From Xanthomonas theicola (GTDB taxonomy: Bacteria; Pseudomonadota; Gammaproteobacteria; Xanthomonadales; Xanthomonadaceae), in contig NZ_CP049017.1 of NCBI RefSeq assembly GCF_014236795.1, positions 722,001-786,000 of the forward strand: 64,000 bases of DNA. The letters are read 5' to 3'. Shown piece by piece: positions 1-64,000 of this stretch. The first letter of the stretch is position 1. Each line of letters starts with the position of its first letter. Under the pieces are notes generated by a model. It made no database searches, had not been told where the DNA came from, and saw only the letters and a list, made by a program, of their open reading frames with translations. Made by a program: the position numbers and the translations under genes.

Positions 1-871
1 ACTGGCCGTCGGCGGTATAGTTGGGGCGGCCGTTGTCGCGGGTGACCTGGGCGCGCAGCGCTTCGCCCTGCAGCGAGAGCGGACCCTTGATCCAGATCGC
101 TTCCAGGCCGGTGCGGCGCACCTGGTCGGCATCGACCAGGGTGCCCGAATCGACCAGGCGCACGTCGGTCAGGCCGGCTTCCGGGCGCGCGCGCAGGCGC
201 ACCCGCGGGCTGAAGCTCACGTCCAGGCCGTTGTGGAAGCCGCGCGGGTTTTCCTGCGAGTACGCCAGGCCCAGATGCAGCACGTCGCCGTCGGCCTTGA
301 ACGGGGTCCATACGCCGCGCACCGCCTGGGTGGTGCCGGGGTTGTCGCCCTGCAGATCCTTGCCGCCGTAGGCGCCGGCCTGCAGCAGGTACTGCGGGCG
401 CTCGAAGCTCCACTCCACGCCGGTGCGCCGGCCCTGGTAGATCGCCTGGATCGGCAGCGCGGTCTCCATGAAGGTGTCGGCGCGCGAACTGGTCACGCCC
501 TCCAGGCCGACCGGGACCTTGATGTAGCCCAGCCGCATCTTGCCGTAGTCGCTGCCGAACAGCGCCTTGGTCTCGAAGCGGAAGAACACGTCCAGCCACA
601 GTTTGGACTGGAAGTCGAAGTACACCATCGCGTCGTACACGCCCTTCTTCTTCAGCGTGGCGCCGAACTCCTTGCGCCGGAACGCGTTGTCGTCCTGCAG
701 GCGCGGGTCGTCGTCGGAGAAGTTGTTCCAGTCGTAGCCGTAGTTGGCGGTGGCGGCCAATTCGGTGCCGTCGCTGAAGGCGACCTTGGTCGGCCAGTCA
801 TCGAACCGGCTGGCGGCGGCGGGAGCGGCGGCGGTCAGGCACAGCGCAGCGAAGAGAAGGGTATGGCGCAT
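1..871 (-). CDS. Phosphate-selective porin O/P family protein (3' end outside window)
   Basis: Read on the minus strand from ATG at 871, this encodes an N-terminal signal peptide (MRHTLLFAALCLTAAAPAAA) followed by about 270 residues of porin sequence, and it is cut off by the window edge. Features typical of the OprP/OprO family are visible: an aromatic, Asp-rich N terminus (FDDWPTKVAF), GTELAATANYGYDWNNFSDD, then alternating beta-strand segments such as KLWLDVFFRFETKALFGSDY and MRLGYIKVPVGLEGVTSSRA. The family forms outer-membrane trimeric channels for phosphate or polyphosphate. No Pho box can be identified with confidence upstream. The gene is divergent from dctA. The family call is good; the exact substrate is inferred. 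Confidence 0.8.
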   Translation of the reverse strand, partial: MRHTLLFAALCLTAAAPAAASRFDDWPTKVAFSDGTELAATANYGYDWNNFSDDDPRLQDDNAFRRKEFGATLKKKGVYDAMVYFDFQSKLWLDVFFRFETKALFGSDYGKMRLGYIKVPVGLEGVTSSRADTFMETALPIQAIYQGRRTGVEWSFERPQYLLQAGAYGGKDLQGDNPGTTQAVRGVWTPFKADGDVLHLGLAYSQENPRGFHNGLDVSFSPRVRLRARPEAGLTDVRLVDSGTLVDADQVRRTGLEAIWIKGPLSLQGEALRAQVTRDNGRPNYTADGQ

Positions 872-1300
872 GGTGTGATGTCTTCATTGGTGAAGGAAAA
901 AAACGCGCCGACACTCGACTGACGGGAACGGCAAGGTTTGCGCGGGCGGTGCAGCGTGTCGCCGGGACAACGCGCCGCCCGCGAGCAATCGCGGACGCAT
1001 CCGGCGCTTCTTTAAAACGGTATGGCGGCCGCGCGGCAACGCATCCCCCTGAATGCGCATGTGGCGCCGGCAGCAGGGCGGGGTGCACGGCAGCGCCGGC
1101 ACGGAGCGATGCCCGTGGCCGGCGCTGCGCGCCGCCCCTGCCTCCCGTGCGCTGCGGGGACACTGTAACTGCACCGGCAGCGCCGCGACCATGGGACTAG
1201 TACCAATAGGTTATCTGCTTGGAAGCCGGCGCCGCGTACAAAGGCAGCATTCCGCGACCTGCGTCGGGTTGCCGGTCTACATCTGCTCCGGAGCGCACTC
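872..1300. other. Intergenic region between divergent porin and dctA
   Basis: About 430 bases with no convincing gene. Short open frames here are GC artefacts without homology that I recognise. It must hold the promoters of the divergent porin and dctA genes, but I could not pick out a clear pair of -35/-10 boxes. Confidence 0.5.
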
Positions 1301-2638
1301 ATGCATATCCCAACTTCCCTGGCCGGCGGCGGCGTGCATCGGCACGTGCCGTTCTACCGGCAGCTGTACTTCCAGGTGGTGGTCGCCATCGTGCTCGGCG
1401 CATTGCTCGGCCACTTCGAACCGGCCTTCGCCGAGAAGCTCAAGCCGCTGGGCGATGCCTTCATCAAGCTGGTGAAGATGATCATCGCGCCGGTGATCTT
1501 CCTGACCATCGTCACCGGCATCGCCGGCATGACCCAGCTGAAGACGGTGGGCCGGGTGTTCGGCAAGGCGATGATCTACTTCCTGTTCTTCTCCACGCTG
1601 GCGCTGGTGGTCGGCATGGTCGTCGCGCACGTGGTGCAGCCGGGCGCGGGCATGAACATCAATGCGGCCGACCTGAACCAGAGCGCAGTCCACAGCTACG
1701 TGGAGAAGTCGCACGAGCTGACCCTGGTCGGCTTCCTGGTGGACATCATCCCCAAGACCCTGCTCAGCCCGTTCGTCGGCGACAACATCCTGCAGGTGCT
1801 GTTCGTGGCGGTGCTGTTCGGCGTGTCGCTGGCGCTGGTCGGCGAGCGCGGCAGGCCGGTGCTGAACCTGCTGGAGGCGCTGGTCGCACCGGTGTTCAAG
1901 CTGGTGCACATCCTGATGCGCGCGGCGCCGATCGGCGCGTTCGGCGCGATCGCCTTCACCATCGGCAAGTACGGGGTGCAGTCGCTGATCAACCTGGCCT
2001 GGCTGGTGGGCTCGTTCTACGTGACCGCGCTGCTGTTCGTGCTGGTGATCCTGGGCGCGGTGGCGCACCTGTGCGGGTTCTCGATCTTCAAGCTGATCCG
2101 CTACCTGAAGGCGGAACTGCTGCTGGTGCTGGGCACCTCCTCGTCCGAATCGGCGCTGCCGTCGCTGATGGAGAAGATGGAGAAGGCCGGCTGCGAGAAG
2201 TCGGTGGTCGGGTTGGTGGTGCCCACCGGCTACTCGTTCAACCTGGACGGCACCAACATCTACATGACCCTGGCCGCGCTGTTCATCGCCCAGGCGACCA
2301 ACACCGAACTGACCCTGGGCCACCAGATCGCGCTGCTGCTGGTGGCGATGCTCAGCTCCAAGGGCGCCGCGGGCGTGACCGGCGCCGGCTTCATCACCCT
2401 GGCGGCGACGCTGGCGGTGGTGCCGGAGGTGCCGGTGGCGGGCATGGCGCTGATCCTGGGCGTGGACCGCTTCATGAGCGAGTGCCGCTCGCTGACCAAC
2501 TTCATCGGCAACGCGGTGGCCACCGTGGTGGTCTCGCGCTGGGAGAACGCGCTGGATCGCGACCGTCTGCGTATCGCCCTGGACGGCGGCGAAGACGCGC
2601 TGTCCGAGGTCGCGGTCGAGCCTGCCGCGATCCGCTGA
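1301..2638 (+). CDS. dctA: C4-dicarboxylate:cation symporter DctA
   Basis: A 445-residue inner-membrane carrier of the dicarboxylate/amino acid:cation symporter family (glutamate transporter fold). It imports succinate, fumarate and malate with protons. The family signature is present: the first re-entrant hairpin [14 protein letters not shown] near residue 280, the TM7 motif [10 protein letters not shown] near 313, and the TM8/HP2 region [13 protein letters not shown] followed by [18 protein letters not shown]. Length matches DctA proteins (about 430-450). It is followed by malic enzyme in the same direction, so C4-acid import is paired with malate decarboxylation, though the hairpin at 2657-2679 probably separates the transcripts. 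Confidence 0.93.
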
Positions 2639-2656
2639 GTTTTCACCCCGCTGCGC

Positions 2657-2679
2657 ACGCGCCGGCCTTGCCGGCGCGT
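2657..2679 (+). terminator. Hairpin terminator after dctA
   Basis: A perfect 10-bp GC-rich stem (ACGCGCCGGC and its complement) with a 3-base loop lies 18 bases after the dctA stop and is followed by a weak T run. It is likely an intrinsic or hairpin-stabilised terminator. Confidence 0.5.
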
Positions 2680-2786
2680 CGCGTTTGCGGCCCCGGGCCT
2701 GCGTGGCGACAGCCGCTAGACAGACTCGGCCCTGGTCCAAGGAGTAGAATCCTGGGTCCTCGCGCCTCTCGACCACAGAAGCCTCG

Positions 2787-5075
<2,289 letters not shown>

Positions 5076-5240
5076 GGTGTGATTATGGCGACAGACCGCA
5101 ATGGTTGGTCCGGCGCCTAGTAATCAACTGTGTCCAGAATTATCTTCGTAGAGGGGGGCAATTGTTGGCTGCTCTTCATGAAGGGGTAGCTCTTGGCTGT
5201 CGGAATTAAGCTGCTCAACTTAAAACTGGAAGGAAACAGT

Positions 5241-5426
5241 ATGCGCGAATTGAAGGGATTTGAGGTTAGCCAGGTCAGTAGTGGTGATGGCATCTACTCT
5301 AAAAATGTTCAACTTCAGTTTCGAGATATGATGGTGGGCACGGCTGCTGGTGCAATTATGGGTGGTCCGGCTGGCGCTGCGGTTGGCTTGATTGCTGGCG
5401 CGATCGTCGGATATCGCGGCGCATAA
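5241..5426 (+). CDS. Small Gly-rich peptide with a double-glycine-type leader (putative bacteriocin precursor)
   Basis: ATG at 5241 follows a good ribosome site (AAGGAAACAGT). The 61-residue product starts MRELKGFEVSQVSSG, whose residues at -4 (V), -7 (V), -8 (E), -12 (L) and -13 (E) line up with the GG-leader consensus seen in the peptide at 7873. The cleavage pair here would be SG instead of GG. The predicted mature part of about 46 residues ends in a Gly/Ala-rich hydrophobic stretch with several GxxxG-like steps (MVGTAAGAIMGGPAGAAVGL), typical of pore-forming class II bacteriocins. A membrane protein of immunity-like size follows. An earlier start at 5193 is possible but lacks the leader logic. 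Function is inferred. Confidence 0.7.
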   Translation: MRELKGFEVSQVSSGDGIYSKNVQLQFRDMMVGTAAGAIMGGPAGAAVGLIAGAIVGYRGA

Positions 5427-5444
5427 TTGAGTTGACGAGTTGAG

Positions 5445-5469
5445 GCGCCGCTTGTTCAAGCGGCGCTTT
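5445..5469 (+). terminator. Terminator hairpin after the 5241 peptide gene
   Basis: GCGCCGCTTG (5445-5454) pairs perfectly with 5457-5466, followed by TTT. It lies 18 bases after the peptide stop. Such a hairpin would give excess peptide transcript over the downstream immunity-like gene. Confidence 0.6.
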
Positions 5470-5499
5470 CTATTGGATTCTCAAAATGAAGGTGCTTGC

Positions 5500-5781
5500 A
5501 TGATTTTCCGAGACCCGGCTATCGCAATGTGGTTGTTTGTAAAGGTTGGCCGCCCAATCTCGGCTGATTCTATGCGTCGTTCCTTCGGACTGCGCTGTTT
5601 TGTGTATGCACTGAACTTCTTCATAACATGGGGGCTTTTTGTCACTATTGTTTGGACATTGCTGGATCCAAATAAATTTGGAATTAGTATTGTCTGTGCA
5701 GTCTTGGGCTCTTTGGTTTACGGGGTTTTGGTTGCCGCGGTGCAGCCAAGGATTATCAAGGGGCCTGATGACCAGATATAG
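5500..5781 (+). CDS. Small two-TM membrane protein, candidate immunity protein
   Basis: Start at ATG 5500 (MIFRDPAIAMWLFVKVGRPI) follows AATGAAGGT as ribosome site, giving 93 residues. Two membrane segments are clear: YALNFFITWGLFVTIVWTLL and ISIVCAVLGSLVYGVLVAAV. The C terminus is short and charged (IIKGPDDQI). No family is recognised. Its size, topology and position directly after a GG-leader peptide gene suggest bacteriocin immunity; this is inference. Base composition is clearly lower in GC than maeB, which suggests transfer. Confidence 0.6.
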   Translation: MIFRDPAIAMWLFVKVGRPISADSMRRSFGLRCFVYALNFFITWGLFVTIVWTLLDPNKFGISIVCAVLGSLVYGVLVAAVQPRIIKGPDDQI

Positions 5782-5920
5782 CCAAATTTTCTGCTCTTTG
5801 GAATGCCGTAAGTTTAAGTTGAGACTTTAAAAACGGATCCATATCCGATCTCCGACGGTAAATTCAACAGGTCGAGACAACCGGGATTGCCCATGCCCCG
5901 CTACAAGCCGCAAGAGCGCA

Positions 5921-6193
5921 CGCGTGTTCACCGGCGGCGTGGCGATCGGCTCGATCCTGATGGGCATCTCCAAGCCGGTGCACGTCCTCACCAGCAGCGC
6001 CACCTCGCGCCGGGTGATGAACATGACCGCGATCGCCGCGGTCGACGCGAAGATCCGCAGGCAGCTAGTGTGCTGTTTTCGAAAAAACTAGCCGTTGATT
6101 GCTGGTGAATATATGTATATCAACATGTTGGCTTGTGGTACACAGGTAAGTTATTTCGAGCACTGCACACTAGAAGCGGAGAAGCACGGCTGA
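5921..6193 (+). pseudogene. Duplicated, diverged 3' end of maeB, interrupted by a MITE
   Basis: Bases 5921-6066 match 4911-5056 of maeB at about 94% identity and in frame, encoding RVFTGGVAIGSILMGISKPV and onward. The frame is broken by the insertion at 6068-6170 and resumes after it as EAEKHG-stop (6173-6193), parallel to EAEKR-stop of maeB. It is therefore the complete 3' end of another maeB allele, not a random duplicate. It marks the edge of the segment 5076-5920 as inserted material, or marks recombination with foreign DNA that carried its own maeB tail. Confidence 0.85.
6068..6170. mobile_element. 103-bp MITE-like element with terminal inverted repeats and TA duplication
   Basis: The left end GTGTGCTGTTTTCG and the complement of the right end (GTGTGCAGTGCTCG) match at 11 of 14 bases. 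TA flanks both sides (6066-6067 and 6171-6172), within CTAG. Removing the element restores the reading frame of the maeB tail copy. TA duplication inside CTAG is typical of IS630/Tc1-type transposition, so this is probably a non-autonomous derivative of such an element. It has no coding capacity. Confidence 0.75.
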
Positions 6194-6523
6194 AGTTCCA
6201 CCTTTATTTTTTGGAAGTTTTCCCCTGCCCCTACCCTCGGGGAGAACGGGCGCACCGCAGTGCGGATGATGACCTGTTCCCCTCCGCCTGCGCATCATGG
6301 CGCCATCGCCAGCCGCCGGTTCCGGTCTTTGCCGACGACATTGCAGCATTCGGTCGACAACGCTGGCATCCAAGCAATCGATGCCGTCGTGGCAGCGCCT
6401 GCAAGCAAGAGCAGGCCAGGAAAATTGACCTGTATTGCGGCCTGCCGCGGTCTCTTGAAAAGTGCCTATTTCCTGTGATAAATCTCTTTCCATAGACTGA
6501 CAAGAGGTCGGCGGGGGATCAGG
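6174..6523 (+). promoter_or_regulatory. Non-coding stretch with a candidate promoter for the adaptor gene
   Basis: No gene is supported in these 350 bases apart from the last codons of the maeB tail copy. Near the end is a good sigma-70-like promoter: TTGAAA at 6455-6460, a 16-base spacer, then TGTGATAAA with the -10 at 6477-6482. This is about 40 bases upstream of the ATG at 6524. Confidence 0.45.
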
Positions 6524-7789
6524 ATGTCACCAGGACTGTTCCGCACGTAAGTGCTCCAAGCCAGGCGTACCAGTTGGCTGGGCGGGGTGTCGCTGACCCA
6601 GCCACCGAAGGCGTGGCTGTTGACCGTGGCAGCGAGCGCGGTGGCCTCGGCCGTGGTGCTGTTTCTGTGCCTGGCGACCTATACCCGCCGCTCCAGCGTG
6701 ATCGGGCAATTGCAGCCGGCCAGGGGGCTGGCCACGGTCCTGGCACCGGCCAGCGGCGTGGTCGGGCGCATGCAGGTGTCCGAAGGCGACAAGGTGGCGA
6801 CCGGGCAGGCCCTGGCGTTGGTCAGCGTGCCGCGTGCCACCGTGGCCAGCGGCGATACCGTGGCGGCGCTGGAACGGCGGTTGGGGCAGCGCCGCGAGGG
6901 GCTTGTCGCCGCCCGCGCGGCCGAGTTGGACGCGCTGTCCGTCCAGGACGGAGGGCTGGCCGCACAATTGGCGGCAGCCAGGAGCGAACTGGCGCAGATG
7001 GACACCGAGACCGCCACGCGCCGGGAGCAGGTCCGCATCGCCGGGGAGACGCTGGAGCGCCTGCGCCGTCTGGAGGACGTGCGCTATGTCAGCGTGCTGC
7101 AGATCAAGCAGCAGGAATCGTCCGTGCTCGAATACACCAGCCAGATGCAGGCGATGCAGCGGCAGGCGATCGCCACCCGGCGGACCATCGTGCAATTGCA
7201 GCAGGCGCTGAGGGAACTGCCGGCGCAGCGCCGGTCGGCGCAGGCCGGCTACCAACGCGATCTGGCGCAGTTGGAGTAGGAACAGGTGGAGACCGAGGCG
7301 CGCGGTGCGCTGGCGGTGGTGGCGCCGATTGCCGGCATGGTGGCGACGCAGAACGTCAAGCCTGGACAGGCGGTACAGGCCGGGCAGCCGCTGCTGAGCC
7401 TGCTGCCGGACGACGGCGAACTGGAGGCCGAACTGCTGGTGCCCAGCCGCGCCATCGGTTTCGTCGCGCCGGGGGATGCGGTGACGCTGCGCTATCAGGC
7501 ATATCCGTACCAGAAGTTCGGCCACCAGCGGGGCAAGGTGGCGCGGATCAGCCGCAGCGCGTTGAGCCGTGGCGAACGCGGTGCATCGATCGGCGATGCG
7601 CAGCAGGGCGAAGCGTACTACCGGGTGACGGTGGCGCTGGCGCGGCAGGCGATCACCGCCTATGGCAGGTCGGAACCCTTGAAACCCGGAATGTTGCTCG
7701 ATGCGGACATCCTGGGGGAGAAGCGGAGGCTGATCGAATGGGTGTTCGAGCCGTTGTATGCGCTCAAAGGAAAGGTTGGAAGCGACTGA
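6524..7789 (+). pseudogene. HlyD/CvaA-type periplasmic adaptor of a peptide exporter, broken by two nonsense codons
   Basis: Read in one frame from ATG 6524, the product begins MSPGLFRT, hits TAA at 6548, continues VLQARRTSWLGGVSLTQPP and a membrane anchor (LLTVAASAVASAVVLFLCLA), then the biotinyl-lipoyl-like half VLAPASGVVGRMQVSEGDKV, a coiled-coil region, TAG at 7277, and resumes EQVETEARGALAVVAPIAGM with the second lipoyl half and beta-barrel to 7789. Both stops are single-base changes in an otherwise intact frame of about 420 codons. The adaptor links inner-membrane C39 ABC exporters to TolC. Either export is lost, a suppressor or readthrough operates, or an adaptor elsewhere substitutes. 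Confidence 0.85.
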
Positions 7790-7872
7790 TCCTGTGAGGT
7801 AGAGATTGCCGGGTGGGTTCCCGGCCCCAAGGCGCAGGGGTGCTGTGCCAACACTTCAAAGGAGATAGGGAA

Positions 7873-8019
7873 ATGCGGGAGTTGACTATGAACGAACTGA
7901 ATGAAGTCGATGGTGGGACATCATATAGTGCTGGATATGCCACTGGGCAATTTGTCGCCAAGACCATTATCGCGGTTGGTACTGTTGCGGGGCTCTATGC
8001 TCTCCTGATTTCGGCTTGA
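7873..8019 (+). CDS. Double-glycine leader peptide, putative bacteriocin/microcin precursor A
   Basis: A 48-residue precursor starting at ATG 7873, preceded by GGAGATAGGG. The leader MRELTMNELNEVDGG is a textbook GG leader (L at -12, E at -8, L at -7, V at -4, GG at -2/-1), the substrate signal for C39-peptidase ABC exporters such as the one at 10990. The mature part would be 33 residues, hydrophobic with small residues (SAGYATGQFVAKTIIAVGTV), consistent with a membrane-active class II peptide. Only 11 bases separate it from the next peptide gene, so the two look like a two-peptide system. The activity is inferred. Confidence 0.8.
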   Translation: MRELTMNELNEVDGGTSYSAGYATGQFVAKTIIAVGTVAGLYALLISA

Positions 8020-8030
8020 TAGGGGGAATT

Positions 8031-8186
8031 ATGAAAGAAATGAATAATTTAGACGTTGATGCAGTTTTTGGTGGAGTTGGAACTGCTGGCGCTCCACCGA
8101 TTTCGGGTAATGAGTTGATTGGAGGCTCGAGGGAAGCTGCAAGTTTTCTGAAGGGTTTCTTGCAGGGGTTCTACGACACATTTTGA
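8031..8186 (+). CDS. Double-glycine leader peptide, putative partner bacteriocin B
   Basis: A short ORF of 51 codons from ATG 8031, preceded by AGGGGGAATT as ribosome site. The leader is MKEMNNLDVDAVFGG, with L at -9, V at -7 and GG at the cleavage site. The predicted mature peptide of 36 residues begins VGTAGAPPISGNELIGGSRE and ends in an amphipathic segment AASFLKGFLQGFYDTF. It sits 11 bases after the 7873 gene and is followed by a hairpin and a small membrane protein gene. This arrangement is the usual one for two-component bacteriocins with immunity. Function is inferred from leader and context. Confidence 0.75.
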   Translation: MKEMNNLDVDAVFGGVGTAGAPPISGNELIGGSREAASFLKGFLQGFYDTF

Positions 8187-8200
8187 TTTAAATGAAGGCC

Positions 8201-8223
8201 GCCTGCCCGTTTTACGGGCGGGC
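8201..8223 (+). terminator. Hairpin between peptide pair and immunity-like gene
   Basis: GCCTGCCCGT (8201-8210) pairs with ACGGGCGGGC (8214-8223) around a TTT loop, with one G-T wobble. Only a short T stretch follows, so it may attenuate rather than fully terminate transcription. Confidence 0.45.
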
Positions 8224-8241
8224 TTACATGGGAGTACACTC

Positions 8242-8418
8242 ATGAAACTGGCTTTTGCATGTGCACTGTATATAATTATTCTTGGAGCTATCGTTTTTAA
8301 GTCCGGATTTGAAAGGTCGGACTATTTATTGATGCTGATTGGATTTATTTCATTATTTGTCGCCTACAGGGTTTGGAAGTCTATCGATTCGGCGAGCAAC
8401 GCGGGCAAATTGAAATAG
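8242..8418 (+). CDS. 58-residue membrane protein, candidate immunity protein for the peptide pair
   Basis: ATG 8242 follows GGGAGTACACTC. The product has two membrane segments, LAFACALYIIILGAIVF and YLLMLIGFISLFVAYRVW, and a polar tail (KSIDSASNAGKLK). No family is recognised. Its location right after two GG-leader peptide genes and its topology resemble small hydrophobic immunity proteins. AT content is high compared with core genes nearby. Confidence 0.6.
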   Translation: MKLAFACALYIIILGAIVFKSGFERSDYLLMLIGFISLFVAYRVWKSIDSASNAGKLK

Positions 8419-8516
8419 CGCCAAGATTTTTAATTATCTTGCAAGTCCAAGTGAATGCATGGTATGCGCAAGACTTTAAATACGCAGGTCTCCCTCTGGA
8501 CAAGAGAGTATAGATA

Positions 8517-9560
8517 GTGATTGCGAGTCGCAGGTGGAACGACATCGACATACTTCCATCGAAGGAGGGAGAGGGGTGGTCTGTTTTCAAGGCGCGCAAA
8601 CAGATCGATGCAAGCTACTCCGAGATTGCATCTCTCGTTGCGCGTTGGCTGCCGGCAAATCCTCTACTTATCGGGGCTCCGGGAGAAAAGCGGTTTCTAC
8701 CTCCTGTGCTTATCTCGGAATTTGAGGCTGTTGCGCTTAGAACCGTTCGAAACAACTGCCGCAACATGATTATTGCGCTTGCGGCGTGCGGAGTCGTTCT
8801 ACTGTGTACTTCTGCAGCTGATCCAACATCCTCTGTTTTTTTGATCGGACTAATGGCGATTGCACTCGGGGCGACCATCGCTCTTGACTACTATCTTGGA
8901 TTGCGGAACCGCGAGCGCTTGACTGAGAGGGCACTTTTTTTTCGTTGGCTTAAGGTCGATTCGTCAGCCAGACTTGGATTCCTTGTTTGGCTTGTCATCG
9001 CACTTGGCATGGGTGTACTGCAATGGCTGTTGCTGCAACACCTTGGGAGTATGGATTCACTATTCCATAACTTTGGCTTTATGTACGCTGATGTGAGTGC
9101 TGGGCAGTATTGGAGGATTATAACCGGTCCGTACTTGCACTATTCGATGTTTCATTACTTGAATAACGTAATGCTTCTGCTGTTCGCGGGGACTCTGGCG
9201 TTTGCTTTGTTTGGAAGATCGGTATTTTTAGTTTTTATTATCGGAAATGCTTGTGCTGCACTCGCGCAGATGAAATTTGGGGGAGGGGACTTTGATAATT
9301 ATGGGGGGGTATCAGGTGGGGTCTATGCATTGTTTGGCGCACTGATCTCGGCGGGGGTGGTCAAGCGCCAGTTGTTTCCAAAAGGCTTTTGGTTGTTGAT
9401 CTTAAATCTGACTGTGCTTGGAATATTTGCGTCAGAGGTCATTTCAGAAAATACAGCGTCGGCTGCCCACGCCGCCGGTATCTTCCTTGGGGGGGAGTGG
9501 GCATCTACTACGGCCTCAAGCAAGCGAGCAGTTAAATTTGAGAATCATCGTCCAGAATGA
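8517..9560 (+). CDS. Rhomboid-family intramembrane serine protease, C terminus frameshifted at a G tract
   Basis: A 347-residue multi-spanning protein starting at GTG 8517. The rhomboid core is clear: GQYWRIITGPYLHYSMFHYL with the H-x-x-x-N motif (H213), the catalytic serine motif GGVSGGVYALFG (S266), and the catalytic histidine in AAHAAGIFLGG (H318). An extra hydrophilic N-terminal region of about 80 residues has no family I recognise. At the seven-G run 9489-9495 the frame leaves the expected path. With one more G the protein would end GVGIYYGLKQASS, with its stop at 9532-9534, just before the next gene. The catalytic residues precede the shift, so activity may survive. It could process or confer resistance to the exported peptides; this is inference. 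Confidence 0.8.
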   Translation: MIASRRWNDIDILPSKEGEGWSVFKARKQIDASYSEIASLVARWLPANPLLIGAPGEKRFLPPVLISEFEAVALRTVRNNCRNMIIALAACGVVLLCTSAADPTSSVFLIGLMAIALGATIALDYYLGLRNRERLTERALFFRWLKVDSSARLGFLVWLVIALGMGVLQWLLLQHLGSMDSLFHNFGFMYADVSAGQYWRIITGPYLHYSMFHYLNNVMLLLFAGTLAFALFGRSVFLVFIIGNACAALAQMKFGGGDFDNYGGVSGGVYALFGALISAGVVKRQLFPKGFWLLILNLTVLGIFASEVISENTASAAHAAGIFLGGEWASTTASSKRAVKFENHRPE

Positions 9561-9718
9561 AATGTCCGAGTGCGGACTTGCCTCCCTGGCCATGGTCTCA
9601 GGCTGGCATGGAAAAGCGCTGGGCCTGTCTGAAATGCGCGGCCGCTTTCCACTGTCGCTGAAAGGCGCCAAACTCAGCCACCTGATCCATATCGCCCAGC
9701 AAACTCGGCTTCTCCTCC
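9538..9718 (+). pseudogene. Remnant of a second C39-peptidase ABC exporter
   Basis: From a TTG at 9538 the frame reads LRIIVQNEMSECGLASLAMV and on through GRFPLSLKGAKLSHLIHIAQ, clearly homologous to the first 57 residues of the exporter at 10990 (MDACLQNEAAECGLASLAMV). An extra A in the run at 9699-9701 shifts the frame, and similarity ends about 20 bases later. The rest of the gene is absent. The catalytic cysteine (ECGLA) is retained. The start overlaps the end of the reconstructed rhomboid frame, suggesting the two were once an operon. Confidence 0.8.
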
Positions 9719-9996
9719 CGCCCCGTTCACGCTTCCGGAATTGCCCTTGGAGACGCAGTACAGCCTAAAGCATGAAGGTGCGATGATTTGATGCGAACGC
9801 TGTTGAGTGCGTATCGGCGGTTTTAATCCGATGTTGATGAATCATATCTCGCCGTATGCGGATTTTCTTAAATGCTCAGTCGGCCATCAAATAAATCGAT
9901 GTATTGTGAATGGAAGTTCGGCGTTAGTTTTTTGAGGCGTATGTCGGTTCTTCCCCGGCGCAGGGTATGCGTCATAGCGACTGTGAGAGGTGATCT

Positions 9997-10137
9997 ATGC
10001 GTGAGTTGAAATTTGAAGAAACCGTTGCTGTTACTGGCGGGCTTGAGGCCGGCTGCTCATATACCAAGACGGTCACAAAGAACGCAGATGGAAGCACGAC
10101 GACAACCAAGACGTACGAATGTCATGCTAAGGCCTGA
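9997..10137 (+). CDS. Double-glycine leader peptide with two cysteines, putative microcin precursor
   Basis: A 46-residue precursor from ATG 9997 with ribosome site GAGAGGTG. Leader MRELKFEETVAVTGG matches the leaders at 5241 and 7873 in its first residues and ends in GG. The predicted mature peptide has 31 residues, is Thr/Lys-rich and hydrophilic (LEAGCSYTKTVTKNADGSTT), and has Cys at mature positions 5 and 27, which could form a disulfide. It is unlike the hydrophobic peptides at 5241-8186, so it probably has a different target or role. A strong terminator follows directly. Confidence 0.75.
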   Translation: MRELKFEETVAVTGGLEAGCSYTKTVTKNADGSTTTTKTYECHAKA

Positions 10138-10148
10138 TTCTGATTTTT

Positions 10149-10184
10149 AATGAGGCCTCGGTTCAATGTCGAGGCCTCATTTTA
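10149..10184 (+). terminator. Strong intrinsic terminator after the 9997 peptide gene
   Basis: A perfect 12-bp stem (AATGAGGCCTCG at 10149-10160 with 10170-10181), a 9-base loop and a following T stretch, 11 bases after the stop codon. Confidence 0.75.
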
Positions 10185-10210
10185 CGAAAATAGAATGGAG
10201 TAATTCGCGG

Positions 10211-10953
10211 ATGATTCGTATCGCAACTCTGGCCGTTGCTTTTCTTTCGATCGTTTTTTTTTTTGTGGAGATGCTCATGCAGGCTGGAAGCGAATATCGC
10301 CCGATCTCATAGAGTTGAGTGGCGATATCGACGCGAATTCCGATGTGGAATATTTTAAGGCGGCAACGGGCGGTTATTCGAAAATTGTCGTTCATAGCGG
10401 AGGGGGTTTCCCACGCGTTGCGCTGAAGATTGCCGAAGACATCGTTCGGCGACGGCCCATCGAAGTGAGGGTGAATGGGGTGTGCCTATCGGCGTGTGCC
10501 AGCTACATCGCGGTGGCCGCTTCTTCGCTGAAGGTCGATTGCGGAGCTGTTCTCGGGTGGCATGGGACGCTGCCAACTGGGAGCGAAGGAGCGGTTTCGC
10601 TGGCGGCGGAAGGAGCTCCTGGCGCATTGGTGGAGAAATATCGCAGTTGGCTGGACAAGTTTCACGCGGACGAGCGTGCTTTCTACAGTCGTGCTGGAGT
10701 GAACTACGCGATGTTGGAGCATGCGGGTCAGCAGGTAAAAATGAGTTCCGGAAAGGCGGATGAATATACGCTCGACGAGAAGACGGGAGAGTACTCCTAC
10801 ACCAGCACCCCGTCTGTCTGGATCCCTCAGGGTGGCACGTTGCAGAAATATGGGGTTGCTGGAGCTGAGTATTGTCCTGGATACACGGATGAAATGATTG
10901 TGGATGCAATGAAGAAAGCTGGGGTGAAATCATCGTTCGTGTTGGAGCATTAA
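10211..10953 (+). CDS. Periplasmic ClpP/crotonase-fold protein (COG3904-like), frameshifted at a T11 tract
   Basis: A signal peptide (MIRIATLAVAFLSIVFF) is encoded from ATG 10211 in one frame. The body, from about 10264, is in another frame, and the switch falls exactly in a run of eleven T (10254-10264). Twelve T would give one continuous protein with the cleavage region CGDAHAG-WKR. The body has a ClpP-like pattern: IVVHSGGGFPRVALKIAEDI, then VRVNGVCLSACASYIAVAAS with the serine next to Cys, then GAVLGWHGTL, as in predicted periplasmic ClpP-like proteins. It lies between a peptide gene and the exporter. The phase may be set by tract length or slippage. Function is unknown. Confidence 0.65.
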
Positions 10954-10989
10954 GGCAGTGCTCAGTCGCAACTATTACGCGGCCGGCTG

Positions 10990-13086
10990 ATGGACGCCTG
11001 CTTGCAGAACGAAGCCGCCGAGTGCGGCCTGGCGTCGTTGGCGATGGTGGCGGGTGCCTACAACCTTCACGTCGGCCTGCCGGAAATGCGCCGCCGCTTT
11101 CCACTGTCGTTGAAAGGGGCCAAACTCAACCACCTGATCCATATCGCCCAGCAACTCGGCTTCTCCACCCGGCCACTGCGTCTGGATATGGAGCACCTGG
11201 GCCAGCTCAAGCTGCCCTGCATCCTGCACTGGGACCTCAACCACTTCGTGGTGCTGGCCAGGGTCGGCAAGTCGAACGCCACGATTCTCGATCCGGCCAT
11301 CGGCGAGCGGAAACTGTCGCTCGACGAGGTGTCCAGGCATTTCACCGGTGTGGCGCTCGAACTGACGCCAACCGCCGGGTTCACGCCACAGAAGGCGGTT
11401 CCCTCGATTTCGGCGCGTCAGTTGACCGGTCCGATCCGCGGTTTGTGGCACGCGCTATCGCAGATTCTGCTGCTGTCCGCAGCACTGCAGGTGTTCGTCG
11501 TCCTGGCGCCGTTCTACATGCAGTGGGTGGTGGACCAGGTGCTGGTCTCGGCCGACCGCGACCTGCTGGTGGTGCTGGGCCTTGGATTCGGTCTTGCGTT
11601 GTTACTGCAGGTGGGGATCGGGCTGTTGCGCGGGTGGTCGGTGGTCTACCTGTCTTCGAAGCTCGGATTGCAGTGGATGGGCAATGTGTTCGCGCACTTG
11701 CTCAGGCTGCCGCTGGACTTCTTCGAGAAACGCCACCTGGGCGATGTGACCTCGCGCATGGCCTCGGTGCAGGCGATCCAGCACACGCTTACCACCAGCT
11801 TCGTCGAAGCGATCATCGACGGACTGATGGCGGTGGTCACGCTGGCACTGATGTTGATCTACAGTTGGAAGCTGGCGCTGGTGACGTTGCTGGCGGTGGC
11901 GCTGTATCTGGGTATTCGCGCGATGGCCTACCGGCCGGTGCGCGATGGCACCGAGCAGCAACTGGTCGCCGCCGCCAGGCAGCAGACTCATCTGCTGGAA
12001 TCGCTGCGTGGCATGCAGAGCCTGAAGGTGGCCGGTGAGGAATCGCTGCGCCGCTCCACCTACGACAACCTGCTCAACGACACCGTCAACCAGGACGTGA
12101 AGCTGGCCCGGATGTCGCTGGGCTTCTCCAGTGCCAGCCAGTTGCTATTCGGCATCGAGCGGATCGCGGTGATCTGGATCGGCGCGACGCTGGCGCTGGA
12201 CAGCGTGTTCTCGGTCGGCATGCTGGTCGCCTATCTGGCCTACAAGGACCAGTTCGCCATGCGCGTGAGCGGGCTGATCGACAAGTGGATCGAGTTTCGC
12301 ATGCTGCGTCTGCATGGCGAGCGCCTGGCCGACATCGTACTGACGCCGCCGGAAGATGACGAGGCGCTGCACGAGGCGCTGCCGCCGGCCGAGCCGCGCA
12401 TCGAGGTCGAGGGGCTGTCGTTCCGCTATGCCGAGGGCGAGCCATGGGTGCTCAAGGACTGTAGTTTCGCGATCGAGCCGGGTGAGTCGGTGGCGATCGT
12501 CGGCGCCTCCGGCTGCGGCAAGACCACGCTAGTGAAGCTGTTGCTTGGGCTGCTCAAGCCAACCGAAGGCGCGATCCGCATCGGCGGCCACGATCTGCAT
12601 AAGCTCGGCCCGCGCAACGTGCGCAAGATCGTCGGCGCGGTGATGCAGGACGACCAGTTGTTCGCCGGCAGCATCGCCGACAACATCGGCTTCTTCGATC
12701 CGGACTTCGACCTGCAGCGGATCGAGGCGGCGGCGCGGCTGGCGGCGGTGCACGAGGACATCGCCGCGATGCCGATGGGCTACCACAGTCTGATCGGCGA
12801 TATGGGCAGTTCGCTGTCCGGCGGCCAGAAGCAGCGGGTGATCCTGGCGCGGGCGCTGTACCGGCAGCCGACGCTGTTGTTCCTGGACGAGGCCACAAGC
12901 CATTTGGACGTGATGCGCGAGCGCCTGGTGAACGAGGCGGTGAAGCAATTGAAGCTCACCAAGGTGATCGTGGCACATCGGCCGGAGACGATTGCCAGCG
13001 CCGACCGCGTGCTGGTGATGGAGCAGGGCCGGATCGTGCAGGAAGTGCGGCCACGGCCGGCGTCCGTTGAAGCGGTGGCGGTCTGA
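10990..13086 (+). CDS. C39-peptidase ABC exporter for double-glycine peptides (CvaB/LagD type)
   Basis: A 698-residue bacteriocin-processing transporter. Residues 1-130 are a C39 peptidase with catalytic C12 (AECGLASLAMVAG), oxyanion Q6, H85 (LNHFVVL) and D101 (ILDPA). Residues about 150-440 are the six-helix membrane domain. Residues about 465-690 are the ATPase, with Walker A GASGCGKTT near 504, the signature LSGGQKQRVILARAL near 609 and Walker B LLFLDEATSHLD. It would cleave leaders after GG and export the peptides at 5241, 7873, 8031 and 9997, through an adaptor and TolC. All motifs are intact, in contrast to its partner adaptor gene at 6524. There is no strong ribosome site at ATG 10990. 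Confidence 0.92.
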   Translation: MDACLQNEAAECGLASLAMVAGAYNLHVGLPEMRRRFPLSLKGAKLNHLIHIAQQLGFSTRPLRLDMEHLGQLKLPCILHWDLNHFVVLARVGKSNATILDPAIGERKLSLDEVSRHFTGVALELTPTAGFTPQKAVPSISARQLTGPIRGLWHALSQILLLSAALQVFVVLAPFYMQWVVDQVLVSADRDLLVVLGLGFGLALLLQVGIGLLRGWSVVYLSSKLGLQWMGNVFAHLLRLPLDFFEKRHLGDVTSRMASVQAIQHTLTTSFVEAIIDGLMAVVTLALMLIYSWKLALVTLLAVALYLGIRAMAYRPVRDGTEQQLVAAARQQTHLLESLRGMQSLKVAGEESLRRSTYDNLLNDTVNQDVKLARMSLGFSSASQLLFGIERIAVIWIGATLALDSVFSVGMLVAYLAYKDQFAMRVSGLIDKWIEFRMLRLHGERLADIVLTPPEDDEALHEALPPAEPRIEVEGLSFRYAEGEPWVLKDCSFAIEPGESVAIVGASGCGKTTLVKLLLGLLKPTEGAIRIGGHDLHKLGPRNVRKIVGAVMQDDQLFAGSIADNIGFFDPDFDLQRIEAAARLAAVHEDIAAMPMGYHSLIGDMGSSLSGGQKQRVILARALYRQPTLLFLDEATSHLDVMRERLVNEAVKQLKLTKVIVAHRPETIASADRVLVMEQGRIVQEVRPRPASVEAVAV

Positions 13087-13099
13087 TTCTGTATGCGCA

Positions 13100-13800
13100 G
13101 GTGCAAATGTCGATTCCAACCGCTCCAACCGGGACCGGGCAGCCAATGCCGGGCAGCAGCGCCGCAGCGATGAAACGGGCGACTGCGCTGCCGCATTCCT
13201 GGTCGTGGCTGGACATCAGGCCGCGGTAACGCCTGCAACCAAGGCACCGAGTCGAACGCGGTGCCCACCACACCGCGCGATATCGCAGTCTGCAATGGCA
13301 GGCTGCCCTCGGCGCGTGCAGCGCATACAGCTTGTGCTTGTCCTGAGGACGTTGGCGCCAGATCCGCTCGGCACGCTCCCGCCACATCTGCATCGGTTGC
13401 CGCGCCGCCTCATCGACCATGTCCAGCTTCCGTGCGATGTCCCGGATCACTCGTCCCGGCAGCGTGCGCTGCCGGCGCAGCGCCCGCCGCATCCGCTTGA
13501 ACTGGCGTGCGCGGGCGTAGCAGCCGGCCTGCCGGCTCAGCCCGGCCCTCCGCGTTCACAGCTCTGCCGAAGCCTCAGACCGTACTGCTTGCACAACAAC
13601 AGCAGCAGCTGGCGCTGCGCCACCTATCGCAGCCGGCTGTCGGTCGGATGGGGATCGTTCTCCTGCATCTTGCTGTCCACGATCACCCGCGATAGCTCGC
13701 GTGCATCGACCGCCTTCACTGCCCGGGCGGCGTTGATCCTCTGCGTCAGCGGTTCCTCTGACATCGACTGCTGCCCCGACCATTTCAAGCACCGAGGGAG
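13100..13800 (-). pseudogene. Degenerate IS5-family transposase remnant
   Basis: Minus-strand frames carry scattered transposase motifs separated by frameshifts and stops: LSRVIVDSKMQENDPHPTDS (near 13690-13630), LRRQRTLPGRVIRDIARKLD (near 13480-13420) and QDKHKLYALHAP (near 13350). These match the order in IS5-type (IS1478-like) transposases, where VIVDTTVQ contains the first catalytic Asp. No complete ends were found. Confidence 0.65.
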
Positions 13801-13809
13801 GATCGCTGC

Positions 13810-13975
13810 AAGGGCATCGAACGCAACGATCGTTTGGGTCGTCATCGCTGGGTCGTCGAGCGCACCCATGCCTGGTTCGCTGGCATGGACAAGCTGCACG
13901 TCCGCTTCGAACGACGCATCGATGTCCACCTGGCGCGGCTGCCTCTTGCGTGCTCCATCACCTGCCTACGGCTCT
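13810..13975 (+). pseudogene. C-terminal fragment of a second IS5-family transposase
   Basis: The plus-strand frame from 13810 reads KGIERNDRLGRHRWVVERTH then AWFAGMDKLHVRFERRIDVH. RHRWVVERTHAW is the conserved region around the catalytic Glu of IS427-group IS5 transposases. Only the last 55 residues or so remain. Confidence 0.7.
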
Positions 13976-14228
13976 TTCCAGGGTTTTGCTAGCCGCTCCA
14001 AATGGCGCCGCTTTCCCCAAAGCCGCCCTCTCGCGTCCGAGAAGGCGGCGCGACTCAAGGCCGGATCCTGGGAGGATGGGCAAGCACGCGCGTGATTGCC
14101 GCCAGTGCCGTCGATCTGGCCTCTTCCTGAAAGACAGGTCGTTGCGATTGGACGAGCGCGTTGACAGTCATCGACGTGCCCAGTGCGGAGTGGTCCTGAC
14201 GGATGCGGCCATCCGGGGTTTGCGCGAA

Positions 14229-15262
14229 CCTGATTACCCATCAGTCGCATCCCTTGATTCGGGGCTGGTCAATGCTGCAAGCCGCTGATTCGACAGAGGC
14301 GATGCGACGATGGCCAAGAAGAACCTGATCCAGTTCCAGGCGGGCATGAGCCTGCCGGCGTTCCTGCGGTCCTATGGGAACGAAGCGCAATGCCGGCAAG
14401 CCGTCTTTGAACAACGGTGGCCGCAAGGCTTCTTTTGCCCAGCGTGTGGACATCGGCGGTCTTGCCAGTTGCACAGCCGCGATCTGCTCCAATGCAATCG
14501 CTGCAAACATCAGACCTCCTTGACGCGCGGCACCTTGTTCGCTGATACCAAGCTGCCGTTGCGCACCTGGTTCCTGGCGATCTACCTCCTCAGCCAGCAC
14601 AAGAACGGCATCTCGGCGTTGGCGCTGCGCCGGCAACTTGGAGTGAGCTACAACACCGCCTGGCTGATCAAACACAAATTGATGCAAGCCATGGTCGAAC
14701 GCGAAGCCTCCCATCAGTTGAGCGGGGATATACAGGTGGACGACGCCTTTTGGGGCGGAGAGCGCCACGGCGGCGGGGCCGGCCGTGGCAGTCCGGGCAA
14801 GACCCCGTTTGTGGCCGCCGTTCAGTGCTCTGCGCAGGGACATCCTGTCGCCATGCGCCTGGATGTGGTGGCCGGTTTTCGCAAGGCCGAACTGACCCGC
14901 TGGGCAAGCCGCTATGTCGCCCCAGGCAGTCGCGTTGTTTCCGATGGCCTGAGCTGCTTCCCAGGCGTGGCCCTGGCCGGATGCCACCATACCGCCATCT
15001 TCAACCGCGGCCGGCGAGTGCCCACAGAGCCGGCGCTTATCTGGGTCAACACCCTCCTGGGCAACATCAAGAACGCCTTGCATGGCACCTATCACGCCTT
15101 GCGCCCAAAGTACCTGCAGCGCTACCTCAGCGAGTTCTGCTATCGCTTCAACCGACGCTTCGACCTGGCCGCCTTGGTGCCACGATTGATCTGCGCCTCC
15201 CTCCACACTCCACCGCTGCCCTATCGGATTGCTACGCTGGATGCGTGATGTGGGTAATCAGG
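14229..15262 (+). mobile_element. Intact IS1595-family insertion sequence with 8-bp target duplication
   Basis: The element is 1034 bp with perfect 12-bp terminal inverted repeats (CCTGATTACCCA at 14229-14240, TGGGTAATCAGG at 15251-15262). It is flanked by the direct repeat TGCGCGAA at 14221-14228 and 15263-15270. An 8-bp duplication is characteristic of the IS1595 family. A single intact transposase fills the element. The perfect flanks and ends indicate a recent insertion. Confidence 0.95.
14310..15248 (+). CDS. IS1595-family (ISXo2/ISXo5-like) transposase
   Basis: A 312-residue transposase. The N terminus has a zinc-ribbon (CPACGHRRSCQLHSRDLLQC with two C-x2-C pairs, continuing NRC) that binds the element ends. 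The central DDE/DDN-type core has the first Asp in GDIQVDDAFWGGERHGG, the second in VVSDGLSCFPGV, and the C-terminal region VNTLLGNIKNALHGTYHALR containing the Asn/His signature of the family. The C-terminal YLSEFCYRFNRRFDL motif is also conserved. No frameshift is present, so it should be active. Confidence 0.93.
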   Translation: MAKKNLIQFQAGMSLPAFLRSYGNEAQCRQAVFEQRWPQGFFCPACGHRRSCQLHSRDLLQCNRCKHQTSLTRGTLFADTKLPLRTWFLAIYLLSQHKNGISALALRRQLGVSYNTAWLIKHKLMQAMVEREASHQLSGDIQVDDAFWGGERHGGGAGRGSPGKTPFVAAVQCSAQGHPVAMRLDVVAGFRKAELTRWASRYVAPGSRVVSDGLSCFPGVALAGCHHTAIFNRGRRVPTEPALIWVNTLLGNIKNALHGTYHALRPKYLQRYLSEFCYRFNRRFDLAALVPRLICASLHTPPLPYRIATLDA

Positions 15263-15758
15263 TGCGCGAATGCGCTGACCATGCGCGCGCCAGCGATCGC
15301 AACGCTACGGCCGCCGGGAAGCGTGGACTTCATCATCGGCGAGGTGGGTTGGGTGAAGTCGGTGATCTCGACCTGCATGATGAAACCGCTGCACTTCAGC
15401 AATACCGACACACTGTTGTACGCTCCGTCCGAGATTCTGGCCACGCCACGCGGATGCTGGGCGTGATAGTCGCATCCGGAAACATGCAGATAATGCTCGT
15501 CGACCGCCAAGTAGCTTGTGGCTTTCACCTGCGCGGCGGCCTCAACGAGCTGGTCGAACTGCTCGACCAGCGCCTTGCTGGTCGGAAGCGCGCTGGACTG
15601 GATCGGAGCCGGTGCGGAAATGCTGGAAGCAGGCGCTGTCGATTGCGCGCTCGCCATGCGGCCTGTCTCTGCGTGCCGCGCCGTGTAGTTGGGGGTCATG
15701 ACCTCCTGCGAGATGGCGGCCGATGCGGCAAGCAGTGCGGAAAGAATGATCGGATTCA

Positions 15759-16178
15759 TCACATCCAGCCCTCCGGAAGGCAGCAGTCGTAAGCATAACT
15801 GTTGAAACAAGGCGATTTACTATTACAGTACATCCTAGCCCTTGGATCGCTGGTGTCGACTATATAGTGTACGCCAGTGACTATATAACCGCCTGCCGTG
15901 CAAAAAAAGCAGCCTGCTCGGCTACGAAATCCGCTGGAGATGTCTACGAAATGCTCTGCTTTTCCAGCTGGGTTGGTTACGACAGAGTGCGTCTCCATCA
16001 ATGACATGGCGCCTGAGGGGGACCATGTGATGCTTTCGTTGACAGTCGCGCAATTCGCGCGGGAGAACATGCGTAATTGTCCAATCGACAAATAGCCGGA
16101 TTGGGCGATGCAACTGCCCGACGCTGCGATCAACAGCACGCTGAGAGAGAGTCGTATTGAAGCGAGCTTCCCATTCAT
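15759..16178 (-). CDS. Small secreted cysteine-rich protein of unknown function
   Basis: Start at ATG 16178 (MNGKLASIRLSLSVLLIAAS, signal peptide ending GSCIAQ), 139 residues. AAGGAG lies 13 bases upstream. The mature protein carries seven further Cys, several near the end (CNSKSPCFNSYAYDCCLPEG), suggesting disulfides in the periplasm or outside the cell. No family is recognised. The stop overlaps the ATG of the next gene by one base, giving translational coupling with the now split gene. An IS30-family element begins 21 bases upstream of the start, so the native promoter has probably been lost or replaced. Confidence 0.65.
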   Translation of the reverse strand: MNGKLASIRLSLSVLLIAASGSCIAQSGYLSIGQLRMFSRANCATVNESITWSPSGAMSLMETHSVVTNPAGKAEHFVDISSGFRSRAGCFFCTAGGYIVTGVHYIVDTSDPRARMYCNSKSPCFNSYAYDCCLPEGWM

Positions 16179-16198
16179 ATCCACAAATACACTCCTTA

Positions 16199-17265
16199 GA
16201 CTCAACTTCCAAGCGCAACACCCTCTCAGCCAGTAGGGTGTATGCATGTCAAGAAGCTATCTCCACCTGAGCGCAGAAGAGCGCGCGGTACTCCAAATCG
16301 AAACGCGACGTGGTCAGAGCTTACGCTCGATATCCAGGCTGCTGGATAGAAGCCCGTCGACATCGAGCAGGGAGCTGGCCAGGCAGCAAGCCACGGTCTA
16401 CCGTGCTCGAGAGGCGGCCATGCGTTACCGGACAGGACGTCAGCACAGCGTTCGGCGGCGACGGCTGACACCGGGAACGGATTTATTCCAGATGGTGCGC
16501 GATCATCTGGTGCTGTGGCGCTGGTCGCCCCAGCAGATTGCTGCCAAGCTGCTCCTCATGTCCCCGGATGATCCTGCCCAGCGCGTCAGTCACGAAACCA
16601 TCTACGCCACGATCTACGCGCACCCGCGCGGCGGCCTGAAAAAGGAGCTTGTGGAGGCGTTGCGCCAGCGCAGGCCGCCCCGGGGATCACGGCGCACGAC
16701 CGCCGCCAAACGCAGCTGGGTGCCTGAGGAACCGCGGATCGTGCACCGACCCGAAGAGGTGCAACAGCGGTTGGTCCCAGGACATTGGGAAGGTGACTTG
16801 ATCAAGGGAGCGTTCAATCGTTCCTGTGCTGGCACCCTGGTGGAGCGCAAGACGCGTTTTGTGGTGCTGTGCCGGATGGACGGCTGCACCGCCACAGACG
16901 CACTGGAAGGTTTCACCCGTCAGATGAAGAAGCTCCCCGCATCCATGCGAACCAGCTTGACCTATGACCGTGGCACCGAAATGACGCGCTATGCCGAGCT
17001 GATGGAACGGTTGAACATCGACCTGTGGTTTGCCGATCCGCACGCACCGTGGCAGCGCGGAAGCAATGAGAACACCAACGGTCTACTTCGCCAGTTCCTG
17101 CCCAAGGGGGCGGACCTATCCGCCGTCAGCCAGGAATACCTCAATCACATCGCGTTGCTGATGAACACTCGCCCTCGCCAGACACTTGGCTGGAAGACGC
17201 CTAGCGAGGCAATGGAAGCGGACATCGCAGCGTTCAAATCACGTGTTGCACTTGATTCTTGAGAC
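16199..17265 (+). mobile_element. IS30-family insertion sequence
   Basis: Imperfect terminal inverted repeats (16199-16221 against 17243-17265, 17 of 23 matching; inner part GCAACAC well conserved) bracket one transposase gene whose stop lies inside the right repeat, as is usual in IS30. CTCCTTAG occurs directly at 16192-16199 and 17270-17277, but that is longer than a normal IS30 duplication of 2-3 bp, so the exact ends are uncertain. Confidence 0.75.
16246..17262 (+). CDS. IS30-family transposase
   Basis: A 338-residue transposase. An N-terminal HTH (YLHLSAEERAVLQIETRRGQ) is followed by the DDE domain: first Asp in GHWEGDLIKG, second in LTYDRGTEMT, and Glu in GSNENTNGLLRQFLPKG, with the family signature FADPHAPWQRGSNENTNG. 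The frame is intact at usual family length. It probably starts at ATG 16246, though the ribosome site is weak. Part of its 5' region (16439-16491) is present again as an inverted copy at 17280-17332. Confidence 0.93.
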   Translation: MSRSYLHLSAEERAVLQIETRRGQSLRSISRLLDRSPSTSSRELARQQATVYRAREAAMRYRTGRQHSVRRRRLTPGTDLFQMVRDHLVLWRWSPQQIAAKLLLMSPDDPAQRVSHETIYATIYAHPRGGLKKELVEALRQRRPPRGSRRTTAAKRSWVPEEPRIVHRPEEVQQRLVPGHWEGDLIKGAFNRSCAGTLVERKTRFVVLCRMDGCTATDALEGFTRQMKKLPASMRTSLTYDRGTEMTRYAELMERLNIDLWFADPHAPWQRGSNENTNGLLRQFLPKGADLSAVSQEYLNHIALLMNTRPRQTLGWKTPSEAMEADIAAFKSRVALDS

Positions 17266-17279
17266 CGCCCTCCTTAGTA

Positions 17280-17332
17280 CTGGAATAAATCCGTTCCCGG
17301 TGTCAGCCGTCGCCGCCGAACGCTGTGCTGAC
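17280..17332 (-). repeat. 53-bp inverted copy of IS30-internal sequence
   Basis: This stretch is the exact reverse complement of 16439-16491, which lies inside the adjacent IS30 transposase gene. It is the scar of a second IS30 copy in opposite orientation that has been almost completely deleted, or of an aberrant transposition event. Confidence 0.85.
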
Positions 17333-17496
17333 TTTGTCATGGATGACGATAGAAACCGTTCGGTATTCTATTGCTCGGCCCTAACGGACCACCACTCTGC
17401 TACAGGCATTCCTGCCTGTCCCCTGTACAAGAATGAGGGCAGGCGTCGCGGTTGCCAGCGCAGTACGCACCTGCCGTTGCGCACTGGCCGTGCTGG

Positions 17497-17760
17497 TCAG
17501 GCCATCCGCTTGCCGGAAGGCAGCGGCAACGCACCGGGGTCGGTCGGGTTGTTGAGCTTGGACGGCTTGCCGGTCAGCAGCACATAGGCGTCGACGCCGG
17601 TGAGTTCGGCGATCTTCAGCAAATGCCGGGCATTGGGAACGGAACGATTGTTCTCCCAGTGACCCAGGGTGCTATGCGCCACGCCCAGCAAGGCCGCCAG
17701 TTCGCGCAGCGTGAAACCGGCATTGCGCCGGGCCTGCATCAATCGCACACCTATATCCAC
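17497..17760 (-). CDS. XRE-family helix-turn-helix regulator
   Basis: An 87-residue DNA-binding protein made almost entirely of a Cro/C1-type HTH: RLMQARRNAGFTLRELAALL GVAHSTLGHWENNRSVPNAR (two consecutive segments), residues about 6-60. A short tail follows (VDAYVLLTGKPSKLNNPTDP). It lies alone between the IS30 debris and the LPS genes. Targets are unknown; it may belong to the accessory island or regulate itself. Confidence 0.85.
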   Translation of the reverse strand: MDIGVRLMQARRNAGFTLRELAALLGVAHSTLGHWENNRSVPNARHLLKIAELTGVDAYVLLTGKPSKLNNPTDPGALPLPSGKRMA

Positions 17761-17941
17761 GGGACACCTCAGAGCGGCATGTCGGGCCGCGCACCCCCAG
17801 CATAGTAGGCCCTGTGCTCGGCATCAAGCCGACAAATGCGAACAGGCCAGGAAAAGCGGCGCGTCGGTGCGGCACGGCGCCCGCCGCGGCCCGGGTCGGA
17901 CTGCTAGAATTCGCTGTCTCTTCCGCCGTGTCCCCATCGCC

Positions 17942-18139
17942 ATGAGCCTGACCGCCACCGCGCCCGCCAATGCCGAGAAGCGCTACGACGTGCACCACGC
18001 CGACCTGCCGCTGAGCTGCCCAACCCCAGAGATGGCGCTGTGGAACTCGCACCCGCGGGTCTACCTGCCGGTGCAGGAAGAAACCGACCACCAGGCCAAG
18101 TGCCCTTACTGCGGCGCGGTCTTCGTGCTGGTCGACTGA
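17942..18139 (+). CDS. Zinc-finger domain protein (zf-CHCC, NDUFS6-like)
   Basis: A 65-residue protein from ATG 17942. It has the zf-CHCC pattern: LSCPTPEMALWNSHPRVYLP, then AKCPYCGAVFVLVD, providing C-x(n)-H and C-x2-C ligands. The family is common in proteobacteria, often next to LPS core glycosyltransferase genes as here. The role is not established; the structure resembles a subunit of respiratory complex I. It is 11 bases from the downstream glycosyltransferase, in an operon with it. Confidence 0.85.
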   Translation: MSLTATAPANAEKRYDVHHADLPLSCPTPEMALWNSHPRVYLPVQEETDHQAKCPYCGAVFVLVD

Positions 18140-18150
18140 TTGCCGGTGCG

Positions 18151-19263
18151 ATGCATCGCCTGACCGTGGCGCAGCTGCTGCCGGCGCTGGAGTCCGGCGG
18201 GGTCGAACGCTCCACGCTGGAAATCGCCCAGGCGCTGGTCGCGGCCGGGCACCGTGCGCTGGTGGTGTCGACCGGCGGCCGCCTGCTGCCGGCGCTGGCC
18301 GCGACCGGCGCCGAGCACATCGCCCTGGACATCGGCCGCAAGTCGCTGTTGACCCTGCGCCACGTGCCGGCGCTGCGCCGCCTGTTCGTGCGCGAACGGG
18401 TGGACATCGTGCATGCGCGCTCGCGGCTGCCGGCCTGGCTGGGCTGGCACGCGCTGTTTGGCCTGCCGGCGGCGCAGCGGCCGCGCTTGGTCAGCACCGT
18501 GCACGGACTCAATTCGCCGGGCCGCTACAGCGCGATCATGGCCCGCGGCGAACGCGTGATCTGCGTGTCCGCCACGGTGCGCGACTACGTGCTGCGCCAC
18601 TATCCGAAGACCGATCCGGCGCGCGTGCGGGTGATCCCGCGCGGCATCGACCCGGCGCAGTTCCCGCGGCGTGCGCGGCCCGATCCCGCCGCGCGCGCCT
18701 GGGCCGTCACCCAGGCGCCGGCCGCGGCCGGCCGCGGCCCGCTGCTGCTGTTGCCCGGGCGCGGCACCCGGCTCAAGGGCCACGCCGACGCGCTGCGCCT
18801 GCTCGCCGCGCTGCGCGCCGACGGCAGCGACGCGCGGTTGTGGTTGCCCGGCGCGCGCGAGGCCGGGCGCGCCGCCTACGTGCAGGAACTGGAGGCCGAG
18901 GCCGCCGCGCTGGGCATCGCCGAGGCGGTCGCGTTCACCGCGCCCACCGCGCGCATCGCCGAGGCCTATGCCGCCAGCGACCTGGTGCTGCAATTGTCGC
19001 GCAAGCCGGAAGCGTTCGGCCGCACCGTGGTCGAGGCGCTGGCGGTGGGGCGGCCGGTGCTGGGCTGGGCGCACGGCGGGGTCGGCGAACTGCTGGCGCA
19101 GCTGCAGCCGGCCGGCGCGGTGCCCGCGTTCGATGCGCCGGCCCTGCATGCCGCGGCGGTACGGCTGCTGGCGCAGCCGCCGGCCGCGCCGGCGCAGATT
19201 CCCTATACGCTGCAGGCGATGCAGCACGCGACCTTGGCGGTGTATGACGAACTCCTGTCCTGA
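18151..19263 (+). CDS. GT4-family glycosyltransferase, likely LPS core
   Basis: A 370-residue GT-B glycosyltransferase from ATG 18151. The N-terminal domain starts HRLTVAQLLPALESGGVERS, the typical acceptor-side motif of GT4. The C-terminal nucleotide-sugar domain has GRGTRLKGHADALRLLAALR and the E-x7-E motif region KPEAFGRTVVEALAVGRPVL. Cytosolic, membrane-associated. The neighbours (O-antigen ligase family, LpxL, WaaA) place it in LPS core assembly. The sugar transferred cannot be told. The downstream gene overlaps by 20 bases. Confidence 0.85.
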   Translation: MHRLTVAQLLPALESGGVERSTLEIAQALVAAGHRALVVSTGGRLLPALAATGAEHIALDIGRKSLLTLRHVPALRRLFVRERVDIVHARSRLPAWLGWHALFGLPAAQRPRLVSTVHGLNSPGRYSAIMARGERVICVSATVRDYVLRHYPKTDPARVRVIPRGIDPAQFPRRARPDPAARAWAVTQAPAAAGRGPLLLLPGRGTRLKGHADALRLLAALRADGSDARLWLPGAREAGRAAYVQELEAEAAALGIAEAVAFTAPTARIAEAYAASDLVLQLSRKPEAFGRTVVEALAVGRPVLGWAHGGVGELLAQLQPAGAVPAFDAPALHAAAVRLLAQPPAAPAQIPYTLQAMQHATLAVYDELLS

Positions 19264-20620
19264 TCCCTCCCTGCCTGCGCCGTTGACGCCGGCGCGCAGC
19301 GAACGCTGGGCGCCGATCTGGGTGCTGGCGTTCGTGGCGCTGTGGCCGGCGCCGGGCCTGGCGGCGGGGGTGCTGGCGCTGGGCGCGCTGGCGACCCTGG
19401 CGCGCCTGCTGCACAGCCGCTTCCGGGGCGGCGCCAGCCTGCTGAGCGGCCCGGCGTGGGCGCTGACCACGCTGCTGTTCCTGACCTATTGGCTGCCGCA
19501 GCCGCTGTCGGCGCTGGGTGCGGTGGACGCGCCGCTGGCGCTGCGCGAGTCGGCGGTGGATCTGCGCTTCCTGCCGTTCCTGTGGCTGGTGGCGATGGCG
19601 GTGGCGACGCCGCGTGGCCGCCGCACCACCTTCAACGGCCTTGCGCTCATCGCCGCGGTGTGGACCGCCGACGCGCTGGCGCAGGCGCTGTTCGGCAGCA
19701 GCCCGCTGTTCTGGTCGATGGACCAGCTGAAGTGGGCGATCAGCCACCACGGCCTGTGCACGCCGCAGGAGATCGCATTGGCCGACCGCCTCAGCGGCGC
19801 GTTCGGGCCGTGCAACCTCAAGTTCGGCCAGATCCTGGCCAGCCTGTCGCCGTTCCTGCTGTTCGCGGCCGCGCGCCGCGGCGGTGTCTGGGGCTGGCTG
19901 CTCGCGGCGGCGGCGGTGGGCGTGGTGCTGGTGCTGGCCGGTTCGCGCGCCTCGTGGATCACCTACGCGTTGCTGCTGGCGCTATCGGGCTGGCGCCTGC
20001 TCGGCGCGCGCAAATTGCTGGCGCTGGCGGTGGCGGCGGTGCTGGTCGCCGGCGTGCTGGGCACGCTGTCGCCCCAGGTGCGCGACCGCTTCGAGCGCAC
20101 GTCGCGGGCGCTGAGCGGGCATCCGGCCGACCTCAACGCGGCGTTGACCGGGCGCGCGCAGATCTGGACCGCGGCCTGGTGCATGATCCGCGCGCATCCG
20201 CTCAACGGGGTCGGTGTGCGCGGCTTCCGCGAGGCTTACCCCAGCTGCGATCCGGATCCGACCCATGCCGGGGAGTGGGGTCGCGAGCCGGCCTTCCACG
20301 CGCACCAGATCGTGCTCGAGGTGCTCAGCGAGACCGGCGTGATCGGCTTGCTGCTGTGGCTGGCCGGCGCCGCCCAGGCATGGCGCGCATGGCGCTACGC
20401 CTCGCCGCGGGCGCGCGAGCGGGCGCGGCCGGCGATGTTGGCGCTGCTGGTGACGGTGTTCCCGTTCAACACCCACCTGGCGTTCTATTCGTCGTTCTGG
20501 GGCTCGCTGACGCTGCTGCTGGTCGGCCTCTACGCGGGTGCGCTGCTGGCCGAGGAGCGCGCCGCGCCGGCCGTTGCGCCGCCCGCGGGCCAGAGGGCGC
20601 ACGCTCAGTCGCGTGCGTAG
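19244..20620 (+). CDS. O-antigen ligase/polymerase family membrane protein (Wzy_C type)
   Basis: A 458-residue multi-spanning inner-membrane protein from ATG 19244, which overlaps the end of the glycosyltransferase gene. About ten hydrophobic segments flank a large periplasmic loop (HGLCTPQEIALADRLSGAFG to GREPAFHAHQIVLEVLSETG). The loop holds GRAQIWTAAWCMIRAHPLNG VGVRGFREAYP (two consecutive pieces) and AHQIVLEVLSETGVIGLLLW, the pattern of WaaL/Wzy_C proteins with essential Arg and His. It would join O-polysaccharide to lipid A-core on the periplasmic side. Ligase versus polymerase cannot be settled from sequence. Confidence 0.8.
   Translation: MTNSCPDPSLPAPLTPARSERWAPIWVLAFVALWPAPGLAAGVLALGALATLARLLHSRFRGGASLLSGPAWALTTLLFLTYWLPQPLSALGAVDAPLALRESAVDLRFLPFLWLVAMAVATPRGRRTTFNGLALIAAVWTADALAQALFGSSPLFWSMDQLKWAISHHGLCTPQEIALADRLSGAFGPCNLKFGQILASLSPFLLFAAARRGGVWGWLLAAAAVGVVLVLAGSRASWITYALLLALSGWRLLGARKLLALAVAAVLVAGVLGTLSPQVRDRFERTSRALSGHPADLNAALTGRAQIWTAAWCMIRAHPLNGVGVRGFREAYPSCDPDPTHAGEWGREPAFHAHQIVLEVLSETGVIGLLLWLAGAAQAWRAWRYASPRARERARPAMLALLVTVFPFNTHLAFYSSFWGSLTLLLVGLYAGALLAEERAAPAVAPPAGQRAHAQSRA
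20598..20617. terminator. Hairpin at the convergent overlap of the ligase and acyltransferase genes
   Basis: CGCACGC (20598-20604) pairs with GCGTGCG (20611-20617) around a 6-base loop. It spans the 16-base overlap of the two convergent coding ends, so one hairpin could end both transcripts. There is no T run, so efficiency is uncertain. Confidence 0.4.
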
Positions 20621-21537
20621 AACTGGCTGCGGCCGCCAGGCTGGCGCTTGAAGCGGCGGTGGATCCACAGGTACTGCGCCGGCGCCTCGCGCACCATGGC
20701 CTCGATCGCGGCGTTGACCCGCGCGGTGTCGGCGACCATGTCCATGGACGGGAAGTCCTGCAGCGGCGGGGCGATGCGCAGCACGTAGCGGGCGCCTTCG
20801 CGGCGGTGGAAATACGGCACCACCGCACAGCCGGTCAACCGCGCCAGTTGGTGGGTCGCGGTGATGGTGGCCGCGGACATGCCGAAGAATGGCACGAACA
20901 CCGTGTCCTTGCCGCGCATGTCCTGGTCCGGCGCGTACCACAGGAAGCCGCCGCGCTTGAGGTGGCGCACGCTGCCGCGCAGGTCCTCGTTGGCGAACAT
21001 GGCGACGGCGTAGCGCAGGCGGCCGCGCTTGACCGCCCACTCGAACACCGGGTTGCGGTGGCGGCGGTACATGCCGGCCAGCGGCACGTACTGGCACAGC
21101 AGGCGGCCGCACATCTCCAGGGTCATGAAGTGGCCCGACACCAGCAGTACGCCGCGGCCCTGCGCCTGTAGCGCGCGCAGATGCTCCAGGCCTTCGATGC
21201 GGGTGCGGCGGCGGATCGGGCCGAGGCCGCCCCACCAGGCGCGGGCGAACTCGAAGACGCCCACGCCCAGCGCATCGAAGCTGTCGCGCAGTAGGCGCGC
21301 GCGCCAGGCATCGCTGTGTTCGGGGAAGCACAGTTGCAGATTCACTGCGGCGGCATGGCGGCGGGTGCCGGCCAGGCGCAGCGCTAGCCAGCCGACGCCG
21401 CGGCCGAGCGCGCGCTGCAGCAGCCAGGGCAGCCGCGCGATCGCCACGGCGACGCCGAGCAGCAGCCAGGTCGGCCAGTGCCGCGGCGAGCGCGGCGGCG
21501 GTGCGGCGGCGGCGAGAGCGGGGGATGGGTCGGACAT
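20605..21537 (-). CDS. lpxL: Lipid A biosynthesis acyltransferase, LpxL/HtrB family
   Basis: A 310-residue membrane-bound acyltransferase that adds a secondary fatty acyl chain to Kdo2-lipid IVA. A membrane anchor (WPTWLLLGVAVAIARLPWLL) is followed by the HX4E catalytic motif GHFMTLEMCG near residue 140 and the conserved segments MYRRHRNPVFEWAVKRGR and WYAPDQDMRGKDTVFVPFFG. The length is normal for the family. It is encoded opposite to the ligase gene, with coding ends overlapping by 16 bases. LpxL rather than LpxM is inferred from general resemblance. Confidence 0.85.
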   Translation of the reverse strand: MSDPSPALAAAAPPPRSPRHWPTWLLLGVAVAIARLPWLLQRALGRGVGWLALRLAGTRRHAAAVNLQLCFPEHSDAWRARLLRDSFDALGVGVFEFARAWWGGLGPIRRRTRIEGLEHLRALQAQGRGVLLVSGHFMTLEMCGRLLCQYVPLAGMYRRHRNPVFEWAVKRGRLRYAVAMFANEDLRGSVRHLKRGGFLWYAPDQDMRGKDTVFVPFFGMSAATITATHQLARLTGCAVVPYFHRREGARYVLRIAPPLQDFPSMDMVADTARVNAAIEAMVREAPAQYLWIHRRFKRQPGGRSQFYARD

Positions 21538-21755
21538 GCGCCAAGTTTAGCCGGGAGCGGGTCCGGGCCGGTCAGCGCGATCGCGGCGCGCTGGCCGACG
21601 CGCGCGTTGGGATGCGCGCGGGACGGCGCTGGCACGCGTCCGCCATGGGCGCAACGCCGCTTCCTTGCCGCGCATGCCCAGGCATGGCGCGACCACGCGG
21701 CGGGCGGCGGCCGCGATCGTCTGCCGCGCGCGGCGCAACCCGCTATGCTTCTCCG

Positions 21756-23078
21756 ATGCGCAACGATTTCATCGAGCGGCTGCTGCGCGGCCTGTACTCG
21801 GCCGTGCTCTACCTCCTGCTGCCGGTCACCGTCTATCACCTGGTCTGGCGCGGGTTCCGCGTGCGCCAGTACTTCCAGCGCTGGGACGAGCGCTACGCCT
21901 CGTATCCGCAGGCGCGCGGGCGGCCGCGGGTGTGGCTGCACGCGGTGTCGGTGGGCGAGGTCAACGTCGCCGCGCCGGTGGTCGACGCGCTGCGCGCGCA
22001 GCGCCCGGACATCCGCTGGGTGATCACCACCATCACCCCGACCGGGTCGGAGCGGGTGCGCGCGCTGTGGGGCGATGCGCTGGACCACGTCTACCTGCCA
22101 TACGACGTGCCCGGCAGCGTCGGCCGCTTCCTGCAGCATTTCCGCCCGAGCCTGGCGCTGATCCTGGAAACCGAACTGTGGCCGAACATGCTGTTCGGCT
22201 GCCGCGACCGCAACATCCCGGTGTATGTGCTCAACGCACGCCTGTCGGCGCGGTCGCTGCGCGGCTACCGCCTGCTGCGGCCGTTGATCGGGCGCGCGCT
22301 GCGGACCGCGACCTGCGTGGCCGCGCAGTCGCAGGCCGACGCCGAACGCTTCATCGAACTGGGGGCGCTTCCCGCACAGGTGCGCGCGCTGGGCAACCTG
22401 AAGTTCGATATCGCCGTGCCCGCGCAGTTGCCGGAGTTCGTCGCCGCGTTCGGCCAGCGGGTGGCGCCGACGCGCCCGGTGTGGATCGCCGCCAGCACCC
22501 ACGAAGGCGAAGAGACCTCGGTGATCGAGATGCACCGGCAGCTGCGCCGGCAGTGGCCGGACCTGCTGCTGCTGTGGGCGCCGCGCCATCCCGAACGCTT
22601 CGCCAAGGTCGAGGCGCTGGCGCGCGACCAGGGCTGGCGCGTGGCCACCCGCCGCCTGCAGCGGTGGCCCGGCGCCGAGGACGGTGTGTTCGTGATCGAT
22701 ACGCTGGGCGAGCTGATGACGTTCTACGCCTGCGCCCGGGTCGCTTTCGTCGGCGGCAGCCTGCAGCCGATCGGCGGGCACAACCTGCTGGAGCCGGCCG
22801 CGGTCGGCACGCCGTCGGTGAGCGGGCCGCACCTGCACAATTTCGCCGAGATCGCGCGGCGCATGCACGAGGCCGGCGCGGTCGCGATCTGCGAGGACGC
22901 CGCGGCCGTGTGCGCGGCGCTGGGCGAGCTGCTGGGCGATGCGCAGGCGCGCGCGCGCATGGCCAAGGCCGGCTGCGCTCTGGTCGCCAACGGCCGCGGC
23001 GCGCTGCAGCGGATGCTGCGGCTGATCGCGCAGGACCTGCCGCCGGTGGCGCACCAGCCGGCGCCCGGCGGCGACTAG
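21756..23078 (+). CDS. waaA: 3-deoxy-D-manno-octulosonic acid (Kdo) transferase WaaA
   Basis: A 440-residue inner-membrane-anchored GT30 enzyme that transfers Kdo from CMP-Kdo to lipid IVA. An N-terminal TM segment (LYSAVLYLLLPVTVYHLVWR) is followed by WLHAVSVGEVNVAAPVVDAL, containing the catalytic Glu of the family, then TTITPTGSERV, LETELWPNML and, in the C-terminal domain, FVGGSLQPIGGHNLLEPAAV. These are hallmark WaaA/KdtA motifs. ATG 21756 is supported by where similarity begins. Confidence 0.95.
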   Translation: MRNDFIERLLRGLYSAVLYLLLPVTVYHLVWRGFRVRQYFQRWDERYASYPQARGRPRVWLHAVSVGEVNVAAPVVDALRAQRPDIRWVITTITPTGSERVRALWGDALDHVYLPYDVPGSVGRFLQHFRPSLALILETELWPNMLFGCRDRNIPVYVLNARLSARSLRGYRLLRPLIGRALRTATCVAAQSQADAERFIELGALPAQVRALGNLKFDIAVPAQLPEFVAAFGQRVAPTRPVWIAASTHEGEETSVIEMHRQLRRQWPDLLLLWAPRHPERFAKVEALARDQGWRVATRRLQRWPGAEDGVFVIDTLGELMTFYACARVAFVGGSLQPIGGHNLLEPAAVGTPSVSGPHLHNFAEIARRMHEAGAVAICEDAAAVCAALGELLGDAQARARMAKAGCALVANGRGALQRMLRLIAQDLPPVAHQPAPGGD

Positions 23079-23118
23079 CGCCTGCTTCGGCAGTGCCGCA
23101 ACGCCGGCATGCAAAAGC

Positions 23119-23142
23119 GGCGGGCCCGCAGGCCCGCCGTTC
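23119..23142. terminator. Hairpin between convergent waaA and tolC
   Basis: GGCGGGCC (23119-23126) pairs with 23131-23138 around a 4-base loop, between the two convergent stops. An A run precedes it on the plus strand, which is the T run for minus-strand tolC transcription (CAAAAG at 23112-23117), so it may serve mainly tolC. Confidence 0.5.
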
Positions 23143-23172
23143 GCGGGATCGCGCCGACGCCGCGCGCCGGCG

Positions 23173-24537
23173 CTACCGGGTGCTGCTGCCGGAGTTGAGC
23201 TTGGATTCCGTACTCTGCGTCAGCAGCGCGTTGATCGACTGCACTTCGGCCACGTCCAGCGCGCCCAGCGCCTGGCTTAGCAGCAGGCGGTTCTGCAGGA
23301 AGTTGTAGCGCGCCTGCGCATAGGCCAGCTGCGCCTGGTACAGGGTGCGCTGGTTCTGCACCACGTCCAGCACGGTGCGCGTGCCCACTTCCAGGCCGAC
23401 CTGCGAGGCATCGTAGGCGGCCTGCGCCGACACCACCGCCAGGCGCCGCGCCTCGATTTCGCTGATGCCGGCGACGACGGTCTGGTACGCATTGCGGGTA
23501 TTGCGGTCGAGCGCGCGCTTCTGCTGCTCGTAGGTGTCCTGGGCGATGTCGCGCTGCGCCAGCGCCTGGCGCACCGCCGACTGGGTGGCGCCGCCGGCGA
23601 AGATCGGGATGTTCAGGGTCACCCCGATGACGTTGCTGTCCGAGCGCGGCGAATTGCTGCCGGAGACGCTGTCGCCCCAGCTGGCGTCGCGGCCGGCGCT
23701 GGCCGACAGGTTCAGCGTCGGCAGGTGGCCGGCGCGCGCGGCGGAGACGCGGTTCTCGGCGGACTGCACCTGGTACTGGTTGGCGCGCAGCGACGGGTTC
23801 TTGTCCAGCGCCGAGGCAATCAGGCTGTCGATGTCGCCGTTCCCGGCCGGCAGCTGTGGACGGAAGTCTTCCGGCAGGCCGCGCAGGTCGTGCACCGGCT
23901 GCCCGGTGATCTCGGTCAGGGCCTGGTACAGGTCCTGCAGCGAATTGCGCGCGGTGATCGTATCGGCACGCGCCTGGTCGTACTCGGCGCGCGCTTCGTG
24001 CACGTCGGTGATCGGCGCCAGGCCCACTTCCAGGCGCTTGTCGGCGTAGTCGAACTGCTTCTTGGCGGCGGCTTCGTTGGTTTCCGCCGCGACCAGCGAC
24101 TCGATCGCGACCAGCACGTTGAAGTAGGCGGCCGAGGTGCGCACGATCAGGTCGTCGTTGGCCGATTGCAGCGTGTAGTCGGCGGCCAGGCTGTTGGCCT
24201 TCTGCGCGCGCAGGGTGGCGAACTGGGCGAAGTTGACCAGGGTCTGCTGGCCCTGGATCGCGTAGTTGCGGCTCTTGCCGGTGCCGGCCAGTTCGCCGCT
24301 GCCGCGCTGGATCTCGCTGTGGCTGCGCTGCAGCGAGGCGGTACCGTTCAACTGCGGCAGCAGCGCTGCGCGCGCCTGCACTTCGCCCTCCTTGTTGTAC
24401 AGCCGGGTCGATTCCGCGGAAGCCAGCTGCGGATCGCTATTGCGGGCCATTTCGTAGACTTGCAGCAGGTCCGCGGCGTTGGCGGCCGACGGAAACAGCG
24501 CGGCGGCCAGCGCCAGGAGGAGGGATCGGCGGATCAT
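23173..24537 (-). CDS. tolC: TolC-family outer-membrane channel
   Basis: A 454-residue outer-membrane efflux protein with signal peptide MIRRSLLLALAAALFPSAANA. The two OEP repeats are visible: LLQVYEMARNSDPQLASAES near the N terminus, and NPSLRANQYQVQSAENRVSA then VGVTLNIPIFAGGATQSAVR-like strands (NVIGVTLNIPIFAGGATQSA) in the second half. It forms the exit duct for type I secretion and RND efflux. It would be the natural outer-membrane partner of the C39 exporter at 10990. It is 18 bases downstream of the pcm-like gene in one minus-strand unit. Confidence 0.93.
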   Translation of the reverse strand: MIRRSLLLALAAALFPSAANAADLLQVYEMARNSDPQLASAESTRLYNKEGEVQARAALLPQLNGTASLQRSHSEIQRGSGELAGTGKSRNYAIQGQQTLVNFAQFATLRAQKANSLAADYTLQSANDDLIVRTSAAYFNVLVAIESLVAAETNEAAAKKQFDYADKRLEVGLAPITDVHEARAEYDQARADTITARNSLQDLYQALTEITGQPVHDLRGLPEDFRPQLPAGNGDIDSLIASALDKNPSLRANQYQVQSAENRVSAARAGHLPTLNLSASAGRDASWGDSVSGSNSPRSDSNVIGVTLNIPIFAGGATQSAVRQALAQRDIAQDTYEQQKRALDRNTRNAYQTVVAGISEIEARRLAVVSAQAAYDASQVGLEVGTRTVLDVVQNQRTLYQAQLAYAQARYNFLQNRLLLSQALGALDVAEVQSINALLTQSTESKLNSGSSTR

Positions 24538-24555
24538 TGCGGCTTCCTTGATGGA

Positions 24556-25215
24556 TCAGAACGTGAACTGGGGGACCGGCGCGGCGCCTCGCAGGTAGTA
24601 CGCCAGGTCGGTTTCGAACAGCGATTCCACGCGCGGCGCACCGGCATCGGCGTGGACCAGTACCGCGTCCATGACCGGGGCGCGGCCGCGGATCGCGAAC
24701 AGGCGGCCACCCGGACGCAGCCAGGCCAGGAACTGCGCCGGGATCTCGGTGACGGCGGCGGTGACGCAGACCACGTCGAAGCGGCGCTCGCTGTCCCAGC
24801 CGAACGCGTCGGCGGTCTCGATGCGCACGTTGCTGCCCAGCGCGGCAGCGTCCAGGTTGGCGCGCGCGGCGGCGGCCAGGGCCGGCTCGATCTCCAGGCT
24901 GACCACGTCGCGGCCGAGCTCGCCCAGGCAGGCGCTGATGAAGCCGCTGCCGGTGCCGATCTCCAGCGCATCCTCGCCCGGCTGCAGGTCCAGCGCCTGC
25001 AGCATGCGCCCTTCGATCACTGGCTTCATCATCGACTGGCCGTGGCCCAGCGGGATCTCCAGGTCCGCATAGGCGACCGCGCGGTGGCTTTGCGGCACGA
25101 AGGTCTCGCGCGGCAGCCGCGCCAGCACGTCGAGCACGCGCAGGTCGAGCACGTCCCAGGGACGCACCTGCTGTTCAACCATCTTTTCGCGGGCTTGGGA
25201 ATAGTCGATCGTCAT
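24556..25215 (-). CDS. pcm: Protein-L-isoaspartate O-methyltransferase family protein
   Basis: A 219-residue SAM-dependent methyltransferase of the PCMT family, which repairs isoaspartyl residues. SAM-binding motif I is ALEIGTGSGFISACLGEL near residue 80, preceded by the family segment GHGQSMMKPVIEGRMLQALD. Start is MTIDYSQAREKMVEQQVRPW at 25215; an adjacent ATG at 25218 is equally possible. It precedes tolC in the same unit, a common xanthomonad arrangement. Genes of this short type are often annotated Pcm-like; true substrate not certain. Confidence 0.85.
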   Translation of the reverse strand: MTIDYSQAREKMVEQQVRPWDVLDLRVLDVLARLPRETFVPQSHRAVAYADLEIPLGHGQSMMKPVIEGRMLQALDLQPGEDALEIGTGSGFISACLGELGRDVVSLEIEPALAAAARANLDAAALGSNVRIETADAFGWDSERRFDVVCVTAAVTEIPAQFLAWLRPGGRLFAIRGRAPVMDAVLVHADAGAPRVESLFETDLAYYLRGAAPVPQFTF

Positions 25216-25318
25216 CATGGGACATCCAATGCGGTGGGCAGGGCATTTTAGCCGGCCCGAGGACGTTACGTATGCTGCAGCATCGCCGCGGGAACGCCGC
25301 GGCGCGCAGTGCCGGAAG

Positions 25319-26014
25319 TCATCGGGCCGATTCCCCGCCGGCGCGGGCCCGGCGCGAGGCGTAGGCGCGCATGAAGAACTCGACGCTGGCCTGGACATGG
25401 GCCTGGATCCGCGCCTGGCTGGGGTTGCGGCACAGGCCGCACATCATCAGCGAGTGCAGTTCGCCCTTGATCAGGCAGAAGAACTGGGAAGCGGCCAGGT
25501 CCAGCTCGGGCACCTCCAGCTCGCCGGTGGCGACATGCGCCTGCAGCAGCCGTGCCATATCCTGCTGCAGGCGTTTGGGGCCTGCGTTCCAGAACATCTC
25601 GCGCACGTGCTCGTCGCCGGTGCCGGGGGTGAGCATCATGCGGTGGGTCGCCATCGCCGCTTCGCTGCTGATCATCGCGAAGAACGCCAGGCCGATCTCC
25701 GCCAGTTGCACGGGCAGCGGGCCCTTCGACGCATGCCCGAACAGGTCGTCGGGCAACAGCGCCTGGCATTGCGCACGCACCGCCTCGGCGAACAGAGTCT
25801 CCTTGTCGCCGTAATGGCTGTAGACGGTGAGCTTGGACACGCAGGCACGCGCGGCGATGCCGTCCATGCTGACCCCGCCGAACCCCAGTTCGGTGAACAT
25901 CTGCTTGGCCGCTTCCAGGATCGCCGCACGCTTGCCCATGTCCTTGGGACGGCCCGGCCCGGTGGCGCGGGAAGAGGATTTGGAAGAGGCAACGGCAGGG
26001 GGTTTGCTGACCAT
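25319..26014 (-). CDS. TetR/AcrR-family transcriptional regulator
   Basis: A 231-residue repressor-type protein. A basic N-terminal tail (SSSRATGPGRPKDMGKRAAI) leads into the TetR HTH: ILEAAKQMFTELGFGGVSMD and GIAARACVSKLTVYSHYGDK at residues about 31-75. The helical C-terminal ligand domain contains FFAMISSEAAMATHRMMLTP and resembles AefR/AcrR C-terminal types. Position upstream of pcm-tolC suggests it controls that unit, or itself; this is inference. Confidence 0.88.
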   Translation of the reverse strand: MVSKPPAVASSKSSSRATGPGRPKDMGKRAAILEAAKQMFTELGFGGVSMDGIAARACVSKLTVYSHYGDKETLFAEAVRAQCQALLPDDLFGHASKGPLPVQLAEIGLAFFAMISSEAAMATHRMMLTPGTGDEHVREMFWNAGPKRLQQDMARLLQAHVATGELEVPELDLAASQFFCLIKGELHSLMMCGLCRNPSQARIQAHVQASVEFFMRAYASRRARAGGESAR

Positions 26015-26025
26015 GGAGGTAATAC

Positions 26026-26042
26026 TAGACCAGTCGGTTCGA
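26026..26042. promoter_or_regulatory. Possible TetR-type operator
   Basis: TAGACC-AGTC-GGTTCGA is a near-palindrome directly upstream of the TetR gene start (26014) and resembles the TAGACC/GGTCTA half sites used by several TetR regulators. A second inverted repeat, CACC-GTATA-GGTG, is at 26054-26066. Either could bind the regulator. Confidence 0.35.
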
Positions 26043-26491
26043 TATTTATACTACACCGTATAGGTGCACTATCAGGCCGCATCCGCGGTCAGGCGCACCG
26101 GCGGGCCGGCTGAGCAGTTCGGCCGCGCTCCGCCGACGCCGCGTCCGAGTCGGAACGAGGCTCGGCAGGGATTCGTGCGAAAAACCGCCATTTCTCTTCT
26201 CTGGCAACCCATTGAATGCAGACGCGATAGCAAGTTCCGCGCGGGGGATTCCTATATTGGCCCTGGCCCGCAGTCATGGGCCCGCTTAGCGGCTTCCTCA
26301 TCGTTGATCAGGAGGATCGGGGTTCCGTATTGCGACCCCATGCAGGCTCGAGCCTGATGCGGGAGCGCCGAATGATCCCGCCCGAGCTCCCATCCGAAAA
26401 CCTGTGCCGCTATGCGAAGTTGGGGAAAGGGCGTCGGGAACCAAAGGGTTTAGTCTTCCGGGCATAAGCACTTTTGAAAGAGGAACGGCTG
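26043..26491 (+). promoter_or_regulatory. Upstream region of the TAL effector gene
   Basis: About 450 bases without a supported gene. The ribosome site GAAAGAGGAAC at 26475-26485 precedes the TAL start. I saw no clear PIP box and no insertion-sequence ends. Composition is less GC-rich than the neighbouring core genes, consistent with acquired DNA starting after the TetR promoter. Confidence 0.45.
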
Positions 26492-29400
26492 ATGGAACCC
26501 ATTCGTTCTCGCACGCCAAGTCCTGCCCGGGAGCCGCAGGCCGGATCGGATGAGGCTCAGCCCATTGTTGGTCGGCTCGCGTCTACGGCCGCCAGCAGCC
26601 CCTTCGCCAGCAGCCCCCTTGATGGCTTGCCCGCTCGGCCGGTGGTGTCCCCGACCCGCCGGCCGGCCACGCCCGAATCCTCGCCTGCTTTTTCGGTGGG
26701 CGGCTTCAGCGAACTGCTGCGTCGGTTTGATCCATCGCTTTATACATTTCCTTCCTTGGACGCTCACAGTGCAGACGCTGTACCTGGAGAGAACGCCGTG
26801 GTGCAGTCGGTTCTGCGCACAGCGTATGAACCGCAGTCCCACTCTGGCGCGGCTGTCACTGCTCCATCGCCAACCCCGCCTCGCGTCCAGGCGGCAGCGC
26901 GGCGGCGGAGTTCTGCCCAGACCTTCGCTTCGTCTGCAGAGAGTGTGGATCTGAGCGCCCTAGGCTACACCCAGAAGCAACGGGAGCAGATCAAGCCAGG
27001 TGCTTGGTCGACAGTGGCGCAGCATCACGCGGCATTGGCCGACCATGGGTTTACGCACGTGCAGATCATTGAGCTCAGCAAACATGCGGCATCGTTAGGG
27101 ACCGTGGCTGACAGGTATCAGGCGATTATCACGGTGCTGCCCGAGGCGACACACAAACAAATCGTAGAAGTGGGTAAACAGTGGTCGGGCGCTCGAACCC
27201 TGCAGACATTGCCTACGGTGGCGGAGAATTTGAGAGGCCCGCCGTTACAGTTGGAAACATGCCAACTGATCAAGATTGCAAAACGTGGCGGCGCTCCAGC
27301 GCTTGAGGCAGTCCAAGCATTGCGCAATGCGCTTACTGGCGAACCACTGCACCTGACCCCGGCGCAGGTCGTGGGCATCGCAAGCAACGACGGCGGCAAG
27401 CAGGCGCTGGAGACGGTGCAGCGGCTGCTGCCCGAGCTGTGCGCACCGCCCCATGGCCTGACCTCGGCGCAGGTCGTGGGCATCGCCAGCCACAGCGGCG
27501 GCAAGCAGGCGCTGGAGACGGTGCACAGGCTGCTGCCCGTGCTGTGCGATCCCCTCTATGGCCTGACCCCGGCGCAGGTCGTGGGCATCGCCAGCCACGA
27601 TGGCGGCAAGCAGGCGCTGGAGACGGTGCAGCGGCTGCTGCGCGAGCTGTGCGCACCGCCCCATGGCCTGACCCCGGCGCAGGTCGTGGGCATCGCCAGC
27701 AACGGCGGCGGCAAGCAGGCGCTGGAGACGGTGCACAGGCTGCTGCCCGTGCTGTGCGATCCCCTCTATGGCCTGACCCCGGGGCAGGTCGTGGGCATCG
27801 CCAACCACGATGGCGGCAAGCAGGCGCTGGAGACGGTGCAGCGGCTGCTGCCCGAGCTGTGCGCGCCACCCCATGGCCTGACCCCGGCGCAGGTCGTGGG
27901 CATCGCCAGCCACGACGGCGGCAGGCAGGCGCTGGAGACGGTGCACAGGCTGCTGCCCGTGCTGTGCGATCCCCTCTATGGCCTGACCCCGGCGCAGGTC
28001 GTGGGCATCGCCAGCAACGGCGGCGGCAAGCAGGCGCTGGAGACGGTGCGCAGGCTGCTGCGCGAGCTGTGCGCGCCACCCCATGGCCTGACCCCGGCGC
28101 AGGTCGTGGGCATCGCCAGCCACGACGGCGGCAAGCAGGCGCTGGAGACGGTGCACAGGCTGCTGCCCGTGCTGTGCGATCCCCTCTATGGCCTGACCCC
28201 GGCGCAGGTCGTGGGCATCGCCAACCACGATGGCGGCAAGCAGGCGCTGGAGACGGTGCAGCGGCTGCTGCCTGAGTTGTGCGCACCGCCCCATGGCCTG
28301 ACCCCGGCGCAGGTCGTGGGCATCGCCAGCAACGGCGGCGGCAAGCAGGCGCTGGAGACGGTGCAGCGGCTGCTGCGCGAGCTGTGCGCACCGCCCCATG
28401 GCCTGACCCCGGCGCAGGTCGTGGGCATCGCCAGCAACGGCGGCGGCAAGCAGGCGCTGGAGACGGTGCAGCGGCTGCTGCGCGAGCTGTGCGCGCCACC
28501 CCATGGCCTGACCCCGGCGCAGGTCGTGGGCATCGCCAGCCACGACGGCGGCAAGCAGGCGCTGGAGACGGTGCACAGGCTGCTGCCCGTGCTGTGCGAT
28601 CCCCTCTATGGCCTGACCCCGGCGCAGGTCGTGGGCATCGCCAGCAATATCGGCGGCAAGCAGGCGTTGGAGACGGTGCAGAAGCTGCTGCGCGAACTGT
28701 GCGCGCCGCCCTATGGCCTGATCCCGGCGCAGGTCGTGGGCATCGCCAGCCACGATGGTGGCAAGCAGGCGCTGGAGACGGTGCGCAGGCTGCTGCGCGA
28801 GTTGTGCGCGCCGCCCTATGGCCTGACCCCGGCGCAGGTCGTGGGCATCGCCAGCAACCGCGGCGGCAAGCAGGCGCTGGAGACGGTGCGCAGGCTGCTG
28901 CGCGAGTTGTGCGCGCCGCCCCATGGCCTGACCCCGGCGCAGGTCGTGGGCATCGCCAGCCACGATGGCGGCAAGCAGGCGCTGGAGACGGTGCGCAGGC
29001 TGCTGCGCGAGCTGTGCGCGCCGCCCTATGGCCTGACCCCGGCGCAGGTCGTGGGCATCGCCAGCCACGATGGCGGCAAGCAGGCGCTGGAGACGGTGCA
29101 CAGGCTGCTGCCCGTGCTGTGCGATCCCCTCTATGGCCTGACCCCGGCGCAGGTCGTGGGCATCGCCAGCAACGGCGGCGGCAAGCAGGCGCTGGAGACG
29201 GTGCAGCGGCTGCTGCGCGAGCTGTGCGCGCCGCCCTATGGCCTGACCCCGGCGCAGGTCGTGGGCATCGCCAGCAACATCGGCGGCGGCAAGCAGGCGC
29301 TGGAGACGGTGCAGCGGCTGCTGCCCGAGTTGTGCAAGCCCCCCTATGGCCTGACCCCGGCGCAGGTCGTGGGCATCGCCAGCAACGGCGGCGGCAAGCA

Positions 29401-30448
29401 GGCGCTGGAGACGGTGCAGCGGCTGCTGCGCGAGCTGTGCGCGCCGCCCTATGGCCTGACCCCGGCGCAGGTCGTGGGCATCGCCAGCAACGGCGGCGGC
29501 AAGCAGGCGCTGGAGACGGTGCAGCGGCTGCTGCCCGAGCTGTGCGCACCGCCCCATGGCCTGACCCCGGCGCAGGTCGTGGGCATCGCCAGCAACGGCG
29601 GCGGCAAGCAGGCGCTGGAAGGTGTTGTTGCCCAGTTATCCACTCCTCACCCGGCGTTGGCAGCTTTTACCAACGATCGCCTCGTCGCCTTGGCCTGCCT
29701 CGGTGGACGTCCTGCGTTGGAGGCGGTCAAGAACGGTTTGCCACGGGCGGTGGCATTGATCAGGAAAATGAATAAGCGTGTTCCCGAACGCACGGCCCAC
29801 CACGGAGCCGAACTCGGAACAATACTTCGATTGCTGAGTTTCTTCCAGGGCCACTCCAATCCAACGCATGCATTTCATGAAGCGACGGCCGAGTTCGAGA
29901 TGAGCAAGCAAGAGTTGTTACAACTATTTCGCCGTCTTGGCGTCACAGAACTCGAAGCCCTCAGTGGAACTATCCCCGCGGCATCCCAGCGTTGGCAGCG
30001 CATTCTCCATGCATTGATGAAACCGCCCTCTGCTTCGGTTCAAGCTCCGATTCAGGAGTCCTTGCATGAATTCGCCGATTCCCTGGAGCGCGAATTGGAT
30101 GCGCCCAGCCCGATGCAGGATGCATCCCCGGCTGGGTCAAGCAGCCGCAAACGGTTTCGATCCGATGATCCAGTGCACAGGTTCCCAGCACAGCAGATGG
30201 CCGATGCGCCCATTCCCGAACATCGAGACGCTCCTCATCTCCCCTTGGCCAGCAGCAGGAGTACAAAACGCTCGCTTTCCATAGCCAGCGGCCTCCGGGA
30301 TCCTGGAATGCCGACGGACGAGGATCTGGCAGTTTCCAACACTGCTTTCCAAGAATATGCGGACTTCTCCTTCTCCCCTGGAGCGGTGGAAAGTTTTCCA
30401 GTGTTCGACGAAGAGGAAACAGCATGGTTGATGAATGTCTTTTCCTAG
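26492..30448 (+). CDS. TAL (transcription activator-like) effector, divergent type
   Basis: A 1318-residue type III effector that enters plant nuclei and activates host genes. Start is MEPIRSRTPSPAREPQAGSD at 26492. Residues 1-287 hold the secretion signal and cryptic repeats (LPEATHKQIVEVGKQWSGAR; LRGPPLQLETCQLIKIAKRG). Residues 288-1023 are 21 full repeats, then a half repeat at 1024 (ALEGVVAQLSTPHPALAAF). The C-terminal region has a nuclear localisation motif (SSSRKRFRSDD near 1219) and an acidic activation domain at the end (FPVFDEEETAWLMNVFS). Full repeats have 35 residues, not 34, with Gly at position 8 (QVVGIAS) and endings such as ELCAPPHG or VLCDPLYG. N- and C-terminal regions differ from AvrBs3 at many positions. 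Confidence 0.96.
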   Translation: MEPIRSRTPSPAREPQAGSDEAQPIVGRLASTAASSPFASSPLDGLPARPVVSPTRRPATPESSPAFSVGGFSELLRRFDPSLYTFPSLDAHSADAVPGENAVVQSVLRTAYEPQSHSGAAVTAPSPTPPRVQAAARRRSSAQTFASSAESVDLSALGYTQKQREQIKPGAWSTVAQHHAALADHGFTHVQIIELSKHAASLGTVADRYQAIITVLPEATHKQIVEVGKQWSGARTLQTLPTVAENLRGPPLQLETCQLIKIAKRGGAPALEAVQALRNALTGEPLHLTPAQVVGIASNDGGKQALETVQRLLPELCAPPHGLTSAQVVGIASHSGGKQALETVHRLLPVLCDPLYGLTPAQVVGIASHDGGKQALETVQRLLRELCAPPHGLTPAQVVGIASNGGGKQALETVHRLLPVLCDPLYGLTPGQVVGIANHDGGKQALETVQRLLPELCAPPHGLTPAQVVGIASHDGGRQALETVHRLLPVLCDPLYGLTPAQVVGIASNGGGKQALETVRRLLRELCAPPHGLTPAQVVGIASHDGGKQALETVHRLLPVLCDPLYGLTPAQVVGIANHDGGKQALETVQRLLPELCAPPHGLTPAQVVGIASNGGGKQALETVQRLLRELCAPPHGLTPAQVVGIASNGGGKQALETVQRLLRELCAPPHGLTPAQVVGIASHDGGKQALETVHRLLPVLCDPLYGLTPAQVVGIASNIGGKQALETVQKLLRELCAPPYGLIPAQVVGIASHDGGKQALETVRRLLRELCAPPYGLTPAQVVGIASNRGGKQALETVRRLLRELCAPPHGLTPAQVVGIASHDGGKQALETVRRLLRELCAPPYGLTPAQVVGIASHDGGKQALETVHRLLPVLCDPLYGLTPAQVVGIASNGGGKQALETVQRLLRELCAPPYGLTPAQVVGIASNIGGGKQALETVQRLLPELCKPPYGLTPAQVVGIASNGGGKQALETVQRLLRELCAPPYGLTPAQVVGIASNGGGKQALETVQRLLPELCAPPHGLTPAQVVGIASNGGGKQALEGVVAQLSTPHPALAAFTNDRLVALACLGGRPALEAVKNGLPRAVALIRKMNKRVPERTAHHGAELGTILRLLSFFQGHSNPTHAFHEATAEFEMSKQELLQLFRRLGVTELEALSGTIPAASQRWQRILHALMKPPSASVQAPIQESLHEFADSLERELDAPSPMQDASPAGSSSRKRFRSDDPVHRFPAQQMADAPIPEHRDAPHLPLASSRSTKRSLSIASGLRDPGMPTDEDLAVSNTAFQEYADFSFSPGAVESFPVFDEEETAWLMNVFS
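27353..29620 (+). repeat. TAL repeat array, 21 full repeats plus half repeat
   Basis: Tandem 105-bp units from 27353, except repeat 19 (29243-29350) with 108 bp. The half repeat starts at 29561. Repeat-variable di-residues in order: ND, HS, HD, NG, HD, HD, NG, HD, HD, NG, NG, HD, NI, HD, NR, HD, HD, NG, NI, NG, NG, and NG in the half repeat. Three backbone types recur: QRLLPELCAPPHG, HRLLPVLCDPLYG and (Q/R)RLLRELCAPP(H/Y)G. The DCPLYG-type ending (DPLYG) appears in repeats 2, 4, 6, 8, 12 and 17, suggesting past duplication of repeat blocks. Confidence 0.95.
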
Positions 30449-31039
30449 AGCTGCGCGCTCCGCTTGCTTAGCAGGCTGCTGAAATACCAACAGCCAAGTA
30501 CTGCCGACCGGAGTGTTGTCGATTCCTGCGGCCATTGACGGTGGCGGATTCGCACGCGAAGTGCAAATTTCCTAAGCAGTAGTGGGTCAGGTGCAACGCG
30601 CGCATACGCTTGCCGTTGGCGGAGGGGCTGCAGCCGGCATGCACTGCGATGGCGGGCGCCGGCGGCGGGGCGGACAAAATCGGCGGCAGCGGCGATCTGC
30701 TCGGGCGTCCGTACGGGGCCCGACGATTTGTCATCCTGTGTATTGGATGCTTCGAAGCGACCCCAACTCAATCGGTGCGTGGACGACTGCCTCACTGAGC
30801 TTGCTCCGGCCGTCGTGGAGAATGGGACCAATCGAATGCGGTCATCACCTCTGCGGCGCGCGCATCAAGCTCTGCATTGCAATGAAGCGATGGTTGCATC
30901 TGGAGCTGCCGTCGCCAGAATGAGGCTGCATCGGATCGCCTCTCAAAATCGTTGACGGCCATCACCAGCGATGCCAGTGGATGCGTCGCCACCGCGCCAT
31001 CGGCGTATGGCAATGGCATGGCGGCAAGCATCGGCAGCC
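30449..31039. other. Non-coding stretch between TAL effector and beta-galactosidase gene
   Basis: About 590 bases in which I can support no gene. A minus-strand frame stays open from 31030 to 30792, but it is an unlinked frame with no recognisable family. No inverted repeats of the kind that flank TAL genes in Tn3-type cassettes were recognised. Confidence 0.45.
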
Positions 31040-32887
31040 TCAGCCCCCCGGCGTACTCCACACCTGCGCCTTCGCCCCACGTACGCTGGCAGCGGGCGCG
31101 CTGTCCAGGTCGAACACGATCACGCTGTTCCCGCCCTTGCGCTGCCACGGCGCCGGGAAGTACAGCGCGCGCTGCGGGCCGATGTTCCAGTGGCGGCCCA
31201 GGTTGTGGCCGTTGGCCCAGGCGAAGCCTTTGCCGAAGGCGCGCATGTCCAGGAAGGTGTCGGTGGGCGTGCCGATCTTGATGGTGCCGCGGTGGAACGC
31301 GGGGCCATCCACTTGGGCGGTGGTCCAACCCTGGATCTTGTTCGCGTCGTCCATCGGCAGCGGGAAGGTCTGCCAGCCGGTCAGCGGCTTGCCGTCGAGC
31401 AGCACCGGATCGACCAGGCCGGCGCGGCCGTCGGCCAGGTGGGCGCCGTAGTTGATGCGGCCGCTGTTCTCCACCAGCACGTCCAGGGTGTGGGTGCCGG
31501 CGGGGATGTCCACGTCCACGGCGACTTGCTGCAGGCGGCGCTCGGCGCTGCCGGCCAGCGTGCGGTCGAGATAGACGCGGGCGTAGTCGCGCACCTGGCC
31601 CAGGTACAGGCTGCCCTTGCGCGGGCCGCTGACGGTGGTGCGGTAGAGGATGTAGCCGTAGGCCTGGCCGTAGCGCTCCATCGGCTGCGGGCTGTCGGTG
31701 GTGGCGGCCGCGGCGGGCAGGTTGTCCCACAGCGAGGCCGATTCGCGCAGTGGGGTGGCCGGCAACTCGGCGAAGCGGATCGGCGCCGGCAGCGCGGGCG
31801 GCTGCACACCGCTGACGCGGGCGATGGCGTCGCGGAACAGGACGAACTTGGGCGTGGGCCGGCCGGCTTCGTCCAGCACGGCGTCGTAGTCGTAGCTGGT
31901 GGTCTGCGGGGCGTAGTGGTCGCTGGGATTCTTCTGGAAGTTGGCGCCGTTCATGAAGCCGAAGCTGGTGCCGCCGACGAACATGTAGAGGTTGGCGGAA
32001 TGGCCCTGGCGCAGGATCCATTCGAATTCGCCAGCCTGTTTGCCGGCGTCGGTGGCAGCGTGCTTGGCGCCCCATTGGTCGAACCAGCCGGCCCAGTACT
32101 CGCCCACCATCTGCGGCTGGCCGGGACGGAACTTGGACAGGGCCTCGAAAGCGCCGCGTGCTTCGCCCGGCGCGAAGTTCACCACCGCCAGGGTGTCAGG
32201 CAGGGTGCCGCTGGCCAGCATGTCGGCGCCATCGGAGGTGAACAGCAATGCCTGGTCGAGGCCGGCCTTGACGAACATGGCGCGGTTGGCCTGCATGTAG
32301 GCGTGGTCGTCGTCGTAGGAGCCGTATTCGTTCTCGACCTGCACGGCGATGATGGGGCCGCCGTTGCGGTTGAGCTGCGGCTTGACCTGGGCGGCGACCG
32401 CGTCGAGGTAGGCCTGGCTGGCGGCGAGGAAGCGCGGGTCCTGGCTGCGCACGCGCATGCCCGGTTCGGCGAACAGCCAGGCCGGGTAGCCGCCGGCGTC
32501 CCATTCGGCGCAGACGTAGGGGCCGGGGCGCAGGATCACGTTCAGGCCCTGTGCGGCGGCTGCGTCGATGAAGGCGGCCACGTCGTTGTTGCCGGTGAAG
32601 TCGAACTGGCCGGGACGCGGTTCGACCAGGTTCCAGAACACATAGGTCTCCACCGTGTTCAGGCCCATGGCCCGCGCCTTCTGCAGGCGGTCCTTCCAGT
32701 AGGCGCGCGGGATGCGTTGGAAATGGATCGCGCCGGAGATGATCTGGTACGGCGTGCCGTCGCGGGTGAAGTGCTCGCCCTGGGTGGCGAAGGCGGGCCA
32801 TGCGTTGGCATCGGCGGCCTGCACGGCGGTGGTGGGCAGGGCGAACGCCAGGGCGAGGGCGAGGGCAGCAAAGGTCTTGCGTTGCAT
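31040..32887 (-). CDS. nixL: GH35 beta-galactosidase of the N-glycan cluster
   Basis: A 615-residue exported enzyme with signal peptide MQRKTFAALALALAFALPTTAVQA cut short here as MQRKTFAALALALAFALPTT. The GH35 barrel has the acid/base Glu in IIAVQVENEYGSY near residue 180 and the nucleophile Glu in MVGEYWAGWFDQWGAKH near 250, followed by beta-sandwich domains. It would remove terminal beta-galactose from complex N-glycans. It is the last gene of the eight-glycosidase unit. The symbol is assigned from gene order relative to the nixE-nixL cluster of X. campestris, not from a comparison I could run. Confidence 0.88.
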   Translation of the reverse strand: MQRKTFAALALALAFALPTTAVQAADANAWPAFATQGEHFTRDGTPYQIISGAIHFQRIPRAYWKDRLQKARAMGLNTVETYVFWNLVEPRPGQFDFTGNNDVAAFIDAAAAQGLNVILRPGPYVCAEWDAGGYPAWLFAEPGMRVRSQDPRFLAASQAYLDAVAAQVKPQLNRNGGPIIAVQVENEYGSYDDDHAYMQANRAMFVKAGLDQALLFTSDGADMLASGTLPDTLAVVNFAPGEARGAFEALSKFRPGQPQMVGEYWAGWFDQWGAKHAATDAGKQAGEFEWILRQGHSANLYMFVGGTSFGFMNGANFQKNPSDHYAPQTTSYDYDAVLDEAGRPTPKFVLFRDAIARVSGVQPPALPAPIRFAELPATPLRESASLWDNLPAAAATTDSPQPMERYGQAYGYILYRTTVSGPRKGSLYLGQVRDYARVYLDRTLAGSAERRLQQVAVDVDIPAGTHTLDVLVENSGRINYGAHLADGRAGLVDPVLLDGKPLTGWQTFPLPMDDANKIQGWTTAQVDGPAFHRGTIKIGTPTDTFLDMRAFGKGFAWANGHNLGRHWNIGPQRALYFPAPWQRKGGNSVIVFDLDSAPAASVRGAKAQVWSTPGG

Positions 32888-33030
32888 GTGGGATTCTCTC
32901 GAAGAAGGGCGATGCGAATTGGAAGGCGACGGGCGATGCGGCACGCGTGCCGCAGGCCGTCTGCGTGACGCGGGCCAGGGAGAACCAAGCGGGGAGATCG
33001 GCCAATCCCCATTCCCCCATTCCCGGGCCG

Positions 33031-35373
33031 TCAAACGAACGACGGCGGTAGGTCCTCCTGGGCCGCGCCGAACGCGGGGTTGGGCGCCGGGCCCATCTCC
33101 AGTTCCAGGGTGCCGCCGGCGGCGAGGTCGGCGTGGCGCAGCCAGCTGCGGGTGTAGGGCTTGCCGTTCCAGCGGGCGCGCTGGATGTAGACGTTGGCGG
33201 CGCTGTTGCCGTGGGCGACGACGCTGAGGGTGCGGCCGTTGCCGACATCGACGTCGGCGCGCTTGAACAGCGGGCTGCCGAGCACGTAGGTGGCGCTGAC
33301 CGGGTCCACGGCGTAGAAGCCCAGGGCGCTGAGCACGAACCAGGCGCTCATCTGCCCGCAGTCCTCGTTGCCCGAGAGGCCATTGCGCGCGTCGTGGTAT
33401 TGCTCGCGCAGCAGCCGCCGCACCATCGCCTGGGTCTTGTACGGCTGCCCGGCATAGGCGAACAGGTAGGCCACGTGGTGGCTGGGTTCGTTGCCGTGCG
33501 CGTATTGGCCGACCATGCCGTCGATGTCCGGTGGCGCGTCGGCCGGCAGTTCGGAGCTGGTGGAGAACAGTTCGTCGAGCTTGGCGACGAAGCCGTCGCG
33601 GCCGCCGAACAATTCCATGTAGCCGTACAGGTCGTGCTGGTTGAGGAAGGTGGCCTGCCAGGCGTTGGATTCGGTGAAGTCGCGCCACTTGGTCAGGTGG
33701 CCCATGGCGCGTGGATCGAATGGCGCGGCCCAGTCGCCGTTGCTCAGCCGCGGCTGCACGAAGCCACTCTTGCGGTTGAACACGTTGCGGTAGTTGCGCG
33801 AGCGCTCGCGCAGGGCGCTCGCGTCCTTGGTGGCGCCTGCGGCCTGCGCCAGGTGCGCCACCGCCCAGTCGTCGTAGGCGTATTCGAGGGTGCGGCTGAC
33901 CGCTTCGTCGACGCTGTCGCTGGGGATGTAGCCGCGCTTGCGGTACTCGTCCAGGCCGTGCGTGGTGTCGTCCATCGCGCGCTTGCGGTAGGCCGGCCAG
34001 GCGGCGGCGTAGTCGACGCCGGTGAAGCCCTTGGCGTGCGCTTCGGCCAGCACCACGGCGGAGTGGTAGCCGATCATGCAGCCGGTCTCCACGCCTTGCA
34101 GCGGCCAGATGCCGACGCCGTCCGGGCATTCGTTGGCGCCGCGCACCAAACACTGCACCAGGTCGGGCACGCGTTCGGGCTGCATCAGGGTCAGCAAGGG
34201 GTGCAGGGCGCGGTAGGTGTCCCACAGCGAGTAGGTGCTGTAGTTGTGATAGCCGGCGGGCGCCTGGTGCACCTGCAGGTCCATGCCGCGGTAGCGGCCG
34301 TCGGTGTCGCTGAACAGGGTGGGCGCGAGCAGACTGTGGTACAGGCCGGTGTAGAAGATGCGCTGCTGCGCGTCGTCGTCGCTGTCGATGCGCACCCGCG
34401 CCAGTTCCTTCTCCCACGCGGCCACGGCGGCGGCGTGCACGCGCGCGAAATCGAAGTCGGGCAGTTCGACGTCGAGGTTGGCCAGGGCGTTCTCGGCGCT
34501 GACCGCGGAGATGCCGACCTTGACCAGCAGCGGCGCGTCGGCCGCGTCGGGGTAGTGCAGCGCCACCTTCAGGTGGGTGCCGTCGGCCTGGCGCGCGCCG
34601 GTGGCCAGCGGTTGGTCTTCGGAGTAGAGCTGGGCCTTGGCGAACGGGCGCGACAGGCGCATGGCGAAGTAGAGGTAGCGGCCCGGCGCCCACTGGTACA
34701 CGCGGCGCCCGCCGGTCAGGGTGCGCGCATCGACGATGCGCAGTTGCGCGTCGCTGACCCGGGTCGCGATCTCCGGCTTGTCCTGCATGCCGTGGCACAG
34801 GTCCAGCAGCAGGTGCGCCGGCTTGCCCTTGGGGAAGTGGTAGCGGTGCAGGCCGGCGCGCGCGGTGGCGGTCAGCTCGGCGTGCACGCCGCTGTCCTTC
34901 AGGCGCACGCGGTAATAGCCGGGCGAGGCGGCTTCGTCGGCGTGGTCGTAGCGCGAGCGGTAGCCGGCGTCCGGATCTTCCAGCGTGCCGGGGACCAGCT
35001 TCACGTCGCCGGTGGCGGGCACGACCAGGAAATCGAGCATGTCGCCGACGCCGGTGCCGGACAGGTGGGTGTGCGAGAAGCCCATGATCGAGCCGTCGGA
35101 CTCGTGGTAGCCCGAGCACGAATCCCACACCGCGTTGTAGGTGTCCGGGCTCAGCTGCACCATGCCGAACGGCAGCGTGGCGCCGGGGAAGGTGTGGCCG
35201 TGGCCGCCGGTGCCGATGAACACGTCGACGTGGCGGGTGAGCTCGGCCTTGGCGCGCGCGTCGGCGGGCAGCGCGTAGCTGCCGGCGCGGGCGTGCGCCA
35301 GGCGGGCGATGCCGCTGCTGCCGAACAGGGCCAGGGCGATGGCGCCCTGCAGGAAACCGCGTCGTGTGGCCAT
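33031..35373 (-). CDS. nixK: GH92 alpha-mannosidase (NixK type)
   Basis: A 780-residue exported enzyme. The N terminus MATRRGFLQGAIALALFG has a twin-arginine motif (RRGFLQ), suggesting Tat export. GH92 signatures: DVFIGTGGHGHTFPGATLPF near the start, FSHTHLSGTGVGDMLDFLVV, and GNEDCGQMSAWFVLSALGFY near the C terminus, containing catalytic-site residues of this calcium-dependent inverting family. In the X. campestris system NixK (GH92) removes the alpha-1,3-mannose first, which is needed before xylosidase action. It is 164 bases downstream of the GH125 gene. Confidence 0.92.
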   Translation of the reverse strand: MATRRGFLQGAIALALFGSSGIARLAHARAGSYALPADARAKAELTRHVDVFIGTGGHGHTFPGATLPFGMVQLSPDTYNAVWDSCSGYHESDGSIMGFSHTHLSGTGVGDMLDFLVVPATGDVKLVPGTLEDPDAGYRSRYDHADEAASPGYYRVRLKDSGVHAELTATARAGLHRYHFPKGKPAHLLLDLCHGMQDKPEIATRVSDAQLRIVDARTLTGGRRVYQWAPGRYLYFAMRLSRPFAKAQLYSEDQPLATGARQADGTHLKVALHYPDAADAPLLVKVGISAVSAENALANLDVELPDFDFARVHAAAVAAWEKELARVRIDSDDDAQQRIFYTGLYHSLLAPTLFSDTDGRYRGMDLQVHQAPAGYHNYSTYSLWDTYRALHPLLTLMQPERVPDLVQCLVRGANECPDGVGIWPLQGVETGCMIGYHSAVVLAEAHAKGFTGVDYAAAWPAYRKRAMDDTTHGLDEYRKRGYIPSDSVDEAVSRTLEYAYDDWAVAHLAQAAGATKDASALRERSRNYRNVFNRKSGFVQPRLSNGDWAAPFDPRAMGHLTKWRDFTESNAWQATFLNQHDLYGYMELFGGRDGFVAKLDELFSTSSELPADAPPDIDGMVGQYAHGNEPSHHVAYLFAYAGQPYKTQAMVRRLLREQYHDARNGLSGNEDCGQMSAWFVLSALGFYAVDPVSATYVLGSPLFKRADVDVGNGRTLSVVAHGNSAANVYIQRARWNGKPYTRSWLRHADLAAGGTLELEMGPAPNPAFGAAQEDLPPSFV

Positions 35374-35537
35374 GGTGTGTCCTCGATAGGTGCGGCGGAG
35401 AGGTTGAGGTCTGGGAACTGCGGTGGAGAAGGCTGTGGTGGGAGGGACTTCCGTTCCGACGCTTTCCCGGGAATGCCTGTCGGGACTGATGGCCCGAGGC
35501 CGCCTGGAGTCTCCCCCACGAGAAACCGCCAGCGGTA

Positions 35538-37058
35538 TCAGCCGCGCAGCAGATGCGGCTTGCGCTGGTGCAGGTCGATGATCAGTTCGCCGAACAAAGT
35601 GTTGGCCCAGGCGAACCAGTCGCGGGTGAAGGTGTTCGGGTCGTCCTTGTCGAAGGCTTCGTGCATGAAGCCGCTGCCGGCGTCGGTGTTCTTCAGCCAG
35701 GCCAGGCATTGGCGGATCTGCGCGTCGTCGTCGCTGGCCAGCGCGTACTGCATGATCGACATCGGCCAGATCGTGCCCATGCCGCTGTGCGGGCTGCCTA
35801 CGCCCGTGGCGGCGCGGCCCTGGTAGAAATACGGGTTGCGCGCGCTCCAGGCCAACTGGCGGGTGCGCAGGAACAGCGGGTCGCGGCGATCGCAGCAGCC
35901 CAGGTAGGCCAGGCTCAGCAGGCCCGGCGCGTTGGCGTCGTCGATGAACAGCTGGTTGCCGTAGCCGTCCACCTCGTAGGCCCAGAACGCCTGCCCGTCG
36001 GCATCGCGCATCTGCCCGAACCGGCGCGTGGCGGTCTCGACTTCGTCGGCCAACGCACGGCACTCGGCGGCGAAGGCGGCATCGCGGTGCAGTGTCTGGC
36101 TCATCGTCGCCAGCTGGCGCAGCGAGGTCACCGCGAACAGGTTGGCCGGCACGAACAGCGGATACACGCAGGCATCGTCGGACGGGCGGAACATCGAGTG
36201 GATCATGCCGTTGGGCCGGGTCGGCTGGCCGTAGCCCTCCAGCACCAGGGTCTCGGTGGCCAGCGGCGAGGGGCGCTGGAAGCTGTAGGGGCCGCGGTCG
36301 TGCAGGCGCTGCTGCTCGCGGAAGGTCCTGACCACCACGTGCATCGCCGCGCGCCAGTCGTCGTCGAACGGCGCGGTGTCGCCGCTGGCGCGCCAGTATT
36401 CGTGCGCCAGCCGGATCGGGTAGCACAGCGAATCCACTTCCCACTTGCGCTCGCCGACGCCGGGCTTCATCTCGGTGATGTCGGCCACCGACCACTTCAG
36501 GCGCTGGCGCTTGCCATCGGGCAGGAACGCATTGGCATAGGGGTCGAGCCGGATGCAGGCGGCCTGGCGCTGGATCAGGCCATGGAACATGCGCCGCAGC
36601 GCCGGGTCGCGCTTGGCCAGCGGGACGTACGGATGCACCTGCGCCGAGGAATCGCGCAGCCACAGCGCCTCGATGTCGCCGGTGATGACGAAGGTGTCCG
36701 GCTTGCCGTTGCGGGTGCCGGTCTGCACCGTGGTGTCGAGCGTGTTGGGATAGCAGTTCTCGAACAGCCAGGCCAGACGCGGGTCGCCGATGCCGGCCTT
36801 GACCGTGCGCAGGTGCTGCTCCACCGCGGCGCTGGCGAAGCGCCGCTGCGCCGGCGGCGGACGCTTGCTGGGCAGCGCCGTTGCCGGTGCGCCGGATGCG
36901 GCGGCGAAGCCTGGCACGGCGCTGGCGAGCAGGCCGGCGCCGACAGTGGTGCCGAGCAGGTGGAGGACGTCGCGGCGGGTGAGGCCGGGACGCGGGACGC
37001 GGGACGCGGGACGCGCCGAGTCACTGCATGGAAGCATGGGCGTGGAAGCTTGGGTCAT
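35538..37058 (-). CDS. nixJ: GH125 exo-alpha-1,6-mannosidase (NixJ type)
   Basis: A 506-residue exported enzyme from ATG 37058, with AGGAG about 12 bases upstream. LTRRDVLHLLGTTVGAGLLA is a Tat-type signal. GH125 motifs: DTFVITGDIEALWLRDSSAQ VHPYVPLA (consecutive), KWSVADITEMKPG and EVDSLCYPIRLAHEYW, with the acidic catalytic residues in the D-I-E and W-E/V-D-S contexts. NixJ in X. campestris cleaves the alpha-1,6-mannose after xylose removal. Part of its N-terminal pre-region (ARPASRVPRPG) is encoded by a dispersed heptamer repeat at 36986-37013. Confidence 0.92.
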   Translation of the reverse strand: MTQASTPMLPCSDSARPASRVPRPGLTRRDVLHLLGTTVGAGLLASAVPGFAAASGAPATALPSKRPPPAQRRFASAAVEQHLRTVKAGIGDPRLAWLFENCYPNTLDTTVQTGTRNGKPDTFVITGDIEALWLRDSSAQVHPYVPLAKRDPALRRMFHGLIQRQAACIRLDPYANAFLPDGKRQRLKWSVADITEMKPGVGERKWEVDSLCYPIRLAHEYWRASGDTAPFDDDWRAAMHVVVRTFREQQRLHDRGPYSFQRPSPLATETLVLEGYGQPTRPNGMIHSMFRPSDDACVYPLFVPANLFAVTSLRQLATMSQTLHRDAAFAAECRALADEVETATRRFGQMRDADGQAFWAYEVDGYGNQLFIDDANAPGLLSLAYLGCCDRRDPLFLRTRQLAWSARNPYFYQGRAATGVGSPHSGMGTIWPMSIMQYALASDDDAQIRQCLAWLKNTDAGSGFMHEAFDKDDPNTFTRDWFAWANTLFGELIIDLHQRKPHLLRG

Positions 37059-37129
37059 GGCGTGAACGAACTCCTGCAATATGCGCTGCGGTGTGCTGTG
37101 CTTTCCCGCGTCCCGCGTCCCGCGTCCCG
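36986..37129. repeat. Two inverted arrays of a CGGGACG heptamer flanking the GH125 start
   Basis: Four tandem CGGGACG units at 36986-37013 lie inside the GH125 coding start. Three CGTCCCG units plus a partial one at 37105-37129 lie in the GH3-GH125 spacer in opposite orientation. Together they could fold the region containing the GH125 ribosome site and ATG into a large hairpin. A related heptamer (CGGGACT) occurs at the window end. Confidence 0.75.
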
Positions 37130-37132
37130 GCG

Positions 37133-39877
37133 TCACCGCGGAATGGGCGCCGTGCCCTGGATCGAAAACGCCGCCTCGCCGCCGGGGGCGTCGGTGCCGG
37201 GCTGGCCGCCGCCGACGAACACGCGGTAGTCGCCGGGCTGCACCGCACGCTGGCCGGCGCGATCGACATCGCTTAGTTGCCGCGGCGCCAGCTCGAACGT
37301 CAGCTCGCGCGATTCGCCCGGCTGCAGCGTCACCCGCTGGAAGCCGACCAGACTGCGCAGCGGCGACTGCGGGCGTGGCGGATATTGCAGGTACACCTGC
37401 ACCACCTCGTCGCCGGCGCGCGTGCCGCTGTTGCGCACCTGCGTGCGCACCTGCAGGTTCGCGCCCGCCTGCAGCGTCGTTGCCGACAGCTGCGGCGCGG
37501 CGTAGGCGAAGCGGGTGTAGCTCAGCCCGCTGCCGAACGCGAACAGCGGTTCGCCCTTGAAGTAGCGGTAGGTGCGGCCCTTCATGTCGTAGCTGACGTA
37601 GGCCGGCAGGTCCTTGGTGGAGCGGTAGAAGGTCACCGGCAGGCGGCCGCCCGGGTTGACGTCGCCGGCCAGCACCTGCGCGATCGCGGTGCCGCCCGAC
37701 TGCCCCGGATACCACGCCGCGACGATCGCGTCGGCATGCTGCCTGGCCCAGTTCAGCGCCACCGCGCTGCCGCTCATCAGCACGACGATCACGGGTTTGC
37801 CTGCGGCGCGGGCGCGTTCCAGCAGCGCCTGCTGCGGCGCGGGCAGGGCGAGGTCGTTGCGGTCGCCGCCGTCGAAGCCGGGCACGTCGATGCGCAGTTC
37901 CTCGCCTTCCACGTCCGGCGACAGGCCGACGAAGGCGACCACCGCGTCGGCCTGTGCGACCGCGCGCTCGGCCTCGGCCAGTTGCAGCGCCGGCGGCGCC
38001 AGCCATTCCAGGCGCAGGCCCTGGTCCTGGCCGCGGTGCTCCAGTTCCAGGCGGATGCGGCGCGGGCGCGCGTCGTCGAAGTGCAGGACGGTCTCGACGT
38101 TGCGGCCGTCGGCGTTGTGCATGCCGGCCGGCAGGTGCTTGTCTTCGGCGTTGCCGGCGACGACCAGCTTGTCGTCGATGTACAGCCGTATCGGATCGTG
38201 GCCGGCGCAATCGAAGCAGCGCGCCACGCGCACCGCCAGGGTGTAGTCGCCCGGTCCCGGCGGCAGCAGCTCGCCGCTCCAGCGCACCGAGTAGCGGTCC
38301 TTGTCCACGCCCTTGGCCGGCGCCACGTGATCCCAGTTGAAGCTGACCACGCGGTCCTGGCGCTGGGTGCGCGAGGTGCCGGCCAGGTCGGGGTTGTCGA
38401 AATACTCGCCACGCAGGCCGGGCTGGCCATCGCTGCGCAAGGCGGTCTCGGGGATCATGCCGGGCACGCCGGCGGCGAGCGGTGCGCCTTGCGCATAGGT
38501 CACCTGCGCGGCGCCGAAGCGCGCGCGCAGGCCCAGCAGCGGCGTCACCGGCGCGGCCGAGGTGCCCTGGTAGTTGGCTTCCAGCGCGGCCAGCGCGTCG
38601 GCATTGGGGCCGATCACCGCCAGCCGCAGGCCCGGCCGCAACGGCAGCGTGGCGTTGCGGTTCTGCAGCAGCACGATCGATTGCTGCGCGGCCTGTAGCG
38701 CCAGCGCGCGGTGCGCGGCGCTGTCCACGTCCCCTGCGCCCAGCCGCGCGTACGGGTCCTTGTGCCGCGGCTGCAGTTCGCCAAGCCGGTAGCGCGCCGC
38801 GAACAGCCGCACCAGCGAGCGATCGAGCAGGGCCTCGTCGGCGTCGCCGCGGTCGATCGCCTTGCCCAGTTCGCGGTAGGCGTAGCCGCAGTTGAGGTCG
38901 TGGCCGGCCTTGAGCGCGGCGGCGGCCGAGCCGGCGTTGTCGGCGCGGAAGTAGTGGAACTGGGTCATGTCGTCGACCGCGTCGCAATCGGAGACGACGA
39001 AGCCTTTGAAGCCCCAGTCGCCGCGCAGGCGGCCGTCGAGCAGCCAGTCGGCGGCGCAGGCCGGCGTGCCATGCAAGGAGTTGTAAGCGCACATCACCGA
39101 ACCGGCGCGGCCGTCGACGATGGCCGCGCGGAACGCGGGGGTATAGGTCGCTTCCAGGTCGCGCGGCGACACGTCCACGTCGAAGCCGTGGCGGCCGGGT
39201 TCCGGGCCGCTGTGCACGGCCAGGTGCTTGGGCGTGGCGATGGTGCGCGGGTGCGCCGGGTCGTCGCCCTGCAGGCCGTGGATGAAGCCCACCGCCAGTT
39301 GCCCGGTGAGGTAGGGGTCCTCGCCGTAGGTCTCCATGCCGCGGCCCCAGCGCGGGTCGCGGAAGATGTTGATGTTCGGCGACCAGATGGTCAGCCCGGC
39401 GTAGCGCGGGTGGTCCTTGCCGGGGCCGCCGGCGAGATTGAACTTGGCGCGCGCCTCGGTCGAGGTCACCGTGCCGACCTGCTCGAGCAGGCCGGTGTTC
39501 CAGGTCGCGGCCAGGCCGATCGCCTGCGGGAACACGGTGGCGTAGCCGTTGCGGGCGATGCCGTGCAGGCCCTCGCTCCACCACTCGTAGGCCGGCACGC
39601 CCAGGCGCGGGATCGCCGGCGCGTCGTTCATCGCCTGCGCGATCTTTTCCTCGCGTGTCATCTTCGCCACCAGCGCGGCGGCGCGGTCGTCGGCCTCGTC
39701 GGCGTGGGCGAGCGGGGCGGCGGCCAACCCAAGCAGACACAGCCCGTGCGAAATCCCCTGTAGGAGCGGCTTCAGCCGCGACCGTGCGCTGTCCGCCGCG
39801 CGCCGCGCGCCACCGCTCTCGGTGACCTGGATGTCCTCGCGCCGGCGCGCCGGCCGGCCGGTGTTCCCCATCCGCAT
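37133..39877 (-). CDS. nixI: GH3 beta-xylosidase of the N-glycan cluster (NixI type), with PA14 domain
   Basis: An exported GH3 enzyme; in X. campestris NixI (GH3) cleaves the beta-1,2-xylose of plant N-glycans. The N-terminal barrel starts LVAKMTREEKIAQAMNDAPA, with PRWGRGMETYGEDPYLTGQL and the nucleophile Asp in GFVVSDCDAVDDM. The C-terminal domain has a PA14 insert (LRGEYFDNPDLAGTSRTQRQ to RLYIDDKLVVAGNAEDKHLP) and a fibronectin-like end. If the ATG at 39877 is used (it overlaps the GH2 stop as TGATG) the protein has 914 residues and a long basic pre-region encoded by a dispersed hairpin repeat, before the hydrophobic ISHGLCLLGLAAAPLAHADE. No in-frame ATG lies closer to that signal sequence. 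Confidence 0.9.
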   Translation of the reverse strand: MRMGNTGRPARRREDIQVTESGGARRAADSARSRLKPLLQGISHGLCLLGLAAAPLAHADEADDRAAALVAKMTREEKIAQAMNDAPAIPRLGVPAYEWWSEGLHGIARNGYATVFPQAIGLAATWNTGLLEQVGTVTSTEARAKFNLAGGPGKDHPRYAGLTIWSPNINIFRDPRWGRGMETYGEDPYLTGQLAVGFIHGLQGDDPAHPRTIATPKHLAVHSGPEPGRHGFDVDVSPRDLEATYTPAFRAAIVDGRAGSVMCAYNSLHGTPACAADWLLDGRLRGDWGFKGFVVSDCDAVDDMTQFHYFRADNAGSAAAALKAGHDLNCGYAYRELGKAIDRGDADEALLDRSLVRLFAARYRLGELQPRHKDPYARLGAGDVDSAAHRALALQAAQQSIVLLQNRNATLPLRPGLRLAVIGPNADALAALEANYQGTSAAPVTPLLGLRARFGAAQVTYAQGAPLAAGVPGMIPETALRSDGQPGLRGEYFDNPDLAGTSRTQRQDRVVSFNWDHVAPAKGVDKDRYSVRWSGELLPPGPGDYTLAVRVARCFDCAGHDPIRLYIDDKLVVAGNAEDKHLPAGMHNADGRNVETVLHFDDARPRRIRLELEHRGQDQGLRLEWLAPPALQLAEAERAVAQADAVVAFVGLSPDVEGEELRIDVPGFDGGDRNDLALPAPQQALLERARAAGKPVIVVLMSGSAVALNWARQHADAIVAAWYPGQSGGTAIAQVLAGDVNPGGRLPVTFYRSTKDLPAYVSYDMKGRTYRYFKGEPLFAFGSGLSYTRFAYAAPQLSATTLQAGANLQVRTQVRNSGTRAGDEVVQVYLQYPPRPQSPLRSLVGFQRVTLQPGESRELTFELAPRQLSDVDRAGQRAVQPGDYRVFVGGGQPGTDAPGGEAAFSIQGTAPIPR
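39759..39782. repeat. Dispersed REP-like hairpin element inside the GH3 5' region
   Basis: TGTAGGAGCGGCTTCAGCCG followed by CGAC is a short element with the inverted repeat GCGGCT-TC-AGCCGC. I know it as a common intergenic repeat in Xanthomonas and relatives. Here it falls within the predicted pre-region of the GH3 protein, encoding SRLKPLLQ. Confidence 0.65.
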
Positions 39878-42576
39878 CACTTCGCCGCGGCCGGCTCGGG
39901 CGGCGCGCCGGCCAGCGTGCCGGCCAGCTCGCGCACCTGCAAGGCGCCGCGCAGCTGCTCCAGCGTCGCGGCGCTGCGCATGTGCACGGTCAGCGGCTCG
40001 CCCGGCAGCAGGTCGAAGGCGTTGTCGGACAACGTGGCGTCCAGGTCGCCGAACGCCAGCCACACCTCGCGCGCCAGGCTGGTGCTGGTCAGGGTCAGCG
40101 CGTAGCCGTCGCCGTCGGCGCGCAGTTCGCTGTGGATGTCGGGGCTGGGCAGGTGCAGATGCTTGGCCGCATCGAAGAACACCAGGTTGCGCGACAGCAC
40201 GCGCGCACCGTCGAGCAGTTCGAACACCGCGAAGCTGCGCAGTGGGTCGGCGCGGCGCAGCAGCTGCGCATCGCTGAAGCTGCCCACGCGCACGCTGGAC
40301 AGCGGCGCCAGGGTCACCGGCTTCTCGCTCTTGCTCAGCACCTTGCCGGACACGTCCATCACCCGCATGCGCCAGCGCGCGGCCAGCGGCACGGTGCGGT
40401 CGGACACCAGCGTCACCTCGGTCTGGCCCTTGTCGTTGCGCAGCGCGGCGATCAGCTCCGGCGCATAGAAACGCCTGGCGTGGTAGTGCAGCGCCTTCCA
40501 GCGGCCGAAGTAGTCCAGGCTCGACCACGAGGCGCCCGGCCACACGTCGTTGAGCTGCCAGTACAGCGAACCCATCGACTGCGGCCGCGATGCGCGCAGG
40601 TGCTCGGCGGCCAGGGCGATGCCTTCGGCCTGCATCAGCTGGCTCAGGTAGACGAAGCTCTCGAAGTCCTTTGGCTCGCCGAATGCGCGGCGGATGTACA
40701 GCAGCAGGCGCTGGTTGCCGTTGCCCTTGTCGAACTTCTGGTGCGCGCGCATCACCGGCGATTCCGGCTGCAGGTCGCCGGGCTCGGCGAAGGCGCGGAT
40801 CGTGCGCATTTCCGGGAACGACTGCAGGCCGTACTCGGACATGAAGCGCGGGGTCACGTTGAGGTATTCGGTGGTCGGCAACGCCGGGCCGCCCCATACC
40901 TTCCAGTAGTGCATGTCGCCGTCGTCGGGCTGGTCGGCGGCGCCGTCGAAATCGGTGCCGGGCGAGGTCGCCCAGTATGGGGTGTCGCTATCGTATTTGC
41001 TCACCGCTTCGCGCAGCACGGTGCCGAACAGCGTGGTCATGCCGCGCTCGATGCGGCTGCGTTCTTCCGGATCGATCGACTGCTTGAACTTGACCCGGTC
41101 GCCCCAGTTTTCCCAGCCGGTCTGCACTTCGTTGTTGCCGCACCAGATCACGATGCTGGGGTGGTCGCCCAGGCGCTTGACCTGCGCTTCGGCCTCGGCG
41201 CGGGTGTTCTCGCGGAACGCCACGTCGTAGGGCGGGATCGCGCCGCCGAACATGAAGTCCTGCCAGATCATGATGCCCAGGCGGTCGGCGTCCTCGTAGA
41301 AGCTGTCCGGCTGGTAGTGGCCGCCGCCCCACATGCGCAGCATGTTCATGTTGGCCTCGCGCGCCGATTGCAGGATGCCGCGCATGCGCGCCGCATCGAC
41401 CCGGCTGGGGAAGCTGTCGAACGGGATCAGGTTGGCGCCCTTGGCGAACACCGGGATGCCGTTGACCACGATCGCCAAGCCCTTGCCCCATTGGTCCTTG
41501 TCGCGGCGCAGCTCGACGCTGCGCAGGCCGGTGACGCGCTGGGTGTCGACGCTGTCGCCGGCGGCGTCGCGCAGGCGCGCCTTGAACGTGTACAGGTCCT
41601 GCTTGCCGTAGCCGGTGGGGAACCAGCGCTGCGGCTTGGCGATGCGCACCGGCACGGTCAGGATGTTGCTGCCTGGATCGAGCACCGCTTTCTGGCTCAG
41701 CTGCGCCACGCGTTGGCCGTCGGGGCCGAGCACGTCCAGCTCCAGCTGCACCTCGCCGCTGCGGCCGGCCTGCACGTCCAGTTGCGCCAGCAGTTGCGCC
41801 GCGTCGGCATCGACGCGTTGCTGGGCGATGTGCAGGCCTTCCACGCGCAGCGCGTCCCAGGCTTCCACGCGCACGTCCTGCCAGATGCCGGCGGTGACGA
41901 TGCGCGGGCCCCAGTCCCAGCCGAAGGTGTACGGCGCCTTGCGCACGTAGGTGGAGCTGTGCCGCGCCACCGGCTCGTCGCCAAACGCCGAGTCGTAGGC
42001 GCCGGGCAACGCGTACGGCTGCTTGGCCAGCCACGGCTGGATCTTCTTGATCGGCGAGTACAGCCGCACGTCCAGCACGTTGTCGCCGCGCTTGAGCAGC
42101 GGCTTGGCGTCGACGCGCCACTGCCGGAACATGTTGTCGGCGGCGAGCAGCTTCTTGCCGTTGAGATAGACCTCGGCGAAGGTGTCCAGGCCGTCGAACA
42201 CCAGCTCCACGTGCTCGCGCGCGAGCAGCGCGGCATCGGCCTTGAAGCGCGTCTGGTACTGCCAGTCGCTGAGCCCGGCCCACTGGATCCTGGCCTCGTT
42301 GTCGCGATAGAACGGATCGGGCACCACCCCGGCCGCCATCAGGTCGGTCTGCACCGTGCCCGGCACCTGCGCCGGCAGCCACTGCGCCGCTTTCGGAAAG
42401 GCCTTGGCGTGGGCTTCGCCCGGCGCCAGCCGCACCTGCCAGCCCTGCTGCAGCGACAGCGTCGCCGGGGCCGCCGCCTGGCCCGACAGCGGCAGGCCCA
42501 ACGCCAGCAGCAGCCCGAGCCGGGCGGGGAAGCGCGCGCGCGGCGCGGAACGGGAACGGCGATGCGGCTGGATCAT
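39877..42576 (-). CDS. nixH: GH2 beta-mannosidase of the N-glycan cluster
   Basis: An 899-residue exported enzyme (signal PARLGLLLALGLPLSGQAAA). The GH2 sugar-binding and Ig-like domains are followed by the barrel with NMLRMWGGGHYQPDSFYEDA, acid/base Glu in SIVIWCGNNEVQTG, and nucleophile Glu in FMSEYGLQSFPEMR. It hydrolyses the beta-mannose joined to the GlcNAc core after the alpha-mannoses are gone. The stop TGA overlaps the GH3 ATG, and the start lies 16 bases from the GH20 stop, so the genes are co-translated or tightly linked. Symbol from gene order. Confidence 0.9.
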   Translation of the reverse strand: MIQPHRRSRSAPRARFPARLGLLLALGLPLSGQAAAPATLSLQQGWQVRLAPGEAHAKAFPKAAQWLPAQVPGTVQTDLMAAGVVPDPFYRDNEARIQWAGLSDWQYQTRFKADAALLAREHVELVFDGLDTFAEVYLNGKKLLAADNMFRQWRVDAKPLLKRGDNVLDVRLYSPIKKIQPWLAKQPYALPGAYDSAFGDEPVARHSSTYVRKAPYTFGWDWGPRIVTAGIWQDVRVEAWDALRVEGLHIAQQRVDADAAQLLAQLDVQAGRSGEVQLELDVLGPDGQRVAQLSQKAVLDPGSNILTVPVRIAKPQRWFPTGYGKQDLYTFKARLRDAAGDSVDTQRVTGLRSVELRRDKDQWGKGLAIVVNGIPVFAKGANLIPFDSFPSRVDAARMRGILQSAREANMNMLRMWGGGHYQPDSFYEDADRLGIMIWQDFMFGGAIPPYDVAFRENTRAEAEAQVKRLGDHPSIVIWCGNNEVQTGWENWGDRVKFKQSIDPEERSRIERGMTTLFGTVLREAVSKYDSDTPYWATSPGTDFDGAADQPDDGDMHYWKVWGGPALPTTEYLNVTPRFMSEYGLQSFPEMRTIRAFAEPGDLQPESPVMRAHQKFDKGNGNQRLLLYIRRAFGEPKDFESFVYLSQLMQAEGIALAAEHLRASRPQSMGSLYWQLNDVWPGASWSSLDYFGRWKALHYHARRFYAPELIAALRNDKGQTEVTLVSDRTVPLAARWRMRVMDVSGKVLSKSEKPVTLAPLSSVRVGSFSDAQLLRRADPLRSFAVFELLDGARVLSRNLVFFDAAKHLHLPSPDIHSELRADGDGYALTLTSTSLAREVWLAFGDLDATLSDNAFDLLPGEPLTVHMRSAATLEQLRGALQVRELAGTLAGAPPEPAAAK

Positions 42577-42592
42577 GGGTGGGTCTCCTGGG

Positions 42593-45082
42593 TCAACGCG
42601 CGGCGGCCGGTAGCGCCTGCGCGGTGGTGTCGATCAGGTGGACGGCGCCGATGGCGTAGTACGGGCCGTTGATGCGTGCGGTCGAGCGCAGGCACAGGTC
42701 GTGCGTGCCCAATTGCGCCGGCAGCGGCGCCTCCAGCGAGAACTGCTCGCCCAGCGCCTTGCCGCCCGGCAGCGGGATCCGCGCCAGCAGCTTGCCCTTG
42801 CAGTCGCCCAGGCGCACTTCCAGTTCGCCGTGGGCGGTCCTGGCCGGGTACTGCTTGACCTTGGCCTGGTCGTGCGCCAGCCCGTAGTTGCGCGCCAGCC
42901 GCGCCGCATCGATGCGGATGCGGCCGATGCCGTCCAGGCGCGCGTCGGCATAGCGCCAGCAGCTGCCGAACAGGTCGATGTTGAACACCGGCGTGTCCTT
43001 GCCCGGCAGGTCCGGCAGCAGCGGTACGCGCAGGCCCAGGCTGCCGTCGGCGCAGGAATCCAGGCCCTGGGTGTCGCGGCTGAGCAGGGCGGGGCGGTCG
43101 AGGATGCGGGTGCGCGGGGCGGCCAGCAGGCTGCCGTCGTCGGCGAAGGTGGCCGCACGCACGGTGACCGGCAGGGTCACGTCGAACGGCTTGGCGTAGC
43201 GCGGCGAGTCGGCCTTGGGCTCGCTGCCGTCGGTGGTGTAGCGGAAGCTGCCGAACCTGGCCTGGTTGCCGAGCACGATGCTGGCCTTGCCGCTGTCCAG
43301 CGCCGCGTTGTCGCCGCCCTGGATGGCGATGTCCGGCGCGAACGCGCCATCGCCGTAGTCGATGCCTTGCGCGCGGTAGCGGTTGAGCTGCGCCGGCAGG
43401 CGCTGCAGGAAGCTGTCCCAGCCGCGCACCGCCATCGGCGACCATGCGGCTTCGGCCAGCGCTCCCAGACGCGGGAACAGTGCATGGTCGATGTGCCAGG
43501 CCGAGGGAATGTACTCGGTCCACAGCGCGGCCTGGGCGCCGAGCACGTGCTTGCCTTCCTCCGCGCTGAGCGCAGTGGGGACCGGATCGAACTCGTAGAC
43601 CTTCTGCAGCGGCAGCACCGACAGGCGCCCGTTGGGCTCGTCGCCGCGCGCGCTCTGCAGATTGTCCAGGTACAGCCAGCCGGCCGGCGCCAGCACCACG
43701 TCGTGGCCCTGCTTGGCCGCGGTCACCGCCCCGTCGACGCCGCGCCAGGACATCACCGAGGCGCTCGCCGGCAGCCCGCCTTCCAGGATCTCGTCCCAGC
43801 CGATCAGGCGCCGGTCGTGCTTGGCCAGGTAGTCGGACAGCTGCTGGTTGAACCAGCCCTGCATCGCATGCGCGTCCTTGATCCCCAGCTTGCGCATCTG
43901 CGCGCGCACCGCCGGCGAACGCTCCCACTGGTCCTTGACCGCTTCGTCGCCGCCGATGTGGATGTACTGCGAGGGGAACAGCTGCAGCACTTCGTCGAGC
44001 ACGCCCTGGATGAAGGTCATGCTCTTCTCGTCGGTATCGAACAGGTAGAGGTTGATGCCCCAGTCCACCGACACCTTCGGCCGCTGCCTGGTCACCCCGA
44101 CCAGTTCCGGGTACGCCGCCACCGCCGCCTGCGCATGCCCGGGCATGTCCAGTTCCGGCAGCACGGTGATGTGCCGCGCGGCGGCGTAGGCGACCAGGTC
44201 GCGGATCTGGTCCTGGGTGTAGAAGCCGCCATAGCGGTCGGGCACGCCCTGTGTGCCGGCGCCAGGCGGGGTGCGCCAGGCGCCGATCCCGGTGAGCTTG
44301 GGGTAGCGCTTGATCTCGATGCGCCAGCCCTGGTCGTCGGTCAGGTGCAGGTGCAGCACGTTGAGCTTGTGCGCGGCCATCGCGTCGATGACGTGCTTGA
44401 CCGTGTCCGGGCCATGGAAGTGGCGGGCCACGTCGAGCAGCAGGCCGCGCCAGCCGAAGCGCGGCCAATCGCGGATCTGCACCTCGGGCACCTCGACCTC
44501 GCCCTTGCCGGCGTCGGGAGTGAGCAGCTGCCAGGCGCTCATCGCGCCGTAGAACAGGCCGCGTTCGTCGCGTGCCTGGATCAGCATGGTGTTGCCGTCC
44601 ACGTCCAGCGCATAGCCTTCCGGCGCTTCCACCGAGGTGGTGGGGTTCATCTGCAGGCGGATACTGCCGTTTGCCGGAATGGTCTCGGCGCGCACCTCCA
44701 GCGACAGGCCGCGGGTGTTTTCCAGCAGCGTCGCCAGTTGCCGGGCCACGCGCATGGCGGCGGCGTCGTCGGTCGGCACCGACAGCGTACTGCCGGTGCC
44801 GATGGTCAGCGTGCCGCTGCCGCGCTCGACCTGCGCCGGCGCTGGAATCAACGGCAGCGGCGCGGTGTCCGCCGCCGCCGGCTTCGGCGCGGCGGCGGCG
44901 GGTGCCGCGGCAGGCTTGGCGGCCTGCGCGGGAGCGGCGGCGTCGCGGTCGCAGCCGCCCAGCATGGCAACGAGCGCGAACAGGGCGAGCCCCGGCCACG
45001 TGATGCGGGAGGCCGCCGCGACGCCCGCCGGGGCGGTCGTCGGGCGGTGCGGCTTACGGGGGTGTGCACCCACTGCAGTCAT
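42593..45082 (-). CDS. nixG: GH20 beta-hexosaminidase lipoprotein of the N-glycan cluster
   Basis: An 829-residue beta-N-acetylhexosaminidase from ATG 45082. A lipobox (LFALVAMLGGCDRD, Cys near residue 44) indicates a lipoprotein, after an unusually long basic pre-region of about 26 residues; an Ala/Pro-rich linker follows. GH20 motifs: HLHLTDDQGWRIEIKRYPKL, the catalytic pair in YIHIGGDEAVKDQWE, and AWHIDHALFPRLGALAEAAW. The C-terminal part is a chitobiase-type domain and a sugar-binding-like domain. It would release terminal GlcNAc. Symbol from gene order. Confidence 0.9.
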   Translation of the reverse strand: MTAVGAHPRKPHRPTTAPAGVAAASRITWPGLALFALVAMLGGCDRDAAAPAQAAKPAAAPAAAAPKPAAADTAPLPLIPAPAQVERGSGTLTIGTGSTLSVPTDDAAAMRVARQLATLLENTRGLSLEVRAETIPANGSIRLQMNPTTSVEAPEGYALDVDGNTMLIQARDERGLFYGAMSAWQLLTPDAGKGEVEVPEVQIRDWPRFGWRGLLLDVARHFHGPDTVKHVIDAMAAHKLNVLHLHLTDDQGWRIEIKRYPKLTGIGAWRTPPGAGTQGVPDRYGGFYTQDQIRDLVAYAAARHITVLPELDMPGHAQAAVAAYPELVGVTRQRPKVSVDWGINLYLFDTDEKSMTFIQGVLDEVLQLFPSQYIHIGGDEAVKDQWERSPAVRAQMRKLGIKDAHAMQGWFNQQLSDYLAKHDRRLIGWDEILEGGLPASASVMSWRGVDGAVTAAKQGHDVVLAPAGWLYLDNLQSARGDEPNGRLSVLPLQKVYEFDPVPTALSAEEGKHVLGAQAALWTEYIPSAWHIDHALFPRLGALAEAAWSPMAVRGWDSFLQRLPAQLNRYRAQGIDYGDGAFAPDIAIQGGDNAALDSGKASIVLGNQARFGSFRYTTDGSEPKADSPRYAKPFDVTLPVTVRAATFADDGSLLAAPRTRILDRPALLSRDTQGLDSCADGSLGLRVPLLPDLPGKDTPVFNIDLFGSCWRYADARLDGIGRIRIDAARLARNYGLAHDQAKVKQYPARTAHGELEVRLGDCKGKLLARIPLPGGKALGEQFSLEAPLPAQLGTHDLCLRSTARINGPYYAIGAVHLIDTTAQALPAAAR

Positions 45083-45137
45083 TCGGTCTGCCTCGTGCTG
45101 TCTGAACGCATATCCTAGTGGATCGGCGCGTAACGGA

Positions 45138-46193
45138 TCAGCGCGAGGCGGCCGGCAGCGCGTCCCACACCTTCGGATCCTCGGCGCCCAGCACCCAGCA
45201 GCTGAAGCCTTCCAGGCCGTATTCCTTGACCAGGTCGTAGCGCGCGCGGAAGCTGCGCGCATCCGGGCGGAACACCCACTCGCGCATGTCGTCGCGGTAG
45301 AAGTAGAACCACGACTCCTGCTCCTGCGGATCCCACTGCACGGTGGCGTTCTGCTCGATCGCCAGCGGGAAGGATTCGTCGGCGTCGATGTAGGTCGCCG
45401 AGATGTTCGACGCTTCCGTGCCGTCTTCCTTCACCGGGTTGCCGGTGTACCAGCGGTAGCCGTAGGTGGCGATGCCCAGCGACAGCTTCTCCTTCGGCAC
45501 CTGGGTCAGCGCGTAGTCCAGGTGCTTCTTCATCCACACCATGCCGTCGACCGGGCCGGGCGTGGTCCAGCGGGTGTGCTGGTCGTAGGTCATCAGGCTG
45601 ACCAGGTCCACCGCCTGGCCCAGCGCCTTCAGGTCGTAGGCGCCGCGCCAGTACTCCCACATCCACTTGGAGAACTGCCCGCCCTCGGCGTAGCCGGGCG
45701 CGTTGGGCACCACCGCCACCGACATCTTGAAGCCGGCCTTGTGCAGCGCGTCGGCGGTCTGCTTGACCATCCGCGTGTAGGCGTCGCGGTCGGTCCAGGC
45801 GATGTTCTCGAAATCGAACTGGAAGCCGTAGTAGCCGTGCTTTTTGCCGTGGATCAGCAACGAGGCGATCATGCGCTGCTTCGCCTCCTCGTCGTGCATC
45901 AGCTTATGGAAGCCGTCGCGGCCGGCGGTCATCGACAGGATCGGCATCACCCGCAGCTGCCTGCGCTTGGCGATGTCGTAGAGGTACGCGTTGGGGGTGC
46001 CGTTGACCAGGCCGTTCTGGTCCACGCCGTACCAGGTCGGCACCACCACGTCGATCTTGTCGACGTTGGCCAGGAACGAATTGGTCGATTTCTGCGTGCT
46101 CATCAGATAGAACAGCGCGGTCGGGTTCTTGGCCATGGCCGGGGTACAGACCATGGCCAGGGCAAGCAGCAGCCCAGCGAATCGCTTCATCAT
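45138..46193 (-). CDS. nixF: GH18 glycosidase, probable endo-beta-N-acetylglucosaminidase
   Basis: A 351-residue exported protein (signal MMKRFAGLLLALAMVCTPAM). The GH18 barrel has the catalytic strand motif YGFQFDFENIAW, giving the D-x-D/F-x-E pattern, and LSLGIATYGYRWYTGNPVKE with YIDADESFPLAIEQ, typical of GH18 cytosolic or spore-type lysins. In an N-glycan cluster it is best read as cleaving between the two core GlcNAc residues. It lies 13 bases after the GH29 gene. Symbol from gene order. Confidence 0.85.
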   Translation of the reverse strand: MMKRFAGLLLALAMVCTPAMAKNPTALFYLMSTQKSTNSFLANVDKIDVVVPTWYGVDQNGLVNGTPNAYLYDIAKRRQLRVMPILSMTAGRDGFHKLMHDEEAKQRMIASLLIHGKKHGYYGFQFDFENIAWTDRDAYTRMVKQTADALHKAGFKMSVAVVPNAPGYAEGGQFSKWMWEYWRGAYDLKALGQAVDLVSLMTYDQHTRWTTPGPVDGMVWMKKHLDYALTQVPKEKLSLGIATYGYRWYTGNPVKEDGTEASNISATYIDADESFPLAIEQNATVQWDPQEQESWFYFYRDDMREWVFRPDARSFRARYDLVKEYGLEGFSCWVLGAEDPKVWDALPAASR

Positions 46194-46206
46194 CGGGAGG
46201 TATCCA

Positions 46207-47883
46207 TCAGCGGGTGGGGGAGGGCAAGTCGATGCGGAACACGTAGGCGTGTTCGCCGGCGGGCTCGGCCGGCAGGGTCAGGTGCAGGCCGTCGGCGCGC
46301 TGTTCGAACGGCACCGGCTTGCCGGTGGCCAGCAGGGTCACGCCGCGCACGCCGTCGGCGGCGGTGAGCGAGCGGATCACCGCCTTGCCGTCGGCCGGCC
46401 AGCCCAGCTCGATCGCGTACAGCGCGCCATGGCCGGTGGTGAAGCGGAAGTCCTCGGCGGTGTAGGGCTTGGTCTTGGTGTCCTGGAAGGTGCCGCCGAC
46501 CACTTCGGTCGGGCCTTCGCCGTACATGCGCCATGGCCGGCTGTCGTAGATCGCCTCGCCGTTGGTCTTCAGCCATTTGCCGATCGACAGCAGGATGTCG
46601 CGCTCGGTATCGGGGATCGAGCCGTCGGCGCGCGGGCCGATGTTGAGCATCAGGTTGCCGTTCTTGCTGACCACGTCCACCAGCATGTGCACGATGAAGG
46701 TGGGCGTCTTGTAGGTGTCGTTCTCCACATAGCCCCACGAGGCGTTGCTGACCGAGGTGTCGGTCTGCCAGTGGGTGGGGTGGATGCCGGTGAGCTGGCC
46801 GCGCTCGATGTCCAGCGTGCCGGCGCCTTCCGGCAGCGCGCCGAGCTTGTAGTTCACCACCACCCCGTCGCCGCGCGCGGCGCCGTGGTTGTAGTAGTAC
46901 GCCAGCATGGTCGGCAAGGTGCGGCGGAAGGTCGGGTGCGCGATCCACCAGTCGAAGTAGATCAGCTCGGGGTCGTAGCGGTCGATCAGTTCGGTGGTGC
47001 GCGCCAGCCAGTCGTCCAGCCACGCCTGCGACACCGGCGTCCAGTCGTTGTGCACGTCGGCGTCGTCCTTGCCGGGCAGCCGCACCTGCGCCGGGCCGTA
47101 CAGGCCGGCATAGCGCGGGTCGTTGACGTCCGAGTCGAAATGGCGGCCGCCGTCGAAGAACCAGTCGTGCTCGGCGCGGTGCGAGGACAGGCCGAAGTGC
47201 AGGCCCTGCGCGCGGATCGCCTTGGACAGCTCGCCGATCACGTCGCGCCTGGGGCCCATCTTGGTCGCGGTCCAGTCCGACAGCTGCGAGTCGTACATCG
47301 CGAACCCGTCGTGGTGCTCTGCCACCGGCACCACGTAGCGCGCGCCGGCGTCGCGGAACAGCCTGGCCCAGCCCTGCGGGTCGAACTTGGGCGCGGTGAA
47401 CAACGGGATCAGGTCCTTGTAGCCGAACCTGGCCTGCGCCCCGTATGTCTCGATGTGGTGCGCGTAGTCCTTGCTGTCCTGTTGGTACATGTTGCGCGAA
47501 TACCACTCGTTGCCGAAGGCCGGCACCGAGAACACGCCCCAGTGGATGAAGATGCCGAACTTGGCGTTGTCGTACCAGCCCGGCGAACGGTAGTGCTTCA
47601 GCGAGGCCCAGTCCGGGCGGAACGGACCTTTGCGGGCGCCCCGCTCGGCTTCGTGCACCCGTCGCTCGCGCTCGGGCGCGTACCTGGCGGTGGCCTGCAG
47701 CCACTGCTGGTCGAGCTGCTCGGGACTGAGCGTGGTGGCGGTCGGCGCGGTGGTGGAGTCGGCCGCACGCAGCGACAGCACCGGGCAGGCCACCAGCAGC
47801 GCGAGCACGAGTGCACGACGCCTGGGGGCAGCTCCGGCGTGGCGGCAGGATGTAGCCGCGCGATGGCGGCACTCGGTCGTCAT
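46207..47883 (-). CDS. nixE: GH29 alpha-L-fucosidase of the N-glycan cluster
   Basis: A 558-residue exported enzyme from ATG 47883, with a hydrophobic signal ALVLALLVACPVLSLRAADS after a basic pre-region. GH29 motifs: WYDNAKFGIFIHWGVFSVPA, YVVPVAEHHDGFAMYDS and the nucleophile Asp in PELIYFDWWIAHPTFR. It would remove core alpha-1,3-fucose found on plant N-glycans. First glycosidase after the receptors; a strong terminator (48049-48083) precedes it. Symbol from gene order. Confidence 0.9.
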   Translation of the reverse strand: MTTECRHRAATSCRHAGAAPRRRALVLALLVACPVLSLRAADSTTAPTATTLSPEQLDQQWLQATARYAPERERRVHEAERGARKGPFRPDWASLKHYRSPGWYDNAKFGIFIHWGVFSVPAFGNEWYSRNMYQQDSKDYAHHIETYGAQARFGYKDLIPLFTAPKFDPQGWARLFRDAGARYVVPVAEHHDGFAMYDSQLSDWTATKMGPRRDVIGELSKAIRAQGLHFGLSSHRAEHDWFFDGGRHFDSDVNDPRYAGLYGPAQVRLPGKDDADVHNDWTPVSQAWLDDWLARTTELIDRYDPELIYFDWWIAHPTFRRTLPTMLAYYYNHGAARGDGVVVNYKLGALPEGAGTLDIERGQLTGIHPTHWQTDTSVSNASWGYVENDTYKTPTFIVHMLVDVVSKNGNLMLNIGPRADGSIPDTERDILLSIGKWLKTNGEAIYDSRPWRMYGEGPTEVVGGTFQDTKTKPYTAEDFRFTTGHGALYAIELGWPADGKAVIRSLTAADGVRGVTLLATGKPVPFEQRADGLHLTLPAEPAGEHAYVFRIDLPSPTR

Positions 47884-48048
47884 GGGAACTGCACTCCTGT
47901 GAGCGAAGACGTGCCGGCAACGAGCAACCGGCACGTGGATGGCGGAGAAGCGGGCCTGGCCATGTTCCTTCGAGTGCGCAAGGAACATGGCCAGCGCCGC
48001 TGTTGCATGCGATCGGCGACCTGTCGCTGCCTGATGCAGGCGGCAGGC

Positions 48049-48083
48049 AAAAAAACGCGCCACCGTGGAGGATCGGTGGCGCG
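48049..48083 (-). terminator. Intrinsic terminator after the second TonB-dependent receptor
   Basis: On the minus strand a perfect 10-bp stem (CGCGCCACCG and complement) with an 8-base loop is followed by seven T, 12 bases after the receptor stop. It would separate, or at least reduce, transcription from receptor genes into the glycosidase genes. Confidence 0.8.
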
Positions 48084-48094
48084 CCGGGACTGCA

Positions 48095-50749
48095 TCAGAA
48101 CTTGAAGTTGAGCTGGGCCTGGTAACCGCGGCCGTTCTTGTAGAACGCCGTTGGCGTATCACGCGTATTGCTGAAGACCCGGTAGGTGGAGTCCAGCAGG
48201 TTGGTCGCGCCGAAGGTGATGCTCATGTAGTCGGTGACCTGATACGAAGCGTTCAGATCCAGCTGCTTGTAGGCATCGGCAAAGTCGCGTGATTGCAGGC
48301 GACCGATCTGGGTGAAGTACTTGGAGCGATAGCTGTAGTTCACGCGCACCGTCCAGTCGCCGTGCTCCCAGTACGGAATCACGTTGTAGGTATCGCGCGA
48401 CAGGTAGGGCAGGTTCAAGCCGGAGCTGGAGTCGGATTCGGCGAAGGTGTAGTTGGCCTGCAACCCGAAGCCCAGGCCGAAGGTCTGCTGGTAGTTGACC
48501 GACACGCCCTTGACCTTGGCGTCGGAGACGTTGACCGGCGTGGTGACCTGGTACAGGCCGGCAATGGCCGGCGGTGCGGGATTGAGCTGTTGGGTGGTGG
48601 TGGTGCTGACGATGTAGGAGCTGATGTCGCGATAGAACACTTCGCCCGACAGCATGCTGGACGGGGCGAAATACCATTCGGCGGCCAGGTCGTAGTTGGT
48701 GGACTCGTACGGCTTCAGGTCCGGGTTGCCGCCATTGGCGGTCAGGTCGCCGGTACCGCTGTTGATGGTGAACGTGCCTGCGAGATCGGCGTAACGCGGA
48801 CGGGCGATGACCTTGGCCGCCGAGAAGCGCAGCACGGTGTCGTCAGTGACGTCGTAGGCGATGTTGAGGCTCGGCAATGCCTTGCGATAGTCGTTGGTTT
48901 TGGCGACGTGGTCGAAGTTCGCGCCGCCATCGTTGCTTTGCCAGAACTGCGACTTGTCGGTGGTATCGACCAGGCGCACGCCGACGTTGCCGCGCCACTG
49001 GCCTGACTCGAAGTTCAACTGCGTATAGAGGTTCTGGGTGATTTCCTTGACCTGGAACGAGGCGCCGAAGTCGGTGCGGTACGGACCCTGTGGCTGCGCC
49101 AGCAGATAGTCGCGTACGGCATTGAGGCTGGCGGTGGGCCAGGTGGTCAGGTCGCCGCTGGCGCCCAGACCGCCGTAGAGGCTGCTGGGCGTGCCGCCCG
49201 GATTGAACTGCGTCAGCGACACCGGAGCGGTGGTGTTGATGCGGTTGCCGCGCGCGTCCACGCCATTGTTGTGATTGATGTATTTGTAGCCGAACTGCAA
49301 CTTGGTGAACGGGCCCCATTGCAGATCACGCGAGGCGTCCCACTGGAAGTACTTCTCCTCGTCCTTGCTCTTCTGATAGGCGATGCCGCCGGCCTGCATG
49401 ACGCCGTCCGCGGTCGATCCCGCAGGCAGTCCAGCCGCATTGCCCGGCAGCGCCCAGTTGGATGCGCCGCCGTTGTCATAATTGACCGCCGTGTTGCGGC
49501 CGTCGAAGGCATAGTTGTAACCACCGTCCTGCATCAGGAACTTCATCAGGTACTCGGGATTCTTGCCGCCGGTGGCCTTGGTGTTGCCGACCTGGGTGGT
49601 GAAGACCCACTTCTCTCCGAACCAGTCATGACGCAGATTCAGGCTCTTGGTGGTGACGGTGCTTTCGCGATAATTGGCATCCAGCTGGGCATACGGTTGA
49701 CCAGCTGCGCCATCGCTGATCGTGGCCGAGGTGACGACGCCGTTCTGCACATTGGCGCTGGTGATCTTGCGCCTGTCGTTATTGCATGCCGGGCAGACGT
49801 AGCGTGCCTGGCTGAAGTTGTTGTACTTGCCCTTGATGTACAGGCCGGTCAGGTTGAACTCGTTCTGCTCGTTCGGTTTCCACTGCAACGCGCCCTGCAC
49901 GCCGTTGCGCTCGCGGGTCTGCTGGAAGAACGCACTGCTGATGCCGGCCGGCACGCGCGCGGTGGCCACGTCGCTGCCATCGCCGGTGATGGTGGCGGTC
50001 GGCGGAATGCCTGCGCCGGTGGTGTAGCCGAAGTATTCGATGCCGGCGCGTGCCAGATCCTGCTTGTCGTGCGTGGCGGAGATCAGCGCGCCGAAGGTCT
50101 CCTCGTCGTTCTTCCAGCTCCACAGCGCCGAGCCGCGCGGGTTGCCTTCTTCCGAACGGTCGTTGTAGTTGTAGCCGACCGAGCCGCGGATGGTGTTCTT
50201 GGGCAGGTCCAGCGGCTTGCGGGTGTGCACGATCACCGTGCCGCCGATCGAACCTTCGTCGATGCGCGCTTCCGGGGTCTTGTAGACCTCCATCAGGCCG
50301 ATGATTTCCGGCGACAGCAGGGTGTAGTTGAAGGTGCGGCCGCTGGTGTCGGTCGGGTTGCCGCCCCAGTCGCCGGAGGCGATGGTCTGGCCATTGAGCA
50401 GCACCCGGTTCAGCGCCGGGTCGGTGCCGTTGATGCTGACCTTCTCGCCTTCGCCGAACTGGCGGTCGACGCTGATGCCGGGCAGGTGCGCCAGCGACTC
50501 GGCGGCATTGGTGTCCGGGAACTTGCCGATGTCCTCGGCGCTGATCGCATCGACGATCGAGTTGGCCGAGCGCTTGACCGCCTGGCTCTTCTCCAGCGAA
50601 GCGCGGTAGCCGGTGACGTTGATCGTGTCCAGTTCCTGGACGTTCTTCGACGCTGCGCCGGAAGCGGGTGCTTCCTGCGCCATTGCGTTACCGGACAGGT
50701 ACAGCGCGGCCATGATGCTGATGGCTAACGTGGTGGTGCGGCTATTCAT
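48095..50749 (-). CDS. TonB-dependent receptor of the N-glycan cluster (second copy)
   Basis: An 884-residue outer-membrane receptor of the type that ends in an aromatic residue (QAQLNFKF). Signal TTTLAISIMAALYLSGNAMA, TonB-box-like region ELDTINVTGYRASLEKSQAV, plug domain (SIVDAISAEDIGKFPDTNAA, FGEGEKVSINGTDPALNRVL), then a 22-strand barrel. It takes up oligosaccharides through the outer membrane using TonB energy. It is a tandem paralogue of the gene at 51128; the first 45 residues are nearly identical while the barrels differ strongly, suggesting different ligands. Confidence 0.92.
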   Translation of the reverse strand: MNSRTTTLAISIMAALYLSGNAMAQEAPASGAASKNVQELDTINVTGYRASLEKSQAVKRSANSIVDAISAEDIGKFPDTNAAESLAHLPGISVDRQFGEGEKVSINGTDPALNRVLLNGQTIASGDWGGNPTDTSGRTFNYTLLSPEIIGLMEVYKTPEARIDEGSIGGTVIVHTRKPLDLPKNTIRGSVGYNYNDRSEEGNPRGSALWSWKNDEETFGALISATHDKQDLARAGIEYFGYTTGAGIPPTATITGDGSDVATARVPAGISSAFFQQTRERNGVQGALQWKPNEQNEFNLTGLYIKGKYNNFSQARYVCPACNNDRRKITSANVQNGVVTSATISDGAAGQPYAQLDANYRESTVTTKSLNLRHDWFGEKWVFTTQVGNTKATGGKNPEYLMKFLMQDGGYNYAFDGRNTAVNYDNGGASNWALPGNAAGLPAGSTADGVMQAGGIAYQKSKDEEKYFQWDASRDLQWGPFTKLQFGYKYINHNNGVDARGNRINTTAPVSLTQFNPGGTPSSLYGGLGASGDLTTWPTASLNAVRDYLLAQPQGPYRTDFGASFQVKEITQNLYTQLNFESGQWRGNVGVRLVDTTDKSQFWQSNDGGANFDHVAKTNDYRKALPSLNIAYDVTDDTVLRFSAAKVIARPRYADLAGTFTINSGTGDLTANGGNPDLKPYESTNYDLAAEWYFAPSSMLSGEVFYRDISSYIVSTTTTQQLNPAPPAIAGLYQVTTPVNVSDAKVKGVSVNYQQTFGLGFGLQANYTFAESDSSSGLNLPYLSRDTYNVIPYWEHGDWTVRVNYSYRSKYFTQIGRLQSRDFADAYKQLDLNASYQVTDYMSITFGATNLLDSTYRVFSNTRDTPTAFYKNGRGYQAQLNFKF

Positions 50750-50967
50750 TGGCTAAACCTTTGGGTGAGTGCATGGGCAAGAGGCGCCAACCGATGTTCC
50801 GGCGTGCTGGCCGCTGCCCGGCCTGTGGATGGCGCGGCACCTTGCGGTGGCTGCGCGTATCGTGTTTCGGTGCGCGTCGTCCGGTCGTTGACGCGGAAGT
50901 GGCCGCCGGCGGCACCGAGGCGCCGGTCCTTGTTCCCTGCTGCGGAGCGACAACCAAATCCAGCAAA
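50620..50967. repeat. Copy A of the duplicated receptor leader and signal-peptide region
   Basis: Nearly identical to 53563-53915. It covers about 130 bases of coding start (signal peptide and TonB-box region) plus about 220 bases of upstream leader. The remaining spacer up to 51127, 378 bases in total without a gene, shows lower similarity to the region upstream of the other copy. Confidence 0.85.
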
Positions 50968-51127
50968 ACGACCGATGCATGTTGTGTTGTGCAGATGCCT
51001 CCTGGTGCCTGGCGGGATCCCCCGTTCCGGGCATGGCGTCGGCCCGTTCGCTTTCCGTTGCCGGTCGCCGCCGAGCGACAGCTCGGCGCGTGCCTTCCCT
51101 TCTGCGCGGCTGCCGTCGCGGCCGCGG

Positions 51128-53692
51128 TTACAGCGTGAAATGCACGCTGAGCATGTAACTGCGCCCGTTCTTGTACAGATAGTAAGGCTGGCTTTTCTGG
51201 CCGGCGTAGCTGTAGTAGGTCTCGTCGAGCAGGTTGCTGGCTTCCAGTTGCAGCTTGACCTTGTCGGTGATCGCATAGGCCACCGATGCGTCGAGCTGGG
51301 TGAAGGCATCGGTCATCTGGCTCGCGCCCAGGCGGCCGATCTCGGTGAAGTAGGCCGAGCGCCAGCCCAGCGTCAGCCGCGCCTCCCACGGCCCTTGCTC
51401 GAAGTAGGGGCTGAGGTTGTAGCTGTTCTTGGAGTTGTAGGGCAGGTTGTAGCTGCTCTGGGTGTCGGCCTTGGAGTAAGTGTAGTTCGCCGCCACGCCG
51501 AAACCGCCGCCCAGCTCTTGCTGGTAGCTCAGCGACACGCCCTTGACCTTGGCCGCGCCGGAGTTCTGCGGCAGCGTCACCTGATAGACGTCCTCGCGCT
51601 TGTACCGGGTGTTGTACAGCGGCCGGTTCACCAGGGTCTGCAGGATGTAGTTGGAGATGTCGCGGTAGAACAACTCGCCGGCGAGCACGCTGTTGGGCGC
51701 GAAATACCATTCCAGCGACGCGCCGTAGTTGGTGGAGCGGTACGGATCCAGCGCCGGATTGCCGCTGCTGGCGGTGAGCTTGTTGTCGTCGGCGTTGATG
51801 TAGGGCGTGAGGTCGGCGTAACGCGGTCGCGCGATCACCTTGGCCGCGGCCACGCGCAGGATCAGCGCGTCGGACAAGTCGTAGGCGAAGTTCAGCGACG
51901 GCAGCCATTCGCCGTAGGACTTGTTTTCGTTCACTGGCGCATAGGCGTCGTTGCCGACGTACCTGTAGCCACTGATCGCATCGCGGGTGTTGACGTAGCG
52001 CACACCGATGTTGCCGCGGTAGCTGTAGCCGGAGAAGTCGGCCTGCAGGTAGGCGGCGCGGTTGCGCTCGATCACGCCGAAAGTGTTGTTGTAGCTGGGC
52101 CTGAGCGTGTCGCTGCCGGGCAGGCTGCGGACGTAGTCGACGATGGCGCCCCGGCTCTGCAGCGGCCAGCGACGCATGTCGTCGCTGACCGACAGGCCGT
52201 CCAGGTAGCCGCCGGGCGTGGTGCCGCCGTAGAAGCGGGCCAGGGTGTTGCCCGGATCCTCCCTGTAGTCGTTGTAGTACGTGTCCTGCGCGGTGCTGTG
52301 GCGCGTGGCCTTCACTCCGGCGCGGAGCTTGGTGACAGGGCCCCATTCCACGTCGTGGTCGAAGTCCAGCTGCGCGTAGCGTTCCTTGTCCAGGTTCGGA
52401 TAGCGATTCACGGTGGCGCTCTTCACCGACATGTTCTCCAAAGTGGACGGCGGTACCGCGTAGTCCACGCCGACGCGGCGGTGATCGATGGCGTAGCGAT
52501 AGCCGCCGTTGCCCCCCAGGGTCACCCCGTAGATGCGGTCGGCGCCGCCGGCCGAGCGGGTCGCGCCGACCTGGCCGGAGACGTTCCAGCCGTCGCCGTG
52601 CCAGTCCCCGCGCAAGGTGTTGCTGCTGGTCTTGACCGTGGTGCTGCGCACGTACGAATCGAGGATGGTCTGGGCGTTGTCGCCGTAGGCCCCGGAGGTG
52701 GCGACGCCGTCGACCACGTTCAGTGCGGTGGCAGTGGCCGGCTTGATGTCGGCGAAGCGGCTCTGGTTGACGTTGTCGAACGTCTCCTCGACGTACAGGC
52801 CGGTGTAGGACAGCTCGAACGCCTCGCTGGGCTTCCACTGCAGCGCGCCGGTGACGCCGTCGCGCTTGCGCGTCTGCAGGAACAGCGCGGTGTTGATCGC
52901 GCTCGGGTAGACCCCTTGCTTGCCGGCGGCGACCGCGTCGGGAAAGCCGGCGCCCTGGATGGCGCTGTAGCCGAAGATCTCCACGCCGTCGCGGCGCAGC
53001 GAGCGTTCCGAATGCATCACCGAGCCGAGCACGCCGAGCGTGCCTGCATCGTTCTTCCAGTTGTACAACAGCGAGGCGTTGGGCTTGCCGTCCTCGGAGC
53101 GGTCGTTGTAGCCGTAGCCGACGCTGCCGGTCAGCAGGTTTTTTTCCAGTTCCAGCGGCTTGCGCGTGTGCAGGATCACGGTGCCGCCGAGGCTGCCCTC
53201 GTCGATGCTGGCCTGCGCACTCTTGTAGACCTCGGCGCTGCCGATCACTTCCGGCGCCAGCAGCGAGTAATTGAACGAGCGGCTGTCCGGGTTGTTCGGA
53301 TCGCCGCCCCAACTGGTGGAGGCGATGCTCTGGCCGTTGAGCAGGACCCGGTTCAAGGCCGGGTCGGTGCCCAGGATGGAGACCTTCTCGCCTTCGCCGA
53401 ACTGGCGGTCGACGCTGACGCCGGGCAGGTGCGACAGCGATTCGGCGACATTGGTGGCAGGAAACTTGCCGACGTCCTCGGCCGAGATCGCATCGACGAT
53501 CGCGTCGGCGTTGCGCTTGATGTTGAGCGACTTCTGCAGGCTGGCGCGGTAGCCGGTGACGCTGATCGTGTCCAGTTCCTGGACGTTCTTCGGCGCTGGG
53601 CCGGAAGCGGGCGCTTCCTGCGCCATTGCGTTACCGGACAGGTACAGCGCGGCCATGATGCTGATGGCTAACGTGGTGGTGCGGCTATTCAT
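51128..53692 (-). CDS. TonB-dependent receptor of the N-glycan cluster (first copy)
   Basis: An 854-residue outer-membrane receptor from ATG 53692. Signal and TonB-box region (ELDTISVTGYRASLQKSLNI) match the paralogue at 48095. The plug continues IVDAISAEDVGKFPATNVAE and GEGEKVSILGTDPALNRVLL. The barrel ends YKNGRSYMLSVHFTL, an alternating pattern whose last residue is Leu rather than the usual Phe/Trp. It lies promoter-proximal in the minus-strand unit, next to the divergent glucokinase gene, and probably imports N-glycans or GlcNAc-containing oligosaccharides. Confidence 0.92.
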   Translation of the reverse strand: MNSRTTTLAISIMAALYLSGNAMAQEAPASGPAPKNVQELDTISVTGYRASLQKSLNIKRNADAIVDAISAEDVGKFPATNVAESLSHLPGVSVDRQFGEGEKVSILGTDPALNRVLLNGQSIASTSWGGDPNNPDSRSFNYSLLAPEVIGSAEVYKSAQASIDEGSLGGTVILHTRKPLELEKNLLTGSVGYGYNDRSEDGKPNASLLYNWKNDAGTLGVLGSVMHSERSLRRDGVEIFGYSAIQGAGFPDAVAAGKQGVYPSAINTALFLQTRKRDGVTGALQWKPSEAFELSYTGLYVEETFDNVNQSRFADIKPATATALNVVDGVATSGAYGDNAQTILDSYVRSTTVKTSSNTLRGDWHGDGWNVSGQVGATRSAGGADRIYGVTLGGNGGYRYAIDHRRVGVDYAVPPSTLENMSVKSATVNRYPNLDKERYAQLDFDHDVEWGPVTKLRAGVKATRHSTAQDTYYNDYREDPGNTLARFYGGTTPGGYLDGLSVSDDMRRWPLQSRGAIVDYVRSLPGSDTLRPSYNNTFGVIERNRAAYLQADFSGYSYRGNIGVRYVNTRDAISGYRYVGNDAYAPVNENKSYGEWLPSLNFAYDLSDALILRVAAAKVIARPRYADLTPYINADDNKLTASSGNPALDPYRSTNYGASLEWYFAPNSVLAGELFYRDISNYILQTLVNRPLYNTRYKREDVYQVTLPQNSGAAKVKGVSLSYQQELGGGFGVAANYTYSKADTQSSYNLPYNSKNSYNLSPYFEQGPWEARLTLGWRSAYFTEIGRLGASQMTDAFTQLDASVAYAITDKVKLQLEASNLLDETYYSYAGQKSQPYYLYKNGRSYMLSVHFTL

Positions 53693-53915
53693 TGGCTGAA
53701 CCTTTGGGTGAGTGCATGGGCAAGAGGCGCCAACCGATGTTCCGGCGTGCTGGCCGCTGCCCGGCCTGTGGATGGCGCGGCACCTTGCGGTGGCTGCGTG
53801 TATCGCGTTTCGGTGCGCGTCGTCCGGTCGTTGACGCGGAAGTGGCCGCCGGCGGCACCGAGGCGCCGGTCCTTCCTTGTTTCCTGTGGGGGGGGGGACA
53901 ACCAAATCCAGCAAA
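53563..53915. repeat. Copy B of the duplicated receptor leader and signal-peptide region, with a G10 tract
   Basis: Counterpart of 50620-50967. It differs most at 53873-53900, where a run of ten G (53888-53897) replaces a mixed sequence (CTGCGGAGC) in the other copy. The run lies about 195 bases upstream of the receptor start, within the likely 5' leader. Confidence 0.85.
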
Positions 53916-54124
53916 GCAATGCATGTTGCAGACGCCTGGTGCGCGGGCGGAAACCCCGTTCCGTGCATGGCGTTGGAGCCGTTTGCCTTTCGTCGCGGCG
54001 ACCACCGAGCAACCGCCTCGGCGCCTTTGCCCATGGCGCTGTAGCGGCGCCATGGCGCGGTCCAACCTGAACGTGGCATGTCTTGAGGTTGTAAGACTTG
54101 TCTGACTCGAGTCTGTAATAGCGC

Positions 54125-54138
54125 TGACAGCGTTGTCA
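54125..54138. promoter_or_regulatory. LacI-type operator candidate near receptor promoter
   Basis: TGACAGCGTTGTCA is a palindrome with one mismatch per half and a central CG, the form of LacI-family sites. From memory it resembles the NagR (LacI family) motif of GlcNAc-utilisation genes in gamma-proteobacteria. It lies 433 bases upstream of the receptor start and belongs to the shared region with glucokinase. Confidence 0.6.
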
Positions 54139-54180
54139 ATACGTGCTTCACGGTATTTTGACAATTCGTTGCCCGATCGC

Positions 54181-54210
54181 CCCGGCGGGCCGCGGCCGCG
54201 GCCCGCCGGG
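54181..54210. repeat. Perfect 30-bp GC palindrome between divergent promoters
   Basis: The 15 bases from 54181 (CCCGGCGGGCCGCGG) are followed by their exact reverse complement with no loop. It lies between the two operator candidates in the region between the divergent receptor and glucokinase genes. It could act as a barrier or terminator for either strand. Confidence 0.7.
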
Positions 54211-54490
54211 CATTCCCGCTTTACGGATAGGTGGTTGTTCGCCAAGGAAAATCGGTCGCGGCCGGGAAGCGCCCCGGCGGCGCGGTGCGGCGCTTGTCTC
54301 GACCGCTGCCGATCCCGGTCGGAATCGGCATTCCAGAAATTTTGTGCAGCGCGGCGAAGCGCGGTGCTGTCTGACCGGTTCGTTGGCGTTGCATGCGCGA
54401 TGTCGTGTGCTGTCGGAACGAGGCGACGAATCCAGCCAGGATGGCTGATCGCTGGCGAGTGCCGGTGGCGCCCGCTGGATGACTTTATCT

Positions 54491-54504
54491 TGACAACGTT
54501 ATCA
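54491..54504. promoter_or_regulatory. LacI-type operator candidate upstream of glucokinase
   Basis: TGACAACGTTATCA is the same motif as at 54125 with one half-site mismatch. It lies 75 bases upstream of the glk start, a typical position for repression. Two such sites in one divergent intergenic region support shared control of glk and the N-glycan genes. The 886 bases between the receptor and glk (53693-54578) hold no gene that I can support. Confidence 0.65.
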
Positions 54505-54578
54505 CGATGGTCTGACACTCGATCGATCAACAGGCCCAATCGACGTGCGCCCTCTCGGGCGCAACGGGAGAGTAGTAC

Positions 54579-55601
54579 GTGTCCGCAAGCAGTTCACCAG
54601 TGGCCGCGGCCGGCCCGCGGGCCGAGCCTTTCATTGCCGCCGATGTCGGCGGCACCCACGTACGTATCGGCCTGGTATCGCGTGGCGACGCCACCGACAG
54701 CGTGCAGACGGTCAAGGTGCTGGACTATCGCAAGTACCGCTGCGCCGATTACCCCGGCCTGACCGAGATCATCGGCGAGTTCCTGTCCGGCGTGCCCGGA
54801 CCGGCGCCCACCCGTGGCGTGATCGCCAGCGCCGGCTATGCGCTGGAAGATGGCCGGGTGATCACCACCAATCTGCCGTGGAGCCTGTCGCCGCCGGAGA
54901 TCCGCGAGCGCCTGGGCATGCAGGCGCTGCACCTGGTCAACGATTTCGAGGCGGTGGCCTATGCGGCCTCGTCGATGGACGCCAGCGAAGTACTGCACCT
55001 GACCGGCCCACGCAAGGCGCAGCGCGGGCCGGCGCTGGTCATCGGCCCCGGCACCGGGCTCGGTGCGGCGGTGTGGATCCCGACCGGCGGCGGCGCGGTC
55101 GTGCTGGCGACCGAGGCCGCCCATGCGGCCCTGCCGGTCGGCAGCGAGCTGGAGATGGCGATGGCGCAGCGGCTGCTGCGCACGCGCAGCTATGTACCGG
55201 TGGAACACCTGCTGTCCGGACCCGGCCTGCTCAACCTGTATAAGGTGCTGTGCGAGTTGCGCGATGCCGTGCCGGTGCATGCCGCTCCCAGCGAGGTCAC
55301 CGCCGCGGCGCTGGCCGGCCGCGATCCGCTGGCGCACGAGGCGCTGTCGGCGTTCTGCGGCCTGCTCGGCAGCGTGGTCGGCGACATGGCGTTGCTGTAC
55401 GGCATCCACAGCGGCATCTACCTGGCCGGCGGTTTTCTGCCGCAGATCGGCGGGTTCCTGGGCGCCAGCAGCTTCGTCGAGCGCTATCTGAACAAGGGCG
55501 CGATGCGCCCGGCCTTGGAACAGATCCCGGTGAAGCTGGTCGAGCATGGCCAGCTCGGGGTGATCGGCGCGGCCAACTGGTTCCTGCAGCAACAGCGCTG
55601 A
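54579..55601 (+). CDS. glk: Glucokinase
   Basis: A 340-residue cytosolic kinase of the bacterial glucokinase (Glk) family, phosphorylating glucose, possibly other hexoses released from glycans. Phosphate-binding motif FIAADVGGTHVRIGLVSRGD at the N terminus, catalytic region HLVNDFEAVAYAASSM, and GPGTGLGAAVWIPTGGGAVV for ATP/sugar binding. Start GTG 54579 follows GGGAGAG. It is divergent from the N-glycan receptor genes and likely co-regulated through the sites at 54125 and 54491. Confidence 0.9.
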   Translation: MSASSSPVAAAGPRAEPFIAADVGGTHVRIGLVSRGDATDSVQTVKVLDYRKYRCADYPGLTEIIGEFLSGVPGPAPTRGVIASAGYALEDGRVITTNLPWSLSPPEIRERLGMQALHLVNDFEAVAYAASSMDASEVLHLTGPRKAQRGPALVIGPGTGLGAAVWIPTGGGAVVLATEAAHAALPVGSELEMAMAQRLLRTRSYVPVEHLLSGPGLLNLYKVLCELRDAVPVHAAPSEVTAAALAGRDPLAHEALSAFCGLLGSVVGDMALLYGIHSGIYLAGGFLPQIGGFLGASSFVERYLNKGAMRPALEQIPVKLVEHGQLGVIGAANWFLQQQR

Positions 55602-55801
55602 CGACGGCCGGCGAAGGCATCCTGCTTGCGATCGCATCGGCCGCATGATGCGCATCCGCCGGCGCGCGCTGCGCCGGAAGGATGGCCGCGCGCCGCCACT
55701 GCGTGGCGCGACCACGCCTTCCGTGCGCTCGTTCCCGGCCGGCGCCGGTACGAACTTGCTGCCAGGTGTCGATCCTGTCCCCGCGTTCGGCCCCGGCGTG
55801 C

Positions 55802-56827
55802 TCAGGCCAGTTCGATGACGATCTTGCCGAATGCGCCGCGATCCAGGTGCTCCAGCGCCGCCGGTAGTTCGGCGCAGGAATAGCGTGCATCGATGGCCGG
55901 CTTGAGTCCGAGCCGGTCGACGGCCACGACCAGATCCTCCAGCGCTCGCCGGTGCCCGACGCCGATGCCATGGACGTCGAGATTCTTCATCATCAGCGGG
56001 CCTGCGGGCGCGGTGATTTCGAAACCTTCCAGCACGCCGATCTGGTGGATGTGTCCGCCGATCGCCGCCGCCTGCACGGCCTTGCCCAGATGCGGCCCGC
56101 CGACGAGTTCGAGGATGTGGTCCGCTCCCTGGTCGTGGGTGATGCGCAGTACCGCCTCCAGCCAATCCTCGGCGCTGCGGTCGATGCCGTGGTCGGCGCC
56201 GAGGCGCCTGGCGCGTTCCAGCTTTTCGGCGCTGCCCGAGACCACGATCGCCCGTGCGCCATGCGCCTTGGCGATCTGCAGGCCGAACAACGCGACCCCG
56301 CCGGTGCCTTCGATCAGCACCGTCTGGCCAGCGCGCAGCTTTCCTTTTTCGACCAGGGCGAACCAGGCGGTGAGGCCGGCGCAGGGCAAGGTGCTGGCCT
56401 GCGCCTCGTCGAGCGAGGCCGGCGCGCGCACGAACCACTCTTCCGGAAAAGCCACGTATTCGGCGAGCACGCCGGGGTGGCTTCCGCCGAGGGAGCGATA
56501 TGCCGGCATGCGTGCGTTGCCGTGCGCAGCGCCGTCGATCCAGCCGGGCCAGAAGGTCGAGATCACCCGGTCGCCGACGGCCAAGCGCGTGGTCCCCGGT
56601 CCGGTGGCTTGCACCGTGCCGGCGAGATCGGAACCAGGGGTGAAAGGGAAGGCGAGGGCCATGCCCATGCCGTTCTCGATCACCAGCCTGTCGCGGTAAT
56701 TGAGCGCGACCGCGGCCACTTTCACCAGCACCTCGCCGAGCCGTGGGGTGGGGATCGTCGCCTCCTTCAGCGTCAGTCGGTCGCGGCCGAGGCCGTCCAT
56801 TTCCCATCGTGTCATCGTCGTGGTCAT
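55802..56827 (-). CDS. MDR-superfamily NAD(P)-dependent dehydrogenase (quinone-oxidoreductase-like)
   Basis: A 341-residue medium-chain dehydrogenase/reductase. The N-terminal GroES-like domain has ALNYRDRLVIENGMG and FPFTPGSDLAGTVQATGPGT. The Rossmann domain has TVLIEGTGGVALFGLQIAKA. The cysteine ligands of structural zinc are absent, which favours the zinc-free quinone/alkenal reductase branch. It is divergent from a LysR regulator with 80 bases between starts, the usual layout for a regulator and its target. The substrate is unknown. Confidence 0.85.
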   Translation of the reverse strand: MTTTMTRWEMDGLGRDRLTLKEATIPTPRLGEVLVKVAAVALNYRDRLVIENGMGMALAFPFTPGSDLAGTVQATGPGTTRLAVGDRVISTFWPGWIDGAAHGNARMPAYRSLGGSHPGVLAEYVAFPEEWFVRAPASLDEAQASTLPCAGLTAWFALVEKGKLRAGQTVLIEGTGGVALFGLQIAKAHGARAIVVSGSAEKLERARRLGADHGIDRSAEDWLEAVLRITHDQGADHILELVGGPHLGKAVQAAAIGGHIHQIGVLEGFEITAPAGPLMMKNLDVHGIGVGHRRALEDLVVAVDRLGLKPAIDARYSCAELPAALEHLDRGAFGKIVIELA

Positions 56828-56907
56828 CGCAGACTCCTGAAAGCGGCTTCGCCGGGATTGGCGATTTTATTGTTGATTTTTAAGCGGTTGTGGCGATATA
56901 AAATCCG

Positions 56908-57840
56908 ATGATTGGTTCTTTGGCGGCGACAATGCGTGGCGCGGCATTGAATGGCGTGGATGTTTTCGTGGCCGCGGTCCAGACCGGCAGCTTCGCCGCG
57001 GCCGCCGAGCGCCTGCACCTCACCCGCTCGGCGGTGGCCAAGACGATCGCGCGGGTCGAAGGACGGCTCGATGTGCGGCTGTTTCACCGCACCACGCGCA
57101 GCCAATCCCTCACCGAGGACGGGCAGATCTACTACGAGCGCTGTGCCCGCGCGCTGGAGGAGTTGCGGGCCGCCGAGCTGGCGCTGGACTCCGGTCGGCG
57201 CGATGCCTCCGGTCGGCTACGGGTGTCGGTGCCGGTGCTGTTCGGGCGCCGCTGCGTCGCGCCGGTCCTGACCCGTCTGGCGGCGCAACACCCCCGGCTC
57301 GAACTCGATCTTTCCTTCTGCGATCACCCGGTGGACCTGATCGAAGACGGTTTCGACCTGGTCATCCGCAATGGCGAGATCGGCAACGGAGCTGGCCTGA
57401 TGGCGCGCGCGATCAGCCTGCAGCGGATGACCGTCTGCGCTGCGCCCGACTATCTTGCCGAGCATGGTCGTCCGGAAACGCTGGAGCAGTTGCTGGCGCA
57501 CCATGCGGTCATCTATGGCCGGGCGGGGCGCACCAAGGCATGGCAGTTTCCGACGGGCAACGGCCAGGTACGGGAACTCACGCCGCCGAGCCGTTTGCGG
57601 CTGGACGACCTGGAGGCGATCGCCGATGCCGCCGAGGCGGGGCATGGCCTGGCCTGGCTGCCCTGCTGGCTGATTCGGGAACGGGTCCGCCAGGGGCAAC
57701 TGGCGGCGCTGCTGGAGACGACGCCGCGCCTAGTGTTCAGGACCCATGCGCTGTGGCCGGCCACGCCGCACATGCCGCTGCGCGTGCGCTTGGCCATCGA
57801 CGCGATCGCGGCGGCGTTGCCGGGAAGCGCCGAACTCTGA
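56908..57840 (+). CDS. LysR-family transcriptional regulator
   Basis: A 310-residue LTTR. The N-terminal HTH (FVAAVQTGSFAAAAERLHLT RSAVAKTIARVEGRLDVRLF, consecutive) is followed by HRTTRSQSLTEDGQIYYERC and a C-terminal substrate-binding domain (LDLSFCDHPVDLIEDGFDLV). Start is at ATG 56908 or, slightly shorter, ATG 56932 (MRGAALNGVD). It probably regulates the divergent MDR dehydrogenase gene. Confidence 0.9.
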   Translation: MIGSLAATMRGAALNGVDVFVAAVQTGSFAAAAERLHLTRSAVAKTIARVEGRLDVRLFHRTTRSQSLTEDGQIYYERCARALEELRAAELALDSGRRDASGRLRVSVPVLFGRRCVAPVLTRLAAQHPRLELDLSFCDHPVDLIEDGFDLVIRNGEIGNGAGLMARAISLQRMTVCAAPDYLAEHGRPETLEQLLAHHAVIYGRAGRTKAWQFPTGNGQVRELTPPSRLRLDDLEAIADAAEAGHGLAWLPCWLIRERVRQGQLAALLETTPRLVFRTHALWPATPHMPLRVRLAIDAIAAALPGSAEL

Positions 57841-58019
57841 AACTGGGGAGCGGCAGCGGCGCTGCCATCGTGGCGCCGATTCGGTACCGCCGCTTCAGCT
57901 CATGCACGGCCTGGACGTGGCCGACGCGGTGACGCGTTCGCAGGCGACCTCGCCATTTCCGCACCCGGCACGGCCGCCGGTACCGCCATCGCCATCGGTT
58001 CGAGCCGATGTACCCGGGA

Positions 58020-58751
58020 TCACAGGTCGCCGTACTGTGCTTGCAGCGCCGCGATCGCCGCCAGGCCCGCGGTTTCGGTGCGCAGGATGCGCGGACCCAG
58101 GCGCAGGCCGGCGAAGCCGGCCGCGTGCAGGACGGCGCGATCGCGCGGCGACCAGCCGCCCTCCGGACCGATCGCGATCGTCGCGGTGTCGCCGGGGATG
58201 TCCAGCGTGCGCAACCGATGTTCGCCCTGCGGGTCGAGGGCGAGCTTGAGTTGCGAGGCGCCGGCGGCGCATGCGGCCTCGGCCAGCGCCAGCGGCGCGG
58301 CCAGGCCGGGCACGCGCGCACGGCCGCACTGCTCGCACGCCGCGGCGACGACGCTGCGCCAGTGCGCCACGCGCTTGTTCATGCGTGACGCATCCAGCTT
58401 CACCTCGCTGCGCTCGGCCCACACCGGCACGATCGCGGCCACGCCCAGCTCGGTCGCCTTCTGCAGGATCAGGTCCATCTTCTCGCCGCGCGCAATCCCT
58501 TGCAGCAGCGTGATCGCCAGCGGCGATTCGTTGCCCGCCGGCCGCGCCGCACCGATCCGCACGCTGGCGCCGTGCTTGCCGGCCTGCAGCAGCTCGGCGT
58601 CGTAGTCGCAGCCGTCGCCGTTGAACAGCACGCAGCGGTCGCCCTCGCGCAGCCGCAGCACGCGCAGCAGATGTCCGGCGACGTCCGCGGGCAGGACCAC
58701 GTCGCTGCCGCTGCGCAGCGCGGCGGCGACGTGGCAGCGGGTCAGGCGCAT
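58020..58751 (-). CDS. rsmE: 16S rRNA m3U1498 methyltransferase RsmE
   Basis: A 243-residue SPOUT-class methyltransferase. The PUA-like N-terminal part has VLPADVAGHLLRVLRLREGD. The C-terminal knot region has LLQGIARGEKMDLILQKATE LGVAAIVPVWAERSEVKL (consecutive), the signature IAIGPEGGWSPRDRAVLHAA, and LRLGPRILRTETAGLAAIAA. Length matches RsmE proteins. The start overlaps the end of bioA by 10 bases, so both lie in one minus-strand unit. Confidence 0.95.
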   Translation of the reverse strand: MRLTRCHVAAALRSGSDVVLPADVAGHLLRVLRLREGDRCVLFNGDGCDYDAELLQAGKHGASVRIGAARPAGNESPLAITLLQGIARGEKMDLILQKATELGVAAIVPVWAERSEVKLDASRMNKRVAHWRSVVAAACEQCGRARVPGLAAPLALAEAACAAGASQLKLALDPQGEHRLRTLDIPGDTATIAIGPEGGWSPRDRAVLHAAGFAGLRLGPRILRTETAGLAAIAALQAQYGDL

Positions 58752-60133
58752 GCCACGGCCTCGTCGATCGCGGCAAGCGTGGTCTCGGCGAGCAGCGCCA
58801 GCTGCGCATCGTCCACGCAGTACGGCGGCATCCAGTACAGCACGTCGCCCAGCGGACGCAGCACCACGCCGCGCTGCAGCGCCGCGCGATAGGCATGCAG
58901 GCCCACCCGCGCGGACGCGGCGAACGGGGTGCGCTTGTCGCCGTCGCGGGTCAGTTCGAACGCGACCACCATCCCGGCCTGGCGCACGTCGGCCACGTGC
59001 GGGTGGTCGTTGAACGGCGCCGCCAGCGCGCGCATGGTCTCGGCGGTGCCGCGGTTGCGCGCGACCACGTCGTCCTGCTGGAAGATGCGCAGGCTGGCCA
59101 GCGCCGCGGCGCAGGCCAGCGGATTGCCGGTATAGCTGTGCGAGTGCAGGAAGGCGCGCTCGCGGCTGTCGTCGAGGAAGGCGTCATATAAGTGTTGCGT
59201 GGCCAGCACTGCCGACAGCGGCAGGAAGCCGCCGGTCAGGCCCTTGGACAGGCACAACAGGTCCGGCATCACCCCGGCCTGTTCGCAGGCGAACAGGGTG
59301 CCGGTGCGGCCGAAGCCGGTGGCGATCTCGTCGGCGATCAGGAACGCGCCGTTGGCGTCGCACAGTTCGCGCGCGCGGCGCAGGTAGGCCGGGTCGTGCA
59401 TGCGCATGCCGCCGGCGCACTGCAGGCGCGGTTCCAGGATCACCGCGCAGATATCGCCCGGATGGCGGTCGAACAGGTCGGCCAGCGCATCGGCGGCGGC
59501 ATCGGCGCGCTGCCGCGCGGTCTGCCCCGGCGCGGCCAGGTAGGCATCGGGCGAGGGCGCGAACAGCGCCTCGGCCAGCAGCGGCGCGTACACCCGCCGG
59601 TACAACGGGATGTCGCCGACCGCCAGCGCGCCGATGGTCTCGCCGTGGTAGCCGTTCTCCAGCGCCACGAAACGGGTGCGGCGGGTCTGGCCGCGGTTGT
59701 GGAAATAGTGGAACGCCATCTTCAGCGCCACCTCGACCCCGGCCGAGCCATTGTCGGCGTAGAACACCTTGGCCAGCGGCGCGCGCCCGTCCTGGCGCGG
59801 CGCCAGCGCCAGCAGCTGTTCGGCCAGTTCCACCGCCGGCGCGTGGCTGAAACCGGCCAGCATGACCTGCTCCAGCTGCGTGGCCTGTGCGGCGATGGCC
59901 GCGGCGATGCGCGGCTCGCTGTGGCCGAACAGATTGGTCCACCAGCTGCTCACCGCATCCAGGTAGCGGTTGCCCTCGTGATCGATCAGCCAGGCGCCTT
60001 CGCCGCGGGCGATCGGCAGCAGCGGCAGGGTGTCCGGGTGCTCGCGCATCTGCGTGCAGGGGTGCCAGAGTACGGCCAGGTCGCGTTGCCGCCACGCGTC
60101 GGCCGTCTGTGATGCGGTCAGGTCTGTTAGCAT
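58742..60133 (-). CDS. bioA: Adenosylmethionine-8-amino-7-oxononanoate aminotransferase BioA
   Basis: A 463-residue PLP-dependent class III aminotransferase, converting KAPA to DAPA in biotin synthesis with SAM as amino donor. Diagnostic motifs: LWHPCTQMREHPDTLPLLPI, DAVSSWWTNLFGHSEPRIAA, GFSHAPAVELAEQLL, FLIADEIATGFGRTGTLFAC with the PLP Asp, and the Schiff-base Lys in LCLSKGLTGGFLPLSAVLAT. Full family length. Divergent from nudE. Confidence 0.95.
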   Translation of the reverse strand: MLTDLTASQTADAWRQRDLAVLWHPCTQMREHPDTLPLLPIARGEGAWLIDHEGNRYLDAVSSWWTNLFGHSEPRIAAAIAAQATQLEQVMLAGFSHAPAVELAEQLLALAPRQDGRAPLAKVFYADNGSAGVEVALKMAFHYFHNRGQTRRTRFVALENGYHGETIGALAVGDIPLYRRVYAPLLAEALFAPSPDAYLAAPGQTARQRADAAADALADLFDRHPGDICAVILEPRLQCAGGMRMHDPAYLRRARELCDANGAFLIADEIATGFGRTGTLFACEQAGVMPDLLCLSKGLTGGFLPLSAVLATQHLYDAFLDDSRERAFLHSHSYTGNPLACAAALASLRIFQQDDVVARNRGTAETMRALAAPFNDHPHVADVRQAGMVVAFELTRDGDKRTPFAASARVGLHAYRAALQRGVVLRPLGDVLYWMPPYCVDDAQLALLAETTLAAIDEAVACA

Positions 60134-60207
60134 TTCCAGCCCATGAACAGGTTCTTCGCTCCGGGCATTCTATCGGCCGACGCCGCGCCGCGCCGCGGGG
60201 GGCCGGC

Positions 60208-60762
60208 GTGAGCCGCCCGCTGCCGGTCATCCATGCGCTGCGCGAGCGCAGCGAGTCGGCCATGGAGCGCAAGGTCGAGGAGCTGGACCTGGAATTCAGC
60301 AACGGCGAGCGGCGCGTGTTCCACCGGCTCAAGGCCCCCGGCCACGGCGCGGTGGTGGTGGTGCCGATGCTCGATGCGCAGACCGTGCTGCTGGTGCGCG
60401 AGTACGCCGCCGGCGTGCACCGCTACGAACTGGGCCTGGTCAAGGGCCGGATCGACGCCGACGAGACCCCGCTGCAGGCGGCCGACCGCGAGCTCAAGGA
60501 AGAGGCGGGCTATGGCGCACGGCAGCTGCGCGTGCTGCGCGCGATGACCCTGGCGCCCACCTACATGAGCCACCAGTCGTGGCTGGTGTTGGCGCAAGAT
60601 CTGTATCCCGAAAAACTGGCCGGCGACGAGCCGGAGGAACTTGAAGTGGTGCCCTGGAATCTGGCTGCGCTGGATCAGCTGATGTTGCGTGAGGATTTTT
60701 CCGAAGGACGTTCGCTGGCGGCGCTGTTCATTGCCCGCGAATGGATGGGTCGTGCTGGATGA
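60208..60762 (+). CDS. nudE: ADP compounds hydrolase NudE
   Basis: A 184-residue Nudix hydrolase acting on ADP-ribose, Ap3A and NADH-type compounds. The Nudix box is GRIDADETPLQAADRELKEE AGY, with REx2EE read as RELKEEAG. Start is GTG 60208 (SRPLPVIHALRERSESAMER), after a G-rich ribosome site; the length then matches E. coli NudE (about 186). The stop overlaps the cysQ start (ATGA), the same nudE-cysQ order found in many gamma-proteobacteria. Confidence 0.92.
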   Translation: MSRPLPVIHALRERSESAMERKVEELDLEFSNGERRVFHRLKAPGHGAVVVVPMLDAQTVLLVREYAAGVHRYELGLVKGRIDADETPLQAADRELKEEAGYGARQLRVLRAMTLAPTYMSHQSWLVLAQDLYPEKLAGDEPEELEVVPWNLAALDQLMLREDFSEGRSLAALFIAREWMGRAG

Positions 60763-61559
60763 TCCGCATCACTGCAGACCTGCGTGAAACCGCCATCGCC
60801 ATCGCCATCGACGCCGCTGCGGCGATCATGGCGGTCTACGCCACCGGCTTCGAGGTCGCGCTCAAGGCCGATGCCAGCCCGCTGACCCAGGCCGACCTGG
60901 CCGCGCACCGGATCATCGTCGAGGGCCTGGAGCGGCTGACCCCGGACCTGCCGGTGCTGTCCGAGGAGTCGGCGCAGATCCCGTGGGACGTGCGCGAACG
61001 CTGGACCAGCTACTGGCTGGTGGATCCGCTCGACGGCACCCGCGAATTCGTCGAGCGCAATGGTGAGTTCAGCGTCAACATCGCGCTGATCCACCACGGC
61101 GCGCCGGTGTTCGGCGTGGTCCAGGCGCCGGTCGACGGCCGCCTCTGGCACGCGGTGCGCGGCGGGCAGGCGTATCGCCGCGACGGTTCCCGCGACACCG
61201 CGCTGAACACGCGGCGGCCGGCCGCCGCGCCGCTGCGGGTGGCGGCCAGCCGCTCGCACCGCGACCCGCGCACCGATGCGCTGCTGCTGCGCATGGGCGA
61301 GACCGAGGTGGTCGCACAAGGCTCGTCGCTGAAGTTCTGTCGCATCGCCGACGGCGCGCTGGACGTGTACCCGCGCTTCGGCCCGACCTCCGAATGGGAC
61401 ACCGCGGCCGGCCAGTGCGTGCTGCAGGCCGCCGGCGGCGCGCTGCTCGCCGCCGCCACCGGCAAGCCGTTCCGCTACAACCGGCGACAATCGCTGCTCA
61501 ACGGCGACTTCCTGGCGCTGGGCGATCCGGCGCTGCCGTGGCGCAGCTGGCTCGGCTGA
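60759..61559 (+). CDS. cysQ: 3'(2'),5'-bisphosphate nucleotidase CysQ
   Basis: A 266-residue inositol-monophosphatase-fold phosphatase that converts PAP to AMP, clearing the by-product of sulfate assimilation. Motifs: KADASPLTQADLAAHRII, VLSEESAQIPWDVRERWTSY WLVDPLDGTREFVERNGEFS (consecutive; metal-binding DPLDGT), and GPTSEWDTAAGQCVLQAAGG at the second metal site. Start ATG 60759 overlaps the nudE stop, implying coupled translation. Confidence 0.94.
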   Translation: MIRITADLRETAIAIAIDAAAAIMAVYATGFEVALKADASPLTQADLAAHRIIVEGLERLTPDLPVLSEESAQIPWDVRERWTSYWLVDPLDGTREFVERNGEFSVNIALIHHGAPVFGVVQAPVDGRLWHAVRGGQAYRRDGSRDTALNTRRPAAAPLRVAASRSHRDPRTDALLLRMGETEVVAQGSSLKFCRIADGALDVYPRFGPTSEWDTAAGQCVLQAAGGALLAAATGKPFRYNRRQSLLNGDFLALGDPALPWRSWLG

Positions 61560-61644
61560 GCCGCGCCGCGCCGCCGCCGGCCGTGCGGCGGCTCTGCCAA
61601 ACTGGGTGCAGGCGGCGCCGTTGCCGTCGCATCGGAACCTTTCC

Positions 61645-62466
61645 GTGACCGCAGCCCGCTACGACCTTCCCGCCCTGCTCGCGATCATGGCGCGCCTGCG
61701 CGATCCCGCGCAAGGCTGCCCTTGGGACCTGGAGCAGGACTTCGCCAGCATCGCCGCCTATACCATCGAAGAAGCGTACGAGGTGGCCGATGCGGTCGAC
61801 CGCCAGGACCTGGCCGAACTGAAGGACGAGCTCGGCGACCTGCTGCTGCAAGTGGTGTTCCATGCGCAGATGGCGCGCGAGCGGGCGGCATTCGGGTTCG
61901 ACGACGTGGTGGCGGCGATCTGCGACAAGATGGTGCGCCGGCATCCGCATGTGTTCGGCGACAGCCAGGTCGGCGACGCCGCGCAGCAGACGCTGAACTG
62001 GGAGCAGATCAAGCGCGACGAGCGTTCGGCGGCGGGCAAGACCGACAGCTCGGTGCTTGCCGGGATCGCGCGCGGCCTGCCGGAATGGCAGCGCGCGAGC
62101 AAGCTGCAGGCGCGCGCGGCGCGGGTCGGCTTCGACTGGCCCGGGCCGGGCCCGGTGTTGGACAAGCTGCAGGAGGAACTGCAGGAAGTGCGGATGGAGA
62201 TCGAGCGCGGCGTGGTGCAGGACAACCATGCGCGGTTGCAGGACGAGCTCGGCGATCTGCTGTTCGTCTGCGTCAACCTCGCGCGCCATGCCCAGGTCGA
62301 TGTCGGCGCCGCGTTGCGTCACGCCAACCTGAAGTTCGAGCGCCGCTTCCGCGCCATGGAGCAGCTGGCGCAGCAGGACGGTGATGCGCTGCAGGAATTG
62401 TCGCTGCAGCAGCAGGAAGCGTACTGGCAGCGGGTCAAGCGCGAGGAATCCGGCGCGGCAGGGTGA
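61645..62466 (+). CDS. mazG: Nucleoside triphosphate pyrophosphohydrolase MazG
   Basis: A 273-residue all-alpha NTP pyrophosphatase removing aberrant NTPs. Two MazG domains: the first with CPWDLEQDFASIAAYTIEEA YEVADAVD and ELKDELGDLLLQVVFHAQMA (ExxE-12-28-ExxD metal motif), the second with KLQEELQEVRMEIE and LQDELGDLLFVCVNLARHAQ. Start GTG 61645 follows CGGAAC; the reading frame is open further upstream but homology starts here. Confidence 0.94.
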   Translation: MTAARYDLPALLAIMARLRDPAQGCPWDLEQDFASIAAYTIEEAYEVADAVDRQDLAELKDELGDLLLQVVFHAQMARERAAFGFDDVVAAICDKMVRRHPHVFGDSQVGDAAQQTLNWEQIKRDERSAAGKTDSSVLAGIARGLPEWQRASKLQARAARVGFDWPGPGPVLDKLQEELQEVRMEIERGVVQDNHARLQDELGDLLFVCVNLARHAQVDVGAALRHANLKFERRFRAMEQLAQQDGDALQELSLQQQEAYWQRVKREESGAAG

Positions 62467-62563
62467 CGGCGTCGCCGGCATTCGTCGTGAGCGCGGCCGC
62501 CGCCGCCCCATCCCACGCTCGCTATACTCGGGACATCGACTTCCTGGTGAATGGAGCAACCCG

Positions 62564-63532
62564 ATGCAGCCGACCTATTTCCTCGCGCTGGTGATCCTGG
62601 TCGCCGGCGTGATCGTGCTGTTCAAGACCGTGCGCATGGTGCCGCAGGGATTCCAGTGGACGCTGGAGCGCTTCGGCCGCTACACCCATACCCTGTCGCC
62701 CGGCCTGCACTTCCTGATCCCGGTGGTCTACGGCGTGGGACGCAGGGTCAACATGATGGAGCAGGTGCTGGACGTGCCCAGCCAGGACGTGATCACCAAG
62801 GACAACGCGGTGGTGCGCGTGGACGGGGTGGTGTTCTTCCAGGTGCTGGACGCGGCCAAGGCCGCCTATGAAGTGTCGAACCTGGAGATCGCCACGATCG
62901 CGCTGGTGCAGACCAACATCCGGACCGTGATCGGTTCGATGGACCTGGACGAATCGCTGAGCCAGCGCGAGACGATCAACGCGCAGCTGCTCAGCGTGGT
63001 CGACCATGCGACCAATCCGTGGGGCATCAAGGTCACCCGCATCGAGATCCGCGACATCCAGCCGCCGCGCGACCTGATCGATTCGATGGCGCGGCAGATG
63101 AAGGCCGAGCGCGAGAAGCGCGCGCAGATCCTCGAGGCGGAGGGTTCGCGGCAGTCGGAGATCCTGCGCGCCGAGGGCGAGAAGCAGGCCGCGGTGCTGG
63201 AGGCCGAAGGGCGCAAGGAAGCCGCGTTCCGCGACGCCGAGGCGCGTGAGCGCCTGGCCGAAGCCGAGGCGCGCGCCACCGCGATGGTGTCCAAGGCCAT
63301 CGCCGAGGGCGACGTGCAGGCGATCAACTACTTCATCGCGCAGAAATACGTGGAGGCGTTCAAGGAACTGGCCACCGCGCCGAACCAGAAGTTCGTGCTG
63401 ATGCCGATGGAGTCCAGCGGCATCATCGGCTCGATCGCCGGCATCGGCGAACTGGCGCGCGAGGCGCTGGCCAAGCAGCAGCCCGCGCCGTCGGCGGTGC
63501 CGCGCGGCATGCCGCCGCGCAGCGGAGCCTGA
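62564..63532 (+). CDS. SPFH/Band 7 membrane protein, QmcA-like (stomatin family)
   Basis: A 322-residue inner-membrane protein: N-terminal anchor TYFLALVILVAGVIVLFKTV, SPFH domain (VPQGFQWTLERFGRYTHTLS PGLHFLIPVVYGVGRRVNMM, consecutive), a coiled-coil of Glu/Ala-rich repeats (ILEAEGSRQSEILRAEGEKQ AAVLEAEGRK, consecutive) and a conserved C-terminal MPMESSGIIGSIAGIGEL. The family organises membrane microdomains and partners with NfeD proteins, encoded directly downstream (3 bases). TATACT at 62523-62528 may be the -10 box. Confidence 0.92.
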   Translation: MQPTYFLALVILVAGVIVLFKTVRMVPQGFQWTLERFGRYTHTLSPGLHFLIPVVYGVGRRVNMMEQVLDVPSQDVITKDNAVVRVDGVVFFQVLDAAKAAYEVSNLEIATIALVQTNIRTVIGSMDLDESLSQRETINAQLLSVVDHATNPWGIKVTRIEIRDIQPPRDLIDSMARQMKAEREKRAQILEAEGSRQSEILRAEGEKQAAVLEAEGRKEAAFRDAEARERLAEAEARATAMVSKAIAEGDVQAINYFIAQKYVEAFKELATAPNQKFVLMPMESSGIIGSIAGIGELAREALAKQQPAPSAVPRGMPPRSGA

Positions 63533-63535
63533 ACC

Positions 63536-63967
63536 ATGCGCCTGGAGGTGGTGGCGTGGGGCGCGCTGACCTTGCTGCTGTTCGCGGCCGAAGCGCTGGC
63601 GCCGGGCGCGTTCATGCTGTGGATGGGCTTCGCCGCCGCGGCGGTGTTGGTCGCCGTGCTGGTGGTGGCGGACATCCCGCTGCTGCTGCAGATCGCGGCG
63701 TTCGTGGTGCTCAGCTTCGTCTCGATCCAAGTATACCGCGCCTGGTTCCGCGGCCGCGACCGGGTCAGCGACCGGCCGCTGCTCAACCGCCGTGCCGAGC
63801 AACTGATCGGCCGGGTGGTGACCCTGGACCAGTCGATCCAGGCCGGCCGCGGCCGCGCCAAAGTGGACGATGCGTTCTGGGTGGTCGGCGGTCCCGACCT
63901 GCCGGCCGGCAGTGCCGTGCGCATCGTCGGCGTCGATGGCATGACCCTGCTGGTGCAGGCCGAGTGA
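63536..63967 (+). CDS. NfeD-family membrane protein
   Basis: A 143-residue protein with three hydrophobic segments (LTLLLFAAEALAPGAFMLWM, AAAAVLVAVLVVADIPLLLQ, IAAFVVLSFVSIQVYRAWF) and a C-terminal OB-fold domain (LIGRVVTLDQSIQAGRGRAK, VRIVGVDGMTLLVQAE). NfeD proteins pair with SPFH proteins such as the one upstream. ATG 63536 is 3 bases after that stop, so the two form a coupled operon. Confidence 0.93.
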   Translation: MRLEVVAWGALTLLLFAAEALAPGAFMLWMGFAAAAVLVAVLVVADIPLLLQIAAFVVLSFVSIQVYRAWFRGRDRVSDRPLLNRRAEQLIGRVVTLDQSIQAGRGRAKVDDAFWVVGGPDLPAGSAVRIVGVDGMTLLVQAE

Positions 63968-63971
63968 GACG

Positions 63972-64000
63972 CGGGACTCGTCGGGACTCGGGACTCGGGA
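63972..64000. repeat. CGGGACT heptamer repeat at the window end
   Basis: Several CGGGACT units, one separated by CGT, directly follow the nfeD stop. This is related to the CGGGACG arrays at 36986-37129 and is a typical intergenic repeat of xanthomonads. It continues past the window edge. Confidence 0.65.

Follow-up and report, generated by a model that had tools for sequence, protein, structure and literature searches.

A decaying mosaic microcin-like locus in Xanthomonas theicola and the recurrence of protease genes beside related C39 exporters

Closest described systems

In exporters of the C39 class the peptidase domain cleaves the leader of the peptide during export, and in the MccV type immunity is provided by a small membrane protein. 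Proteolytic immunity has reportedly been described for a microcin of the Gram-negative Vibrio cholerae, if the title of a 2024 study by Kim et al. is any guide. The locus analysed here resembles the MccV type (CvaA/CvaB/CvaC/Cvi) in its leader type, C39 exporter, HlyD adaptor and adjacent immunity-sized gene, as that type is outlined in PMC13174018. With the microcin S operon of E. coli G3/10 (mcsS, mcsI, mcsA, mcsB) it shares a GG peptide, an HlyD-type adaptor, an ABC exporter and an adjacent protein of a protease family, there the immunity protein; McsI, a member of the CAAX protease family, protected an E. coli strain and so provides a precedent for protease immunity (PMC3316575). That operon, as presented in the same source, contains one CAAX protein and has another gene order, whereas the slot compared here also takes predicted rhomboid, ClpP-like, M23 and M16 proteins. 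The X. theicola locus has a rhomboid in place of the CAAX/CPBP protein of MccS-type immunity, CPBP genes occupying the slot in 5 of the 66 relatives' loci that were compared.

Intramembrane proteases beside bacteriocin genes are also represented by the Abi/CPBP proteins of Gram-positive class II bacteriocins, which have been linked to self-immunity (Kjos et al. 2010, cited in PMC9298176), but the CPBP family differs from rhomboids and its roles are disputed, SilX, a CAAX protease of a streptococcal bacteriocin locus, being dispensable for immunity and perhaps processing a signal peptide (PMC9298176). The nisin resistance protein NSR is described as a serine peptidase that degrades an antimicrobial peptide (PMC4698656); it belongs to S41, is Gram-positive and serves resistance rather than self-immunity, whereas the protein found here resembles ClpP, and that only weakly. 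In the class IIa operons Cas1 and Cas2 (caseicin-type) of Lacticaseibacillus, a rhomboid protease gene is drawn next to a separate immunity gene, an arrangement that makes an immunity role of the rhomboid less likely in those operons (PMC12634818). These operons likewise combine a rhomboid with bacteriocin genes, but they are Gram-positive and the rhomboid is given no function where that source draws it; the association is thus not wholly new, and the remark in the initial annotation that no described system with these proteases as fixed parts was known to it is too strong as regards the rhomboid. The rhomboid type found here has the core in common with GlpG, including the GxSG serine and the histidine, and differs from it in an additional N-terminal region of ~150 residues and in its microcin context.

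Organisation of the locus behind maeB

The window, meaning the whole analysed stretch of 64,000 nucleotides, contains at positions 5241–13086 a locus that is a decaying mosaic behind maeB, composed as follows:

2787..5075, +, intact ORF that we take to be maeB (malic enzyme); the island starts directly behind it
5241..5426, +, ORF of peptide 1, GG-type leader, 61 aa, non-canonical leader site
~5500..5781, +, small membrane ORF, immunity-sized, with a putative role suggested by sequence only
5921..6066, +, copy of the maeB 3' end, recombination scar, 94% identical to 4911–5056
~6524..7789, +, periplasmic adaptor of the HlyD type, disrupted by two in-frame stops (HlyD_3 4e-19, second piece)
7873..8019, +, GG peptide 2, probably one of a two-peptide pair, 60% identical to a peptide of G009 (L097)
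8031..8186, +, GG peptide 3, probably the other member of the pair, 69% identical to a peptide of G009 (L097)
8242..8418, +, small membrane ORF that probably gives immunity to peptides 2 and 3, with a relative in G009 (L097)
8517..9560, +, rhomboid protease, clade A (PF01694, 2.3e-13), frame shifted near 9489–9495
9539..9767, +, second C39 exporter reduced to a 5' remnant, immediately after the rhomboid, with 91–93% DNA identity to 11074–11174
9997..10137, +, GG peptide 4, Thr-rich hydrophilic core with two Cys, relatives at 65–89%
10211..10953, +, ClpP-like secreted protein, frame interrupted, 71–76% identical to four open relatives
10990..13086, +, C39-peptidase ABC exporter, intact, open frame with motifs present

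Here and below, G numbers denote genomes and L numbers loci. This inventory largely agrees with the initial annotation as to peptides, exporter, adaptor and exporter remnant, but the frames of the ClpP-like protein and the rhomboid had to be corrected. The maeB gene has 93–94% DNA identity to the gene adjoining the same locus type in L033 and L097, and the duplicate of its 3' end marks a recombination joint.

Short ORFs with microcin- or bacteriocin-type leaders were indeed present at all four sites proposed for GG-type peptides, though peptide 1 is poorly supported, with a weak Bacteriocin_IIc match (E 2e-5, under the Pfam cut-off), no relative at E 1e-3 among the 66 compared loci and no clean GG in its leader. 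Peptides 2, 3 and 4 are real by conservation when the loci of relatives are compared, peptide 4 being 65–89% identical to peptides of G017, G227, G703 and G694 whose ORFs immediately precede ClpP-like genes. Both proposed immunity-sized hydrophobic ORFs exist as well, but relatives were found for the second alone: it is 75% identical over 36 residues to an ORF lying in the same order in G009, while the ORF at 5500–5781 had no relative among the 66 loci. In G009 peptides 2 and 3 are found together with the small ORF at 8242 as a module that lacks a rhomboid, ruling out that these peptides require one.

Among the components of a class II microcin operon, GG-leader precursors are present as peptides 2, 3 and 4 with their conserved relatives, and the ORF at 8242, conserved alongside peptides 2 and 3, is a candidate cognate immunity gene; a working HlyD-type adaptor is missing from the window. 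The adaptor had been recognised as a pseudogene, and its frame does hold one TAG and one TAA. It is the sole close adaptor found in the genome, other adaptor matches being 29–30% identical; relatives including L082, L163 and L164 have an uninterrupted adaptor frame. The exporter described as intact contains no stop and retains the Cys motif of C39, Walker A and the ABC signature LSGGQ. Over 477 residues it is 84–88% identical to the closest relatives, and DNA identity to this gene also bears out the second C39 exporter remnant. The corresponding ORF of G703 is shorter, with 635 residues against the usual ~700.

Each of the two protease genes is damaged in this strain, as is the adaptor, and the activity of the window locus is therefore doubtful. 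The rhomboid frame shifts at a G-run (9489–9495) just after the catalytic His, so that a tail like that of its relatives lies in another frame and the end of the ORF shares no homology with them; the last transmembrane segment of this copy may therefore not be intact. The ClpP-like gene does not run open from 10211 as had been proposed: a stop at 10312 closes that frame, and the ClpP-like one does not open until 10315. The break falls at a T-run (10254–10264) within the would-be signal peptide and leaves signal-peptide and body frames unjoined.

Protease genes in related loci

Chance assembly in one strain, which the initial annotation had named as the result that would refute it, is rejected, as rhomboid and ClpP-like genes both recur in C39 modules of relatives. 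The suggestion that they are fixed parts holds as far as recurrence goes, but they belong to separate cassettes, with rhomboid-only (G110, G016) and ClpP-like-only (G017, G227) examples that reject a single system requiring both; in G703 and G694 both genes are open and lie in one operon.

A search with a profile of 4 rhomboids found the subfamily in 5 of 297 family genomes and in 3 of 35 genomes of the genus of G132, a genome belonging to both sets, other, partial matches being taken as ordinary rhomboids outside this count. All 8 copies, from three genus groups, adjoin a GG peptide and/or a C39 exporter, and S266, H318, H213 and N217, to which we assign presumed roles from GlpG, are invariant in 8/8. 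With an 8-row profile the best match to GlpG PDB chains (2nr9, 3b45 and others) reached 2.7e-13; assignment to the rhombosortases (TIGR03902) was rejected at 47.7 bits against a cut-off of 84. In X. axonopodis DSM 3585 a clade A rhomboid and a GG peptide occur without an exporter alongside. A weak test for a peptide cognate to the clade A rhomboid of the window yielded none in its own genome. The frames of clade B rhomboids stop 7 bases before the exporter start, with the stop codon inside those bases, in 5/5 copies. These rhomboids always abut the exporter, closely related exporters being retained while peptides differ. Between peptide and rhomboid, G016, G001 and G703 have further membrane ORFs of immunity size. 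All of this fits a role untied to one peptide. G110 has an operon of four genes in which the rhomboid adjoins a small, transmembrane-like peptide. No rhomboid match was obtained at E 1e-5 in 72,556 plasmid records, and the four proteins scanned with PADLOC gave no match that would indicate anti-phage defence.

The ClpP-like protein had no Pfam match and NCBIfam Clp-related matches far below cut-off, while its five weak PDB matches were ClpP chains only (best E 0.029); a single-sequence structure model (pLDDT 35.5) was left out of the analysis. Ser59 and His83 of the body, invariant in 10/10, probably form a catalytic pair, for which the Asp was not located. Both protease types are under purifying selection (dN/dS 0.11–0.23 for the ClpP-like genes and 0.16–0.26 for clade B rhomboids).

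In 6/6 non-relic copies (window, G017, G227, G703, G694 and L139) the ClpP-like gene lies directly behind a Thr-rich two-Cys peptide, a pairing that holds even at 22% protease identity. One loose leader rule, applied to every one of 68 loci, gave 169 candidate peptides; a stricter pattern misses three peptides of the peptide 4 type and the comparison therefore rests on the loose rule. Six of the 169 have Thr of at least 0.25 and at least 2 Cys, and five of these end 17–99 bases before a ClpP-like gene, the sixth (L153) sitting inside maeB out of frame. A broken ClpP-like relic in G001 has no peptide of this type upstream, and 12 (L062–L073) of the 24 family genomes that have only distant ClpP-like matches showed no C39 exporter nearby, with spurious GG ORFs only (L071).

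The slot before the exporter was scanned at the 66 exporter sites that ranked best behind that of the window, some of which (L104, L081, L109 and some others near a contig end) have incomplete slots and were retained. In contrast with the MccV type, a catalytic protease fills the slot in 16 of these 66 closest family exporter loci (rhomboid 4, CPBP/Rce1 5, ClpP-like 3, M23 3, M16 1), a CPBP gene of L123 lying upstream of HlyD and so being left out; in the other 50, some cut by contig ends, the scans showed none. Among 84 slot ORFs of at least 90 aa, 4 match Rhomboid, 5 Rce1/CPBP and 3 M23; two further loci fetched as rhomboid-bearing (L163, L164) add 4 ORFs and raise the Rhomboid count to 6, outside the 66-locus figures. 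Of the 183 ORFs lying upstream of HlyD, the first 88 served as a control, and no Rhomboid, Rce1/CPBP or M23 occurred among the 25 of 33 families listed for them (Fisher p 1.2e-4, or 1.0e-3 allowing one hidden control match). A rule placing intramembrane proteases with membrane peptides and periplasmic ones with soluble peptides only partly holds, M23-adjacent peptides having a hydrophobic stretch too.

Whether the protease is the sole candidate in its slot was checked in 13 of the 16 loci (without L081, L156 and L120), two of which, both with clade B rhomboids, showed other ORFs. Ten of 11 checked peptide-protease-exporter units without a clade B rhomboid, including the rhomboid unit of G110, have no other hydrophobic ORF of at least 40 aa between peptide and exporter, and the eleventh (L103) has one of 45 aa.

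Role of the proteases

On balance, we favour the reading that these genes occupy an accessory or immunity slot and that the protease encoded there destroys the cell's own peptide. The segment would consist of class II microcin cassettes stacked behind maeB. Such a cassette usually has an HlyD adaptor first, followed by one or two GG-leader peptides, then an accessory gene and finally the C39 exporter. The slot directly before the exporter most likely carries the immunity gene, seemingly a small membrane protein in many loci and in a minority a protease degrading its own peptide, acting in the inner membrane (rhomboid or CPBP) or, when secreted, in the periplasm (ClpP-like, M23 or M16). Recombination probably joined two protease cassettes in the window, leaving the maeB and C39 scars of an array that is now decaying. 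The substrate would be the cognate peptide, and its cleavage would confer immunity. Several observations speak against this reading: the clade B rhomboids follow the exporter and not one peptide, the Lacticaseibacillus operons have a separate immunity gene, SilX is dispensable for immunity, the ClpP-like relic of G001 lacks a peptide of the peptide 4 type upstream, the clade A rhomboid showed no cognate peptide in the weak test, the window copies are interrupted, and the exporter ORF of G703 is short.

We hold more tentatively, as a possibility, that microcin immunity proteins include two unrecognised classes, rhomboids and secreted ClpP-like serine proteases, within a general Xanthomonadaceae slot filled by five unrelated peptidase families, each matched to the chemistry and location of its peptide, the rhomboids cutting a pore-forming peptide in the bilayer. 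To our knowledge, few bacterial rhomboids have a known substrate, and the G110 operon offers a ready candidate enzyme-substrate pair with a clear growth phenotype. If proteases were a general immunity route, resistance by proteolysis would become predictable and mining for small (50–250 aa) hypothetical immunity proteins, as in the approach described in PMC13174018, would miss many. Peptide-protease pairs could also act as selective markers in laboratory strains.

It is rather unlikely, though with evidence of its own, that the proteases perform a second maturation step, the rhomboid or the periplasmic ClpP-like protein trimming or releasing the peptide after C39 cleavage and before exit. Such a step would suit the constant 7-base spacing of all five clade B rhomboid frames and their keeping to related exporters as peptides vary; it would also suit the Lacticaseibacillus operons, drawn with a rhomboid and a separate immunity gene (PMC12634818), and other peptides are described as matured by intramembrane proteases, M50 EpeP (PMC10885120) and possibly SilX (PMC9298176). 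Export itself, however, seems independent of a slot protease, none having been shown in 50 of the 66 loci, and under a maturation role ten protease units would lack a visible immunity gene; that ClpP-like and M23 genes track peptide type is also expected of an immunity gene.

It is improbable, though compatible with a location in membrane and periplasm, that the proteases make the producer immune by cutting the receptor or import partner of the peptide and leave the peptide untouched, an option raised in the initial annotation. The tracking of peptide type by the ClpP-like gene points to the peptide as substrate, although a shared receptor would produce this pattern too. That rhomboid and ClpP-like genes are functionless passengers of rearrangement is very improbable. 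Rearrangement of the window is plain from its maeB and C39 duplicates, and the protease genes there carry lesions, but eight rhomboid copies in three genus groups and six ClpP-like copies recur under purifying selection with invariant catalytic residues, and other protease families occupy the same slot.

A mosaic island behind maeB

An island lies directly behind an intact maeB; from maeB onward, the elements are, in this order:

2787–5075: maeB, intact
5241–5426: GG-type peptide 1, with a small membrane ORF
next: duplicated 3' end of maeB, 146 bases, 94% identical
next: HlyD adaptor gene carrying two in-frame stops
7873–8019 and 8031–8186: peptides 2 and 3, plus a small membrane ORF
8517–9560: rhomboid gene, followed by a 5' fragment of a C39 exporter gene
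9997–10137: peptide 4, a Thr-rich two-Cys GG peptide
10211–10953: ClpP-like gene
10990–13086: intact C39 exporter gene

The adaptor pseudogene, the intact exporter with the 5' remnant of a second one, and the two immunity-sized membrane proteins (beside peptide 1 and beside peptides 2 and 3) described in the initial annotation were all recovered. The four leader-peptide ORFs are likewise present, peptide 1 having no clean GG, and both protease genes exist as annotated, only not as continuous frames: that of the ClpP-like gene is interrupted by a T-run (10254–10264) inside the would-be signal peptide, and that of the rhomboid shifts at a G-run near 9489–9495, just behind the catalytic histidine. 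These homopolymer breaks may reflect phase variation, decay or assembly error; relatives of the window strain carry open copies. No second close HlyD adaptor besides the broken one was found in the 4.79-Mb genome, where the other matches are 29–30% identical. Since the only close adaptor found is broken and the protease frames are interrupted, the locus is a decaying mosaic in this strain, barring assembly errors or phase-variable sites as the source of the homopolymer lesions.

Recurrence in related genomes

A strain-specific association, with the rhomboid and ClpP-like genes beside such peptides in one strain only, had been named as a possibility and does not hold, as the combination recurs in other genomes. 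A four-row rhomboid profile gave matches in 5 of 297 family genomes and 7 of 369 class genomes, the window's own included. The subfamily comprises eight copies (window, G001, G016, G110, two in G132, G694 and G703), all adjoined by a GG peptide and/or an exporter; of the G132 pair, one is cut by a contig end with only an exporter beside it, and the other has only a peptide. Clade A (window, G110 and one G132 copy) shows 40–51% mutual identity and clade B, the remaining five, 81–91%. Close kin of the ClpP-like gene were found in the window, G017, G227, G703 and G694, with a broken one in G001, which also carries a rhomboid, and a distant ClpP-like gene (22%) occupies the same position in G100.

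The window's own genus group numbers 20 genomes, and the maeB site is also occupied by related loci in G017 and G009. The minimal rhomboid form is seen in G110, from another genus of the same family, where HlyD is followed by a single GG peptide, a rhomboid sharing 51% identity with that of the window, and a C39 exporter (80%); X. axonopodis DSM 3585 (G132) has a peptide closely similar to that of G110 and a rhomboid (45%) with no adjoining exporter. G017 carries the minimal ClpP-like unit, made up of a peptide of the peptide 4 type (89%), ClpP-like gene (76%) and exporter (89%); its HlyD gene and an ATP-grasp cassette lie farther upstream. G227 is like it, except that its HlyD is split in two and its exporter is preceded by a C39 5' remnant. 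Both proteases occur in G703 and G694. In G703, HlyD is followed by a peptide of the peptide 4 type and the ClpP-like gene, then by another peptide, a membrane ORF, the rhomboid and an exporter ORF that, at 635 residues, falls short of the usual length; in G694, the order is HlyD, a first peptide with a membrane ORF, a peptide of the peptide 4 type, the ClpP-like gene, a C39 5' remnant, a further peptide, the rhomboid and the exporter. The C39 5' remnants behind either protease (window, G694 and G227) resemble scars left when cassettes were stacked.

The position before the exporter

The accessory gene position, or slot, directly before the exporter gene was examined at the 67 top-scoring exporter places (E up to 9.7e-197), of which one is that of the window and 66 lie elsewhere. 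A peptidase occupies it at 16 of the 66 loci: rhomboid at four, CPBP/Rce1 at five (one match lying under Pfam's cut-off), ClpP-like at three, M23 at three and M16 at one, while at the remaining 50 there are small membrane ORFs, no clear occupant, or an upstream region that is incomplete. Of 84 slot ORFs of at least 90 aa, chosen by position, 12 matched one of the slot's three commonest Pfam families (Rhomboid, Rce1 and M23), whereas none of these was among the 25 of 33 families listed for control ORFs upstream of HlyD (first 88 of 183). The Fisher p is 1.2e-4, or 1.0e-3 allowing for one hidden control match, values that are indicative because the loci are related to each other. The fewest state changes on the exporter tree, a quick tree with weak support at 31 of 66 inner branches, were four for rhomboid, five for ClpP-like, six for CPBP and two for M23, which suggests that protease families in the slot were gained or lost repeatedly.

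Each of the six non-relic ClpP-like genes (window, G017, G227, G703, G694 and the G100 locus) is preceded by a GG peptide with a Thr-rich, two-Cys core; upstream of the G001 relic no such peptide was found. Applied to 68 loci, a single loose leader rule picked out 169 candidate peptides, spread over 62 of them. Six of the peptides have a Thr fraction of at least 0.25 and at least two Cys; five of these end 17–99 bases ahead of a ClpP-like gene, and the remaining one (locus L153) is an ORF within maeB in another frame. The three M23 genes are preceded by peptides that combine a hydrophobic stretch with a tail containing one or two Cys, the clade A rhomboids of G110 and DSM 3585 by closely similar peptides and the clade B rhomboids by differing ones; peptides adjoining CPBP genes are diverse.

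Possible role of the proteases

The presumed catalytic residues are invariant in all eight rhomboids (S266, H318, H213, N217) and all ten ClpP-like proteins compared (S59, H83). dN/dS is 0.16–0.26 among clade B rhomboids, those of clade A being too diverged for the estimate, and 0.11–0.23 among ClpP-like genes, the window's body included, which makes the interruption of the window's copy look recent.

A microcin operon requires immunity besides leader removal. The leader is removed by this exporter class's own peptidase domain (PMC13174018), the immunity protein of microcin S, for which that role is shown, belongs to the CAAX proteases and gave protection to an E. coli strain (PMC3316575), and 10 of 11 examined peptide-protease-exporter units without a clade B rhomboid have no other hydrophobic ORF of at least 40 aa between peptide and exporter. 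Proteolytic self-immunity is therefore the most likely reading of the slot proteases, and we favour it with moderate confidence. CPBP/CAAX proteins are also tied to immunity in Gram-positive bacteria (as cited in PMC9298176). Counting against self-immunity, clade B rhomboids stay with the exporter and not with one peptide, other immunity-sized ORFs lie at three clade B loci, a streptococcal CAAX protease of a bacteriocin locus was unnecessary for immunity (PMC9298176), and the rhomboid gene drawn in two class IIa bacteriocin operons of Lacticaseibacillus is accompanied by a separate immunity gene (PMC12634818). The main rival, a second maturation step performed by the proteases, appears rather unlikely.

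A rhomboid beside bacteriocin genes is already in print for lactobacilli. In PMC10772556 and PMC7939560 a rhomboid occurs only as a table entry, PMC8277102 uses the word 'rhomboidal', and PMC4698656 mentions the word a single time. Among the open-access papers listed, none dealt with rhomboids in microcin operons of Gram-negative bacteria or with a rhomboid serving in immunity, and no title concerned a ClpP-like protein in microcin immunity.

Turning from self-immunity to other contents of these loci, ATP-grasp-like genes lie beside further GG peptides upstream of the exporters in G001 and G017 (the latter with an MvdD pre-ATP-grasp domain, E 1.6e-12, the former judged by eye), so graspetide-type cassettes share the same exporter site. 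Upstream of the G008 exporter lies a protein that matches 2OG-Fe(II) oxygenases (8e-12) and, weakly and below the cut-off, C39; it is near a GG peptide and an ATP-grasp-like ORF, the latter recognized by eye. In the window, peptides 2 and 3 and the small membrane ORF beside them (7873–8418) look like a separate family of two-peptide microcins, with relatives in G009 (60, 69 and 75% for peptide 2, peptide 3 and the small ORF); in G320, peptide 2 and the small ORF have weaker relatives. Two transposase-like ORFs behind the exporter (14310–15248 and 16246–17262), which we take to be IS1595-like and IS30-like, respectively, fit a rearranged island. Farther along, at 27352–29619, a 105-base unit is repeated in tandem 21.6 times (90% matches); the array presumably encodes 35-residue TAL-effector repeats, which points to a plant-associated Xanthomonas-like organism.
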